Notes under the pieces: generated by a model
What the model was told of the DNA's origin: nothing
What the model saw: only the letters and a program-made list of their open reading frames with translations
The model's database searches: none
Shown: in pieces, positions 1 through 54,799 of the stretch
Layout: each line of letters starts with the position of its first letter
Numbering within the stretch: the first letter of the stretch is position 1
Assembly: GCA_026394075.1 (NCBI GenBank)
Contig: JAPKYX010000204.1
Coordinates: forward strand, 1 to 54,799
DNA length: 54,799 nt
DNA from: Acidobacteriota bacterium
GTDB lineage: Bacteria; Acidobacteriota; Terriglobia; Bryobacterales; Bryobacteraceae
Reading direction: 5' to 3'
Translations under genes and position numbers: made by a program

Positions 1-1
1 C

Positions 2-475
2 GATACCGAGCGCCGGATGATTGAGATGAACGCTCGCGTGTTGAAGGCGATGGGCCTGTCCCACGGTGTCTCGCACACGGAATTCATCCTGGGCCGCGAT
101 GGGAGGCTCTATTTCCTGGAAACGTCAGCGCGCGTCGGCGGAGCCAATATTGCCGATCTGGTGGAGGCGGCGACAGGGTTGAATCCGTGGGTGGAATGGG
201 CGCGGCTGGAGGCGAATCCAGCTGCCTACACATTGCCGCCGTTGCATCAAAGCTATGCTGGCTTGATTGTTTCGCTGGCGCGCCAGGATTACCCCGATAC
301 GTCCGAGTTTAATGAGCCGGAAGTTTGCTGGCGGATGAACAAGAAAAATCACGTAGGATTGATTGTCCGGTCCGATGACCGGGCGCGAGTGGCCGTGCTG
401 CTTGACAGCTACACGGCCCGGATTAAAGAGCATTTCCTGGCGGTACTGCCGCCAAAGGAGCGTCCCACCCAATGA
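2..475 (+). CDS. ATP-grasp domain protein, C-terminal part (5' end outside window)
   Basis: The frame is already open at base 2, so only the last 157 codons are present. The visible part has the end of an ATP-grasp fold: a THTEF-like strand (HTEFIL), a GRLYFLETSARVGG segment, where the Glu and the following Ser/Arg match the Mg-ATP-binding E-x-N/S-x-R region of the carbamoyl-phosphate-synthase/biotin-carboxylase type, and a helix (LVEAATGLNPW) as in those enzymes. The substrate cannot be told because the N-terminal and central domains lie outside the window. The stop overlaps the next start as ATGA, so the two are probably translated together. Family assignment is fairly firm; function is open (an amino-acid or peptide ligase is typical for stand-alone members). 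Confidence 0.75.
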   Translation, partial: DTERRMIEMNARVLKAMGLSHGVSHTEFILGRDGRLYFLETSARVGGANIADLVEAATGLNPWVEWARLEANPAAYTLPPLHQSYAGLIVSLARQDYPDTSEFNEPEVCWRMNKKNHVGLIVRSDDRARVAVLLDSYTARIKEHFLAVLPPKERPTQ

Positions 476-960
476 AACCGAATCTGGAAGCGTTGCGCGC
501 TGAGATACCGACGGCGGTAGAGTCGCGCGGCATGGCGAATTTCTTCGGCCGGAGCCGTCATTACGAAGGCCCGGTGATGGAGTGGAACGTCACGCGCGCG
601 CCGGACTACCAGGAGTTTCTCCAGGTGGCCCAGTCGCTGGCGGTGAAGGTGATCGTTTTTCACAGTGAAGAGTTCGCCGAAGCACTGGTGGAGGCGGCGC
701 TGGAGGATCTGGAAGAGATCGAGATGCCGCTGGAAGAGCGGCGCGAGTTTGAATCGAAGCTGCGCGAATTCCGCAGCTACCACGGCTTTACCAGCCGCGT
801 GGAGTTGAGCTTCATCCACGATGGGGCGATGTACTCGTTCGACCTGGCGACGGATTGGTTCGATGAGTTTGAGCAACTGTCGACCGAACTGGAAGCGTTT
901 CTCGAAGAGACGGATGAGAATGACGAGCCGTCGATTGGCGGCTACTTCTCGCGCAACTAA
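472..960 (+). CDS. Conserved-looking acidic protein of unknown function (162 aa)
   Basis: I do not recognise this family. It is a soluble, acidic protein with no signal peptide or membrane segment. It has a mixed N-terminal half, a charged helical middle (residues about 75-105, rich in Glu) and an acidic tail (EETDENDE near residue 150). The ATG overlaps the stop of the ATP-grasp gene (ATGA), and its own TAA is followed at once by the ATG of recJ (TAAATG). It therefore sits between a ligase-like gene and a DNA repair gene in one transcription unit. Codon usage matches its neighbours. It may be a small partner or regulator, but nothing in the sequence shows that. Confidence 0.7.
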   Translation: MKPNLEALRAEIPTAVESRGMANFFGRSRHYEGPVMEWNVTRAPDYQEFLQVAQSLAVKVIVFHSEEFAEALVEAALEDLEEIEMPLEERREFESKLREFRSYHGFTSRVELSFIHDGAMYSFDLATDWFDEFEQLSTELEAFLEETDENDEPSIGGYFSRN

Positions 961-2694
961 ATGGCGGCCCCACCCGCCGCGGCGGCTTCTTCAGGCCGGC
1001 TGCCGGCCCATTGGAAAGTAGCTCCGCCCGTGGATGCGGCCCCGTTGGCGCAGGCCCTGGGGTTGACCCTGCCTGCGGCTCGCGTACTGATGGGCCGGGG
1101 CTATCAAGACGTGGCGAGCGCCACCGCTTTTCTGCGGCCTCACGCCGGGCAACTGCATTCGCCGTCCCTGTTGGCCGGGGTGCCGGAAGCGGCGGAGCGT
1201 TTGCAGGCGGCCATCGCCAGTGGGCAGAAGCTTCTCCTCTACGGCGACTATGACGTCGATGGCACGCTGGCCGTCGTGATCCTGACCAAGGTGATCGAAG
1301 TGTGCGGCGGCCGGAGTGAGTTCCATGTCCCGCACCGCCTGAAAGAAGGCTACGGCATGCGCCCCGAGGTGGTGGAGCGGGCGGCGGCTGACGGCGTCAA
1401 GCTGATCATTAGCGTCGATACCGGCATCCGCGCCGGTGAAGTGGTGAAACACGCCACGGCCTTGGGCATCGACTGTATCGTCACGGATCACCACTTGCCG
1501 GAAGCGGAGTTACCACCCGCCTTGGCCGTCGTCAACCCCAACCGGCCCGATTGCACGTACCCGAACAAAGATCTCTGCGGCGCGGCGGTGGCGTTCAAGC
1601 TGGGCATGGCGTTGATGGAGCGGCAGGGCTGGCCGGAAGCGAAAGTGGCTCGCATGGCTGACAGCTTCTTGAAGCTGGTCGCGATTGCCACCGTGGCCGA
1701 CGTGGTGCCGCTGAGGGGTGAGAATCGCGCCATCGTCAAGCTGGGGCTTTCCGGGTTCGGCAGTATCCACAACCTCGGGCTTCGGGCGTTGCTGAAGGTG
1801 GCGGGCATCGAAGAAGGCGCCGCTCCCTCGGTGCGGCAGGTGGGCTTCCAGTTGGGGCCGCGGATCAATGCCGCCGGTCGCATGGAGAGCGCGCGGCAAG
1901 TGGTGGAGCTGTTCCTGACCAGCGATGCGGGCCGGGCGGCGGAGATCGCCAAGGAACTGGACGAGCTGAACATCGAGCGGCGCGAAACTGAGAAGCGCAT
2001 CCTGGACGAGATCCTGGCCAGTGTCGATCCCGCGCGGGCGGGCCTGGTGCTGGCGGGTGAAGGTTGGCATCGCGGCGTGGTGGGCATTGTCGCCAGCCGC
2101 GTGGTGGAGCGGTTCCACCGGCCGGTCTTCGTGCTGGAGATTGACCGGGAAGAGGGCGTGGCCCGCGGGTCCGGACGCAGCATCGAGGCGTTCCACTTGC
2201 TGGATGCGCTGGAGAGCATGCCGGAGCTGTTCCAGAAGTTTGGCGGGCACAGCCATGCGGCGGGCTTGACGTTGGGCCTGGAGCATTTGCCGGAGTTCCA
2301 GGAGCGGTTCAATGCCTACGCCTGGTCCAAGTTGACGGTGGACGATTTCCGCGCTGAGGTGCGGATTGATGCGGAAGCTCGGGCGTCAGAGTTGAACGAG
2401 CGGGCGGCGGAGGACATGTGGAGCCTGGGTCCGTTTGGGATGGGCAATCCGCAGCCAGTGCTGATGCTGCGCGGCTTGCGCGTGGTCGGCACGACGCCGC
2501 TGGGAAGCTCCGGCAAGCATTTCAAGGTGAAGATGGAGCAGAATGGTTCTCACGTGACAGCGAAGGCATGGTCATTTGATGAACGGTTGCCGGAGGTCGC
2601 CACCGGTGCGCTGGTGGACGCCGCGGTGACGCTCGAAGAGGATAGCTATTCAAGATGGTCAACAGTATTACGCGACGTGAGGCCGGCTTCCTGA
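961..2694 (+). CDS. recJ: Single-stranded-DNA-specific exonuclease RecJ
   Basis: RecJ degrades single-stranded DNA 5' to 3' in recombination, mismatch and base-excision repair. At 577 aa it has the usual core length. The DHH phosphoesterase motifs are present: YGDYDVDG at residues 94-101, SVDTG at 151-155 and TDHH at 175-178, which together bind two metal ions. The DHHA1 motif GGHSHAAG is at 428-435, followed by the C-terminal OB-fold region. The start follows the preceding TAA directly and leaves a non-conserved, Ala/Pro-rich leader of about 20 residues. A start further in is possible but none has better support. The stop overlaps the next gene's ATG as TGATG. Confidence 0.95.
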   Translation: MAAPPAAAASSGRLPAHWKVAPPVDAAPLAQALGLTLPAARVLMGRGYQDVASATAFLRPHAGQLHSPSLLAGVPEAAERLQAAIASGQKLLLYGDYDVDGTLAVVILTKVIEVCGGRSEFHVPHRLKEGYGMRPEVVERAAADGVKLIISVDTGIRAGEVVKHATALGIDCIVTDHHLPEAELPPALAVVNPNRPDCTYPNKDLCGAAVAFKLGMALMERQGWPEAKVARMADSFLKLVAIATVADVVPLRGENRAIVKLGLSGFGSIHNLGLRALLKVAGIEEGAAPSVRQVGFQLGPRINAAGRMESARQVVELFLTSDAGRAAEIAKELDELNIERRETEKRILDEILASVDPARAGLVLAGEGWHRGVVGIVASRVVERFHRPVFVLEIDREEGVARGSGRSIEAFHLLDALESMPELFQKFGGHSHAAGLTLGLEHLPEFQERFNAYAWSKLTVDDFRAEVRIDAEARASELNERAAEDMWSLGPFGMGNPQPVLMLRGLRVVGTTPLGSSGKHFKVKMEQNGSHVTAKAWSFDERLPEVATGALVDAAVTLEEDSYSRWSTVLRDVRPAS

Positions 2695-3800
2695 TGAGCG
2701 CGGGCATAGCGCAGGGACAATCGGGTCCGCGGGTGACCGTGGTGGGCGCGGGGGCGTTTGGCGGCTGGACCGCGCTGCACCTGCTGCGCGCCGGGGCCAG
2801 GGTGACACTGGTCGACAGCTACGGCCCCGGCAATTCGCGGGCGAGTTCCGGTGGCGAAACGCGCATCACGCGCGCGGCCTATGAGGATCGCGTCTATGCT
2901 GACCTGACGCTGCGCGCGCTCGAGATCTGGAAAGAGAGCGAGCGCAAGTGGAACCGCAAGATCTTTACGCCATGCGGCGTGGTGCGGCTGGAAGGCAAGG
3001 CTAGCACCGGCGCGGCGAAGCTGCTGAAGGTGTTGAAGGACTCCGGCGCTCCGCATCGCCACCTGACGGCGGCCGAGGCTACCAAGCAGTTTCCGCAGTT
3101 CGATTTCACGCGGGTCGAGAGCGTCATCTGGGAGCCGAAGCACGGCTTGCTCCGCGCCCGGCAGGGCTGCCAGGCGGTGCGCGATGCGTTTGAGGCTGAG
3201 GGCGGCAAGTTTGAGCAGCGGGCGCTGAAACCGGGTGATCGGGTGGAGGCGGATGCGGTGGTGTGGGCCTGCGGTCCGTGGCTGGGCAAGCTGTTCCCGG
3301 GCTTGGTGCCGGTTAAGCCGACGCGGCAGGAAGTGTTTTTCTTTGGCACGCCGCCCGGCGAGACCATCTACGACGAGCAGCACATGCCGTGCTTTATCGA
3401 TGACGCCGAACCGGACGCGCATTACTACGGCACACCGGGCAATGATTTCCGAGGCCTGAAGCTGGGCGATGATGCCTACGGGCCGGACTTTGACCCCGAT
3501 CGCGGCGAGCGGCGTGTGTCGGAGAGCATGTACGCGAAGATCCGGGCGTATCTGAAGTTCCGGTTCCCCAAGATGGCGGCGGCGCCGCTGGTGGAGACCC
3601 GCGTGTGCCAGTACGAGGTGTCGCCGGATGCGCACTTGATTCTCGATAAGCACCCTACTCAGGCCAAATACTGGATCGCCGGTGGCGGCAGCGGGCATGG
3701 CTATAAGCTGGGGGCCGCTGTGGGTGAGCGGTTGTCGGAGATGGTGCTGGGCAAGCGCGCTATCGATCCATTTTTCAGCCTGGCACGGTTCAAGAAATGA
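2694..3800 (+). CDS. FAD-dependent oxidoreductase, monomeric sarcosine oxidase-like
   Basis: A DAO/MSOX-type flavoenzyme, predicted to oxidise a secondary or primary amine (N-methyl amino acid, amino acid or amino sugar) with FAD and oxygen. The ADP-binding motif VGAGAFGG lies near residues 17-24. The C-terminal SGHGYKLGAAVGE segment is the FAD-binding signature of sarcosine oxidases. Cys305, in RVCQYEVSPD, lines up by context with the Cys that carries covalent FAD in monomeric sarcosine oxidase, so covalent flavin is likely (inference). I chose ATG 2694 because it forms TGATG with the recJ stop, has GAGG 11 nt upstream and gives the usual short N-terminus (368 aa). An in-frame ATG at 2655 would add 13 residues and overlap recJ by 40 nt. 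The stop overlaps the symporter start (ATGA), pairing enzyme and transporter. Confidence 0.88.
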   Translation: MSAGIAQGQSGPRVTVVGAGAFGGWTALHLLRAGARVTLVDSYGPGNSRASSGGETRITRAAYEDRVYADLTLRALEIWKESERKWNRKIFTPCGVVRLEGKASTGAAKLLKVLKDSGAPHRHLTAAEATKQFPQFDFTRVESVIWEPKHGLLRARQGCQAVRDAFEAEGGKFEQRALKPGDRVEADAVVWACGPWLGKLFPGLVPVKPTRQEVFFFGTPPGETIYDEQHMPCFIDDAEPDAHYYGTPGNDFRGLKLGDDAYGPDFDPDRGERRVSESMYAKIRAYLKFRFPKMAAAPLVETRVCQYEVSPDAHLILDKHPTQAKYWIAGGGSGHGYKLGAAVGERLSEMVLGKRAIDPFFSLARFKK

Positions 3801-5521
3801 AATTAACGCTTCTCGATTGGTTCTTCGTCGCGCTCTACTTCGCGATCAATTTGGCGATTGGTTTTTACTACAAGGCGCGGGCGGGTAAGGATACCAGTGA
3901 GTTCTTCCTGGGCGGCCGCAACATCCCCTGGTGGCTGGCTGGAACGTCGATGGTGGCCACTACGTTCGCCGCCGATACGCCGCTGGCGGTGACGGGCCTG
4001 GTGGCGAAGGGCGGCATCGCGGGCAACTGGCTGTGGTGGAACATGGTGGCCAGCGGCATGATGACGGTGTTCCTTTATGCGCGCTTGTGGCGGCGGAGTG
4101 GCGTGACCACGGACGTCGAGTTCTCTGAGATCCGCTACTCGGGTCGGCCGGCGGCCTTCCTGCGCGGGTTCCGGGCGCTCTATTTCGGTATTCCGATCAA
4201 TTGCATCGTGCTGGGTTGGGTGAACCTGGCGATGGTGAAAATCCTGATGCTGATCCTGGGTATCGAGAAGTGGCAGGCGCTGGGCGTGGTGCTGGGGCTG
4301 ATCGCCATCACCTCGTTTATCTCAACGCTGTCAGGCTTGTGGGGCGTGCTGGTCACCGATCTGGTGCAGTTCGTCATCAAGATGAGCGTCGTGATCGCGC
4401 TGGCGTTTGCCTCCGTGAATGCGGTGGGTGGCATCGACGCGATGAAGGACAAGTTGATCGCCATGGGCCGGGCTGATGCGCTGAATTTTGTGCCCGATCT
4501 GAACAGCGCCTGGATGCCGATGATCACTTTCTTTGTCTATATCGGCATGACCTGGTGGGCCACCTGGTATCCCGGAGCGGAGCCCGGTGGTGGCGGTTTT
4601 GTCGCGCAGCGCATGCTGTCGGCGAAAGATGAGCGGCACAGCCTGTGGGCGACGCTGTGGTTTAACATTGCGCACTTCGCGATCCGTCCGTGGCCGTGGA
4701 TTTTGACCGCGCTTGCGGCGTTAATCCTTTACCCGAACCTGGAAGACAAAGAGTCCGGCTACGTACTGGTGATGATCGACCATCTTCCCGCCAGCCTCCG
4801 TGGCCTCATGTTTGCGGGCTTCATCGCGGCCTACATGTCCACCATCGGCACCAACCTGAACTGGGGCGCCAGCTACATCGTCAACGACTTTTACCGGCGC
4901 TTCTACAAGCCCGATGAGCCGGAGAAGCACTACGTCTGGGTCAGCCAGTGGGTGACCATTCTGCTGACCATCGTCTCGGCGATTGTCACCTTCTACCTCA
5001 CCTCGATTGCCGGGGCCTGGAAGGTGCTGCTGGCCACCGGCGCGGGTACGGGTGGCGTGTTGATGCTGCGCTGGTATTGGTGGCGCATCAACGCCTGGAG
5101 CGAGATCTCCGCCATGCTGTGCGCGGCGGTGGTTTCGATTGTGCTGCAACTTGTCATGGGCATGGATAGCGACCGTCCAGTGGACTTTGCCTGGATCATG
5201 ATCATCACCGTCACGATCACGACTGTCGTCTGGGTGTCGGTGACGTTTCTCACCAAGCCGGAGCCGATGGACAAGCTTGTGGAGTTCTACCGGCGTGTGC
5301 GGCCTTCAAAGGCTGGCTGGGGTCCCGTGGCCAAGTTTGCGGGCCCGGTGGAGACCGCCGACGACGCGGGCGCGGGGCTGGTGGACTGGCTGCTGGGTTG
5401 CGGGTTGATCTACACGTCACTGTTCGGCACCGGGAAGCTGATCCTGGGTGAACCGGCGATGGGTTCCGGTTTGTTGGTACTGGCGGCTGCGGCGGCGTAT
5501 CTGCTCTACCGGCGGCGGTAG
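3797..5521 (+). CDS. Sodium:solute symporter (SSS family)
   Basis: An inner-membrane sodium-coupled importer of 574 aa with about 13-14 hydrophobic helices. SSS features include the N-terminal GYYxKARAGKDTSEFFLGGRN-like region (FFLGGRN at residues about 36-42), the WWLAGTSMVATTFAADTP helix that carries the unwound substrate/Na site of TM1, and the GLMFAGFIAAYMSTIGTNLNW helix corresponding to TM8 with its Ser/Thr Na-binding residues. Start ATG 3797 overlaps the oxidase stop (ATGA), so its substrate is plausibly the amine or amino acid used by that flavoenzyme. That substrate link is inference from coupling only. A long inverted repeat begins 8 nt after the stop. Confidence 0.92.
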   Translation: MKLTLLDWFFVALYFAINLAIGFYYKARAGKDTSEFFLGGRNIPWWLAGTSMVATTFAADTPLAVTGLVAKGGIAGNWLWWNMVASGMMTVFLYARLWRRSGVTTDVEFSEIRYSGRPAAFLRGFRALYFGIPINCIVLGWVNLAMVKILMLILGIEKWQALGVVLGLIAITSFISTLSGLWGVLVTDLVQFVIKMSVVIALAFASVNAVGGIDAMKDKLIAMGRADALNFVPDLNSAWMPMITFFVYIGMTWWATWYPGAEPGGGGFVAQRMLSAKDERHSLWATLWFNIAHFAIRPWPWILTALAALILYPNLEDKESGYVLVMIDHLPASLRGLMFAGFIAAYMSTIGTNLNWGASYIVNDFYRRFYKPDEPEKHYVWVSQWVTILLTIVSAIVTFYLTSIAGAWKVLLATGAGTGGVLMLRWYWWRINAWSEISAMLCAAVVSIVLQLVMGMDSDRPVDFAWIMIITVTITTVVWVSVTFLTKPEPMDKLVEFYRRVRPSKAGWGPVAKFAGPVETADDAGAGLVDWLLGCGLIYTSLFGTGKLILGEPAMGSGLLVLAAAAAYLLYRRR

Positions 5522-5528
5522 CCAAACC

Positions 5529-5595
5529 AGCCCCATGCGTCAGCTTGGGGCTTGCTGCGGTAAAGCGAAGAAGCCCCAATCTGACGCATGGGGCT
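5529..5595. repeat. 25-bp near-perfect inverted repeat (REPIN-like or transcript-end hairpin)
   Basis: Arms 5529-5553 and 5571-5595 are reverse complements at 24 of 25 positions (the one mismatch is 5544 against 5580), with a 17-nt loop. Each arm also has its own short complementary ends (AGCCCC and GGGGCT), so each arm can fold alone, as in paired REP elements. No T-run follows on either strand, which argues against a simple rho-independent terminator. No second copy was noticed in the window. Confidence 0.8.
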
Positions 5596-5777
5596 AGACG
5601 AATTGCGTCATAGAAATTGGGCTCAGGACGCCAGACTGCTTGCCCGGTTTAGGGCTTGGGCTGGGTCGATCACGATCTGGCGCAAGAATTTTCAGCTTAC
5701 TTTTCAACTGGTTGGCATGCTGAGGTGAAGTTCCGCCGCCCGGGTTCGATGGAGACTCGTGCCCGGAGGATTTCGGA

Positions 5778-7934
5778 ATGCCCGCAAATTGGCGCTTACG
5801 GCTGGCTTGGTTGACCCTGGCGGCTGCGATCGGCGCATCCCGGCTGGCTGCGCAGCCGCCGCTGACCACGATTCAAGACACTTTGTACAAGGCGGACGGC
5901 TCGCGTTTTGACGGCTTCGCCTTCGTCGAATGGAAGTCGTTTGATGCTTCAAACGGTTCTTCTGTACTTACCCAATCCATTGTTGTGCGAGTGGCGGGGG
6001 GCAATCTGCGCGTGCAGCTGGCTCCCACCACCAACGTCGATGGAGCCTACTATCTGGTGAAGTTCAACTCGGATGGGCGGATTCAGTTCACCGAGTATTG
6101 GTCCGTTGCTCCCAGCAGCGGTTCGCTTCGGTTGAAGGACGTCCGGCTGGCCTCACCGCCCGGTTCACTCACCGGCGGGCTGACGTCGTCTCTGACCACG
6201 GTGACCATCCCGGAAGTGACGGGACTCCAGACGGAGCTGGACAACCGGCCGGTGAAGGGCACCCCCTACACCAACGGCCGGACGGCGGTGATCAGCAGCA
6301 CCGGAGCCATCGCCAGCGCGAGCGGCAATGCCACCGATTGCGTGCGCGTCGATGGTTCCACCGTCGCTTGTACGCCGGGCGGCGGACCCGGGTTTGTCGA
6401 TAATGAGGCTCCGTCCGGGGCTGTGAATGGCTCCAACCGGGTCTTCACGCTGGCCAGCATCCCGCAGCCGGCGTCGAGCCTGACGCTCTATCGCAACGGT
6501 GTCCTGCAGAGGAATCCCAACGACTTCAGCGTCAGCGGCAGCACGATCACCTTTGCCACCGCGGCTACGCCGCAGACCGGCGATTCGATTCTTGCTTCCT
6601 ACCGCCTCACCGTCGATCCCACGCCGGTGGGCACGGCCGGCGGCATGTTGACCGGAACCTACCCCAACCCGGGCATCGCCGGAAACGTGGTCACCAACTT
6701 CAACGTTTCGGCGACGGCGGGAATTACGGAATCGAAGCTGTCGCTGAACTTTCCCACCCACTCCAACGCCAATGACCCCACCACGGCCGAAAAAGGCGCG
6801 ATGCTGGGAACCTCCGGCGTGCCTTCGGCCACCAACAAGTTCGTCACCGATAGTGACGCCCGGTTGACGACGGCCGGTGGCGGCGCCGGGCATGGCCTGC
6901 TGAGCACTCTGCATTCAGACACGACGCCCGGCACGGTGGCGCGCGGTGACGTGATCGTCGGCACCGGAGCCACCGCACGCTGGGCGCGGCTCCCGCTGGG
7001 GGCCGCCAATCGCTGCTTAACCTCGAATGGAACCGATGCGGTCTGGAACACCTGCCTCTATGCCGGATTCCCAACCGGGTCGATCCCCTATGTCGATTCC
7101 ACCGGGAACATGGCCAACTCATCCGCCGCCCTGTTTTGGGATCCGGCCAACCGGCGCATCAGCGTCGGCAACAATCAGTCGCTGAGCACCGCCTACTTCT
7201 GGGATAGCAATGCGGCTGGTTCCACCACCGTCGCCGTCCGCGGAGGTCCGGCGCAAGGCACCAATACACTGATGCGCTGGCTGGCGAGCGATGGCACGGA
7301 ACTGGCCAACGTCAGCTCCGCTGGCGTGTTTCAGGTGAAGGGTTTGCAAACGCAGACCACCAGCACCCAGGCCGCGATCCGCGACTTTGGGTCCTTTGTT
7401 GACCCGGATGTCCGCTTCAACGGCGACCTCTGGTACAACACCGCCCAGCAGACCCGCAAAACGATGGACGCCGGACAGCGCCACACAATGTCTCAAGTGG
7501 TGTGTAACTCCACTGGCGCCAATACCACCACCAGCGCCCGGCTAGGCTCCTGCTTCATCCCGTTCTCCTACCTGGATGCTGGCGATCGTATCGAAGTCCA
7601 GTTCAACTACCTCCATACCGGAACCACGTCGGACTGGAACATCGGCATCGCCTACGGCCCCGGCACCTTGATCGCCACCAACGTCAACAAGCTGGAAAGG
7701 CTGGTGGTGGGCAAGTCCGATGTGGCGATCTATGGCGCCGGTATCAACTGGGGCACGCAAAGCTGGGGCTCCGGTGTCTACAGCTTTACTGTTGCCTCCA
7801 ACACCGCGGCCGCCTTGCCCACGCAAGCGGCGCTCATCGAGTTCTACGGCACGATCCTGACGCCGGGAACCGACCGGGTGGAACTGATCGGCTTCACCGT
7901 TATCCGTCATCCGGCCAACGCCAACCCGTACTAA
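5778..7934 (+). CDS. Large secreted protein with phage tail-fibre-like modules
   Basis: A 718-aa protein with an N-terminal signal peptide (hydrophobic residues about 6-22, then an AAQPP-like cleavage region). Residues about 25-115 form a beta-rich domain. The middle (about 150-400) contains modules known from tail fibres and receptor-binding proteins: VTGLQTELDNRPVKG, an FTLASIPQPASSLTLYRNG segment with the usual following GDSI sequence, GGMLTGTYPNPGIAGN, and NKFVTDSDARL. The C-terminal part (about 545-718) looks like a beta-sandwich ending in IEFYGTILTPGTDRVEL. No other phage gene is nearby, so it is more likely a surface or extracellular adhesin built from tail-fibre modules than a prophage relic. 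The exact role is unknown. A hairpin terminator follows. Confidence 0.7.
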   Translation: MPANWRLRLAWLTLAAAIGASRLAAQPPLTTIQDTLYKADGSRFDGFAFVEWKSFDASNGSSVLTQSIVVRVAGGNLRVQLAPTTNVDGAYYLVKFNSDGRIQFTEYWSVAPSSGSLRLKDVRLASPPGSLTGGLTSSLTTVTIPEVTGLQTELDNRPVKGTPYTNGRTAVISSTGAIASASGNATDCVRVDGSTVACTPGGGPGFVDNEAPSGAVNGSNRVFTLASIPQPASSLTLYRNGVLQRNPNDFSVSGSTITFATAATPQTGDSILASYRLTVDPTPVGTAGGMLTGTYPNPGIAGNVVTNFNVSATAGITESKLSLNFPTHSNANDPTTAEKGAMLGTSGVPSATNKFVTDSDARLTTAGGGAGHGLLSTLHSDTTPGTVARGDVIVGTGATARWARLPLGAANRCLTSNGTDAVWNTCLYAGFPTGSIPYVDSTGNMANSSAALFWDPANRRISVGNNQSLSTAYFWDSNAAGSTTVAVRGGPAQGTNTLMRWLASDGTELANVSSAGVFQVKGLQTQTTSTQAAIRDFGSFVDPDVRFNGDLWYNTAQQTRKTMDAGQRHTMSQVVCNSTGANTTTSARLGSCFIPFSYLDAGDRIEVQFNYLHTGTTSDWNIGIAYGPGTLIATNVNKLERLVVGKSDVAIYGAGINWGTQSWGSGVYSFTVASNTAAALPTQAALIEFYGTILTPGTDRVELIGFTVIRHPANANPY

Positions 7935-7945
7935 CCGGGTGATGG

Positions 7946-7972
7946 CAGGAGGGGGCGTTGCGTCCCCTCCTG
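7946..7972 (+). terminator. Hairpin after the tail-fibre-like gene
   Basis: Arms 7946-7957 and 7961-7972 pair over 12 bp with one G-U pair and a 3-nt loop. A short TTTT occurs about 10 nt further on. It lies between converging genes and may end transcription from both sides; the weak T-run lowers confidence. Confidence 0.55.
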
Positions 7973-8019
7973 AACTCTCCGTTTTGTCTGCCCACCTTCT
8001 TCCCACCTCAGTTTCACCG

Positions 8020-8481
8020 CTATTCCAGTGGTGTCGTCTTCCAGCCTCCCAACGCTGAACCGATAATCAACGTCTCCCCGCGTGAGCCCTCAAAGTGCGG
8101 TACTCCGGCGCGCACGATGAAGAATTCCCCGGTCTTGACCGCCTTCGTCGCTTTTTGATCCATCTTCTTTCCAAAACCCAACAGCAGTGTTCCCTTCACC
8201 ACCGCCACATGGGCTTGCTGCGTGTGCGTGTGGGCCTTCACCCAAACTCCATCCGGCATCCAGAACGCGTAGGTGAAAGGCTGGCCGGGGCGCTCCCGGT
8301 CACCATCGATGACGGCGTACTTGGTGCCGTCAGGATCCGTGCGATCCCACCGGATCGAATCGGGCGACCAGATCAGCGATTCGGGCCGCTCCTGGGCCGC
8401 GAGCGGCTGATTCAACAGGGCAGCGAAGGGTGTGGCCAAAGCGGCGGACCACAGGTTGCGTCGAGAAATCGAAACAGACAT
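8020..8481 (-). CDS. Tat-exported cupin-domain protein
   Basis: A small (153 aa) periplasmic protein. The N-terminus has a twin-arginine signal (SRRNLWSAALATPFAALL) ending near LAAQE. The rest is a single cupin barrel: the first motif is VKAHTHTQQAHVAVVKGTLLLG, with the His-x-His pair and the turn Gly expected for metal binding, and the second is GEFFIVRAGVPHFEGSRGE, with the last metal His. Substrate unknown; cupins of this type include small oxygenases, isomerases and sensors. It is read towards the tail-fibre-like gene and away from the cyclotransferase-like gene. Confidence 0.82.
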   Translation of the reverse strand: MSVSISRRNLWSAALATPFAALLNQPLAAQERPESLIWSPDSIRWDRTDPDGTKYAVIDGDRERPGQPFTYAFWMPDGVWVKAHTHTQQAHVAVVKGTLLLGFGKKMDQKATKAVKTGEFFIVRAGVPHFEGSRGETLIIGSALGGWKTTPLE

Positions 8482-8654
8482 GCCCCACTGTAGGGCGGCC
8501 TGCCGGTGGAAGACTATCCGCCGATTGCGGTGATTGACCTTTTTCTTTCAACTGGGCTGACTGCACGGAGCCCCCGTTTTCCGCACAAAGGCGGGCGGCC
8601 ACGGCAATGCGAGAATATCTTCTGTCGGCAACTACGCGTGACCGGATAGCATCG

Positions 8655-8996
8655 ATGAACCGATCAGAATCAAGTGAGCGGAGATTGGCCGTTTATGGGA
8701 CGCTGGCTCCCGGTCAGCCGAACCATCACCAACTTGCTGAGCTGAAGGGCGAATGGACGGCCGGTAAAGTTCGGGGCCGGCTATTGTCCGAGGGGTGGGG
8801 TGCGGCGATGGGATATCCGGGGCTGATCCTTGATGCCACTGAAGGTGAGGTCAATGTGCAGGTGTTTGAGTCGGCCGACCTTCCCCAGCACTGGGCGCGT
8901 CTCGATGCGTTTGAAGGGGACGGGTATCGCCGGGAAACGGCGCGTGTCAGCACCACCAAGGGCGAGATCGACGCCTGCATCTATGTTCTGGCCTAG
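8655..8996 (+). CDS. Gamma-glutamylcyclotransferase (AIG2-like) family protein
   Basis: A cytosolic protein of 113 aa from this start. It has the family's substrate-binding loop YGTLAPGQPNH near residue 13 and the acidic motif LDAFEGDGYRRE, whose first Glu corresponds to the catalytic base of gamma-glutamylcyclotransferases. Family members release 5-oxoproline from gamma-glutamyl compounds, but bacterial single-domain members are mostly uncharacterised. I chose ATG 8655 because the family begins only about 10-15 residues before the YGTL motif. An in-frame ATG at 8607 would add 16 residues without clear function. Ribosome-binding sequence is weak at both. Confidence 0.8.
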   Translation: MNRSESSERRLAVYGTLAPGQPNHHQLAELKGEWTAGKVRGRLLSEGWGAAMGYPGLILDATEGEVNVQVFESADLPQHWARLDAFEGDGYRRETARVSTTKGEIDACIYVLA

Positions 8997-9214
8997 GCTT
9001 GTGCATTTTGGCCGGAGCCATCACGGATAGTTGCACCAGCTTGGTTTCCCCGCTCTCATGGATTTCGGTGGCTGGCCGATACGCATAGCGATTAGGCCGT
9101 TTCCGCGTCTGTCAGTCCCCTTCCATGCGATGCCGGCCGATTCTTCACGAAGAAATGCGGTCTGGCGATCAGTGCGTTAACAACTCACCAGGCATGTCGC
9201 GATAAGGAACTGGA

Positions 9215-11098
9215 ATGAGAAGCTTCTTGCGTCGCCTAACGTTGGGCCAAAACATACTTGTCGCGGGGGCATTGTTGATTGTCACCGCCTCTGGCGCGCT
9301 GGGGTACTTCATCGCCAAGGGCTTTTCAAAAGACATCGCGTTTGCCATCACCGAACAGTACGGAAACCAGTACCAACGCCCGCTGGAGAAGCTGCTGGAG
9401 GCTCTGCCGCAGCACCAGGCCGCCGCGATGCGGATGCGGAAGGGTGACCCGAATGCACAGCCTGATCTGACGGCGGCCGCCGCTAAAATCGAACACGGGC
9501 TGGGCGAATTGAAGCAGGCCGATGCCCAGTGGGGTGAGGACCTGCAGTTCACGGCCGAGGGTCTGGCGAAGCGGAAGCGGAGCCACAACAAAAGCTCCAC
9601 TCTGGCGGAAGAATGGCGATCGCTAAAAGAGCGGTTGGCGCAGATGTCCGGCGAGGATGTGGATAAGGCGCACGCGCACCTGGTAGCGGATGTACGCACG
9701 ATGATCGTCCACGCGGGTGACACGTCGAACCTGATCCTGGATCCGGACCTGGACAGCTACTACCTGATGGATGCGACGCTAGTCGCGCTGCCCCAGACGC
9801 AAGACCGTCTGGCCACCATCCAGGCCATGGGCGCGGAGTTGCTGGCGGCTCCACTGAACGAAGATGGACGCCGGCGTCTGGCGGTGGCGGCGGCCTTGCT
9901 GAAGGAAGCAGACGTGGACCGCGTTATGGCTGACATCCAGACCGCACTCAATGAAGACCCAAGCTTTTCCGGGATCAGCCCTGGCTTGCAGCAGAACCTG
10001 CCCCCCGCTGCGAAAGAGTACGCCCGGACTAACGAAGCGCTGCTTGATCTGCTGAACCGAGCCAGCGCAGGCGCTGAACCCGGCGTAACCGGACCCGCGT
10101 TGGAGACGGCGGCCCGCGAAGCGAGACAAGCCAGTTTCCGGCTGTGGGAGACGGGGGCGACCCAACTGGACGGCCTCCTGCGGCTGCGAATCGAAGCACT
10201 GCGGAGCACGCGAAACTGGGCGCTGGCGCTGACGGCACTCGCGCTGCTGGCCTGTGGCGCTTTATCCTACACGGTGGTCCGGATGGCCACCGGCTTGATT
10301 GAGCAGGCCGCCGGTCAATTGGTGCAGCATTCCGGTGGAATCTCCCAGGCTTCCAAACAAGTGGCTTCGGCGGCAAATTCGCTGGCCGTAGGGGCGGAGC
10401 AACAGGAAAAGGCCTTGGCCGAAACGGTGGCCTCCAAGCAGGCCATCTTGAATGTGGCCCGAGGCAATGCAGATCAGTCTCAATCGGCCGTGCTGACGGT
10501 GGAATCAGTGGTGGGCCGCATCGCCGTGGCCAATGAGAAGCTGAATGAGATGGATGCTTCGATGACCGAAATCAGCCTCTCCAGCGCCAAGATTTCCAAA
10601 GTGATTCGCACGATTGATGCGATCGCCTTCCAGACGAATCTGTTGGCGCTGAATGCTTCGGTGGAGGCGGCGCGGTCGGGAGCGGCCGGGCAGGGCTTTG
10701 CCGTGGTGGCGGAGGAGGTCCGGAATCTGGCGCAGCGATGCGCCCAAGCGGCCCGGGAGACCACGGAGCTGGTTTCCAATTCCAGCACCACCGCCAATGC
10801 GGGTCGATTGAAACTCGCCCAGGTGGCGGAAGCGGTTCGCTCCATTGATGAAAGTGCGTCTGAGATCCGAACGCTGATCCGTTCGGTGGATGAGGGGAGC
10901 CGCCAGCAAGCCGTAAGCCTGGAGGAGGTGGCGCGAGCTCTGGCTCAAGTAAGTGGGCACACGCAAGCGGCGGCGGCGGAGTCAGAACAGACGGTGGCCG
11001 CCAGCGACGAGCTGGATGGACAAGCGACGGACCTGCATTCGGTGGCGCTGCAGTTGCGTGCTCTGGTGGGCGGCGCCAGCATGGGTGTGGCCCGTTGA
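9215..11098 (+). CDS. Methyl-accepting chemotaxis protein
   Basis: A 627-aa inner-membrane chemoreceptor. TM1 is about residues 10-33, followed by a helical periplasmic sensor domain of about 300 residues (four-helix-bundle style, no Cys). TM2 is about residues 333-355. The signalling domain contains the highly conserved hairpin tip IAFQTNLLALNASVEAAR, followed by GFAVVAEEVRNLAQR, which contacts CheA and CheW. Between TM2 and the signalling coil there is only a short and poorly HAMP-like stretch. There is no C-terminal pentapeptide for CheR/CheB docking. The start has AAGGA at 9204-9208. No che genes are in the window, so it is an orphan receptor here; the ligand cannot be predicted. Confidence 0.93.
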   Translation: MRSFLRRLTLGQNILVAGALLIVTASGALGYFIAKGFSKDIAFAITEQYGNQYQRPLEKLLEALPQHQAAAMRMRKGDPNAQPDLTAAAAKIEHGLGELKQADAQWGEDLQFTAEGLAKRKRSHNKSSTLAEEWRSLKERLAQMSGEDVDKAHAHLVADVRTMIVHAGDTSNLILDPDLDSYYLMDATLVALPQTQDRLATIQAMGAELLAAPLNEDGRRRLAVAAALLKEADVDRVMADIQTALNEDPSFSGISPGLQQNLPPAAKEYARTNEALLDLLNRASAGAEPGVTGPALETAAREARQASFRLWETGATQLDGLLRLRIEALRSTRNWALALTALALLACGALSYTVVRMATGLIEQAAGQLVQHSGGISQASKQVASAANSLAVGAEQQEKALAETVASKQAILNVARGNADQSQSAVLTVESVVGRIAVANEKLNEMDASMTEISLSSAKISKVIRTIDAIAFQTNLLALNASVEAARSGAAGQGFAVVAEEVRNLAQRCAQAARETTELVSNSSTTANAGRLKLAQVAEAVRSIDESASEIRTLIRSVDEGSRQQAVSLEEVARALAQVSGHTQAAAAESEQTVAASDELDGQATDLHSVALQLRALVGGASMGVAR

Positions 11099-11153
11099 TG
11101 AATTGCTGACCGTCGCGCCGGGCAGCCTCTCGATTGGGGCCAACGGAAACCTC

Positions 11154-11181
11154 TTGCGCGGTGCGAGCCAGCGTTGATAAT
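11154..11181 (+). promoter_or_regulatory. Candidate promoter for the YVTN gene, very close to its start
   Basis: TTGCGC (11154-11159) and GATAAT (11176-11181) are separated by 16 nt. The -10 ends only 6 nt before ATG 11188, so transcription would begin about at the start codon, as for a leaderless mRNA. Predicted by eye. Confidence 0.45.
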
Positions 11182-11187
11182 AGACGC

Positions 11188-12162
11188 ATGTCTACCGTTG
11201 CTCTGCTGTTGCTGGCCTCCACTTCGATCTTTGCCGCGGCGCTACCTTCGCCCGCGCTGATCGTGCTGAACAAGGAAGAGGCGACGCTGGCCATCGTCGA
11301 CCCCAATACCGGCAAAGTCACCGGTCGGGTCAGCACCGGCGACGGACCGCATGAAGTGGAACTCTCCGCCGATGGCCGCTTTGCCTATGTCACCAACTAC
11401 GGCTCCAAGTCCCCCGGCAATTCGCTATCGGTGATCGACCTGGTTGCCCAGAAGGAAGTGCGGCGTTTTGAAGTGACGCCCATGGCGCGGCCGCACGGCA
11501 TTGCGGTCTCCGATGGCAAGGTATGGTTTACGGCGGAGGCCAACAAGATCGTCGGCCGCTACGACCCGCAGGCCAACCGCATCGACTATCTGCTGGGCAC
11601 GGGGCAAAACTCGACGCACATGGTGATGTTGAACAAGGACGCCAGCCGAATGTTCACCGCCAACATTGGCTCCGATAGCATTTCGATCTTTTCGCCCACG
11701 CCCGATGGCACCAACTGGAATCAGACCGTCGTGCCGGTCGGCAAGGGGCCCGAAGGCATGGATCTGTCGGCCGACGGCAGCCAGCTCTGGACGGCGCACT
11801 CTCGTGACGGCGGCGTCTCCGTCATTGACGTGGCGGCCAAGAAGGTGATCGCCACCATTGATGTGGCCACCAAACGCTCCAACCGGATCAAGCTGACGCT
11901 GGATGGCAAGTACGCGCTGATCTCCGATCTGTCGGGTGGGGAACTGGTGATTCTGGATGTAGTGACGCGCCGCGTGATCAAGCGCATGCCGCTGGGCAAG
12001 ATGCCCGAGGGCATTCTGCTGGACCCCAACGGAACCCGCGCCTTCATTGCTGTGGCGGGTGATAACCGCATCGATATTCTCGATCTGAAAACGCTCACGA
12101 TCACGGGGCGCCTGGAGACTGGCGCCGGTCCGGACGGCATGGCCTGGGCGGCCGGGAAATAG
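11188..12162 (+). CDS. Secreted YVTN/YncE-type beta-propeller protein
   Basis: A 324-aa protein with a signal peptide (MSTVALLLLASTSIFAAAL) and repeated propeller blades of about 42 residues. Blade repeats such as GDGPHEVELSADGRFAYVTN, KGPEGMDLSADGSQLWTAH, TLDGKYALISD and KMPEGILLDPNGTRAFIA are visible, giving about seven blades as in YncE-like and lactonase-like propellers. Such proteins are periplasmic or extracellular and often bind ligands, DNA or partner proteins; no catalytic residues can be assigned. ATG 11188 is chosen because it starts exactly at the signal peptide; an in-frame upstream ATG at 11134 would add 18 non-hydrophobic residues. The YjbR-like gene begins 3 nt after its stop. 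Confidence 0.85.
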   Translation: MSTVALLLLASTSIFAAALPSPALIVLNKEEATLAIVDPNTGKVTGRVSTGDGPHEVELSADGRFAYVTNYGSKSPGNSLSVIDLVAQKEVRRFEVTPMARPHGIAVSDGKVWFTAEANKIVGRYDPQANRIDYLLGTGQNSTHMVMLNKDASRMFTANIGSDSISIFSPTPDGTNWNQTVVPVGKGPEGMDLSADGSQLWTAHSRDGGVSVIDVAAKKVIATIDVATKRSNRIKLTLDGKYALISDLSGGELVILDVVTRRVIKRMPLGKMPEGILLDPNGTRAFIAVAGDNRIDILDLKTLTITGRLETGAGPDGMAWAAGK

Positions 12163-12165
12163 CGC

Positions 12166-12546
12166 ATGGCGGGCCCGGCCCCGAAGTTTGCGCACGGCGA
12201 GGAGCATCTGGCCCGCGTCCGCCGTCTCTCGCTCGCCCTGCCCGGCACCAGCGAGAAGATCTCCCACGGCGAGCCCACCTTCTTTGTGGCCAAGAAGGTA
12301 TTTGTGATGTTCGCCAACAACCACCACAACGACGGCCGCCTCGCCGTCTGGCTGCCCGCCGCACCTGGCGAGCAATCCGCGCTGATCGGCACCGAACCGG
12401 CCAAGTTCTTCAAGCCGCCCTATGTCGGTGTGAAGGGCTGGCTGGGCATCCAACTGGAGGCTGTTGATGATGACGAACTGGGCCTCTATATCACCCAAGC
12501 CTGGCGTCTTGTTGCACCGAAGAAGTTGGTCGGGCCGACGTTTTAG
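12166..12546 (+). CDS. MmcQ/YjbR family protein
   Basis: A 126-aa cytosolic protein of the MmcQ/YjbR fold (CyaY-like, double-wing DNA-binding proposal). Typical features are the opening [29 protein letters not shown], the central [17 protein letters not shown] segment and the C-terminal helix [15 protein letters not shown]. The biochemical role of the family is not established. It starts 3 nt after the propeller gene and its stop lies 4 bp from the converging sulfatase stop, so there is no room for a separate terminator. Confidence 0.85.
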
Positions 12547-12550
12547 TGGG

Positions 12551-13933
12551 CTACCGCGAATACTCGGTGAGGTGCTGCTTGGTCGTGCCGCGCCAGTCGC
12601 CCAAGGGTGGCGCGCCGATCTTTGTGAACCATCGCCGTAGGTCGGTACGCAAGGGCTCAATCATTGCTTGCGAGGCTGGCTGGTCCATCAGGTTCTGCTT
12701 CTCTCCTGGATCGCGGGCCAAGTCGTAGAACTCACCTGGCCACTCCGCCGTACGTTCGATGAACTTGGCCGTAGGTGTTCGCACACCGCGCACCATTGAG
12801 TATTCAAAGTAGAGCTTGTTGTCCCACTTGGGGTTCGCCCCCCGCAGAAACGGCGCATAGCTCCGCCCCGGCCGGGCCGCATCGGTGGGAGCCGAAACGC
12901 CTGCCCAGTCAAGCATGGTGGGGAAGAAGTCATACGACGACACCATGGCGTCCACGGTCTTCGATTCCGGGATGCGGCCCGGATGGCTCCAGATCATCGG
13001 TACGCGGATCGACTCGTCATACATGTTGAACGGCCACGTGCCGTTGCCCTTGCCCCACACGCCATGATGCCCCGCGTTCCAGCCTTGGTCGGCCGTAAAC
13101 ACCACCGTCGTCGAGCTACGCAGCCCGGCACGATCCAGGTGATCCATCACGCGGCCCACATTGCGGTCCGCGCCTGAGATCAGTGCTGAATAGGCTCGCA
13201 TCGAAGCTTCTTCCAGATGATGCTGCCGCAGTTCCGGGTTCTGCCACGGATGCCGCGGCTCCCGCGGGAAGCAGGCGAACTTCGAGTTCACATAGTGCGC
13301 CCGGTCGCCCTCCGGCTGATAGTTGTACGGCGTATGCGGCGCATAAAAGGGCACCAGCAAGAAGAACGGCTGCCGGCTGGGTGCGCTCAGGAATTCGAGC
13401 GCGCAGTCGCCAATAAAGTCTTCCTTAAAGCCCGGAGCCTTCACCCGCTGGCCGTTCTTGACGAACTCGACATCCTTAAACGGCCCGCCCCCGCCCGGCA
13501 CCGTCGCCCAATAGCCGAACCCCTCCTGCGCATGCTCGTCATCGCCCATGTGCCACTTGCCCACCATGCCCGTGCGATAACCGCCTTCGGCAAGCAGTCG
13601 CGCATAGGTGGTGTGCCCGGAGAGCCAGCGCCGCGTGTCTTTGCCAAAGCTATCTTCCGGCCGCAGCCAATCCTGCACGCCATGCTGCGACGGCATCTTG
13701 CCCGTCATATAGCTCAACCGGCTGGGTGAACAAACGGGCGTCGCCGCATAGGCTTGCGTAAACCGCGTCCCCGTCCGCGCCAGCCGGTCGATGTTGGGCG
13801 TAAACATTTCGGCGCACCCATAAGCGCCCGTCGCCCAAGCGCCATGGTCGTCGGTCATAAAGACGATGATGTTCGGGCGAGCGGGGGCCGCCAGTGCCAG
13901 AGGAGCAGCCAGCAGGCTGCGGCGGGTGAGCAT
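12551..13933 (-). CDS. Tat-exported sulfatase (arylsulfatase/choline-sulfatase type)
   Basis: A 460-aa formylglycine-dependent sulfatase. It begins with a short twin-arginine signal (LTRRSLLAAPLALAAPA). Metal-binding Asp28-Asp29 occur in FMTDDHG. The sulfatase signature CSPSR is at residues 68-72, where Cys68 would be oxidised to formylglycine by a maturase (not in the window). A later metal-binding region is around FTADQGWNAGHHG. It removes sulfate from a sulfated organic compound, probably a polysaccharide or aryl sulfate, in the periplasm. The substrate is not determinable. It is downstream of dnaE2 on the same strand, 66 bp away, but is unlikely to share its function. Confidence 0.92.
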   Translation of the reverse strand: MLTRRSLLAAPLALAAPARPNIIVFMTDDHGAWATGAYGCAEMFTPNIDRLARTGTRFTQAYAATPVCSPSRLSYMTGKMPSQHGVQDWLRPEDSFGKDTRRWLSGHTTYARLLAEGGYRTGMVGKWHMGDDEHAQEGFGYWATVPGGGGPFKDVEFVKNGQRVKAPGFKEDFIGDCALEFLSAPSRQPFFLLVPFYAPHTPYNYQPEGDRAHYVNSKFACFPREPRHPWQNPELRQHHLEEASMRAYSALISGADRNVGRVMDHLDRAGLRSSTTVVFTADQGWNAGHHGVWGKGNGTWPFNMYDESIRVPMIWSHPGRIPESKTVDAMVSSYDFFPTMLDWAGVSAPTDAARPGRSYAPFLRGANPKWDNKLYFEYSMVRGVRTPTAKFIERTAEWPGEFYDLARDPGEKQNLMDQPASQAMIEPLRTDLRRWFTKIGAPPLGDWRGTTKQHLTEYSR

Positions 13934-13999
13934 GGAGGTGATTGTACTGCGATGGAGTTGTGGGTGAATCTGGCGCGCGGCACCTGGCGTGAAATTGTT

Positions 14000-16900
14000 C
14001 TAGCAAAAATCATGCGACCGCCCGGCGGCTACCGGGGCCGCCTCCATCGCCCGCACATCGCTTGCCTTCACCGACGCCACGCCGCGTTGGTTTTGGAGGA
14101 TGCCGTCGATTATCAGTGCCGGGTGACCGAGGACGGTGAGTTTGTGGCGGGCGTACAGGTCGGGTTGGAAGATGACGTTGACGATGCCGGTTTCGTCTTC
14201 CAGGCTCAGGAAGACGAAACCTTTGGCCGTCGAGGGTTGCTGGCGGCAGATGACGGCTCCCGCGACGCGGATGGGTTTGCGGTCCGGTAGATACCGGACT
14301 TGCGCGGCTGTGACGACGTTCAGGTGGGCCAGTGTTTCGCGGTGCAGACGCATCGGGTGCGCGCCAATGGTGAGGCCAGAGCGGCGGAAGTCGGAGCTTA
14401 GGCGTTCTTCCAGCGTCATGGGCGCGAGCGGCGAAGGCTGGGCGGTTGAATCCAGTTGCTCGAACAGTTCGCCCGCGGGGCGTAGGGCGAGCTCGGATTG
14501 CCAGAGCGCGCCGCGGCGGTGCTGGGTGGTGCCGGGCGTTTCGCGGCCAATATGATTCAAAGCACCCAGCTCCGCCAGCGACTTCAGCTCTTCGCGGGAG
14601 ATGGCGGTGCGCTGGGTGAGGTCGTCGATGCTTGCAAAGGGGCGCTGCGCGCGGGCGTGGGTGATGTTGCTGGCGGTCAGGTGGCGGAAGCCCTTGACGT
14701 AGTTGAAGCCCAGGCGCACTTGCCAAACACCTGCATGCTGTTCGAGCGTGCACAGCCAATCCGATTGCGTCACGTCCACCGGTTGAAAGTGCAGCCCGTG
14801 CCGCTGCGCGTCCTTGACCAGCGTGAAGGAGTTGTAGAAGCCCATCGGCTGATTGTTCAGGATCGCCGCCGTGAAGGCCGCCAGATAGTGGCACTTCAAG
14901 TACGCACTGGCATAGGCGATCAAGGCGAAGCTGATGGCGTGCGATTCGGGAAAGCCGTACAAGGCGAACGACGTGATGGAGAGCACGATGGCGTCCTGCG
15001 CGGCCTGGTCGATGCCTTTGCGCGTCATGCCTTCGCGTAGGCGCACGTCGATCTCCGCCATGCGCTGCTGGCTGCGCTTGAAGCCCATGGCGCGGCGCAA
15101 TTCCTCCGCTTCACCGCCGGTGAAGTCCGCCGCGATCATGGCCATGCGCAACAGTTGCTCTTGGAACAGCGGCACGCCGAGCGTCCGCTTCAGCACTTCA
15201 TCGAGCGTCGGATGCAGCGAAGTCGCCGGTTCCATACCCTGGCGGCGGCGGAGATAAGGGTGCAGCATTTTGCCGACAATCGGCCCGGGGCGGATGATGG
15301 CCACCTGCACCACGATGTCGTAGAAGTGCTGCGGCTTCATCTGCGGCAGAAAGGAGATTTGGGCGCGGCTTTCCACCTGGAACATGCCCACCGTGTCGGC
15401 CTGCTGCAAGGCTTGATAGACCTTGGGGTCCGTCTTGGGGATCTGCGCCAGGTCTACTTCTTCGCGGTAATGGTCGCGGATCAGGTTGACGGAATCGCGC
15501 AGCACGGCCATCATGCCCAGGCCCAGCAGGTCCACCTTGATGATGCCCATGTCGGCGCAATCTTCCTTGTCCCATTGCACGATCACGCGGCCGGGCATGG
15601 TGGCCGGTTGCAGCGGGACGATCGCATCCAGTTGGCCTTGGCAGATCACCATACCGCCGGAGTGTTGGCCCAGGTGGCGCGGCAGGTCCTGGATCTGGCC
15701 CGAGAGCGCGACCAGCTTGCTCACCAGCGGATGCTGGCGGTCCAGACCAGCGGCGCGCAGTTGCTGTTCCAGCTTGCCTGCCTGCTCTTCTGCTGGCGTT
15801 TCTTGCGCATGCTCCCAGCCGCCGCGTGAGGAGAGCTTGGATAACCGGCCCAACACCTCTTCGTTGAAGCCCAGCGCTTTGCCGACATCGCGCACGGCGG
15901 AGCGGCCCCGATAGGTGATGACGTTGGCCGTCATGGCCGCGCCCAGTTGGCCGTAGCGGCGGTAGACGTATTGGATCACCTGCTCGCGGTCGTCACCGCT
16001 GGGCAGGTCGACATCGATGTCGGGCCACTCGCCGCGGTTCTCGGACAGGAAGCGCTCAAACAGCAGGTCCATGGCGATGGGGTCGACCGCGGTGATGCCC
16101 AGCGCGTAGCAAACAGCGCTATTTGCCGCCGAGCCTCGCCCCTGCACCATGATCCCCTGGCGGCGGCAGAACTGGACGATGTCCCAGACGATCAGGAAGT
16201 AGCCGGCCAGATCGAGCTTTTCGATCAAAGCCAGTTCGCGCTCCATCTGGCGGCGGGCCCGCTCATGATAGGGCCGGAAGCGGTCGTGCGCGCCTTCATC
16301 GACGCGCTGGCGCAGGAAGGAGTTCATGGTCTCGCCCGGCCCCACGGGATAGCGGGGGAACTCATAGCCCAGGTTGGCCAGCGAGTAGGTGACGCGCTGC
16401 GCCAGTTCGAGCGAGTTGCTGATGGCCTCCGGCCGGTCGGCGAACAGGCGCTGCATTGCGGCGGCGGACTTCAGGTGCCGCTCGGCATTGCGGGCCAGCA
16501 GTTTTCCGGCGCGCTGGATAGTGGTGCGGTGGCGGATGGCGGTGAGCGTGTCGGCCAGTTCGCGTTCGGGCGGCGTGGCGTGATTGATGCCGTTGGTGGC
16601 CAGCAGGGGCAGCTTCCAGCGGCGCGCGGCTTCCACGTCGGCGCGGTTCACCGCCTCTTCCTCGCGGTGGAGATGGCGTTGCAGTTCGACGTAGACGCCC
16701 GAGCGGCCAAAGATGCTGACCAACTCGTCCATTGGCCGGTTGACGCCGCGTGTCAGGCAGATCAGGCCTTCCGCGTGCTGCTCAATGTCTGCTCGCGTGG
16801 CGCCGGGTTGGTTGTTCAGTTTGATCGTGCTCAGCAGACGGCACAGGTTCTGGTAGCCCTGCCGGGTTTCGGCGATCAGCGGATAGCGGAACCCTTCCAC

Positions 16901-17104
16901 CGCTGTCACTTCGGCGCCGATGATGGCGCGCAGCCCGGCCTTCACCGCGGCCTTATGGAAGCGGACGGCACCGGAGAGATTGTCGCGGTCGAGCATGGCC
17001 ACGGCCGGCATCTCCAGGCGCGCCGCTTCGGCCACCAGATCCTCCGGTAGCGTGGCGCCTTCCAGAAAGCTGAAGGCGGAGCGGGCGTGCAGTTCGGCAT
17101 ACAT
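14000..17104 (-). CDS. dnaE2: Error-prone DNA polymerase DnaE2 (ImuC)
   Basis: A 1034-aa alpha-subunit-type DNA polymerase for damage-induced translesion synthesis. The N-terminal PHP domain begins YAELHARSAFSFLEGA. The three polymerase carboxylates are present: PDIDVDLPSG (Asp362, Asp364) and KVDLLGLG (Asp525). The C-terminal OB-fold (IRVAGAVICRQQPSTAKG) follows the helix-hairpin-helix region. The start at 17104 is supported by the TGATG overlap with the imuB stop. Extension to 17158 would overlap imuB and adds no conserved sequence. The length and the pairing with imuB separate it from replicative DnaE1. Known mutasomes act with ImuB as the beta-clamp adaptor. Confidence 0.95.
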   Translation of the reverse strand: MYAELHARSAFSFLEGATLPEDLVAEAARLEMPAVAMLDRDNLSGAVRFHKAAVKAGLRAIIGAEVTAVEGFRYPLIAETRQGYQNLCRLLSTIKLNNQPGATRADIEQHAEGLICLTRGVNRPMDELVSIFGRSGVYVELQRHLHREEEAVNRADVEAARRWKLPLLATNGINHATPPERELADTLTAIRHRTTIQRAGKLLARNAERHLKSAAAMQRLFADRPEAISNSLELAQRVTYSLANLGYEFPRYPVGPGETMNSFLRQRVDEGAHDRFRPYHERARRQMERELALIEKLDLAGYFLIVWDIVQFCRRQGIMVQGRGSAANSAVCYALGITAVDPIAMDLLFERFLSENRGEWPDIDVDLPSGDDREQVIQYVYRRYGQLGAAMTANVITYRGRSAVRDVGKALGFNEEVLGRLSKLSSRGGWEHAQETPAEEQAGKLEQQLRAAGLDRQHPLVSKLVALSGQIQDLPRHLGQHSGGMVICQGQLDAIVPLQPATMPGRVIVQWDKEDCADMGIIKVDLLGLGMMAVLRDSVNLIRDHYREEVDLAQIPKTDPKVYQALQQADTVGMFQVESRAQISFLPQMKPQHFYDIVVQVAIIRPGPIVGKMLHPYLRRRQGMEPATSLHPTLDEVLKRTLGVPLFQEQLLRMAMIAADFTGGEAEELRRAMGFKRSQQRMAEIDVRLREGMTRKGIDQAAQDAIVLSITSFALYGFPESHAISFALIAYASAYLKCHYLAAFTAAILNNQPMGFYNSFTLVKDAQRHGLHFQPVDVTQSDWLCTLEQHAGVWQVRLGFNYVKGFRHLTASNITHARAQRPFASIDDLTQRTAISREELKSLAELGALNHIGRETPGTTQHRRGALWQSELALRPAGELFEQLDSTAQPSPLAPMTLEERLSSDFRRSGLTIGAHPMRLHRETLAHLNVVTAAQVRYLPDRKPIRVAGAVICRQQPSTAKGFVFLSLEDETGIVNVIFQPDLYARHKLTVLGHPALIIDGILQNQRGVASVKASDVRAMEAAPVAAGRSHDFC

Positions 17105-18381
17105 CAGTCGTAGCTGCCATCGAGGAACCAGTTCGCCCTTTGCGGCGCATGCACGCAATAGAGCCGGTAGAGGCCGCCGGTATCAAGCGCAATGTCCCAC
17201 TCATCGCGGTTCCAGGCGGTGGAGGCCCACCATTCGCCGGAGGTCCGCCACGGGCCCGCGGTCTGGCAGACCACCCCGGCCACCTTCTGTGACCTGACGC
17301 GGCGGGGCGCGCCATGCTGCAACTCCACGGCGGCTTCGAGCGGCGGGCGGAAGTAGCGGAAGGCTAGCTGTAGGCCGGGTTTGGTCAACGTGCCCGGCTC
17401 CTTCACAACCATGCCAGGCACCGGTTCAAAGGCGCAGGGCCGCAACTGATAGGCGTCGGGACGGTGCGTGTCCAGCAGAGCGGGTGTGCCGACATGCTCC
17501 GGCCCCACCAGCGCACCCAGCCGCGCGATCAGCAGTTGCAGCTTTTCGGGCTCGGGTGCCGTGGGGACGAACAGCCCATCCTGGCGCGACCGCGTTTCAG
17601 CCGGGTGAAGCGTCACTTCCAAGGCCTGGATCGCCGCCTTTATTGGGTGGGCTTCCAGATCCAGCTGCACTTGCTTCAGCAACACCATCGGGTCCCGTAA
17701 GGCGACCGGGAATTCGAGCGACCTTGTCCGTTGCTCCCCCTTGATCAGCGTGAACCGGAGCGTGATGCGGTTGGTGGAGAGCGATTGCCGCGCCAAGCGA
17801 GCGGTGAGATCCCGCACCAGCGCGGAGACCACGAACAGCAGCGGCTCCAGCAGTTCCACCGGATGCTCCAACTCCTGCCGGGCGGTGTAGTCCTCCGGTG
17901 GGGCCGCCACTTGCAGCGGCCGGGAAAGCTGCCCGCAGGCCAGCAGGCGCAGCCGTGTCCCCGCTTCGCCCAGCCGCTCCGCTATCCCCATCGCGGGCAG
18001 CGCGGCGAACTCGCCAAACGTGCGGATGCCCCAGCTGAGCAGGGTGTCGATCAGCACCGGGTCCGCTGGCAGATGTTGGATTGCGATGCGGCCGAGCACT
18101 GCCGCTTCATCACCGGGCGCGATGATGGTGACGCCCCGCAGATGTCGTGCCGCGACGACGGCGGCGTCCGGGTTGCGGGCGATGGCCAGGTTCGCTTGAA
18201 TGCCCATCGCCTGCCCGCGACGCGACACTTCGGAGGCCAACTGGTGCGTATCGCCGAACAGGCGCGCCAAGCCGGCCAGCGAGAAGACCACCGTATCGGG
18301 CGCGGTCAGCTCCAGCAAGGGCGAAAACTGCCCGGCCAGTTCGGCCAGCAGGGGCGAGGTTCCAAACAAGCAGGCGAACAT
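17104..18381 (-). CDS. imuB: ImuB, inactive Y-family polymerase-like mutasome adaptor
   Basis: A 425-aa Y-family fold protein. In the place where active Y-family polymerases have the S-x-D-E catalytic motif, this protein reads APDTVVFSLAGLARLFG, so the carboxylate pair is missing. This fits ImuB, which in studied bacteria is non-catalytic and links DnaE2 to the sliding clamp. Helix-hairpin-helix sequence is seen near LLSWGIRTFGEFAALPAMG. The little-finger region and a C-terminal extension ending WFLDGSYD follow. Its stop overlaps the dnaE2 ATG, and imuA ends 6 nt upstream. A beta-clamp-binding peptide could not be placed with certainty. Confidence 0.92.
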   Translation of the reverse strand: MFACLFGTSPLLAELAGQFSPLLELTAPDTVVFSLAGLARLFGDTHQLASEVSRRGQAMGIQANLAIARNPDAAVVAARHLRGVTIIAPGDEAAVLGRIAIQHLPADPVLIDTLLSWGIRTFGEFAALPAMGIAERLGEAGTRLRLLACGQLSRPLQVAAPPEDYTARQELEHPVELLEPLLFVVSALVRDLTARLARQSLSTNRITLRFTLIKGEQRTRSLEFPVALRDPMVLLKQVQLDLEAHPIKAAIQALEVTLHPAETRSRQDGLFVPTAPEPEKLQLLIARLGALVGPEHVGTPALLDTHRPDAYQLRPCAFEPVPGMVVKEPGTLTKPGLQLAFRYFRPPLEAAVELQHGAPRRVRSQKVAGVVCQTAGPWRTSGEWWASTAWNRDEWDIALDTGGLYRLYCVHAPQRANWFLDGSYD

Positions 18382-18387
18382 GGCGGC

Positions 18388-19056
18388 TTACGCTCCCAGG
18401 GTGGCGGGCAGGCGGGCTGCAAGCGTCAGCTTCTGCGTCAGCACCGGCTTGCGAAGCCCGGCCTCCAGCTCCATGCCTTCCAGCAGCGCGAACGGCGTCC
18501 GGCCTTGCCACACCGGGCTCTGCGGGGTCAGCTCAATCTGTCGCGCCGCACAGGCGCGAGCGAGTGACTGGGTGCCCAGCACGATCAACACCGTGGGCGT
18601 ATGCTCCACTGCCCGCTGGAACCGGTACCAGTGCGAGGTGGGGATGCGCTGGGTGGCCGTCACTGGAGCATCGGCCAGGTCCAGCACCACCAGGCCAAAG
18701 CCGCCCGCATGCAGAATCATGTCCGCTGCCCGCATGGCCTTGTCTACCTGGTGCGCGCACTGCACCCACAGCAGCTTGCCCAGATCAGCCTCCGCCAACC
18801 GGGCGGACTGCGGGTCAAAAGCGACGTGCGTATCGACGACGGCGCACACCTCGCCGCCGCGCGTCGCCGTCGCCAGCATGGACTGCATCACCGCCGTCCG
18901 CCCGGACGATGCCGCGCCCACAATCTCCGTGATCGCCCCGCGCGGCAACCCGGAAAGCAGCGGGTCCAAGGTGGTGTAGGGGAGCAGATCGGATGTGGGT
19001 TGCCGGAGGGGCAGGGGACGGGGGAGGTCGAGTTTTGCGGTCGCTTGTTTCGCCAT
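18388..19056 (-). CDS. imuA: ImuA/RecA-like mutasome protein
   Basis: A 222-aa RecA-fold ATPase-like protein, first gene of the imuA-imuB-dnaE2 operon. A Walker-A-like loop GAASSGRT (residues about 47-54) lacks the usual Lys. The Walker-B-like strand is GLVVLDLAD. In related bacteria ImuA supports DnaE2-dependent mutagenesis and is SOS controlled. Start ATG 19056 is chosen since it sits just before the conserved part; the longer in-frame extension to 19269 is not RecA-like. Upstream, GTTCGCC (19059-19065) and GGCGAAC (19103-19109) form an inverted pair, but the 37-nt spacing is too wide to call a LexA box. Confidence 0.85.
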   Translation of the reverse strand: MAKQATAKLDLPRPLPLRQPTSDLLPYTTLDPLLSGLPRGAITEIVGAASSGRTAVMQSMLATATRGGEVCAVVDTHVAFDPQSARLAEADLGKLLWVQCAHQVDKAMRAADMILHAGGFGLVVLDLADAPVTATQRIPTSHWYRFQRAVEHTPTVLIVLGTQSLARACAARQIELTPQSPVWQGRTPFALLEGMELEAGLRKPVLTQKLTLAARLPATLGA

Positions 19057-19354
19057 TTGTTCGCCTATGGAGATTGTAGCGTGCCGCAGGGAAGATGGCG
19101 TTGGCGAACTGGTGGTAAAAGGCGGACGGGAGCGTTTATGTCTGGCGAAGGGATTGAGAAGTTCGAGTTGAGGAAACAGACCCAGGTAAAATCCGCAGTT
19201 CCGGGTGAACAGCCGGGAAGCCTGATGCAACGCGTGTGCCCCGATCAGAAAATCTCCCCAAGAACTCACCAGTTGTCCTCCCTTCTGGTGTCAGCCATAC
19301 TTCACGAAAAGCTTATGATTGTATTGATTTTTAAAATGTTATAAAGTACCCGCC
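19057..19354. other. Divergent intergenic region imuA / receptor 1
   Basis: About 300 bp without a credible gene. It must hold the imuA promoter (leftward) and the promoter of the first receptor (rightward). A TATAAA at 19340-19345, 9 nt before ATG 19355, is a reasonable -10 for the receptor, with no good -35 and no Shine-Dalgarno sequence. No tRNA or long repeat was seen. Confidence 0.5.
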
Positions 19355-22300
19355 ATGAGGTCTCGCTTCGCAGCCCTGTTGCTCTTATCTTTCGGTGCCC
19401 TGTTCGCCCAATCCGAACGTGGCACCATCACTGGCACGGTTACGGATACTTCCGGGGCCGTCATCCCTGGTGCAAAGGTCATCATCACCAATACCCAAAC
19501 GGGTGTGGCGGTGAATGTCCCCAGCAATGAATCCGGCGACTACACGATTCCGCAACTCCAGGTCGGTACCTATTCGGTCCGCGTGGAAAAGGAAGGGTTC
19601 CGTCCCGCTTCCGTCACCGGACTCGTGTTGAATGCATCGGCCACCACCCGAGCGGACGCGGTGCTGGAAGTTGGCACCTCGACGCAGGCGATCGAAGTTT
19701 CGGCCGCTGGGTTAGCTCTGTCTACTGAGAACGCCAAATCCAGCGTCACCATCAACAACAAGCTGGTGGATGAACTGCCGCTGGTGGTGGGTGGCACGCT
19801 GCGCAGCCCGTTCAATCTGGCGGCGCTGACGCCGGAAGCCAAGAACGTGGGCGGCGACAACGGCTTTATCCTCGGCGGCGGCCAGGCGGCCGGTTACGGA
19901 ACCAACCTTGATGGTGTTTCGGCCAACACGACGCGCGCTTTGACGCAAAGCTGGGTAGCGGTGAATGCGCCTTCTATTGAAGCGATCACTGAGTTCACGG
20001 TGGATACCAATGGTTTCAAGGCCGAATTCGGCCAGGCCACGGGCGGCATCATGAGCTTTGCTTCGAAATCCGGCACCAACGACTTCCATGGCACGGCGTA
20101 TGAGTTTCTGCGCAACAACGTGATGGACGCCAACAACTTCTTCAACAATGCCCGCGGCATTGCCCGGCCCATCTACAAGCAACACGATTTCGGCGCCTCG
20201 GCCGGCGGCCCGGTATGGATCCCGAAGATCTACAACGGTCGCAACAAGACCTTCTTCTTCTTCAGCTACGAAGCGTTCCGCAATCGCGAAGGGGCCACTG
20301 GCGCGCAGCGCACGGTGCCCACGCCCGAGATGTATGGCGGCGACTTCCGCAACTGGGTGGACGGCACTGGCCGGCAGATCCCCATCTATAACCCGTTGAC
20401 CCAGACCGTGAACGCGGCCGGCCAGACCGTGCGCGACGTCTTCCCTAACAACCAGATTCCGGCCTCCAGCTTCGACCCGGAAATCGTTAAGGCACTCGGA
20501 GTGTTCCGCAGCGGCACGGTTCCGGTCCCGAACAATGGCTCGGTACCGGGCACGGTGGGTTATGTCCAGAACAACTTCCTGGTGACCGGCGGCAGCGTCG
20601 TCCGGCCCAACACCAAGATCAGCGTCAAGGGTGACCACGTCTTCAACGACAAGCACCGCATTTCAGGCTACTGGGGCTACAACCGGTCCTTTGAGAAGCC
20701 GGGTGCGCAGGGTCCGGCGGATCTGCCGGGCTTATTTGTGAATTACAACGACACCCGCCGTCCCTCCGACGTTTTCCGCGGTAGCTGGGATTGGAACATC
20801 TCGCCCACCGTCTTCAACCACTTCTATGGCGGCGGCAATAACTGGAAAGAGAATCACGATCCGCCCCAGGCGACCGTTCTCAGTGGCGTCAATTGGAAGG
20901 AACGCTTCTGCGCGATCAACGTGGCCGATTGCGCCCAGAACCTGGTGAACATGAACTTCTCCAACGGCTATAGCCAGTGGGGCGGCCGGGCCAACAACGG
21001 CTCAGAGAACTTCATCAAGCAGTTCGCTAACGACGTCACGATTATCAAAGGCAAGCACACCATCAAGTTTGGTGGTCAGGCGATGTATCAGTATTACAAC
21101 GGGTTTGGCCGTCAGTGCGTCTCCGGTTGCATGTCGTTCGACTTCAAGCACACAGGCCGCCCGGGCGATACCAACTTCACCACCGCCGGTGGCAGTCCGA
21201 TTGCTTCCATGCTGCTGGGCTACGCCAGCGACGGTGTCGCGGAGACGGTCCGCTACATTGGCCAGCAGTGGCCCTCCTATGCGGGCTTTGTGCAGACCGA
21301 CTGGCGCGTGAAGCCCAACTTGATGATCAACCTGGGCCTCCGTTGGGAGACCATGCTGCCGCCGACCGGTGAGAATGACCGGTGGAGCGATTTCTCCCCC
21401 ACTCGTCCCAACCCGCTGGCCGGCAACCTGAAGGGTGCGCTGATCTATGCCGGCACCGGCGAAGGCCGCGAAGGCACGCGCACACTGGCCGACAGCTACT
21501 TCAAGGCTTTTGGCCCACGGTTTGGGCTTGCCTACACCTACAAGGACAAGACCGTGATCCGCGCTTCGGCTGGCTTAAGCTACGGCAACATCACCACCGT
21601 TACGGGTTCCACCCATCAGCGCGGCTTCACACTGGGCCTTAGCTTCCCGGATAACAGCAACGGCATTACGCCCGCCTATCGCGTTCGCGACGGGCTTCCG
21701 GCCTGGTCCGCGCCGCCCTTTATCGACCCCAGCTTCGCCAACCGCGATGCCATGCCGTGGTGGCAGGGTCAAGAAGCGACTCGCCCGCCCGCCTTTGTCA
21801 CCTGGAATCTCTCCATCCAGCGTCAGTTGAGCCAGACGATGGTGTTTGAGACGTCCTACAACGCCTCGCTCGGCTCCGGCTTGCAGGCCGGCTTGCTGAA
21901 CTACAACCAACTGGACCCCAGCTTGCTGACTAAGTACGGCGCGACTTTGCTGAACTCCCGCTTTGATTCCCCGGCGGCCATTGCCGCGGGCATCACCGCA
22001 CCTTACCCGTCGTTCGGCCAAGCCCCCGGCTTGCGCGGGACCGGCGGCTGGGGCGCGCAGGCCACAGTGCGCCAAGCACTGCGTCCGTATCCGCAGTACA
22101 ACACGATTGACACAGGTTCCGGCGGTGGCGACCACTCCGGGCACTCCACTTATCACGCCTTCATGGTGCGCTTTGAGAAGCGTTACTCCAGTGGTCTGCA
22201 GTTCCAGACCTCGTACGTATTCTCAAAGATCCTGACCGATGCGGATAGCTACTGGATTGGTGGGCAGGCCATGGACCACTTCAACCGCGGACTCGAAAAG

Positions 22301-22891
22301 TCGGTCGGCCAGTTCAACGTGCCCCACAACTTCAAGATCGGCACGGTGTATGACCTGCCGTTCGGCAAGGGCCAGAAGTTCCTCAACAAGAGCAATGCCC
22401 TCAGCTATATCGTTGGCGGCTGGCGCGTGTCGGGCATCGCTTTCTACTCCAGCGGTCTGCCCATGGGGCTGGGCACCAGCAACAGCCTGCCGCTGTTCTC
22501 CGGTGGCCTGCGTCCCATCGTTTCCGGTTATGACGGCTGGCAGGGCGCGATCAAGGGCGACAAGTTCGACCCGTTCGTTGACCGTTTCGTGCAACCGGCC
22601 AGCTTCTTCCCGGCGCAACCGGCCAACACGTTTGGCAACCAGACCCGCTATAACCCCAAGTTCAGCCAGTTTGGTAACTACAACGAGAACATCTCGATCG
22701 CCAAATCGTTCCCGCTGAAGGAAAAGATCCGCCTGGACTTCCGCGCCGAGATGTTCAACGCCTTCAACCGGGTCCGCTTTGGCACGGGCAGCCTGCAGAT
22801 CCAGAGCAACCAGTTCGGCCAACTCACCGGCTCCGGCGACCTTTTGAACTCGCCCCGCCAAATGCAGATGGCGCTGAAACTGTACTTCTAG
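19355..22891 (+). CDS. Oar-like TonB-dependent outer-membrane receptor 1
   Basis: A 1178-aa outer-membrane protein. Signal peptide residues 1-18, then a carboxypeptidase-regulatory (CarboxypepD_reg) beta-sandwich at about 22-105 (GTVTDTSGAVIPGAKV, ESGDYTIPQLQVGTYSVRVE). A plug-like region follows at about 115-235, and then a long beta-barrel ending in ALKLYF, whose terminal Phe is the usual outer-membrane assembly signal. This is the receptor architecture expanded in Acidobacteriota and thought to import oligomers or bind proteins; the ligand is unknown and no SusD partner is present. It shares many blocks with the next gene, including YKQHDFG, WIPKIYNG, AGTGEGREG, KRYSSGL and FSKILTDAD. No clear ribosome-binding site precedes ATG. 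Confidence 0.9.
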   Translation: MRSRFAALLLLSFGALFAQSERGTITGTVTDTSGAVIPGAKVIITNTQTGVAVNVPSNESGDYTIPQLQVGTYSVRVEKEGFRPASVTGLVLNASATTRADAVLEVGTSTQAIEVSAAGLALSTENAKSSVTINNKLVDELPLVVGGTLRSPFNLAALTPEAKNVGGDNGFILGGGQAAGYGTNLDGVSANTTRALTQSWVAVNAPSIEAITEFTVDTNGFKAEFGQATGGIMSFASKSGTNDFHGTAYEFLRNNVMDANNFFNNARGIARPIYKQHDFGASAGGPVWIPKIYNGRNKTFFFFSYEAFRNREGATGAQRTVPTPEMYGGDFRNWVDGTGRQIPIYNPLTQTVNAAGQTVRDVFPNNQIPASSFDPEIVKALGVFRSGTVPVPNNGSVPGTVGYVQNNFLVTGGSVVRPNTKISVKGDHVFNDKHRISGYWGYNRSFEKPGAQGPADLPGLFVNYNDTRRPSDVFRGSWDWNISPTVFNHFYGGGNNWKENHDPPQATVLSGVNWKERFCAINVADCAQNLVNMNFSNGYSQWGGRANNGSENFIKQFANDVTIIKGKHTIKFGGQAMYQYYNGFGRQCVSGCMSFDFKHTGRPGDTNFTTAGGSPIASMLLGYASDGVAETVRYIGQQWPSYAGFVQTDWRVKPNLMINLGLRWETMLPPTGENDRWSDFSPTRPNPLAGNLKGALIYAGTGEGREGTRTLADSYFKAFGPRFGLAYTYKDKTVIRASAGLSYGNITTVTGSTHQRGFTLGLSFPDNSNGITPAYRVRDGLPAWSAPPFIDPSFANRDAMPWWQGQEATRPPAFVTWNLSIQRQLSQTMVFETSYNASLGSGLQAGLLNYNQLDPSLLTKYGATLLNSRFDSPAAIAAGITAPYPSFGQAPGLRGTGGWGAQATVRQALRPYPQYNTIDTGSGGGDHSGHSTYHAFMVRFEKRYSSGLQFQTSYVFSKILTDADSYWIGGQAMDHFNRGLEKSVGQFNVPHNFKIGTVYDLPFGKGQKFLNKSNALSYIVGGWRVSGIAFYSSGLPMGLGTSNSLPLFSGGLRPIVSGYDGWQGAIKGDKFDPFVDRFVQPASFFPAQPANTFGNQTRYNPKFSQFGNYNENISIAKSFPLKEKIRLDFRAEMFNAFNRVRFGTGSLQIQSNQFGQLTGSGDLLNSPRQMQMALKLYF

Positions 22892-22915
22892 CCGCCTTCC
22901 ATTACACGCTTGAAT

Positions 22916-22947
22916 GGGGCTTCTTCCTTCGGGAAGAGGCCCCTTTT
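22916..22947 (+). terminator. UUCG-loop rho-independent terminator
   Basis: Arms 22916-22927 and 22932-22943 pair over 12 bp (one G-U) around a TTCG loop, then TTTT. It lies 24 nt after the receptor stop and is nearly the same as the terminator at 26551. Confidence 0.9.
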
Positions 22948-23054
22948 CCATTTCTCCTATCGATTCCGCCTTCCGTCCGTAGCGCCCCTCCCTGGCACCA
23001 GGCCCCGCAACATGTGATATGTTTTTGGCCAGATTGCTTTGCCAAGGAGTTTTT

Positions 23055-26000
23055 ATGAAGTCCAGATTAATTCTGCTGGCCGCCACTGCCTGCGCGTTGC
23101 TGAACGCCCAACAGGACCGCGGCCTGATCACCGGCGTGGTCAAAGATTCGACCGGCGCCATCATTCCCGATGCGGCGATCACCGCGACGCGCACCGAAAC
23201 CAATGCCATCACCAAGGTCAGCTCCGCTTCTTCAGGCGACTACACACTGCCCTCGCTTGAAATCGGCACCTATACCGTGCGCGTCGAAAAGCAGGGCTTC
23301 AAGGCCGCCATCGCCAAGGACATCATCGTCTCCGCCTCCGGTACCGCCCGTCTCGACATAACGCTGGAAGTCGGCACGACGCAGCAGGCCATCGAAGTGA
23401 CCGCGGCCGGTGTGCAGGTGCAAACCGAGAACGCACGCATCCAGACCGCCGTCGCCAACCGGCTGGTGGACCAGTTGCCGCTGGTTGTCGGCGGTCAGCT
23501 CCGTTCGCCCTTTGATCTTGCCCTGTTGGCACCGGAAGTGAAGGCTCCCAATGACGGCAACAACAACTTCTCGATCGGCGGCGGTCAGGCGGCCACCTAC
23601 GGCGTTTCACTGGACGGCGTTTCTTCAAACACCGGGCGCGCTCTCCAAACGCAATGGGCGGCGATGAATACGCCCTCGCTCGACGCGATCAGCGAGTTCA
23701 CCGTGGATTCCAATGGCTTCAAGGCCGAGTACGGCCGTGCCCAGGGCGGCCAGATGAGCTTCGTCTCGAAATCCGGCACCAATGAGTTCCACGGCAATCT
23801 GTTTGAGTTCCTGCGCAACGACGCGCTGGACGCGGGCTTCTACAATAAGGCCACGAAGAAGCCTGTCTATAAGCAGCACGATTTCGGCGGCACCTTTGGC
23901 GGCCCCATCTGGATCCCGAAGATCTACAACGGCAAGAATAAGTCGTTCTTCTTTGTCTCCTACGAAGGCTTCCGCAACCGCGAAGGCGCGAACCCCAGCT
24001 TCCTGTCGGTGGCTCCCCGGGAGTTCTACGACGGCAACTTCACCAACTGGGTGGACAACAACAACAACCGCATCGCGATTTTCGACCCCACCACCGGCGG
24101 CTCCGGCACCCGGTCGCCCTTTCCGAACAACCAGATTCCGGCGGCACGCTTTGACAGCATCTTCCGGGCGATGAGCCCCATTGGGCAGACCGCCTTGCCC
24201 AACGTTGCTGGCATCACACCGGGCACGTCGGCTTATGTGCGCAATAACTTCATCCAGACGGGCACCCAGGTGGCGCCGTGGGATAAGTTCAGCATCCGTG
24301 GCGATCACAACTTTAACGAGAAGCACCGCATGAGCTTCTATTATTCGGACAACAAGCGCTCCAGTGCGCCCGGTGCGGCGGGTCCGATTGGCCTGCCGGG
24401 TTTTCTGAATGGCAACAACTACAACAACACCACCAGCAAGCAGTACCGCATCAGCTGGGATTGGACGATCAGCTCCAACAAGATCAACCGCTTCTTTGCC
24501 GGTGGCAATGACTGGCGCGAGATCAACCGGGCGTTGGCGGTGGGCGCGCGGCCCTGGAAAGATACCGTTTGTCTGGGCAACGTGCCGGATTGCAACAACA
24601 ACCTGCTGAATGTCTCGCTGGCGGATTTCACGGGCTGGGGCGGCCCCTCCGACAATGGCTCCGACAACGCCGTCTACTCGTTCAATGACGACTTTAGCTG
24701 GATCAAAGGCAAGCACAGCTTCAAGATGGGCGGCCTGTATGAGATGGTGAACTACAGCGGCTTCGGCCAGCAGAACATCATGGGTCAGGCGTCATTCAAC
24801 CGCCGCGTGACGGGGCAGTTGGGTGACTTGGCGAACTTGACCGGATCGGGCTTTGCCAGCTTCATGCTGGGCGGTGCGGTGACCGGCAACATCCATACAC
24901 CGCGCTATGTCGCCCAGCGGTTCCCCTATTACGGCGGCTACTTCCAGGATGACTGGCGTGTCAACCAGAAGTTGACCATCAACTATGGCATCCGTTATGA
25001 CGTCAATGTCTCGCCGTTTTCCGCCGACGATCAGTTCAGCGATTTCAACCCCACGCGCCCCAATCCGGGTGCCAACGGACGTCCGGGCGCACTTGTTTTC
25101 GCGGGCACGGGCGAAGGCCGCGAAGGGCGCCGCCGCTTGGTGGATACCTGGTACGGTGGCTGGGGACCGCGCCTGTCGCTGGCCTATAGCTTGAACGACA
25201 AGACGGTCATCCGCGCTGGCGCAGCGCGCACTTTCGGGGCCGTTCGCGCCGTCGGTGGCTCCACTCACTTCCAGGGATTCGTGCAGATCTACGACACCCC
25301 GCAGGTGGACCCGCAGGGCTTCAACCCCACGTTCCAGCTGCAGAACGGCTTCCCGGCTTGGCCTAAGCCGCCGTTCCTGGTACCGGATTTCAATAACTAC
25401 AACTCGCAGCCCTGGTGGCAAGGCAATGAAGTCAGCCGGGCACCGGAGAACCTGACTTACACCTTCAATCTCCAGCGTCAGATCAACAAAGACACGGTAC
25501 TGGAAGTGGGCTACAACTATGTGCGCGGCACGAACCTGCAGGCCGGCCTGTTGAACTACAACCAGCTGAACCTGGCGTCGCTGCCGGCGAACTTAAGCCC
25601 CTTCACCGCGGCGGGCCGGACGCTGTTGAATTCGCCGATCAGTTCGCCTGCGGCCCAGGCGGCGGGCCTCACGAAGCCCTTTGCCAGCTTCCGCGACAAC
25701 CTGAGTGTGGCGTGGTCGCGGCGGCCGTTCCCGCAGTACAGCACCATCGACACGGCCGGTGGCAATGGCGACCGCAGCGGATCGTCCAAGTATCATGCCT
25801 TTGTCCTGAAACTCGAAAAGCGTTACTCGAGCGGGCTGACCTTCCTCACCAGCTACGTGTTCTCGAAGATCCTCACCGATGCGGATTCGGCCTGGGTTGG
25901 TGGCGCGGCGATGGACCAGAACAACCGCTCGCTGGAATACTCAATCGGCCAGCTGGACCAGACGCACAACCTGAAGTTCAGCTACGTCTATGAGCTGCCG

Positions 26001-26525
26001 TTCGGCAAGGGGCGCAAGTACATGAACGCCGGCGGCTTCAGCAATGTCGTGCTGGGTGGTTGGCGGCTGGGCGGCGTGCAGGTGTACAGCTCCGGCACTC
26101 CCGTCGGCATCGGCACCACGGTCAGCTTCCCCTACTTTGGCGGAGCCAACCGGCCCACTGTTTCCAGCTACGAAGGTTGGCGGACCAATCCGGCCGGTGA
26201 TCGGTTTGATCCCTTCAAGGAGACCTACATCAGCCGCGCCGCGTTCCCGGACCAGCCGACTGACCGGTTGGGCAACATGACCCGCTTCAATCCCAACTTC
26301 CGGTTCCTGCCGAACCTGAGCGAGAACTTCTCCATCGCCAAGGACTTCAACTTCACCGAGAAGATTCGCTTCAACCTCCGCGGCGAAGCTTTCAATGCCT
26401 TCAACCGCGTATTGTGGGGCGGCGTCGGTGGAGCCCAGACTTTGCAGGACCCCAACTTCGGCATCTGGCGCAACCAGATCAACCAGCCGCGTCGCTTGCA
26501 GATTGCTTTGAAGCTCTACTTCTAA
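23055..26525 (+). CDS. Oar-like TonB-dependent outer-membrane receptor 2
   Basis: A 1156-aa paralogue of the preceding receptor with the same order: signal peptide (MKSRLILLAATACALLNAQ), CarboxypepD_reg domain (GVVKDSTGAIIPDAAI, SSGDYTLPSLEIGTYTVRVE), plug region, and barrel ending ALKLYF. ATG 23055 is chosen because AAGGAG lies at 23044-23049 and the signal peptide begins there; an in-frame ATG at 23019 adds 12 residues before it. Blocks shared with receptor 1 run through the whole length, so the pair arose by duplication. The loops between shared blocks differ most, consistent with different ligands. Each gene has its own terminator, so they may be separately expressed. Confidence 0.9.
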   Translation: MKSRLILLAATACALLNAQQDRGLITGVVKDSTGAIIPDAAITATRTETNAITKVSSASSGDYTLPSLEIGTYTVRVEKQGFKAAIAKDIIVSASGTARLDITLEVGTTQQAIEVTAAGVQVQTENARIQTAVANRLVDQLPLVVGGQLRSPFDLALLAPEVKAPNDGNNNFSIGGGQAATYGVSLDGVSSNTGRALQTQWAAMNTPSLDAISEFTVDSNGFKAEYGRAQGGQMSFVSKSGTNEFHGNLFEFLRNDALDAGFYNKATKKPVYKQHDFGGTFGGPIWIPKIYNGKNKSFFFVSYEGFRNREGANPSFLSVAPREFYDGNFTNWVDNNNNRIAIFDPTTGGSGTRSPFPNNQIPAARFDSIFRAMSPIGQTALPNVAGITPGTSAYVRNNFIQTGTQVAPWDKFSIRGDHNFNEKHRMSFYYSDNKRSSAPGAAGPIGLPGFLNGNNYNNTTSKQYRISWDWTISSNKINRFFAGGNDWREINRALAVGARPWKDTVCLGNVPDCNNNLLNVSLADFTGWGGPSDNGSDNAVYSFNDDFSWIKGKHSFKMGGLYEMVNYSGFGQQNIMGQASFNRRVTGQLGDLANLTGSGFASFMLGGAVTGNIHTPRYVAQRFPYYGGYFQDDWRVNQKLTINYGIRYDVNVSPFSADDQFSDFNPTRPNPGANGRPGALVFAGTGEGREGRRRLVDTWYGGWGPRLSLAYSLNDKTVIRAGAARTFGAVRAVGGSTHFQGFVQIYDTPQVDPQGFNPTFQLQNGFPAWPKPPFLVPDFNNYNSQPWWQGNEVSRAPENLTYTFNLQRQINKDTVLEVGYNYVRGTNLQAGLLNYNQLNLASLPANLSPFTAAGRTLLNSPISSPAAQAAGLTKPFASFRDNLSVAWSRRPFPQYSTIDTAGGNGDRSGSSKYHAFVLKLEKRYSSGLTFLTSYVFSKILTDADSAWVGGAAMDQNNRSLEYSIGQLDQTHNLKFSYVYELPFGKGRKYMNAGGFSNVVLGGWRLGGVQVYSSGTPVGIGTTVSFPYFGGANRPTVSSYEGWRTNPAGDRFDPFKETYISRAAFPDQPTDRLGNMTRFNPNFRFLPNLSENFSIAKDFNFTEKIRFNLRGEAFNAFNRVLWGGVGGAQTLQDPNFGIWRNQINQPRRLQIALKLYF

Positions 26526-26550
26526 GCGCCGCAACTTTGGTTCGTGGGCC

Positions 26551-26590
26551 AGGGCTTCTTCCTTCGGGAAGAGGCCCTTTGGCTTTTTTG
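26551..26590 (+). terminator. UUCG-loop rho-independent terminator
   Basis: Arms 26551-26562 and 26567-26578 pair over 12 bp (one G-U) around TTCG, followed by a T-rich stretch to about 26590. The core GGGCTTCTTCC-TTCG-GGAAGAGGCCC is shared with the terminator at 22916. Confidence 0.9.
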
Positions 26591-26650
26591 GGGTACCTTC
26601 GGTGTCAGTGTCCATCGTGAAGTCCAGCACACCAACTGGTGAGGCCCATT

Positions 26651-26693
26651 AACCTACTTGCCAAATAGAACCTGAATAGGGCAATATGGGTTC
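26651..26693 (+). promoter_or_regulatory. Candidate promoter and MqsA operator of mqsRA
   Basis: Two AACCT boxes (26651-26655 and 26669-26673) lie before mqsR; the second is followed by AGG (26678-26680) in an imperfect inverted repeat. Known MqsA operators are AACCT-spacer-AGGTT palindromes. TTGCCA (26658-26663) and CAATAT (26682-26687), spaced by 18 nt, could be -35 and -10, with the second box in the spacer, a position that would allow repression. The -10 ends 6 nt before the GTG start. Confidence 0.55.
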
Positions 26694-26990
26694 GTGGAGA
26701 AGCGGACGCCCCACTGTGCCTTGGCGCTCGTGAAAACATTGGTTGCGGCGGGCAAAGTGCGCACCACCTTTTCGGCGCTCGCCGGCGGCGCGGCCTTGGG
26801 ATTCGGCTTTGAGGAGATCGTCGGCGTCGTCCTGGCGCTTACACCAAGGGCCTTCTACAAAAGCATGACGACGCATGCCGATCACCGCATTTGGCAAGAT
26901 GTCTACCGGCCCAAGACGCCGGCCGGTGAGGTGTATCTGAAGTTGACGGTCCTTGAAGACGTGTTGATCGTGTCGTTCAAGGAGTTGTGA
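26694..26990 (+). CDS. mqsR: MqsR, type II toxin mRNA interferase
   Basis: MqsR is a ribosome-independent RNase of the RelE fold (GCU-preferring in E. coli), held inactive by MqsA. At 98 aa it has the same length as the E. coli protein, and the proposed active-site residues fall at the same numbers: Lys56 (FYKSMTT), Gln68 (IWQDVYRP), Tyr81 (EVYLK) and Lys96 (VSFKEL). The N-terminus EKRTPH also matches, which decides the GTG at 26694 as start although no Shine-Dalgarno sequence precedes it. Toxin-first order, with mqsA following closely, is the standard arrangement. Confidence 0.95.
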   Translation: MEKRTPHCALALVKTLVAAGKVRTTFSALAGGAALGFGFEEIVGVVLALTPRAFYKSMTTHADHRIWQDVYRPKTPAGEVYLKLTVLEDVLIVSFKEL

Positions 26991-27006
26991 GATGAGGAGC
27001 TATGGC

Positions 27007-27411
27007 ATGAAATGTCCATCCTGCGCTGAGGCGAAGCTGGTGCGTGACACCCGTGACCTCCCCTACGTCTACAAAGGTGAGGCAACTACCATACCGGCCG
27101 TACGCGGTGAGTTCTGTCCGGCCTGCGGGGAAAGCGTCCTCACCGCGGCCGAATCGAAACGAGTCAGCGCCGCGATGCTGGAGTTCAACAAACAGGTGAA
27201 CGCCTCCATCGTCGAACCTGGCTTCATCGCGCGGGTCCGCAAGAAACTCGCGCTTGACCAGCGAGAGGCGGCCGCGATCTTCGGAGGCGGTGCCAATGCG
27301 TTTTCGCGCTACGAAAACGGCAAGACCAAGCCGCCACTCGCGTTAGTGAAGCTACTCCGGGTGCTCGACCGGCACCCGAATCTACTGAACGAGGTCCGGG
27401 CCGGGCAATAG
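27007..27411 (+). CDS. mqsA: MqsA, antitoxin and autorepressor
   Basis: A 134-aa two-domain antitoxin. The N-terminal zinc domain has Cys3, Cys6, Cys37 and Cys40 (KCPSC, EFCPACG), the same numbering as E. coli MqsA. The C-terminal HTH-XRE domain contains IFGGGANAFSRYENG, with Asn97 and Arg101 at the positions used for operator contact in E. coli. The start at 27007 is set by AGGAG at 26995-26999 and by the canonical MKCP N-terminus; an in-frame ATG at 26992 would add five residues. It starts 16 nt after the mqsR stop. Expected to bind MqsR and the AACCT-type operator upstream. Confidence 0.95.
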   Translation: MKCPSCAEAKLVRDTRDLPYVYKGEATTIPAVRGEFCPACGESVLTAAESKRVSAAMLEFNKQVNASIVEPGFIARVRKKLALDQREAAAIFGGGANAFSRYENGKTKPPLALVKLLRVLDRHPNLLNEVRAGQ

Positions 27412-27439
27412 GCGGGCCAAAGCGCGGCGACTACGCCGG

Positions 27440-28084
27440 TCAAAACTCAATCGACGCCAGCAGATCGCTCGGCTTCTTCTCAAACGCCCTCGAGATGGCC
27501 AGTAGGCTTTCGATGGAGGGTAAATTCGTCCCCCGCTCAATCGAGCTGATTTGAGATACCGAAAGGCGCGTGGCGGAGGCCAGATCCTTGAGCGACCAGT
27601 CGCGTTCGACGCGCATCATTTTGATGCGGTGGCCTAGCTTTTCGCGTAACCGGTCCTGCGGCGTGCGGCCCAGGCCGAAGGCTTCCAGTGCGTTGTTGAG
27701 TGTCTGGCGGAGTTGGGCGATGGTGAACGGCTTGGCCAGATAGTCAAACGCCTTCTGTTTGAAGGTGGCGCGCATGTCTTCGAGCGACGGGTAGCCGGTG
27801 ACGACAATGACGCAGAGCTGTGGCCAGCGGGCCAGTAATTGTTCCAGCACGCGGTCCCCCCGGACTTCGCCCATCTTCATGTCGAGCAACACGATGTCGG
27901 GCGCTTTTTCGGCTTCCAGCAATCGATCCGCGGCCGCGAAGGTGCGGACGGCGTAGGGGCCTTCGTCGCGCAGGATGTCTTCGACGTAGTTGCGGAAGTC
28001 GAGGTCGTCATCGAGCACGGCCACATCCACGGGAGGCAGCGACGACAGTTCGATCAGTTCAGGAGTGATCTCAGGATTTGGCAC
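27440..28084 (-). CDS. Response regulator with XRE-type HTH output domain
   Basis: A 214-aa regulator. The receiver domain (about residues 18-135) has the acidic pair in AVLDDDLDF, phospho-acceptor Asp68 in IVLLDMKMGE, Thr in VVTGYPS and Lys in YLAKPF. The output domain (about 145-212) is a Cro/C1 (XRE) helix-turn-helix: WSLKDLASATRLSVSQISSIERGTNLPSIESLLAISRAF. That pairing is uncommon; most receivers carry OmpR, NarL or Fis-type outputs. Start GTG 28084 follows GGAGGAG 4 nt upstream, which overlaps the kinase stop region, so both are on one message. The divergent neighbour is the actA operon, the most obvious target. Confidence 0.88.
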   Translation of the reverse strand: MPNPEITPELIELSSLPPVDVAVLDDDLDFRNYVEDILRDEGPYAVRTFAAADRLLEAEKAPDIVLLDMKMGEVRGDRVLEQLLARWPQLCVIVVTGYPSLEDMRATFKQKAFDYLAKPFTIAQLRQTLNNALEAFGLGRTPQDRLREKLGHRIKMMRVERDWSLKDLASATRLSVSQISSIERGTNLPSIESLLAISRAFEKKPSDLLASIEF

Positions 28085-28096
28085 GAAACTCCTCCG

Positions 28097-29542
28097 TTAC
28101 GCGGCCGGCAGCCGCACTTCCAGAGACGCACCGCCGCCGGGACGGTTTGACGCCGCGATAATGCCGCCGTGCTGGGAGATGATCCCCTCAGCCACGGTCA
28201 GCCCCAATCCCGTACCCCGAGCGTCCAGCCGAGTGGTCACAAATGCTTCGAAAATCTCCGGCAGTACCTCGGGCGGAATGCCCGGTCCATCATCTTCCAC
28301 TCTAATCGATACTTCACGTTGTGCGTGGTTGGAGACTGCCGAGGCGGTGGTCTCGATCAGCCCGCCGGGGCCAATCGCATTCAAAGAGTTGCGCAGCAGG
28401 TTCACGAAAACCTGGATCAGCCGGTCGGCGTTGCCCACCACCTTCACGTCCGGTCCCACCAAGTTGCGAAAGTGTACTTCGGCCGATTTTTCATCAATCG
28501 CCACCAACTGCCAGGCCTCTTCAATCAGCGGCTGCAGGGCGACCGGCTCCATTTCCTGCTTCCGGACTCGGGCGAAATCCACCAGGCTTTCCGAGATCTT
28601 CTTCAGTCGTTGGGCCACGCGCTTCATGCGGGCCAGCCGCTCCTGCACCGCCGCCCGCTTTTCCGTTTCTTCCAGCTTCTCGATCGAACCCAACAGCACG
28701 GCCAGTGGCGTATTCATCTCGTGGGCCACCGAGGCCGACAGCAGGCCTAGACTGGCTAGCCGGTCCTGCTCCTCCAGCGACCGCTTGGCGGCCTCCAGCG
28801 CCTCCTCCTGAGCCCGCAAATTGGCCACGGCGGCATTCCGGCTTTTCATGATCCGGCCAATTTCATCACCCATGATCAGCTTGCTGGGAATCAGTTCCTC
28901 TTCCCGCCGCCCCGCTTGGACCGCCGCGTCGGCATCGAGGAAATGCTGAATGGGTCCATACACATAGCGCGGCATGATGGCCAGCTCCAGCACGGCAATG
29001 GCCAGGGTATAGAGAATTCCGAGCACCAGGAAAATCGTGATTTTGGCGCGCTGAACGACGCTATCGTAGAAGACGTTGGGCACGCTGACACGGCGGAACA
29101 GGCCGGAGCCGGGCATCAACCGGAACAGCGCATCCTGGGCATCGTCGTTGTACACCTGACCGGGGTGTAACTCTAGCCAATTGATAATTTTCGGCGGAAT
29201 GCCTAACGCCAGGGCCGAACCCTCCCGATAATCGTATAGCTCCATCCCGGGGACCTGGAAGACGACGCGGTCCTGGAGAAAGAGCTTCGTCAGGAGAGAA
29301 ACTTCGCGCGCTTTGGCCGTCGCCACCCGCTGCTCAAACAGTGGGATCAGTGAAAAATAAACGCTCGCTCCCAGGAGCAGAAAGAATAAGTTGTGCAAAA
29401 CCATCAACTTAGGGCGAACCTTCAGATCGCCGAACAGGCGCCCCAGTGGGCCCGGACGCTCGGTCGACGGCTTCGGCAAGCTCCAGCGGACGCGGGGAGC
29501 CGTGAGGAACCGGTAGGCCGTAGCGGAATTGCGGTCAGACAA
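28097..29542 (-). CDS. Membrane sensor histidine kinase
   Basis: A 481-aa kinase. TM1 lies at about residues 45-68, followed by an extracytoplasmic domain of roughly 100 residues without Cys or His pattern, and TM2 at about 155-180. A HAMP-like linker and coiled coil come next. The phospho-acceptor is His274 in VAHEMNTPLA. The ATPase domain has NLLRNSLNAI (N box), DDGPGIPPEV (G1) and GTGLGLTVAEGI (G2). The start is TTG 29542, supported by AGGAGA 8 nt upstream (29556-29551). It is the first gene of the kinase-regulator pair and is divergent from actA, with 108 bp between. The signal is unknown; a quinone or redox cue would fit the neighbours but is inference. Confidence 0.9.
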   Translation of the reverse strand: MSDRNSATAYRFLTAPRVRWSLPKPSTERPGPLGRLFGDLKVRPKLMVLHNLFFLLLGASVYFSLIPLFEQRVATAKAREVSLLTKLFLQDRVVFQVPGMELYDYREGSALALGIPPKIINWLELHPGQVYNDDAQDALFRLMPGSGLFRRVSVPNVFYDSVVQRAKITIFLVLGILYTLAIAVLELAIMPRYVYGPIQHFLDADAAVQAGRREEELIPSKLIMGDEIGRIMKSRNAAVANLRAQEEALEAAKRSLEEQDRLASLGLLSASVAHEMNTPLAVLLGSIEKLEETEKRAAVQERLARMKRVAQRLKKISESLVDFARVRKQEMEPVALQPLIEEAWQLVAIDEKSAEVHFRNLVGPDVKVVGNADRLIQVFVNLLRNSLNAIGPGGLIETTASAVSNHAQREVSIRVEDDGPGIPPEVLPEIFEAFVTTRLDARGTGLGLTVAEGIISQHGGIIAASNRPGGGASLEVRLPAA

Positions 29543-29650
29543 GAAAATTTTCTCCTATTGCGGAAATTCTACGGCCATGGTAGAAAAATAGACAGTCGTC
29601 CGACCATTCTTCCAGGTTTCTGAGTCGACGAAAGTGCGTGCTTCGAATCA

Positions 29651-30291
29651 ATGCCCCTCTTTACACGGCAACATGACCTGATCGCGCGGGCTGCCACTGC
29701 GCTACTTGCTGTAGGCGTCTTGTCTGGCGCCGCGGCTTATGCCTATTTCTCCCATCCACTGGTGATCGATGTCGGTTACCAGCCTCACCAGCCTGTCCCG
29801 TACAGCCACAAGCTGCACGCGGGCAATCTGGGCATGGATTGCTACTACTGCCACAATACAGTGGAAAAGGCGGCCCATGCGGCGGTGCCTCCCACCGAGA
29901 CTTGCATGAACTGCCACGTCCGGGTGAAGCCGGAGAGCCCCTTGTTGGCCCCCGTCCGCGCCAGCTACAAGACTGGCCAGCCGGTGGAGTGGGTGAAAAT
30001 CCACAAGCTCCCCGACTACGTGTTCTTTAACCACTCGGCGCACATCACAGCCGGTGTCAGCTGCGTCTCATGCCACGGGCGCGTGGACCAGATGATTGAA
30101 GTGAAGCAGGTGCAACCCCTGTCGATGGGCTGGTGCGTGGACTGCCACCGCAACCCGGCCGCCAAGATTCGCCCCACCGAACTGGTGACGAATCTGTCGT
30201 GGACGCCTGATCGTGATCCGGCCGAAATTGGCCGTGAACTGATCGCCCAGAAAAAGATAGCTCCTCCCGTCAACTGTTCGGGGTGTCACCG

Positions 30292-30295
<4 letters not shown>
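29651..30295 (+). CDS. actA: ActA, pentahaem cytochrome c of Alternative Complex III
   Basis: A 214-aa membrane-anchored multihaem protein, the first gene of the respiratory operon. One N-terminal hydrophobic segment (about residues 14-33) anchors it. Five haem c sites are visible: CYYCH, CMNCH, CVSCH, CVDCH and CSGCH, the last close to the C-terminus. In studied complexes ActA works with ActE in passing electrons from the quinol site and Fe-S subunit to the oxidase. The stop overlaps the actB ATG (ATGA). No good Shine-Dalgarno sequence precedes ATG 29651; the divergent kinase gene lies 108 bp upstream. Confidence 0.93.
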
Positions 30296-33277
<2,982 letters not shown>

Positions 33278-33285
<8 letters not shown>

Positions 33286-34684
33286 TCTGGCAATTAAATC
33301 TCCCGAAATGCTGGACGAGGTGACACCGCGCCTGGTCCAGGGCAACTCGACCTATAGCTCGCTGACCAACGACATCAGCCGGATTGTCGAACGCGATACG
33401 CCCATTCAGTGGTGGATGGCCTTCCTGCCATCCGTCGCGGTGGCGGGCATGATGTTTGCCATGTTGGGCTACCTGGTGATCACCGGTATCGGTGTCTGGG
33501 GCAACAACTCGCCGATCGGCTGGGCTTGGGACATCACGAACTTCGTCTGGTGGATCGGTATCGGCCACGCCGGTACCTTGATCTCGGCTATCTTGTTCCT
33601 ATTCCGCCAGAAGTGGCGTACTTCGATCAACCGTGCGGCCGAAGCGATGACTTTGTTCGCCGTCGCTTGCGCGGCCCAATACCCGCTGTTCCACACTGGC
33701 CGTCCGTGGCGCGCGCTGTACTGGCTGTTCCCGCTGCCCAATACGGATCTGAACATGTGGCAGAACTTCCGTTCGCCGCTGGAGTGGGACGTCTTCGCCG
33801 TGTCCACCTACGGTACGGTGTCGGCGCTGTTCTGGTTTGTCGGACTGGTGCCCGATTTGGCGACGCTGCGTGACCGGGCGACCGGTGTTCGCGCCTACGT
33901 TCTGGGCTTCGCTTCGCTGGGCTGGCGCGGATCTGCCCGCCACTGGCGCCATTACGAAATGGCGTACCTGATTCTGGCCGGTCTCTCGACCCCGCTGGTG
34001 CTCTCGGTGCACACGATCGTGTCGTTCGACTTCGCGGTGTCGCTGATTCCGGGTTGGCACACGACGATCTTCCCTCCCTACTTCGTCGCCGGCGCTATCT
34101 TCTCCGGCTTCGCCATGGTGGTGACGCTGATGACCGTGGCCCGCTGGTCGCTCCAGTTGGAGCACCTGATTACCACCAAGCACTTGGAGAACATGTGCAA
34201 GGTGATGCTGGCCACCAGCATGATTGTCGGCTACGCCTATGGAACGGAACTGTTCATTGCCTGGTACTCCGGCAATCCCTACGAGCAGTTTGCATTTGCC
34301 AACCGCGCGATGGGGCCCTACTGGTGGGCCTACTGGTCGATGGTCAGCTGCAACGTGATTACGCCGCAAATATTCTGGTTCAAGAAGTGCCGGACCAGCG
34401 TGCCGATCATGTTCGTCGCTTCCATCTTCATCAACATTGGTATGTGGTTTGAGCGGTTCGTGATTATCGTCACCTCACTCCACCGGGACTTCCTGCCCTC
34501 CAGTTGGGGCTACTTCCACCCGACCTATGTCGACATCTTCACGTTCATTGGAACGATGGGCTTGTTCATGACCCTGTTCCTGCTGTTTATCCGCTTCCTG
34601 CCGGTGATTGCCATCAGTGAAGTGAAGGGTGTGCTGGCCCAAGAGGACCATGTCACCAAGCACGGCCACGGGGCCCATCATTAA
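33278..34684 (+). CDS. actC: ActC, NrfD-like quinol-interacting membrane subunit
   Basis: A 468-aa polytopic protein of the NrfD/PsrC family with about ten membrane helices. In known Alternative Complex III structures this subunit carries the menaquinol site facing ActB. Visible features include [21 protein letters not shown] and the histidine-rich [19 protein letters not shown] segment. It ends with a His-rich tail ([11 protein letters not shown]). AAGGA lies 5 nt before ATG 33278, inside the end of actB. It is paralogous in fold to actF further down the operon, as is normal for this complex. Confidence 0.95.
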
Positions 34685-34703
34685 TCCGAGGAGCATGGAG
34701 CGA

Positions 34704-35303
34704 ATGGAAAACTCATCCCTGCCCGCTGCGCTGGAACAGAAAGAACTCCATGGCATCGCCGCGGCGTTCGAGAGTCCCGACAAGCTGCTGAAAGCAGCCA
34801 AGGCCGTGCGCAAGAGCGGCTTTACGAAGGTGGAAGCCTACACGCCGTTCCCAATCCACGGCATTGACGATATCCTTGGTATCCCGCACTCGCACCTGGG
34901 CCGCATTGTCATCTGCTGTGGCGCTATCGGTGCCACCGCCGCGCTGTCCCTGATTGCCTGGACCGGTTCCGGTGATCCGCTGCTGCTCCCTTATTGGACT
35001 GGCTTGGGCGCCTATCCGTTGGTTGTGGGCGGCAAGCCGCTGTTTGCCTTCGAGCCGTCGATTCCGATCACTTTTGAATTGACGGTACTTCTGTCCGCCT
35101 TCGGCGCAGTGTTTGGAATGTTCGCGTTGAACGGACTTCCGCAGTTGTATCACCCGATCTTCAATTTCCGTCACGCCAACCGCATCACCGACGATCAGTT
35201 CGTGCTGGTGATCGAGAAGGCGGACCCCAAGTTTGACGCCACCGAGTGTACGCGGCTCCTCCAGGAACTGGACCCGGTCTCGGTGGAGATGGTGGAAGAA
35301 TGA
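34704..35303 (+). CDS. actD: ActD, DUF3341 membrane subunit of Alternative Complex III
   Basis: A 199-aa protein. The N-terminal cytoplasmic domain contains the typical FESPDKLLKAAKAVRKSGF and VEAYTPFPIHGIDDILGI sequence. Two membrane helices follow (about residues 68-90 and 115-140), then a C-terminal cytoplasmic domain (ITDDQFVLVIEKADPKFD). It is structural in the known complex. Start: ATG 34704, with AGGAG 10 nt before it; ATG 34695 is in frame and only 1 nt from that AGGAG, so less likely. The stop overlaps actE (ATGA). Confidence 0.92.
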   Translation: MENSSLPAALEQKELHGIAAAFESPDKLLKAAKAVRKSGFTKVEAYTPFPIHGIDDILGIPHSHLGRIVICCGAIGATAALSLIAWTGSGDPLLLPYWTGLGAYPLVVGGKPLFAFEPSIPITFELTVLLSAFGAVFGMFALNGLPQLYHPIFNFRHANRITDDQFVLVIEKADPKFDATECTRLLQELDPVSVEMVEE

Positions 35304-35908
35304 GCCTCAAACGCATCACACCGCTGGCGGCACTCCTGATGGCGGCGGCGCTACTGGCCGGTTGCTCCGGCCCCCAGCGCGTCCCTCCGATTGAAGTCTG
35401 GCCGGACATGGACCGCCAGGAAAAGTTTAAGGCCCAATCCGGTACAGCACTGTTTGCTGACGGCCGCTCCAATCGGGCCCCGGTTGAGGGTACGGTGGCC
35501 GTCGGCCAGTTGCGGGAGGACACGATCTTCTCCGCCGGCCTCGAGAACGGGCAGTACACTGGCAAGAACCCGGTGGAGGTGACGCCTGAGCTGTTGAAGC
35601 AGGGCCAACGCCGCTTCAACACTTACTGCTCACCTTGCCACGACCGCACCGGTCAGGGCGGGGGCGTGGTTCCCAAGAAAGCCGCCGGCTGGATCCCGAC
35701 CAACCTCATGGACCCCCGCATTCTGGGCGTCAATGACGGTGAGCTGTACAACGTGATTTCCCACGGCCGCCGGTCGATGCCGGGCTACCGCTTCCAGATC
35801 GTGGAGCGGGACCGCTGGGCGATCGTCGCCTACGTCCGGGCCCTCCAGCGTTCGACGCTGGGCACGGTGGAGGATGTGCCGACTGAATTGCGGAGCGAAC
35901 TTCGATGA
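35300..35908 (+). CDS. actE: ActE, monohaem cytochrome c lipoprotein of Alternative Complex III
   Basis: A 202-aa lipoprotein cytochrome. The signal peptide ends in a lipobox (ALLAGC, Cys about residue 21), so the mature protein is lipid-anchored in the periplasm. The haem c site CSPCH is at residues 110-114, with a probable Met ligand in HGRRSMPGYRF. It is the likely electron exit of the complex towards the cytochrome domain of CoxB. ATG 35300 overlaps the actD stop; its own stop overlaps actF (ATGA). Confidence 0.93.
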   Translation: MSLKRITPLAALLMAAALLAGCSGPQRVPPIEVWPDMDRQEKFKAQSGTALFADGRSNRAPVEGTVAVGQLREDTIFSAGLENGQYTGKNPVEVTPELLKQGQRRFNTYCSPCHDRTGQGGGVVPKKAAGWIPTNLMDPRILGVNDGELYNVISHGRRSMPGYRFQIVERDRWAIVAYVRALQRSTLGTVEDVPTELRSELR

Positions 35909-37113
35909 TTGAATACGCAACTTTAGATCACTCGCGGGAATCCTGGCGCCTGGATGAAACCGTCTGGACCCGTGTCCGGAATGTGATTGCCTTCCTGATG
36001 CTGCTGGGTTGGGCGGGCTGCGCGGCGGGTTACGTGCAGGACTCCGACCGCTTCTTCCGCTCCTACCTGGTGGGCTTTCTGGATATGACCCTGATCGCCC
36101 TAGGCTGCCTGTTTTTCGTCATGGTGATGTACCTGACTGGTTCGGCGTGGAGCGTCACGGTCCGGCGCATCTTTGAAACCGTCATGGTGACCATTCCCTT
36201 GGCCGCGGTACTGGTCCTGCCCGTTCTTGGCGGCATCCACAATTTGTACGAGTGGTCCCACAGTGAGCATGTGGCACACGACAAGATCCTTCTAGGCAAG
36301 TCGGCGTGGCTGAACCCGGAAGCGTTTGTGATCCGGGCCTTCGTATATGTCCTGATCTGGTCGGTGATCGCCATTCGGATCTACACGAATTCGACGGCGC
36401 AGGACAAGACGAAGTCGGTGAAGCACATGGACAGCACTTCGACGTGGTCGGCTCCCGGCCTGCTGCTGGTCTTTCTCAGTGTTTCGACGGCAGCCTTTGA
36501 TTGGATTATGTCGTTGAATCCTCACTGGTACTCGACGATTTTTGGGATTTATGTTTACGCCGGCGGCGGCTTGGCCTGCATCGCCACGGTTACCGTGATC
36601 TGCCTTTGGCTTCGGCGGCACGGCATCCTGGCGCAGTCCATCAACCTGGAGCACTACCATGATCTGGGCAAATGGATGTTCGCGCTGACCGTGTTTTGGG
36701 CCTATATCGCCTTCTCTCAGTACATGCTGATCTGGTATGCCAACCTGGCGGAAGAGACAGTGTTCTACTCAAAGCGTTTGGTGGGGAGCTGGAAGTTCGT
36801 CAGTGGTCTGCTGTTGTTCGGCCACTTCATCGTGCCCTTCTTCTTCCTGATCCAGCGCCGCGTGAAGCGGAACCTGGGTGCGCTGCTGGCGGCGGCGCTC
36901 TGGATTCTGACCATCTGCTACATCGACCTTTACTGGCTGGTCATGCCTAACTTTGACAAGGAAGGCGTCCGCCTCCACTGGCTGGATGCGGTGGCCTGGT
37001 TGGCGGTGGCGTCGACCTATGCCTTCGCCTTCTGGTGGCAGCTGAAGAAGCACTCGCTCGTCCCTGAGGGCGATGCGCGGTTGGAACAATCGTTGGCTCA
37101 CGTGAACGTCTAG
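35905..37113 (+). CDS. actF: ActF, second NrfD-like membrane subunit
   Basis: A 402-aa polytopic protein with about ten helices, related to ActC. It contains conserved segments FSQYMLIWYANLAEETVFY and FFFLIQRRVKRNLGALL, typical of ActF. In resolved complexes it forms the second half of the membrane part and may take part in proton movement; no quinol site has been shown for it. It overlaps actE by ATGA and is followed after 13 nt by a small single-TM gene preceded by GGGAG. Confidence 0.93.
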   Translation: MIEYATLDHSRESWRLDETVWTRVRNVIAFLMLLGWAGCAAGYVQDSDRFFRSYLVGFLDMTLIALGCLFFVMVMYLTGSAWSVTVRRIFETVMVTIPLAAVLVLPVLGGIHNLYEWSHSEHVAHDKILLGKSAWLNPEAFVIRAFVYVLIWSVIAIRIYTNSTAQDKTKSVKHMDSTSTWSAPGLLLVFLSVSTAAFDWIMSLNPHWYSTIFGIYVYAGGGLACIATVTVICLWLRRHGILAQSINLEHYHDLGKWMFALTVFWAYIAFSQYMLIWYANLAEETVFYSKRLVGSWKFVSGLLLFGHFIVPFFFLIQRRVKRNLGALLAAALWILTICYIDLYWLVMPNFDKEGVRLHWLDAVAWLAVASTYAFAFWWQLKKHSLVPEGDARLEQSLAHVNV

Positions 37114-37126
37114 GGAGCAAAACGCC

Positions 37127-37600
37127 ATGTCTGAATCGAAAACCCTAACTCCCGAACAGATTGCGGCTCTCGAAAAAGAGGGCTTCGACCGGAATGATCC
37201 CAGCGGCCCGTGGGTACTGGCCTTTGCTGCTGGTATCGTGATCACGCTGGTGCTGGTGGTGTTGGCCGTGGACTACTTGTTCCAAGCGACGCTGGACCAG
37301 AACATCAACGACAGCGTGCTGACGCAGGACAGCCCGGAGCTGCAAGAGATCCGGACGAAAGAAGCTGAGCAGCTGAATCACTATCGTTATGCCGATGCGG
37401 AGAAGAAGGCCGTGCGGCTGCCGATCGACCGGGCCATGGAACTTTTTGCCGTCGAAGCGAAGTCGGGTAAGCTTTTCTACCCCACTAAGCCCTCTCCGGT
37501 AAAGGCTCCGGAGCCTGACGCTGCCGCTGCGGGAGCAGCTCCGGCCGCCGCCGCCACATCAACGCCCACACCCGCTCCAGGAGCCGCGCCCCACAAGTGA
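37127..37600 (+). CDS. Single-TM protein with Ala/Pro tail in the act-cox operon (157 aa)
   Basis: I do not recognise a named family. The N-terminal 30 residues are soluble and acidic. One membrane helix is at about 28-50 (GPWVLAFAAGIVITLVLVVLAVDYLF). Next comes a periplasmic region with a helical stretch (ELQEIRTKEAEQLNHYRYAD) and IDRAMELFAVEA, then an Ala/Pro/Thr-rich flexible tail from about 120. GGGAG lies 9 nt before the ATG, and the stop overlaps the sco GTG (GTGA). Position between actF and sco suggests an accessory or assembly subunit of the complex or oxidase. Known Alternative Complex III operons often hold an extra small gene here, but I cannot assign it to ActG or ActH. Confidence 0.78.
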   Translation: MSESKTLTPEQIAALEKEGFDRNDPSGPWVLAFAAGIVITLVLVVLAVDYLFQATLDQNINDSVLTQDSPELQEIRTKEAEQLNHYRYADAEKKAVRLPIDRAMELFAVEAKSGKLFYPTKPSPVKAPEPDAAAAGAAPAAAATSTPTPAPGAAPHK

Positions 37601-38427
37601 CGCGAATCCTGCCAGCTGCGGTGGTGACGTGGATGCTCCTGCTAGGGAGCGTCAGCGCACCCGTTTGGGCGAAAGACCCCGAAAAGCCCCGCGAACTGGA
37701 AGGCGTCGGAGTGGATGAGCAGCTGGGGCGGACCATTGACTTGAATTTGGAGTTCATGGGCCTTGATGGCTATCCGAAGGCGTTGAAGCAGTATTTCCGC
37801 CAAGGTCGGCCGGTGATTCTCAATCTGGTCTATTACACCTGCCCGATGCTGTGCAATTTGGTGCTGAACGGAGAGACCGCAGTTCTGCGCGAGATTCCGT
37901 GGACGCCGGGCAAGGAATACGACGTCATTACGATTTCGATCGACCCGACGGAGACCTGGAATCTGGCGGCGAACAAGCGTCAAACGGTGCTGTCCAGCTT
38001 TGACCGTCCGGCGCCGGGCTGGCACTTCTTTGCCGACTATCAGGGCAACGTCAAGAAGCTGGCGGAACAAGTGGGCTGGCGGTACAAGTTTGATGCCAAG
38101 ACGCAGCAGTATGCGCACTCTTCGGCCATCATGATTTTGACACCGGAAGGAAAGGTCTCCCGGTACTTGTACGGCATCAGATATAAGCCGCAGGACGTGC
38201 GGTTGGCTTTAGCCGAGGCGGGCGAAGAAAAGATCGGCCCGTTGACGGTGGACAAGTTGCTGTTGTGGTGCTTTCACTACGACCCCAAGGCGGGTGCCTA
38301 TGTGGTTGCGGCGACCAATGTCATGAAGGCCGGTGGAGTATTGACCATGCTGGCGATTGGACTGTTTTTACTCAAAATGTTTCGGGGAGAGCGTAAGGCC
38401 GTGCCCCAATTGGCGGTGAATCAATGA
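37597..38427 (+). CDS. sco: SCO1/SenC copper chaperone for the oxidase CuA site
   Basis: A 276-aa thioredoxin-fold protein that delivers copper to, or reduces, the CuA site of subunit II. It has an N-terminal signal or anchor (about residues 3-24), the copper-binding CPMLC at residues 82-86 and the third ligand His in YAHSSAIMIL. Unusually for short SCO proteins, it also has a C-terminal membrane helix (VLTMLAIGLFLLKMF), so it is tail-anchored. Start GTG 37597 is inferred from the GTGA overlap. Its stop overlaps coxB (ATGA), placing it exactly before its expected client. Confidence 0.92.
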   Translation: MTRILPAAVVTWMLLLGSVSAPVWAKDPEKPRELEGVGVDEQLGRTIDLNLEFMGLDGYPKALKQYFRQGRPVILNLVYYTCPMLCNLVLNGETAVLREIPWTPGKEYDVITISIDPTETWNLAANKRQTVLSSFDRPAPGWHFFADYQGNVKKLAEQVGWRYKFDAKTQQYAHSSAIMILTPEGKVSRYLYGIRYKPQDVRLALAEAGEEKIGPLTVDKLLLWCFHYDPKAGAYVVAATNVMKAGGVLTMLAIGLFLLKMFRGERKAVPQLAVNQ

Positions 38428-39365
38428 GCTGGTTTCGTGACTTCTTTTTGCCCATGCAAGGGACTTCGCATGCGGTCGCGGTGGACAACCTCTTTATGTT
38501 CATTGTGTTTCTCAATATCGGGTTCTTCCTGCTGATTGCCGGGTTGATCGGGGTTTTCGTGCTGCGCTACCGGCGCAAGTCTGCCAATGACCGGACGCCC
38601 AACATTACCCACCATCTTGGGTTGGAGCTGACGTGGTCCATCATCCCGTTGTTGTTGTGCCTGGTCGTCTTCTTCTGGGGCTTCAAGGACTACATGACGG
38701 CGACGGTGGCTCCGGGCGACGCCTTGGAGATCAGCTTGACGGGCGAGAAATGGATTTGGACCTTCGAATATCCGGACGGCATGCGTTCGCTGGGTGAGCT
38801 TTATGTCCCCGCCGGCAAGCCGGTGAAGTTGATCATGCAGTCCAAAGACGTCCTGCACAGCTTCTTCATTCCGAATTTCCGGATCAAAATGGACGTTTTG
38901 CCAAACCGCTACACGGAACAATGGTTCCAGTCGAACATCCCGGGCGAGTACCAAGTGCAGTGCACCGAATACTGCGGCAAAGGTCACTCCGGCATGAACG
39001 CCAAGATTGTGGTGATGTCCCAAACGCAGTATGAGGATTATCTGCAGAATGGCCCTCCCAATCTGCGGACGATGCCCCTGGCTGAGCTGGGTGCGCTGCT
39101 CTATGAATCCCGCGGTTGCGCCACCTGCCACTCGTTGAATGGTGTCAAGGGCCAGGGCCCCACCTGGAAGGGTTCCTACGGCAACATGCGCAAGATGACG
39201 GATGGCCGCGACATGATGATGGATGAAAACTACATCCGGACCTCGATTCTGCAACCGCAGTCGATGGTGGTGAGCGGTTTTGAAGGCATCATGCCTACGT
39301 ATCAGGGTTTGCTGCGTGATCGCGAGATCCTCGCGCTGATCGAATTCATCAAGAAGCAGAAGTAG
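38424..39365 (+). CDS. coxB: Cytochrome c oxidase subunit II with fused cytochrome c (caa3 type)
   Basis: A 313-aa subunit. Two N-terminal membrane helices (about residues 20-45 and 65-90) are followed by the CuA cupredoxin domain: Cys180, Cys184, His188 and Met191 in [14 protein letters not shown]-terminal cytochrome c domain has CATCH at 232-236 and a probable Met ligand near [11 protein letters not shown]. The fused haem makes this a caa3 oxidase, able to take electrons from Alternative Complex III directly. It overlaps sco by ATGA. Confidence 0.96.
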
Positions 39366-39390
39366 ACTAGAGGAACAGGCGAAGAACTGT

Positions 39391-41040
39391 ATGGCTACCA
39401 CAAGTACTCCGGTAACGCATCACGGCGGACATCACGCCGCCCACGCCAGCTTTTTGGAAGACCCGCAGCACCGCGGGCTGATGAGCTGGCTCACCACTGT
39501 TGATCACAAGCGCATCGGCCTGATGTACCTCTGGTCGGTACTGACGGCGTTTCTTCTGGGCGGGTTGTTCGCCTTGGCGCTGCGTTTGGAACTGCTGACG
39601 CCGAAAGAGGATTTCATGACAGCGGAGACGTACAACAAGGTCTTCACGCTGCACGGCGCGGTCATGGTGTTCTTGTTCATCATCCCGGCCATCCCGGCCG
39701 CACTGGGCAATTTCGTGTTGCCGCTGATGCTGGGTGCCAAAGACGTGGCCTTCCCCCGTCTAAACCTGGCCAGCTACTACGTCTACATGACCGGCGCGAT
39801 CATGGCGCTGACGGCCATTCTGACCGGCGGCATCGACACTGGCTGGACGTTCTACACGCCCTACTCCACCACTACCGGTGGCGCGGTGACGCTGATGACG
39901 TTCTCGGTGTTCGTGCTTGGGTTCTCGTCGATCTTTACAGGCATCAACTTTGTGGCGACCGTGCACAAGCTGCGCGCGCCGGGTATGGGCTGGTTCGACC
40001 TGCCGCTGTTCGTCTGGGGCACCTACGCCACGGCGATCATCCAGGTGCTGGCTACTCCGGTGCTGGCGATCACGCTGCTGCTGCTGGCCTTTGAGCGCAT
40101 GTTCCAGATCGGCATTTTCGATGCCAAGCTGGGCGGCGACCCAGTGCTGTTCCAGCACTTCTTCTGGTTCTATTCGCACCCCGCCGTGTACATCATGATT
40201 CTGCCGGGCATGGCGATCATTTCCGAGATCATCCCGACTTTCTCAAAGAAGCACATTTTCGGGTACCGGGCGATCGCGTTCTCTTCGGTGGCTATCGCAC
40301 TGATCAGCTTCATCGTTTGGGGCCACCACATGTTCACCTCCGGCCAATCTCAATTGGCGGCGGTGATCTTCTCGTTCCTCACCTTCCTGGTGGCTATTCC
40401 CTCCGGCATCAAGGTGTTTAACTGGGTGGCGACCATGTACCGGGGCTCCATAGCGCTTGATACGCCGATGCTTTATGCCATCTCGTTCCTGCTGCTGTTC
40501 ACCATTGGCGGCCTGACCGGAATCTTCCTGGGTGCCCTCAGCGTTGACATCCACCTGCACGATACGTATTTCATCGTGGCTCACTTCCATTACGTGATGA
40601 TGGGCGGCACGGTGATCGCGTTCCTGGCCGGTGTTCACTACTGGTGGCCGAAGATGTTCGGCCGCATGTACAACGAGACCTGGGCGCGCATTGGCTGCAT
40701 CCTGGTGTTCTTCGGCTTTAACATTACCTTCCTGAACCAGTTCGCCATGGGTGCCAAGGGCATGCCTCGCCGCTACTACAGCTATCTGGACCAGTTCCAG
40801 GGCAACCACATTGGATCTACGGTTGGAAGCTGGGTTCTGGCGTTGGGCTTGTTTATCGCCGCTGGCGTGCTGCTGGCTTCGCTGCGCAAGAAGTATGACG
40901 CTCCCGATAATCCCTGGGGTTCCAAGACCATGGAATGGGAGACCCAGTCTCCGCCGATCACCCACAATTTCCCGAACAATCCTGTGATGCAGCACGGCCC
41001 GTATGACTACAATGCGCCGTCTGTCCGGCGGGAAGCCTAA
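39391..41040 (+). CDS. coxA: Cytochrome c oxidase subunit I (A2-type, caa3)
   Basis: A 549-aa catalytic subunit with about 12 helices. Haem a and CuB ligands are all visible: His in [21 protein letters not shown] (His263 and the cross-linked Tyr267), WGHHMFTSG (CuB His pair), and [17 protein letters not shown] (haem ligands). The YSHPAVY motif, rather than GHPEVY, places it in the A2 subfamily of haem-copper oxidases, which pumps protons without the D-channel Glu. The N-terminus has a His-rich patch ([10 protein letters not shown]). It is the third of four coupled oxidase assembly and structure genes. Confidence 0.97.
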
Positions 41041-41060
41041 CTCAGGAGCAAAACGTATCT

Positions 41061-41747
41061 ATGTCTTCTCACACGCTACCGGCTCCGGGCGACACCCACG
41101 GCCACGACGATCACGGGCATCATGACCCGAACCTGCAGCACCATTTCGTGGAAATGGCGCAACAGTTCGACACGGCCAAGCTGGGCATGTGGCTCTTTCT
41201 GGCAACAGAAATCCTGATGTTCGGTGGTCTGTTTGTCGGCTTCGGCTTGCAGCAGGCTAAGTTTCCGGAAGCTTTCAAGGCCGCGCACCATCATCTGGAC
41301 CGGACCATGGGCGCGCTCAACACCGTCGTCCTGCTGATCTCCAGCTTCACGATGGTGCTGGCCGTTTGGGCTGCGCAAACCGGTCGGCGGAAGGTGCTGA
41401 TCACCAACCTGGCCTTGACGCTCGTCTGCGCTGGAACCTTCCTGGTGGTCAAGTACTTTGAGTACAGCCACAAGATCCACGATGGTCTGCTGCCGGGCAA
41501 GTTTTTCCATTACGCCCAGGGGCAGCCCAACGAATACATCTTCTTCAGCTTCTACTTCATGATGACCGGCCTGCACGGATCCCACGTGATTCTGGGCATG
41601 GGTGCCATCACCTGGTTGCTGATCCGGGCGATCAAGGGCGACTTTGGCCCGGGCTATTACACCCCGGTCGACTTGGTTGGCCTCTTCTGGCACTTGGTCG
41701 ACTTGATCTGGATCTACCTGTTCCCGCTGTTGTACCTGATTGGATAG
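41061..41747 (+). CDS. coxC: Cytochrome c oxidase subunit III
   Basis: A 228-aa membrane subunit. After a His/Asp-rich N-terminus (HGHDDHGHHDPNLQHH) it shows helices such as KLGMWLFLATEILMFGGLFVGF (the conserved subunit III opening) and FYFMMTGLHGSHVILGMGAI, which carries the family's conserved Gly-His. It stabilises subunit I and proton uptake. AGGAG lies 12 nt upstream of ATG. The end, LFWHLVDLIWIYLFPLLYL, is typical. Confidence 0.95.
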   Translation: MSSHTLPAPGDTHGHDDHGHHDPNLQHHFVEMAQQFDTAKLGMWLFLATEILMFGGLFVGFGLQQAKFPEAFKAAHHHLDRTMGALNTVVLLISSFTMVLAVWAAQTGRRKVLITNLALTLVCAGTFLVVKYFEYSHKIHDGLLPGKFFHYAQGQPNEYIFFSFYFMMTGLHGSHVILGMGAITWLLIRAIKGDFGPGYYTPVDLVGLFWHLVDLIWIYLFPLLYLIG

Positions 41748-41751
41748 ACGA

Positions 41752-42213
41752 ATGAGCCACCACGCACCCTCTACTACCTCGGGCGGACACGCCGCCGGCC
41801 ATCATGACCATTCCAACGACTGGAAGCTGTACCTGGGCATTCTGCTCGCGCTGCTGGTCTTGACGGTGGTTACCGTAGCGGCGGCCAGTTTTGACTTTGG
41901 ATCGGCCAACGTCATCATCGCGGTCCTGATCGCTACCTGCAAGGCCACATTGGTGGCGCTGTTTTTCATGCACCTGCGCCATGACAGCCCCGTCAATGCG
42001 ATCATCTTCTTGTCATCGCTACTGTTTCTGTCTTTCCTTTTGATCCTGTGCATCATCGATATTGGCAGCCGCATCGAACCGAAACCCGCCAACTGGAAGG
42101 GCCCCTCGCCGGGTCTGATCTCGCCGGCCGACCTGGACAAGCCGGTGGTTCCCGCTGGAACGGCCCCCGCCGCTGGCGCTGCTCCAGCAGCGGCTCCGGC
42201 GCCCAAGCACTAA
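41752..42213 (+). CDS. coxD: Cytochrome c oxidase subunit IV (CtaF-like)
   Basis: A 153-aa small subunit with a His-rich N-terminus (HHAPSTTSGGHAAGHHDH) and three helices: YLGILLALLVLTVVTVAAA, NVIIAVLIATCKATLVALFFMHL (the family's conserved middle helix, ending in MHLRHD) and the third at FLSSLLFLSFLLILCIIDI. The C-terminus is an Ala/Pro tail much like that of the single-TM protein at 37127. Start ATG 41752 is 4 nt after the coxC stop; the longer in-frame TTG start inside coxC is unlikely. Confidence 0.9.
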   Translation: MSHHAPSTTSGGHAAGHHDHSNDWKLYLGILLALLVLTVVTVAAASFDFGSANVIIAVLIATCKATLVALFFMHLRHDSPVNAIIFLSSLLFLSFLLILCIIDIGSRIEPKPANWKGPSPGLISPADLDKPVVPAGTAPAAGAAPAAAPAPKH

Positions 42214-42230
42214 TCCTCCTGTCCCTTCTG

Positions 42231-43562
42231 GTGGCGTGCGGCACTCCGCGCGCCACCACCCCGCTTCCCTCCGTCGACACGCAGCCCTTTCTACCGTCTA
42301 TCAGCCGCGCAATTCGTGTGGCCCAGGCGGACGCGGAAGCCAAACCGAACGACCCGGCGGTTATCGGACGCTTCGGGATGGTGTTGCATGCCCACGAACA
42401 GCTTGCCGGAGCCGCTGCTTGCTATCAGCGAGCCCTGGAGCTTGAGCCAGCGCGTTTTGACTGGCCCTATCTGCTCGCGCGGGCGGCGGCGGCCTCAGGC
42501 GACACGTCTCGGGCCGCGGCAATGTTCGAGCAGTCCCTCCGGCTGCGGCCGGAATCAATCCCGGCGAGGCTGGGGCTGGGCGATGCCGAGTTGACTCAAG
42601 GCCGCAACCCAGAGGCGGCGCGAGCATTCCAGGCCGTGCTCGACCGGGACGCCAAGCAACCCCAGGCATTGTTTGGCCTGGGCCGGGCCACCAATCAGCC
42701 GGCCAACTACGAGAAGGCCTTGGCCATTTATCCGGCGTACGGCGCCGCCATCTTCGCGTGGGCGCAGCATCTGCAACGAAGTGGCCAGCCAGAGCGGGCG
42801 CAGGCCTACATGGCGCAGTACCCCAAGCTGAAGACCAGTGGCCCACCACTGGAGGACGGATTAATGGAGGCCGTTCGGGATCTAAATGCGGGCCCCTCGC
42901 GCTTGCTGCGGCAGGCCCAGTCAGCGGAGGCCCAGGGGCAATTGGCGGCCGCCGTCCAACTGCAGCTCCAGGCTCTCCAACTGGACCCCAAGCTTGCGCA
43001 AGCGCACGTGAATCTCATTTCGCTCTATGCGCGTCTGAATCAGCCCAAGAATGCGGAAGCTGCCTACCGCGCGGCGATCGCACTGGCGCCCAATTCCGCG
43101 GATGCCTACTATAACTACGGTGTTCTTTCCGGGATGAGCGGCCAGCCCGCGGAAGCTCGGCGAGCCTTTGAACGGAGCCTTGCGATCGATCCCGGAAATG
43201 CCGATGCCCATCACAATCTGGGGGCACTGCTGCAGGAGAGCGGCCAACTGGCGGCGGCGGCGCGGCAGTTTGAGCAGGCGATCGCGCTGAATCCCGCGGC
43301 GGCCAATTCACACTTTCAATTGGGACGCTTACAGGCCAACCAGAAGCGGTATGCGGAGGCCCTTTCCCATTTAGAGAAGGCCGCCCAAAGTGACGATCAG
43401 GCGACCCCCACGTATCTCTACGCCCTGGGCGCGACGCAGGCTCGGGCGGGCAATCGCGAAGGCGCGCGCGCTAGCTTGCGCGCCGCTTTTCAGCAAGCCA
43501 ACCGGTGGGGCCAGCTTCAGCTGGCAAACGCCATTGATCAGGATCTGGCACGCTTAAAGTGA
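42231..43562 (+). CDS. TPR-repeat lipoprotein following coxD (start uncertain)
   Basis: A tetratricopeptide protein with about ten TPR units of 34 residues, for example AEAAYRAAIALAPNSADAYYN, ARRAFERSLAIDPGNADAHHN and AAARQFEQAIALNPAAANSH. The start is a problem. GTG 42231 is the first usual start codon after coxD, but the in-frame codons just before it read LILLSLLVACG, which is the core and lipobox of a lipoprotein signal (Cys at 42237). True translation therefore probably begins upstream, perhaps at GTG 42048 inside coxD or at a non-standard codon. Its stop overlaps the CRTAC1 start (TGATG). Likely a periplasmic protein-interaction scaffold; function unknown. Confidence 0.82.
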   Translation: MACGTPRATTPLPSVDTQPFLPSISRAIRVAQADAEAKPNDPAVIGRFGMVLHAHEQLAGAAACYQRALELEPARFDWPYLLARAAAASGDTSRAAAMFEQSLRLRPESIPARLGLGDAELTQGRNPEAARAFQAVLDRDAKQPQALFGLGRATNQPANYEKALAIYPAYGAAIFAWAQHLQRSGQPERAQAYMAQYPKLKTSGPPLEDGLMEAVRDLNAGPSRLLRQAQSAEAQGQLAAAVQLQLQALQLDPKLAQAHVNLISLYARLNQPKNAEAAYRAAIALAPNSADAYYNYGVLSGMSGQPAEARRAFERSLAIDPGNADAHHNLGALLQESGQLAAAARQFEQAIALNPAAANSHFQLGRLQANQKRYAEALSHLEKAAQSDDQATPTYLYALGATQARAGNREGARASLRAAFQQANRWGQLQLANAIDQDLARLK

Positions 43563-45238
43563 TGTCTCTTTGTCGTTTCCAGTTTCTGGCGACCGCTGCC
43601 GCCTTTCTCGCGCTGGCGGGCTGTTCCGCCACCAAGCCCGGTCCGGCGGCACCGTCTGTTGGCCCGGCCCTGTTCCGCGAAGCTGCCTCCGCCACCGGAC
43701 TTGTCTTTGCCCACCAGACCGGTGCCAAGGGTGACTTTGAGATGCCCGAGATCATGGGCGCTGGCGTCGCCCTGCTGGACATGGACGGCGATGGTGACCT
43801 GGACGTTTATCTGGTCCAGAGCGTGGGCCCGGGCAAGCTCTATCGCAACGACCTGGTGCCCAGCGGCAAGTTGACCTTTACCGATGTGACCGCCGGTTCC
43901 GGCATCACTTATGTTGGCTATGGCATTGGTGCCGCGACGGGGGACATCGACCAGGACGGCGACCTGGACCTGCTGATCACCGGCTACGGCAGCCGCGCGC
44001 TTTACCGCAACGATGGGGCAGGGAAGTTCACGGAAGTGCCGTTGCCGCCGCCGCCCGTACCGCATCAGTGGAGCAGTTCGGCGTCCTTTTTCGACTATGA
44101 CCGTGATGGCCGCCTGGATCTGGTGATCCTGAGCTACGTCAATTTCACCCGTGAAGGAAACAAGAAATGCCAGGCTCCCACCGGTGAGCCGGATTATTGC
44201 ACTCCCCGGGCGTATGCTTCGGTCGCCGCGCGGATCTATCACAACGAGGGCGGCCGCTTCACTGATGTCACCACGAAGGCCGGCCTGGACCAGGCGCTGG
44301 GGCCGGGATTGGGGGTCTCAGCGGCGGACCTGAATGGTGACGGCTGGCCCGACCTGTTTGTGGCCAACGACACCGCCGCCAACCACATCTGGATCAACCA
44401 GCACAACGGCACGTTTAAGCAACTGGGGATCGAATCGGGTGCGGCCTATTCGGAAGACGGCCTGGCCAAGGCTGGCATGGGCGTTGCGGTGGGCGACTAT
44501 GACCAGGATGGCGATGATGATCTGTTCGTCGTGAACCTGATGCGCGAAGGCTCCACGCTTTACCGCAATGAGGGCCCCGCACCCAACGGCTGGCCCACGT
44601 TTCTGGACGTCACCCGTGCCACCGGACTCTACCCCATCACTTTCGCCTTTACCGGATTTGGCACCGATTGGTTTGACTACGACAACGACGGCGCACTCGA
44701 TTTGTTTATCGCCAATGGAGCAGTCACGCTGCGCGAGGAACAGCGGGGTAAGCCGCGGCCGTTCCGGGAGCGGAACCTGCTGATCCGTGGCGATGGCCGG
44801 GGGAAGTTTACTGATCAATCGGCCGCTGCGGGTCCCGCTCTCGCTGTGGACGAAATCTCCCGCGGCGCAGCTTTTGGCGATCTGGACAATGATGGTGATA
44901 CCGACATTGTGGTCACCAGCAATGGCGGCCCGGCGCGTCTTCTGCTGAACGAAACCCCGCGTCAAAACTATCTGCAGATCAAGCTGGAGGCACCGGTGAC
45001 CGCCGGCGCGCTGGTGACGGTTTATCGCGAAGACCTGCGCCCGCTGCTGCGCCGGATGCATACCGATTCCAGCTACGCCTCCGCCAGTGACGCCCGGCTC
45101 CAGTTTGGTTTGGGTGACAAGCCAGTGATCTCGCGGATTGAAGTCCAGTGGCCGAATGGCGCGCGCCAGACATTTCCGGCCCCCGCGGCCGTCAACCGGG
45201 TGGTCACCCTTCAGCCCTCCGGGCCCGCCAAGCGATAA
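43562..45238 (+). CDS. CRTAC1-family lipoprotein (FG-GAP/VCBS repeats and ASPIC/UnbV domain)
   Basis: A 558-aa exported protein. The signal peptide ends in a lipobox (LALAGCSA). About five FG-GAP/VCBS repeats follow, each with a calcium-binding loop of the form DxDGDGxxD, such as LDMDGDGDLDVYL, DIDQDGDLDLLI, DYDRDGRLDLVI, DYDQDGDDDLFV and DYDNDGALDLFI. The C-terminal part is the ASPIC/UnbV domain (LQFGLGDKPVISRIEVQWPNG). The start is ATG 43562 from the TGATG overlap with the TPR gene. These proteins are frequent in Acidobacteriota and usually unassigned; extracellular binding with calcium is expected. Coupling behind the oxidase genes is of interest. Confidence 0.9.
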   Translation: MSLCRFQFLATAAAFLALAGCSATKPGPAAPSVGPALFREAASATGLVFAHQTGAKGDFEMPEIMGAGVALLDMDGDGDLDVYLVQSVGPGKLYRNDLVPSGKLTFTDVTAGSGITYVGYGIGAATGDIDQDGDLDLLITGYGSRALYRNDGAGKFTEVPLPPPPVPHQWSSSASFFDYDRDGRLDLVILSYVNFTREGNKKCQAPTGEPDYCTPRAYASVAARIYHNEGGRFTDVTTKAGLDQALGPGLGVSAADLNGDGWPDLFVANDTAANHIWINQHNGTFKQLGIESGAAYSEDGLAKAGMGVAVGDYDQDGDDDLFVVNLMREGSTLYRNEGPAPNGWPTFLDVTRATGLYPITFAFTGFGTDWFDYDNDGALDLFIANGAVTLREEQRGKPRPFRERNLLIRGDGRGKFTDQSAAAGPALAVDEISRGAAFGDLDNDGDTDIVVTSNGGPARLLLNETPRQNYLQIKLEAPVTAGALVTVYREDLRPLLRRMHTDSSYASASDARLQFGLGDKPVISRIEVQWPNGARQTFPAPAAVNRVVTLQPSGPAKR

Positions 45239-45341
45239 TCAGGAAAATGGTGCGGTAATTTCCCGCTAAGTCGCCGCGAACTGGCGAGGCCGGCCCAGCT
45301 CCGGCCGGAGCGGACTGCGCCTACCCTGTGAGCACATCTTC

Positions 45342-45776
45342 ATGCCTTCGCCTTCATTTCGACAGCACACATGCCAGATCACGGTACGCACTCCGGGACC
45401 GGGGCTCCATGAGTTCACGGCACAGGTGGAACAGTGGGTATCGGCGGCAGGAATTGAGACCGGGCTCCTGACGTTGTTTATCCGTCACACCAGTGCCTCC
45501 CTGACGATTCAAGAAAATGCCGATCCTGATGTTCTATTTGATTTGAATCAATATTTTACGCGTTTGGTGCCGCCGGATTCCCGGTTCTACCGGCATACGG
45601 CTGAAGGGCCCGATGATATGCCGGCGCACATCCGGTCGGCGTTGACCGCGACGCAGTTGAGCATTCCGGTGGTCGCGGGGCAACTGGTGCTCGGCACCTG
45701 GCAGGGCATCTACGTCTTTGAACATCGCGCTCAGCCCCACCGCCGACAGATCGTCCTCCATCTATTTGGTGAATAG
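45342..45776 (+). CDS. YjbQ family protein (secondary thiamine-phosphate synthase type)
   Basis: A 144-aa member of the YjbQ/UPF0047 family. The signature LFIRHTSASLTIQENADPDV is present, along with the later VVAGQLVLGTWQGIYVFEHR, which holds the family's conserved Gly, Trp, Gln and final His-Arg. Some members have weak thiamine-phosphate synthase activity; the physiological role is not settled. It stands alone. The 103 bp upstream contain a GGCCGG/CCGGCC hairpin (45288-45306) without a T-run, of uncertain meaning. Confidence 0.9.
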   Translation: MPSPSFRQHTCQITVRTPGPGLHEFTAQVEQWVSAAGIETGLLTLFIRHTSASLTIQENADPDVLFDLNQYFTRLVPPDSRFYRHTAEGPDDMPAHIRSALTATQLSIPVVAGQLVLGTWQGIYVFEHRAQPHRRQIVLHLFGE

Positions 45777-45789
45777 TTGGTTTATCCTC

Positions 45790-45831
45790 TTTCCAAGAAT
45801 AGACAAATGAAATACACTCAAATACAGAGGA
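45790..45831 (+). promoter_or_regulatory. Candidate promoter and ribosome-binding site of the PEP-CTERM gene
   Basis: TTTCCA (45790-45795) and TACACT (45813-45818) are 17 nt apart. AGAGGA (45826-45831) lies 7 nt before ATG 45839. The surrounding 60 bp are much richer in A/T than the rest of the window. Confidence 0.5.
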
Positions 45832-45838
45832 AATAGCC

Positions 45839-46570
45839 ATGTATAAAACAATGATTTATTCTTTGCTCTTGGCCATCCCGGCCTTTGCGGTGGATATCCC
45901 CGCTTCTTCAGTTCCGGTCCCCCTGTTACCGGGTCTCGGATTGTATGGACAGATCTGGCAGGCGGTTGACGGCAACGGCGATCCGGTGGCAATGAACTGG
46001 AGCAACTTTGCGCAGGTCAAGGCGGATCTCAACGTCGATGGCCGTGCTCCAGATGCGACCTTTATCGGTGGACTGATTGATTACGGCAGCGGTTCCGGCA
46101 ACCTGATTGCGGACTGGCTGGGTGCAGACGCCGCGTCGCTGAGCCCGAAGGGCTTCGGCAGCCGTCAGTTGCGGGGTGCGTATATCCGCCTGCAGGGTTC
46201 ACTGGCGATTCCGGATACGTACAACACCATTGCCCTCCCCAACCAGAGTCTCGTCTTCGCCATCACTTCGGATGACGGGATGCGGTTGACCATCGGCAAT
46301 GAAGTGGTGGCGGAGTATGACGGCCCTCGTGGCGTGGATACGGATACTACTTTGGTTGTGTTCGGCGGTCCCGGCCTCTATCCCATCACGCTCGAATATT
46401 TCAATGGACTTGACGACGGGGCGGTTCTGAAGCTGGGTTGGGATATTCTGCAGGACCAAAACTACGCCGCCGTTCCCACTTCCTTGCTTTATCCCGCTCC
46501 GGAACCCGCGAACTGGACCCTGGTGCTGGCTGGAATCGGCTTGCTGGCCATTGGCGTCCGCCGGCGCTAA
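45839..46570 (+). CDS. PEP-CTERM sorted extracellular protein with PA14-like domain
   Basis: A 243-aa exported protein. The N-terminal signal peptide (MYKTMIYSLLLAIPAFAV) is followed by a beta-rich region. The segment from about residue 120 (RLQGSLAIPDTYN, FAITSDDGMRLTIGNE, YPITLEYFNGLDDGAVLKLGW) resembles PA14/GLEYA sugar-binding domains. The C-terminus PEPANWTLVLAGIGLLAIGVRRR-type tail, with Pro-Glu-Pro, a hydrophobic helix and terminal Arg, is the PEP-CTERM sorting signal cut by an exosortase. No exosortase is in the window. Probably a cell-envelope or exopolysaccharide-associated protein. A strong terminator follows 17 nt after the stop. Confidence 0.85.
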   Translation: MYKTMIYSLLLAIPAFAVDIPASSVPVPLLPGLGLYGQIWQAVDGNGDPVAMNWSNFAQVKADLNVDGRAPDATFIGGLIDYGSGSGNLIADWLGADAASLSPKGFGSRQLRGAYIRLQGSLAIPDTYNTIALPNQSLVFAITSDDGMRLTIGNEVVAEYDGPRGVDTDTTLVVFGGPGLYPITLEYFNGLDDGAVLKLGWDILQDQNYAAVPTSLLYPAPEPANWTLVLAGIGLLAIGVRRR

Positions 46571-46587
46571 ACGATCCTTCCCATACT

Positions 46588-46635
46588 GGCGAGGATGTCC
46601 CGGTCCCACCGGTGACCTCCTCGCCGACTTTTTTT
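46588..46635 (+). terminator. Rho-independent terminator after the PEP-CTERM gene
   Basis: GGCGAGGA at 46588 pairs with TCCTCGCC ending at 46625, and inner CGGT with ACCG, around a short loop. A run of seven T follows at 46629-46635. Confidence 0.88.
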
Positions 46636-46681
46636 CTGCCCTCCATTTCTCCGCTCCCGTAATCGATATACGATAAGGATC

Positions 46682-47614
46682 ATGCTCTCCCGCCGCACGT
46701 TTCTGGCCGCTTCTGCCACCGCCCCTTTGCTTGACTCCCAAGCCCTGGCGGCGGCTCCCATGCCCATGAGGACGCTGGGCCAAACCGGTCAACAGGTATC
46801 GTGCCTGGCATTTGGCGGCGGCAGCCGCTTCCTGATGTACAAGACCGAAGAGGAAGCCGCGGCGGTTCTGAACCGGGCGCTGGAATTGGGTATCACGTAT
46901 TTCGACAATGCCTTTGGCTACGGCGATGGCAAGAGCGAAACCCGCTACGGCAATATCCTGAAGCCGCACCGGCAGAAGATCTTCATGGTCACCAAGACCA
47001 ACGACCGGACTTATGACGGCACGATGCGTCTGGTGGAAGGCAGCCTGAAGCGCATGCAGACCGACCACGTCGACCTGCTGCACATCCATGCCCTGAGCGG
47101 AGCGGACGATTTGGCGCAGATTGAAGCCCCCACCGGGGTGCTGAAGGCGGTCTACAAACTGCGCGAGCAGAAGATGACGCGCTTTGTGGGCATCTCCTGC
47201 CACAACGACCCGGAGATCTTGAAGCAGGCGCTGGAGCGGCATGATTTCGATGTCACCCAGATGGCCCTGAATGCGGCGCGCATCGGCGCGGCTGGTGAAC
47301 GCCCCACGTCGTTTGAGAATCTGGCGCTGCCGGTGGCCATTCGCAAGAAGATGGGCGTGATCGCCATGAAGATCTACGGCCAGGAGAAGCTGAACGGCAA
47401 GGCGACGCCGGCGGAACTGATCAGCTATTCGCTGTCGCTTCCGGTGACCGCCGTGGTGATCGGCATGCCGAAGCCGGAGCATTTGGAAGTGAATGTCGCC
47501 GCCGTGAAGAGCTTCCAGCCGATGTCCCGGCCGGATCGCGATGCGCTCTTTGGCAAGCTGGCACCCTACAAGCTGGCGATGGACCGGTACTTTGCCGACC
47601 ACATTGATGCGTAG
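46682..47614 (+). CDS. Tat-exported aldo/keto reductase
   Basis: A 310-aa protein. The start carries a twin-arginine signal (LSRRTFLAASATAPLLDSQALA), then an AKR TIM barrel with the catalytic set Asp75 and Tyr80 (YFDNAFGYGDG), Lys105 (FMVTKTND) and His136 (LLHIHAL). Export by Tat implies folding with its cofactor in the cytoplasm. Periplasmic AKR-like proteins of this type are common in Acidobacteriota, but their substrate and the source of NADPH outside the cell are unclear. AAGGA lies 2 nt before ATG, closer than usual. Confidence 0.87.
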   Translation: MLSRRTFLAASATAPLLDSQALAAAPMPMRTLGQTGQQVSCLAFGGGSRFLMYKTEEEAAAVLNRALELGITYFDNAFGYGDGKSETRYGNILKPHRQKIFMVTKTNDRTYDGTMRLVEGSLKRMQTDHVDLLHIHALSGADDLAQIEAPTGVLKAVYKLREQKMTRFVGISCHNDPEILKQALERHDFDVTQMALNAARIGAAGERPTSFENLALPVAIRKKMGVIAMKIYGQEKLNGKATPAELISYSLSLPVTAVVIGMPKPEHLEVNVAAVKSFQPMSRPDRDALFGKLAPYKLAMDRYFADHIDA

Positions 47615-47665
47615 AGCCTAAGCTGGCTCTCGCTTGCGCAAGTTTTCAGGATCGATACCCATTCC

Positions 47666-48460
47666 ATGATTGATCGCGTGCAAAAGTCCCACCGCGTGCT
47701 GTTGGACGCCTGGGATGCCTTGGCCTACGGCAGCGCCGCCGCGGAGAGCGTCCGCGGTGGTTTGATCGAGATCGCCTGGTGCGGTCTTCCGGTCAGCTTC
47801 TTCAACCTGGCGCTTACCTCCCGCACCCCCGCCTCAATTGCTGAGTTTGAGGCTGCCTTGCAGCAGACCTGTAGTTGGGCGAGTACCCGTCAGCACGGCT
47901 GGATCCTGGCTCTAAGCCATGAAACGATGGGCGACCTGCTGGATCCGGCGAAGGCTGTTCTGGAAGGCCAGGGGTTTGCGCCCATGATGCCTTTGACGGG
48001 CATGGAAGCAACGGAGCTATTGCCTCCCGCCCGCGAAGTGGCGGGCGTGGAGTGGTTGACCGAGACGGCTCCGGATCTGGGCGGAACCGTGCTGCGGCTG
48101 AATGAGGCGGCCTACGAGTTGCAGTTTGCTGAGCCCGGGACTTTGCCGATGGAGCGGGCGGATTGGTGGGACGGCCAAGCGCGGATGGCGTCCGTTTTGG
48201 TGGCTGATGGCGAACCGGCCAGTTCCACGGCGGTCATCAGTGTGGATGGCTTGCGCTACGTTGCTCTGGTGGCTTCTCCGCCCGCAAAGCGCGGCCGGGG
48301 CTACGCGGAAGCGGCCATGCGACACGTTCTGAATCGGGCACTTGCTGCCGGTTGCCGGGCCGAGACCTACTTGCATGCCACCGCCGCGGGGCGGCCCATC
48401 TATGCCCGCATGGGTTATCAGCCGACCGCTGAATACACGCTTTACGTCAAAATGAGCTGA
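47666..48460 (+). CDS. GNAT family N-acetyltransferase
   Basis: A 264-aa cytosolic enzyme. The first 130 residues are a degenerate N-terminal domain (a second GNAT-like half, as in many two-domain members). The C-terminal half has strand TAVISVDGLRYVALVASPPA, the acetyl-CoA pyrophosphate loop KRGRGYAEAAM and the C-terminal RPIYARMGYQPTAEYTLYV with its Tyr. The acceptor substrate is unknown. It lies 51 bp after the aldo/keto reductase; co-transcription is possible. Confidence 0.88.
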   Translation: MIDRVQKSHRVLLDAWDALAYGSAAAESVRGGLIEIAWCGLPVSFFNLALTSRTPASIAEFEAALQQTCSWASTRQHGWILALSHETMGDLLDPAKAVLEGQGFAPMMPLTGMEATELLPPAREVAGVEWLTETAPDLGGTVLRLNEAAYELQFAEPGTLPMERADWWDGQARMASVLVADGEPASSTAVISVDGLRYVALVASPPAKRGRGYAEAAMRHVLNRALAAGCRAETYLHATAAGRPIYARMGYQPTAEYTLYVKMS

Positions 48461-48550
48461 GTTCTTGCCGCGGCGAGCGTTGCCATCTGACTGGCCAGCC
48501 GCTGGGGCGCGAGTCCTGGCTCCGGTTTGGTTCATCATAGTTCTACAGTG

Positions 48551-48685
48551 ATGCCGCACAAGTCCACGCCCGAAGAGCCACCACCGTTTCTCAAAACGTG
48601 GCCGCGCGTCTATGCGGCGGTGGTGATCTATCTGGTGATGATCATCTGTTTGTTTGCCTGGTTCGGAAAGGCCTTCTCACGATGA
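48551..48685 (+). CDS. 44-aa single-TM microprotein coupled to the symporter
   Basis: A short open frame beginning ATG 48551 (MPHKSTPEEPPPF) with a proline-rich cytoplasmic start and one hydrophobic helix (YAAVVIYLVMIICLFAWF), ending GKAFSR. Its TGA overlaps the ATG of the symporter at 48682 (ATGA). Small helper proteins are known next to other SSS transporters (YjcH with ActP, YhdT with PanF), so this is probably an accessory subunit. It is shorter than those and I cannot assign it to either family. The overlap, charged ends around a clean TM, and exact placement support it as a real gene. Confidence 0.7.
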   Translation: MPHKSTPEEPPPFLKTWPRVYAAVVIYLVMIICLFAWFGKAFSR

Positions 48686-50295
48686 GGCCGATTGACTGGG
48701 CGGTGATGATCGCCACCCTGGCCTTCATCATCCTTTATGGACTGTGGCGCTCTCGCGGCACCGGCACTACTTCGGGCTACCTGCTGGGTGGCCGCGCCAT
48801 GCCCTGGTATGCGATGGCGCTGTCGATCATGGCGACGCAGGCCTCCGCGATCACATTCATTTCTACAACCGGCCAATCCTATGTCGATGGCATGCGGTTT
48901 GTGCAGTTCTACTTTGGCCTGCCGCTGGCGATGATCATCATCTCAGTGACTGCCGTGCCGATCTTCCACCGGGCGGGCGTCTTTACGGCGTACGAGTATC
49001 TGGAGCGCCGCTTCGACATGAAGACGCGCCTGCTGGTGAGCATCATCTTCCTGCTGCAGCGCGGCCTGGCCGTGGGCGTGTCGCTGTCGGCCCCGGCGAT
49101 TGTGTTGACCGTGATCTTTGGCTGGCCCGATCAGGTGACCACCATGATCATGGGCACGGTGGTGGTGGTCTATACCGTTCTCGGCGGCATCAAGGCCATT
49201 ACCTGGACCGATGTGCAGCAGATGATCATCATGTTCCTGGGCATTGCCACCGCGCTGGTGCTGGCGGTGAACATGCTGCCCGCGGATCTCTCGTTTGTTG
49301 ATGCCATCCGCATTGCCGGGGCGGCGGGACGCATCAATCCGGTAACGACGACGTTTGATTGGAATGACCGCTACAACCTGTTCAGCGGTGTAATCGGCGG
49401 CATGTTTCTCGCACTGGCTTACTTCGGCACGGATCAAAGCCAAGTGCAGCGTTACCTGACCGGCAAGAGCATCGCCCAAAGCCGGCTCAGCCTGCTGTTC
49501 AACGCCATCGCCAAAATCCCGATGCAGTTCTTCATTCTGTTTGTCGGGGCCATCATCTTCACGTTCTACACGTTTGAGAAGCCGCCGGTGCTGTTCCAAT
49601 CGAAGGAAGCGCCGAAGTTCGCTGCCCTGCAACCGCAGTTCGACGCGGCGTTTGAAAAGCGTAAAGCCGCTGCTCGGCCGATGCTGGCGGGTGATGAAAA
49701 GGCGCGTGCGGAGTTCCAAAGCGCCACGCGCGAAATGGAGTCGTTGCGGAAGTCGACCGGCGTCAATGACACCAACTACATCTTTCTGAGCTTCGTCTCG
49801 AAGTACATGCCCGCCGGCATGGTGGGCCTGTTGATTGCCGTCATTCTCGCCGCCGCGATGACCGCGATTTCGGGCGAGGTGAATTCGCTGGCCACGGTGA
49901 GCGTGATCGACATCTACAAACGCCACTGGCGCCAGGACGCAACCGACCACCACTACTTCCGGGTGTCGCAGATCGCCACCGCGTTCTGGGGCGTCTATGC
50001 GGTGATCACGGCGCAGTATTCGCGGAACTTGGGCTCGTTGATTGAGGCCGTGAACATGGTGGGGTCACTTTTCTACGGGGGCCTGCTGGGGATCTTTGTG
50101 CTGGCGTTCTATTTTCCGCGCGTGGGTGCCAATGCGGCCTTTATCGGGGTGCTCGCCGGCGAAGCGGCGATCTTTGCGACGCGCGCTTTTTCAAGCATCA
50201 GCTTCCTCTGGTACAACGTGATCGGCTGCGCGGTGGTGATCGCGACTGGGGTCGTAGTGCAGGCGATCTCAAAGCCGGTAGAGCAGCGCTCCTAG
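48682..50295 (+). CDS. Sodium:solute symporter (SSS family), second copy
   Basis: A 537-aa inner-membrane importer with about 13 helices. It has the SSS opening GTTSGYLLGGRAMPWYAMALSIMATQASAITF-type region (sodium and substrate site of TM1), the QVQRYLTGKS motif and the helix MVGLLIAVILAAAMTAISGEVNSLATV (TM8 with Ser/Thr sodium ligands). Between two helices at about residues 300-375 a charged soluble loop (KFAALQPQFDAAFEKRKAAARP, REMESLRKSTG) is inserted. The sialic-acid/glucose branch is the closest by feel. ATG 48682 is set by ATGA with the microprotein. It is not closely similar to the symporter at 3797. Confidence 0.92.
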   Translation: MRPIDWAVMIATLAFIILYGLWRSRGTGTTSGYLLGGRAMPWYAMALSIMATQASAITFISTTGQSYVDGMRFVQFYFGLPLAMIIISVTAVPIFHRAGVFTAYEYLERRFDMKTRLLVSIIFLLQRGLAVGVSLSAPAIVLTVIFGWPDQVTTMIMGTVVVVYTVLGGIKAITWTDVQQMIIMFLGIATALVLAVNMLPADLSFVDAIRIAGAAGRINPVTTTFDWNDRYNLFSGVIGGMFLALAYFGTDQSQVQRYLTGKSIAQSRLSLLFNAIAKIPMQFFILFVGAIIFTFYTFEKPPVLFQSKEAPKFAALQPQFDAAFEKRKAAARPMLAGDEKARAEFQSATREMESLRKSTGVNDTNYIFLSFVSKYMPAGMVGLLIAVILAAAMTAISGEVNSLATVSVIDIYKRHWRQDATDHHYFRVSQIATAFWGVYAVITAQYSRNLGSLIEAVNMVGSLFYGGLLGIFVLAFYFPRVGANAAFIGVLAGEAAIFATRAFSSISFLWYNVIGCAVVIATGVVVQAISKPVEQRS

Positions 50296-51044
50296 GCCCG
50301 CTGCAATTCCAGCCACAGCGCCCGGTACCAGCGCAGGAAGCGTTCGGGTTCTTTTGATTCCTGGCACTCACACAAGGTGTAGCGCTCATACTTGGCTTCG
50401 CGCAGGAGCGTGAAGAGTTCGCGGTAGGGGTAGGGCCCGGCCAGTTCGTTGATGTGGACGTTCTTGATGTAGGGCTTCAGCATCTCAAAGGCGGGCTTGA
50501 GGCTGCCGTTGATCAGGTCAGTGGGGTTCGAGTTCCAGCAGGCGCCTACTTGCGGGTGCTTGGCTGCCCTCATGATGGCGGCGGAGGTTTGGGGCAGCTG
50601 CGTGTCCTTGCCATGCACCTCCATCCAGATCTCCACGCCGCGCCCGGCGCCATAGTCGCCCAGTTCGCGCAACGCCGCGCCGGCGAACGTCTGCTCCGGC
50701 GTCAAACCTGGGGTGAGGCCGTTGGGACGCACCTTCACCGCCCAAGCGCCCGTGTCGTGCGCCAGGTCGATCCATTGCTTAGCCAACTCCACATTCTTGC
50801 GGCGCACGGCGGCATCGGGCGAATGGAATTCGCAGGTGGAACCATAGCTCAACAGACGCACCCTGCTTTTGGCGAACCGCGCGGCCACCTGCTTACGCGC
50901 CGCCGCATCGAGGGTCACCTCGACGCCGTGCTTGTGTTCGGTGCGCAGTTCGACCGCTTCGAACTTCGCTTCTTCCAGCTTCGCGATCAGGGTCTCGAGA
51001 TCCCAATCCTTGCAGATGTTGTAGGTGACAGCGCCCAGGAGCAT
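50292..51044 (-). CDS. Xylose-isomerase-like TIM-barrel protein (sugar phosphate isomerase/epimerase)
   Basis: A 250-aa AP-endonuclease-2-superfamily protein. Features are the opening LGAVTYNICKDWDLETLIAKL, the metal-binding Glu candidates in FEAVELRTEH and EIWMEVHG, His in NVHINEL and the closing YTLCECQES. Family members isomerise or epimerise sugars or inositols, but many have unknown substrates. No signal peptide. Its stop shares the CTAG at 50292-50295 with the converging symporter stop, so the pair has no spacer. The neighbouring symporter may import its substrate, although they are on opposite strands. Confidence 0.88.
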   Translation of the reverse strand: MLLGAVTYNICKDWDLETLIAKLEEAKFEAVELRTEHKHGVEVTLDAAARKQVAARFAKSRVRLLSYGSTCEFHSPDAAVRRKNVELAKQWIDLAHDTGAWAVKVRPNGLTPGLTPEQTFAGAALRELGDYGAGRGVEIWMEVHGKDTQLPQTSAAIMRAAKHPQVGACWNSNPTDLINGSLKPAFEMLKPYIKNVHINELAGPYPYRELFTLLREAKYERYTLCECQESKEPERFLRWYRALWLELQRA

Positions 51045-51123
51045 GGGGACAGCGTATCAGACGCAGCGAAGGCTGGTGGTGCCCGTCGCCCCACCACCTG
51101 GCTGAGCCGCATTCAAGCTGGTC

Positions 51124-51183
51124 TTGACAGACTTCCGATTGTAAGGAATAATTAGGCTGTTCGCTAATTAGACAACGGTCTAA
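51124..51183 (+). promoter_or_regulatory. Promoter and two palindromic operators of the sdpR-sdpI type operon
   Basis: TTGACA (51124-51129) and AATAAT (51147-51152), 17 nt apart, form a good sigma-70 type promoter. Two perfect palindromes follow: TAATTAG-N8-CTAATTA (51149-51170), overlapping the -10, and TTAGAC-N4-GTCTAA (51168-51183), just before GTG 51189. Both suit a winged-helix ArsR-type autorepressor. Confidence 0.75.
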
Positions 51184-51188
51184 GTATT

Positions 51189-51497
51189 GTGGGTCTCAAC
51201 GACACATTCCGGGCACTCGCCGACCCCACGCGGCGGCAGATACTTGACCTGCTGCGGCGGGGGGAGATGACGGCCGGGGCGTTGGCGGAAAGGTTCAACA
51301 TGACGAAGCCTTCCATGTCACACCACTTCGCGGTCTTGAAGGAGGCTGACCTAGTGACCAGTCGCCGCGAGGGGCAACAGATCTGGTACGCGCTGAACAC
51401 CACGGTGGTGGAAGACGTGCTCGTGGTGGAAGACGTGCTCGCCTGGGCCGTTCAGTTGGCGGCTGACGGCCGCGACAGGGGAGGGAAATCAGAATGA
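51189..51497 (+). CDS. sdpR: ArsR-type autorepressor of the sdpRI kind
   Basis: A 102-aa winged-helix repressor: FRALADPTRRQILDLLRRGEMTAGALAERFNMTKPSMSHHFAVLKEADL is the full ArsR helix-turn-helix, with the LxDPTRRxIL and SxHHxxLK signatures. It lacks the Cys/His metal sites of ArsR/SmtB sensors, as does SdpR, which is controlled instead by its membrane partner SdpI. The C-terminal helix contains an exact 18-bp tandem duplication (VVEDVL twice). Start GTG 51189 lies after two palindromes. Its stop overlaps sdpI (ATGA). Confidence 0.88.
   Translation: MGLNDTFRALADPTRRQILDLLRRGEMTAGALAERFNMTKPSMSHHFAVLKEADLVTSRREGQQIWYALNTTVVEDVLVVEDVLAWAVQLAADGRDRGGKSE
51405..51440 (+). repeat. 18-bp exact tandem duplication inside sdpR
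   Basis: The 18-nt unit at 51405-51422 is repeated without change at 51423-51440. It keeps the frame and encodes Val-Val-Glu-Asp-Val-Leu twice. Confidence 0.95.
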
Positions 51498-52132
51498 CTC
51501 GCAAGTATCTGCTCGCAATTGCCATGACCGTGGCGGCTCTGATCGCCACCGCAATTGCATACCCACATCTGCCCGCGACCGTCACGACGCATTGGGATAT
51601 CAACGGCCGGCCGAACGGTTTCAGCGCGAAATGGATGCTCTTCCTGGTGCCAGCCTTGATGGCGGGGTTCATCACCCTGACTTGGCGGTTGCCGTGGCTG
51701 TCGCCCAAGCAGTTCGAGGTGGATGATTTCCGGCTGACCTCCGGGTACCTGATGGTCATCACGGTGGGGCTGCTGGCTTACGTGGACGCTTTGATTCTCT
51801 GGAACGGTCTTGGTCATGAACTCGGCATCTCCCGTGCCGCCATGGTTGGCGCTGCCGTGTTTCTGATGCTGCTGGGTAATGTGATGGGCAAGGTACGCCG
51901 CAACTTCTACATTGGGGTCCGCACACCGTGGGCCCTCGCCAATGAGCGGGTCTGGAATGCCACGCAGCGGGTAGCAGCGAAAGCGTTTGTCGTGGCAGGT
52001 TTGGCGGGCGTGGTGTTGACGCTGTTCGGTCTTTACGCGTGGTTCCTAGGCGCGATCACCGTGGGGGCTCTGATCCCGGTGGGCTATTCGCTCTACTTCT
52101 ACAAGCTGCTCGAACGGCGGGGCGAGCTGTAG
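51494..52132 (+). CDS. sdpI: SdpI-family membrane immunity/signalling protein
   Basis: A 212-aa membrane protein with about six helices. The DUF1648 part opens with PATVTTHWDINGRPNGFSAKW, the classical motif. The SdpI part has RRNFYIGVRTPWALANERVWNATQR, the family's conserved Gly-Arg-Thr-Pro-Trp region. In Bacillus SdpI protects against the SdpC toxin and sequesters SdpR at the membrane. Here no SdpC-like toxin gene is visible, so it is an orphan immunity/signal pair. ATG 51494 overlaps the regulator stop. Confidence 0.92.
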   Translation: MTRKYLLAIAMTVAALIATAIAYPHLPATVTTHWDINGRPNGFSAKWMLFLVPALMAGFITLTWRLPWLSPKQFEVDDFRLTSGYLMVITVGLLAYVDALILWNGLGHELGISRAAMVGAAVFLMLLGNVMGKVRRNFYIGVRTPWALANERVWNATQRVAAKAFVVAGLAGVVLTLFGLYAWFLGAITVGALIPVGYSLYFYKLLERRGEL

Positions 52133-52197
52133 GAGCGGACGCGGCCGACGAGTTGCACGACCACCGGGCCACCTCGAACGCTGGATGGGCTCTCTAC

Positions 52198-52230
52198 ATC
52201 CGCCGGTCTAGACTGGCGGATCTTTTGTTT
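52198..52230 (+). terminator. Rho-independent terminator of the sdpRI operon
   Basis: A 24-nt palindrome (52198-52221), complete except for one G-U pair, is followed by CTTTTGTTT to 52230. It lies 66 nt after the sdpI stop. Confidence 0.85.
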
Positions 52231-52282
52231 ACTGGGAATTGCCGTGATACGGGTGAAGGGATCGCGCTTGGCCATCTGCCTC

Positions 52283-52582
52283 TTAGGGCCGCCGGCCCTC
52301 CCGCTCCAGTCCCTCATGGACGATCATTTTGAGGAGCGTCTGATAGCCGATTCCTTTGCGCTCTGCGATCTCCTTGGCCTTCGCCAAGTCGGGCGTTGGC
52401 AGCCGCAAAGCAATCTGAACGCTGGCCGTCTTCCCCAGATTGGCCACAAGCTTTGACCCACCCGATACTTTTCTCGGGCGCTCCGTCGATTGTTCCTTCA
52501 AGAACCCGCGGCCTTCGGCACTCGCCCACCAAAGGGCTTCTTCATTCTCGTTCGCGAACTTGGGCATCTCCACCGTCTTCAT
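52283..52582 (-). CDS. brnA: BrnA-type antitoxin (ribbon-helix-helix)
   Basis: A 99-aa protein whose C-terminal 45 residues form a CopG/BrnA-like ribbon-helix-helix: VQIALRLPTPDLAKAKEIAERKGIGYQTLLKMIVHEGL. The N-terminal half (FANENEEALWWASAEGRGFLKEQ) resembles the toxin-binding part of this antitoxin group. It should neutralise BrnT and repress the operon. It lies 4 nt after the toxin gene on the same strand. Identity as antitoxin rests on domain plus toxin neighbour; the BrnA/CopG border is not sharp. Confidence 0.85.
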   Translation of the reverse strand: MKTVEMPKFANENEEALWWASAEGRGFLKEQSTERPRKVSGGSKLVANLGKTASVQIALRLPTPDLAKAKEIAERKGIGYQTLLKMIVHEGLEREGRRP

Positions 52583-52586
52583 TGCT

Positions 52587-52862
52587 CTATTCTCCTCTCA
52601 AGCGCCGTTCGAGATAGTCACGCTTCTGGCCAGCATCGAGTTCGTAGGCGGTGATCACCCGAATTGCGCCGTCGCGTTCGGTTAGCACGACCGCCAATAG
52701 CCGAAGGCTGGATGTCTCTCCGTAGTAGACGTACCGTGGCTCAACTTCGGCATCCTGCTCGTAAATCAGAATTGGGCTGATCTCCAGAGCTTGCTCCACT
52801 TCCTCAGCCGAGATCTTGTGCGCCTTAATCTTCCGAAGATTGTGACGATCCCAATCAAACAC
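52587..52862 (-). CDS. brnT: BrnT-type toxin (RelE-fold mRNase)
   Basis: A 91-aa BrnT-family protein: FDWDRHNLRKIKAHKISAEEVEQAL is the classic start, with the Asp-x-x-Lys/Asn-x-x-Lys-His pattern. The later RLLAVVLTERDGAIRVITAYELDAGQKRDYLERR matches the strand and catalytic Arg region (IRVITA) of BrnT, a ribosome-independent RNase. The start is GTG 52862 with AAGGA at 52870-52866. A perfect palindrome lies just upstream. Toxin-first order matches BrnTA operons. Confidence 0.88.
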   Translation of the reverse strand: MFDWDRHNLRKIKAHKISAEEVEQALEISPILIYEQDAEVEPRYVYYGETSSLRLLAVVLTERDGAIRVITAYELDAGQKRDYLERRLRGE

Positions 52863-52870
52863 GCTTCCTT

Positions 52871-52890
52871 ATTGTATATGCAATGCATAT
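52871..52890 (-). promoter_or_regulatory. Candidate brnTA operator and -10
   Basis: ATATGCA-A-TGCATAT (52876-52890) is a perfect 7+1+7 palindrome. A TACAAT (-10 on the minus strand, 52876-52871) abuts it, ending 8 nt before the toxin's GTG. Placement suits BrnA autorepression. Confidence 0.6.
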
Positions 52891-52945
52891 CGGAAAGAGG
52901 CGCGCGAGCCACGAAACGGCGACCGCAGCAACCGACACATTGTGC

Positions 52946-52974
52946 TTGACCGCATACCCAGACATCTATATACT
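52946..52974 (+). promoter_or_regulatory. Strong candidate promoter of padR
   Basis: TTGACC (52946-52951) and TATACT (52969-52974) are separated by exactly 17 nt. The -10 ends 13 nt before ATG 52988, so the leader would be only about 7 nt. Confidence 0.7.
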
Positions 52975-52987
52975 CAGATTGCTGATT

Positions 52988-53317
52988 ATGCCCAAGCCCG
53001 ATTCCCTGCAAGGCTCGCTCGACCTGTTGGTCTTGAAAATTCTCTCGCGCCGTCCCCGGCTGCATGGGTACGCGTTGATGACCGCCATCCAGGAGATCTC
53101 GGAAGATGTGCTGCGCGTCGAGGAGGGGTCGCTTTACCCGGCGCTCCATCGTATGGAAGAGGCGGGCTGGGTGCAGGCGGATTGGGTGATCAAGGACAAT
53201 GGCCGCCGCGCGCGGATCTATGAGTTGACGGCTGTGGGGCGGGAGCGTCTGGCGGTGGAGCAGTCGCGCTGGGAGGCTGTGAGCGGGGCGGTCAATCGTG
53301 TGTTGAGGATGGCCTGA
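52988..53317 (+). CDS. PadR-family transcriptional regulator
   Basis: A 109-aa winged-helix regulator: SLQGSLDLLVLKILSRRPRLHGYALMTAIQEIS, VEEGSLYPALHRMEEAGWVQADW and YELTAVGRERL are the typical PadR blocks. It is placed directly before an ADOP permease, an arrangement found many times over in Acidobacteriota genomes. ATG 52988 is chosen because it starts the conserved LQGSLDLL domain and matches the promoter; an ATG at 52883 would run through the promoter. The permease begins 1 nt after its stop. Confidence 0.92.
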   Translation: MPKPDSLQGSLDLLVLKILSRRPRLHGYALMTAIQEISEDVLRVEEGSLYPALHRMEEAGWVQADWVIKDNGRRARIYELTAVGRERLAVEQSRWEAVSGAVNRVLRMA

Positions 53318-53318
53318 A

Positions 53319-54799
53319 ATGTCACTTTGGAGCCGGTTGAGCAACGTTTTCCGCCGCGAGCGGGTGGCCGATGAGATCGACGAAGAACTGCAGGCGCATC
53401 TGGACGAGGCCGCAGAAGCCGGACGCGATCCGGTGGAGGCACGGCGTGCGCTGGGCTCTTCGCTGCGGCTGCGGGAGGAGAGCCTGGACACAAAGCTGGC
53501 GTCGTGGCTGGATTCGCTGCGCGCCGATGCCGTATTTGGGTCGCGACTGCTGCTTAAGAATCGCGTAGCCTCCGGTGCCGCGATTCTGTCGCTGGCGCTG
53601 ACGATCGGCACCTCGACGGCGGCGTTCCGGTTGATCGATGCGATCCTGCTGCGGCCGCTTCCGGTGGCCCATCCTGAGCGGCTGCATCTACTGACCTTTC
53701 AGACCACGGACCAGAGCGGAAAGAAGAGGACCGGTGATTCGTTCGACTATCCGCTTTTCCGCCAACTGCGCGCCTCGGTGGGTGGGCAAGCAGAGTTGTT
53801 CGCCGTCTCGAACACGGGCCGGGTGGATCTGACTTACTCCTCAGACCAAGAGATGGAGCCGGCCTTCCGGCAGTTTGTTTCCGGCTGGACGTTTGCCACC
53901 TTGGGGCTGCAACCGTCGCTGGGTAGATTGCTGACGGCGGAAGATGATCGCACTCCGGGAGCGCATCCGGTGGCCGTGCTCTCACACGACTACTGGAACC
54001 GCCGCATGGGCGGGGATCCGAAGGTGATTGGCCGCACCTTCCGGCAGGGCAACGATCTTTACGAGATTGTCGGCGTGGGGCCCGCCGGGTTCACCGGAAC
54101 GCAGCCGGGAACCATGACCGATATCTTTGTGCCCACGATGATGAACGCCGCGTCCATCGGCAACTCCAATTGGGGTTGGATCCGTGTCTGGGTCCAGTTG
54201 CGGCCTGAAGCGTCAGCTGAGACGGTCCGTCAGCAATTGGCGGCCGGAGTGAAACAGCAGCGCCTGGAAAAGGTGAAGGCCTGGACCGGCACATCGCCGA
54301 AGGTGATCGACGACTATCTGAACGCCGCGGTCGAGCTGCCCTCGGCGGCATCCGGGGCTTCGGGCATCGAAAGAGAGTATCGGAAGGCGTTGCTCATCCT
54401 GGGCGCGCTGGCGGGCCTGTTGCTGTTGATCGCTTGCGCCAATGTGGCCAACCTGATGTTGGCCCAAGCCGCGGCCCGAGCGCAGGAGATGGCGCTGCGG
54501 GTCTCGATTGGCGCGGGGCGGGCGCGGTTGGTGCAGTTGGTGCTGATGGAAAGCGCGATGATGGCGCTGGCGGCGACACTGCTCGGGGCCCTGTTTGCTT
54601 GGTGGTCGGCCCCCTTTGTCGTAAGCCTGCTGAACCCGCCGGATAACCCAGTCCGGCTGCTGTTGCCCACGGATTGGCGCTTCCTGGCGTTTGAGTTGGC
54701 GCTGACGGCAGCGGTGGTTTTACTATTCGGTTTAGTGCCGGCGCTGCGGGCATCGGGCGTGCAGCCGATCGACGCGATGCGCGGCGGGGGCGATCCGCA
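53319..54799 (+). CDS. ADOP-type MacB-like ABC transporter permease (3' end outside window)
   Basis: An open frame of 493 codons that is still open at the window end. The N-terminal prefix (RRERVADEIDEELQAHLDEA, EARRALGS) is that of acidobacterial duplicated orphan permeases. TM1 (about 80-100) is followed by a large MacB-type periplasmic core domain (from AILLRPLPVAHPERL through the VGVGPAGFTGTQPG segment). Then come helices including ALLILGALAGLLLLIACANVANLMLAQAAAR, the FtsX permease signature, and a second pair after MESAMMALAATLL. These proteins lack their own ATPase gene and are thought to export or act on the envelope, with a neighbouring PadR regulator. Only the first half of the usual length of about 800 aa is present. 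Confidence 0.93.
   Translation, partial: MSLWSRLSNVFRRERVADEIDEELQAHLDEAAEAGRDPVEARRALGSSLRLREESLDTKLASWLDSLRADAVFGSRLLLKNRVASGAAILSLALTIGTSTAAFRLIDAILLRPLPVAHPERLHLLTFQTTDQSGKKRTGDSFDYPLFRQLRASVGGQAELFAVSNTGRVDLTYSSDQEMEPAFRQFVSGWTFATLGLQPSLGRLLTAEDDRTPGAHPVAVLSHDYWNRRMGGDPKVIGRTFRQGNDLYEIVGVGPAGFTGTQPGTMTDIFVPTMMNAASIGNSNWGWIRVWVQLRPEASAETVRQQLAAGVKQQRLEKVKAWTGTSPKVIDDYLNAAVELPSAASGASGIEREYRKALLILGALAGLLLLIACANVANLMLAQAAARAQEMALRVSIGAGRARLVQLVLMESAMMALAATLLGALFAWWSAPFVVSLLNPPDNPVRLLLPTDWRFLAFELALTAAVVLLFGLVPALRASGVQPIDAMRGGGDP

Follow-up and report, generated by a model that had tools for sequence, protein, structure and literature searches.

A REC-XRE two-component pair divergent from the Alternative Complex III-caa3 superoperon in Bryobacteraceae and a candidate palindromic operator upstream of actA

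The two-component pair and the genes facing it

We analysed a stretch of 54,799 nucleotides from a member of the Bryobacteraceae (phylum Acidobacteriota; assembly GCA_026394075.1, contig JAPKYX010000204.1), which is called the window below. A response regulator and a sensor histidine kinase are encoded on its reverse strand and face the genes of Alternative Complex III (ACIII) and of a caa3-type oxidase on the forward strand (Table 1). The gap between the kinase gene and actA (29543-29650) is 108 bp, and the original prediction was correct in stating that the pair is transcribed away from actA across this distance. The genes downstream of the actA start follow the pattern of an ACIII-caa3 superoperon (ACIII, SCO1, COX2 with a cytochrome c domain, COX1 and COX3). 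The subunit families of actA, actB, actC, actD and actE were found in this order, and two further genes are presumed to be actF and coxD from their position.

Table 1. Features of the window, with coordinates, strand and the basis of each assignment
Feature	Coordinates	Strand	Basis or remarks
REC-XRE response regulator	27440-28084	-	GTG start, 214 aa; Asp68, Lys118; HTH_3 at residues 154-208
Sensor histidine kinase	28097-29542	-	TTG start, 481 aa; AGGAG at 29552-29556; HisKA + HATPase_c
Candidate operator site 1, TTGCGGTCAGACAAGAA	29529-29545		Matrix score 16.9, shuffle p 0.01
Candidate operator site 2	29549-29565		+20 bp; right half TTGCGGAA conserved across lineages; may be a -35 element
Candidate operator site 3	29569-29585		+40 bp; right half GGTAGAA conserved; may be an extended -10
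Predicted actA core promoter	29558-29586	+	TTGCGG at 29558-29563, 17 bp, extended -10-like TGGTAGAAA at 29578-29586
actA, multiheme cytochrome c subunit of ACIII (c7-type)	29651-30295	+	ORF, profile matches
actB, TAT-type molybdopterin-like + Fe-S subunit	30283-33285	+	TIGR04519 above cut-off
actC, NrfD-type membrane subunit	33278-34684	+	Profile match
actD	34629-35303	+	PF11821; true start may be further downstream
actE, mono-heme cytochrome c	35246-35908	+	Profile match; true start may be further downstream
actF (presumed)	35905-37113	+	Position; without Pfam or NCBIfam match
SCO1/SenC-type copper chaperone	37597-38427	+	Profile match
coxB, subunit II with cytochrome c domain (caa3 type)	38424-39365	+	Profile match
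coxA, subunit I	39391-41040	+	Profile match
coxC, subunit III	41061-41747	+	Profile match
Probable coxD, subunit IV	41740-42213	+	Position

A Pfam profile search of the regulator matched Response_reg (PF00072) at residues 21-129 with an E value of 1.3e-19 and HTH_3 (PF01381) with an E value of 6.3e-13 and 49 bits, the curated cut-off being 23. Alignment of 17 regulators, including that of the window, showed that Asp25, Asp68 and Lys118 are invariant or nearly so, with Asp68 present in 17 of 17, and that the SxSQ(I/L)SxIERG core of the helix-turn-helix is (nearly) invariant as well. The protein is thus a receiver domain with its acidic pocket, phosphoacceptor aspartate and lysine, followed by a helix-turn-helix of the XRE/Cro-CI family, which confirms the proposal of a normal receiver joined to an XRE output. 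It is the sole strong copy in its own genome, where the next best of seven matches reached an E value of 4e-13 and the six weaker matches covered mainly the receiver part.

The kinase is a sensor histidine kinase by its matches to HisKA (PF00512) and HATPase_c (PF02518), with the H-box histidine, His274, located in a conserved AHE. Two membrane spans were read by eye from the sequence. Alignment of 22 kinases showed that a segment before and in the first span, FGDLKVRPKLxxLHNxFF (with His50 and Asn51 in its LHNxFF part), is conserved, while the extracytoplasmic loop (approximately residues 66-165) is variable and is shortened or missing in several of the 22, among them the actA-linked kinases of loci L072, L095 and L096. 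The variability and loss of this loop, together with the conservation of the first-span segment, suggest that the signal is more probably sensed in or at the membrane than through a ligand bound in the periplasm.

Association of the pair with actA in Bryobacteraceae

A survey was made of 200 Bryobacteraceae genomes, mostly metagenome assemblies, with cut-offs of E<=1e-75 for close-type actA, E<=1e-75 for the kinase and E<=1e-60 for the regulator. Close-type actA was found in 80 genomes, the kinase in 110 and the regulator in 109; the kinase and the regulator occurred together in 105 genomes, the kinase alone in five and the regulator alone in four. The regulator was present in 71 of the 80 genomes with close-type actA versus 38 of the 120 genomes without it (Fisher's test, 1.9e-16), a count over related genomes that was therefore repeated by genus, with the regulator in 25 of 29 genera with close-type actA versus 12 of 47 without (p 2.7e-7). 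This was the survey that the original prediction had called for, and it showed that the REC-XRE genes are not placed at random relative to actA.

Comparison of the loci showed that the kinase gene is adjacent to and divergent from close-type actA in 58 of the 80 genomes, and in 20 of the 29 genera when counted by hand; this recurrence is more than chance. The regulator gene is also adjacent in 42 of these 58 genomes, lies elsewhere in 14 and was not found in two (G161 and G243). In 14 further genomes with close-type actA, the kinase and the regulator are both located away from actA: ten have them on other contigs (G002 is one of these ten only through contig ends, its kinase contig beginning with an actA fragment), and in G015, G131, G152 and G113 the kinase is far from actA on the same contig. 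The regulator only was found in G018, the genome of which is 62% complete, and neither gene was scored at the cut-offs in seven of the 80 genomes, one of which (G100) carries a 41% identical kinase directly beside actA.

The locus was also read in relatives, namely the best 80 of 274 from a scan of named genomes. Among these, actA was divergent from the kinase with the same geometry in 25, and in the rest of the best 80 the kinase was near a contig end in five and the regulator in three. At locus L105, the kinase and actA are located about 3 kb further away. A regulator match at E 1e-20 was found in 25 of 61 genomes, that of the window included.

The original prediction had also considered that such pairs might be scattered with no respiratory neighbours. 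The association with actA holds, but close-type actA is lacking in 35 of the 105 genomes in which kinase and regulator co-occur, and the pair is then elsewhere, for example beside an ABC exporter. Among the best 80 relatives, too, some regulators are beside an ABC exporter, some are next to a glycosyltransferase and have no kinase, and others are located elsewhere. On a rapidly built tree with 92 regulators, the actA-linked label (29 rows) required 11 changes versus 24.9 in shuffles, and the wide spread of the label would fit an old linkage that was lost several times.

The palindrome upstream of actA and its occurrence elsewhere

The actA upstream regions of actA-linked loci contain a conserved block, the core of which is an XRE-like palindrome of 17 bp, TTCYTGT-N3-ACARGAA. 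In the window, the best match to it (site 1) has a consensus right half and a degenerate left half (TTGCGGT), overlaps the TTG start codon of the kinase, adjoins AGGAG and lies mostly inside the first codons of the kinase. The region between the two genes had been proposed as the natural place for binding by the regulator; a conserved candidate palindrome is indeed located there, but its best site is mostly within kinase codons, so that the fragment 29543-29650, suggested for binding tests, would cut through it. When the matrix scores of 32 sequences were averaged relative to the best site of each, maxima appeared at +40 bp (z 4.5) and +20 bp (z 3.7), and the three candidate sites of the window would form a ladder with a pitch of 20 bp. 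It is just as possible that the right halves of sites 2 and 3 are a -35 and an extended -10 element. An inverted repeat, TTCTAC-N7-GTAGAA (29567-29585), was rejected as an operator because relatives do not share its left arm, and distant-type actA was rejected as a target since no site was seen by eye in four distant-type upstream regions.

The position of site 1, together with the spacing of 17 bp between TTGCGG and TGGTAGAA, which resembles that of -35 and -10 elements, would also be expected if the conserved block were the core promoter of actA plus the ribosome-binding site and start codon of the kinase, with no operator. Since the start codon lies inside the palindrome, constraint from coding had to be excluded. 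When the pair is truly elsewhere (13 genomes), the palindrome is retained at actA at 13 or 14 of its 14 positions in 11 genomes (genera g68, g83 and g14), and tblastn found no kinase gene in the actA upstream sequence, taken to at most 1.3 kb, of any of the 13; the start codon therefore cannot explain the palindrome. An exact palindrome is moreover present before ctaB in genus g63, and a scan of 29450-29700 for consensus promoters found none. We consider it very improbable that the block consists of promoter and translation signals alone.

The two exceptions among the 13 genomes were G113 and G155 (genus g77), which have kinase, regulator and close-type actA and no site at actA. The palindrome was absent upstream of actA in all five testable genomes without the pair (G012, G097, G129, G134 and G162, from three genera), where the best score was 9. 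The site score was 12 in G100, the genome with the diverged kinase, and G021 offers merely 90 bp of actA upstream sequence. With a symmetrised matrix built from 16 actA sites, a p value of 0.01 or less was obtained at 24 of 28 actA-linked loci, in 13 of 14 genomes with the regulator elsewhere and in 11 of 13 with both genes elsewhere, a comparison that is partly circular, since the 16 sites used for training were themselves tested, and in which the loci are not independent. The same level was reached in G100, G243, G161 and the window, and G018 was at p 0.015, while the scores at actA were weak for L035, L038, L072, L129 and G128. L035 is the locus of the KBS 96 isolate, which has the pair next to actA; at L079, by comparison, the palindrome upstream of actA is perfect. 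The palindrome upstream of actA tracks the presence of the pair in the genome and not the gene that happens to be adjacent.

Searching the 200 genomes for the exact pattern with its Y/R positions gave 32 sites in 31 genomes. Eleven precede actA by about 130-205 bp (genera g68, g5, g83 and g57), five precede ctaB by about 45-120 bp (genus g63), and two are about 60 bp before the ATP synthase b', b and delta genes of G181 and G215, which is one orthologous place in genus g5; the b and delta genes pass the Pfam cut-offs and b' falls short, at 23.2 of 28. One more, in G242, is probably of the ctaB type (see below), and the remaining 13 are elsewhere (G000, G103, G118, G155, G167, G169, G174, G176, G183, G191, G198, G227 and G241); 11 of the 12 inspected, all but that of G169, are inside an ORF, and the G118 site is just before an ATG that is itself within a longer ORF. 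A reversed control pattern gave more matches overall than the palindrome, so the motif is not enriched and the signal is where its matches fall. Scans of the complete G061 and G062 genomes, which are close relatives, with up to one mismatch found two places in each, before actA and before the gene preceding ctaB. A second one-mismatch site in G063 was rejected as a target, being inside an unrelated gene. The 20 two-mismatch sites of G061, G062, G064 and G065 were all in ORFs, and none was near the act, cox, kinase, regulator or ATP synthase genes searched.

In the five g63 genomes, the sole exact palindrome is the one before ctaB, and a sixth likely site of this type, with the same surrounding sequence, is found in G242 (79% complete) where a contig ends. 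Kinase and regulator were both found in G099, G175 and G212, the kinase only in G203, the regulator only in G236 and neither at the cut-offs in G242; in G149, a g63 member with the same place as L044, the pair is exporter-linked. The ctaB gene is a heme O synthase gene by TIGR01473 above cut-off and is followed in G099 by an SCO1 gene. In G062, the gene before ctaB (P0003) falls below every Pfam and NCBIfam cut-off. It shares about 34% identity with genes that match COX15-CtaA, for example in G015 and G000, so that it is called ctaA there by position and weak similarity.

The matrix from the actA sites was then applied to the sequence before ctaB, at most 1.4 kb per genome, for 60 genomes chosen from 185 with ctaB, loci that are independent of the training of the matrix (the stretches were short in G189 and G243). 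Matches at a shuffle p of 0.033 or less were found in 9 of 16 genomes with close-type actA (in one of which, G243, the regulator was not detected), 5 of 24 with the regulator and without close-type actA and 2 of 20 without the regulator (G007 and G030). The median best scores were 11.0, 6.7 and 5.3, respectively, and the first two groups pooled differed from the third with a p value of 0.003. No ctaB-upstream site was found at this threshold in 19 of the 24 tested genomes that have the pair and lack close-type actA, out of 35 in all, nor was a ctaA/ctaB site found in the genome of the window (matrix scan, p 0.44). Six of the nine matches with close-type actA (G013, G122, G130, G147, G174 and G190) have GGTAGAA or GTAGAA as right half, as in G007, and these TTCTTGT-N3-GGTAGAA-type matches may be promoter elements. 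The other three (G126, G131 and G160) are palindrome-like, each followed at 20 bp by a second site of lower score (9-10 of 14). A second motif before ctaA (TGCGAAAAA then TTCTTGT-N3-GGTAGAAT) was set aside as ambiguous since it is also present in G007, where the regulator was not detected; it enters the matrix scan through the six matches above and that of G007. For the proposed control by the pair, the sites before ATP synthase genes and the clean background at two mismatches are supporting evidence, while its ctaA part is weakened.

These distributions bear on whether the palindrome is read by another regulator, the pair being beside actA for some other reason such as control of itself only or a broad envelope regulon. 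The 13 exact sites elsewhere, the sites retained in G007 and G030 and the 35 genomes with a pair and no close-type actA are in line with this, and the site could belong to another regulator of equal phyletic distribution. However, the site stays at actA in 11 of the 13 genomes with the pair elsewhere and is absent in all five testable genomes without it, and a palindrome of this kind would be expected to be read by an XRE dimer. A main role in autoregulation was rejected: at loci without actA, no site with a score of at least 12 was found directly before the regulator or kinase, the nearest (L054) being about 345 bp before an exporter-kinase-regulator cluster. Another reader is in our judgement unlikely.

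Proposed control of the superoperon and known systems

The original prediction that the pair may be an uncharacterised respiratory control system is supported by the co-occurrence of the REC-XRE genes with actA, the adjacency of the kinase and the tracking of the pair by the palindrome. From these comparisons we consider it likely that a dedicated two-component system with an XRE output controls the ACIII-caa3 superoperon and, in some lineages, also heme O synthesis. The membrane kinase would sense the state of the membrane or of the respiratory chain and, as is usual in its family, would phosphorylate Asp68 of the regulator. The XRE domain would then bind as a dimer to the 17-bp palindrome about 90-200 bp upstream of actA, and binding over the ladder of candidate sites would set the transcription of actA-F, sco and the cox genes. 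In some relatives, further sites may act before ctaB or before the gene ahead of it (ctaA or ctaA-like), and regulator sites at both loci would mean that the oxidase and its heme are made together.

XRE proteins are commonly repressors, and the regulator could repress the superoperon in the manner of a phage repressor until relieved by a signal. Sites 2 and 3 cover the predicted -35 and -10 elements, and the palindrome of genus g68, read by eye, is at the expected place of the -35. On the other hand, the main palindrome is upstream of the predicted promoter in the other lineages read, and G012, which has actA and lacks the system, has a better -35 by eye, as would fit dependence on an activator elsewhere. 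Repression is therefore possible and somewhat doubtful, and we favour activation on account of the non-consensus promoter behind the ladder and of G012.

A wider reading, which we put forward tentatively, is that the kinase senses quinone or redox state through the juxtamembrane LHNxFF and that the regulator is a master switch of oxidative phosphorylation in Bryobacteraceae, acting on ACIII, caa3, heme O/A and, in some, ATP synthase. With sensing through LHNxFF, the extracytoplasmic loop, lost in several lineages, would be dispensable.

One report describes some Acidobacteriota, which may or may not carry the pair, that alter expression of ACIII-caa3 superoperons with oxygen in a strain-dependent manner (PMC8407424). 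Among the matches listed in our literature searches, in which subscription journals are thinly covered, no regulator was assigned to ACIII, which is weak evidence of absence, and no operator was assigned to a REC-XRE regulator. No paper came up in phrase searches on REC-XRE or XRE-type response regulators. If the master-switch reading is true, the pair would be the first regulator for ACIII and would provide the first regulon and operator for REC-XRE regulators. A defined pair and a predicted 17-bp operator make ACIII-caa3 control directly testable. In soil Acidobacteriota, the matching site before the respiratory genes, and in some relatives before heme synthesis genes, suggests that the pair controls the build-up of oxygen-respiring machinery.

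Known regulators resemble the pair in part. ResDE of Bacillus subtilis controls ctaA/ctaB and respiratory genes, a likeness by description, but has an OmpR-type output and belongs to a different phylum. The output of RegB/RegA (PrrBA, ActSR) is a Fis-type helix-turn-helix and that of HrrA is LuxR-type, unlike the XRE output here, and DdrO of Deinococcus, unlike our regulator, has no receiver domain.

The XRE half of the regulator (residues 149-214) matches DdrO (PDB 6rmq and others) among solved sequences, and the receiver half matches NtrX/NtrC-type proteins; none of the 52 solved sequences matched at E<=1e-5 had its best stretch covering both halves. The homologous helix-turn-helix of DdrO goes with a motif 17 bp wide (PMC12565409), a width equal to that of the palindrome here, whereas DdrO is cleaved by a protease (PMC5552922).

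RegB/RegA likewise combines a membrane kinase with a response regulator acting on respiratory and oxidase genes (see PMC5506826), but the NCBIfam scores of our pair were under the cut-offs for that family, at 40.5 versus 250 for the regulator (NF033791) and 93.5 versus 350 for the kinase (NF033792). HrrSA of Corynebacterium glutamicum controls complex III-aa3 genes together with ctaB/ctaA (PMC7337898). The joint control of complexes III and IV and of ctaA/ctaB is alike by description, but complex III there is bc1, not ACIII, and the signal is heme. By analogy, the pair would work like RegBA, HrrSA or ResDE, as a system that is by its NCBIfam scores not a member of RegBA and that may serve ACIII and caa3 through an XRE output.

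Neighbours of the regulator in the window and in relatives

The 3' end of the REC-XRE regulator is directly adjoined by an MqsR/MqsA toxin-antitoxin pair, and MqsA is likewise present at L033, a locus from the same genus. The proteins of the two consecutive large genes of the window (Table) presumably resemble TonB-dependent, Oar-like outer-membrane receptors.

Table. Positions of neighbouring genes and of the palindromes near ATP synthase genes
Feature	Position	Strand	Detail
MqsR/MqsA pair	window, 26694-27411	opposite to regulator	PF15723, PF15731
First of two consecutive genes	window, 19355-22891		protein of ~1170 aa
Second of two consecutive genes	window, 23019-26525		protein of ~1170 aa
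Palindrome near ATP synthase genes	loci L331 and L332, 1501-1517		

REC-XRE regulators without an adjacent kinase were found at L042, L045, L050, L062, L084 and other loci, a group of 20 rows within one clade of the regulator tree. Some of these regulators adjoin what we take to be a family-2-like, HpnB-like glycosyltransferase gene and others what we assume to be a squalene/phytoene-synthase-like gene; ilv-like genes lie near some members of the group. The G026 genome has a regulator of this kind, yet its kinase still adjoins actA. The L045 record is titled Bordetella parapertussis and its regulator groups inside Bryobacterales in the regulator tree; the record is probably a mislabelled metagenome bin.

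At L041, L044, L046, L112 and other loci, an ABC exporter-like gene (~615 aa, named by eye) is followed directly by the kinase-regulator pair. L044 belongs to genome G149 of genus g63, members of which carry the palindrome before ctaB-SCO1. The extracytoplasmic loop is mostly or wholly lost in the same-family kinases of L048, L071, L072, L085 and L095.

Two types of actA

Among 61 genomes, the actA genes divide into close-type (>300 bits) and distant-type (~200 bits) sequences, and several of these genomes contain both. The candidate operator TTCYTGT-N3-ACARGAA was absent, when read by eye, from the upstream regions of four actA genes of the distant type.

Sites before ATP synthase and heme synthesis genes

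The exact palindrome is located ~60 bp upstream of the genes for ATP synthase subunits b', b and delta in the related genomes G181 (L331) and G215 (L332), in which the actA sites are less perfect. The G030 genome (L370) has a site before ctaB and a weak second site 20 bp further on; the regulator was not detected in G030, and G139, of the same genus, has the kinase-regulator pair. Upstream of ctaA, a second conserved block consists of TGCGAAAAA followed by TTCTTGT-N3-GGTAGAAT, or close variants (L265, L267, L268, L269, L271 and L246), and is also present at L246 of genome G007, in which the regulator was not detected. This second block is similar to the block of the putative actA promoter.
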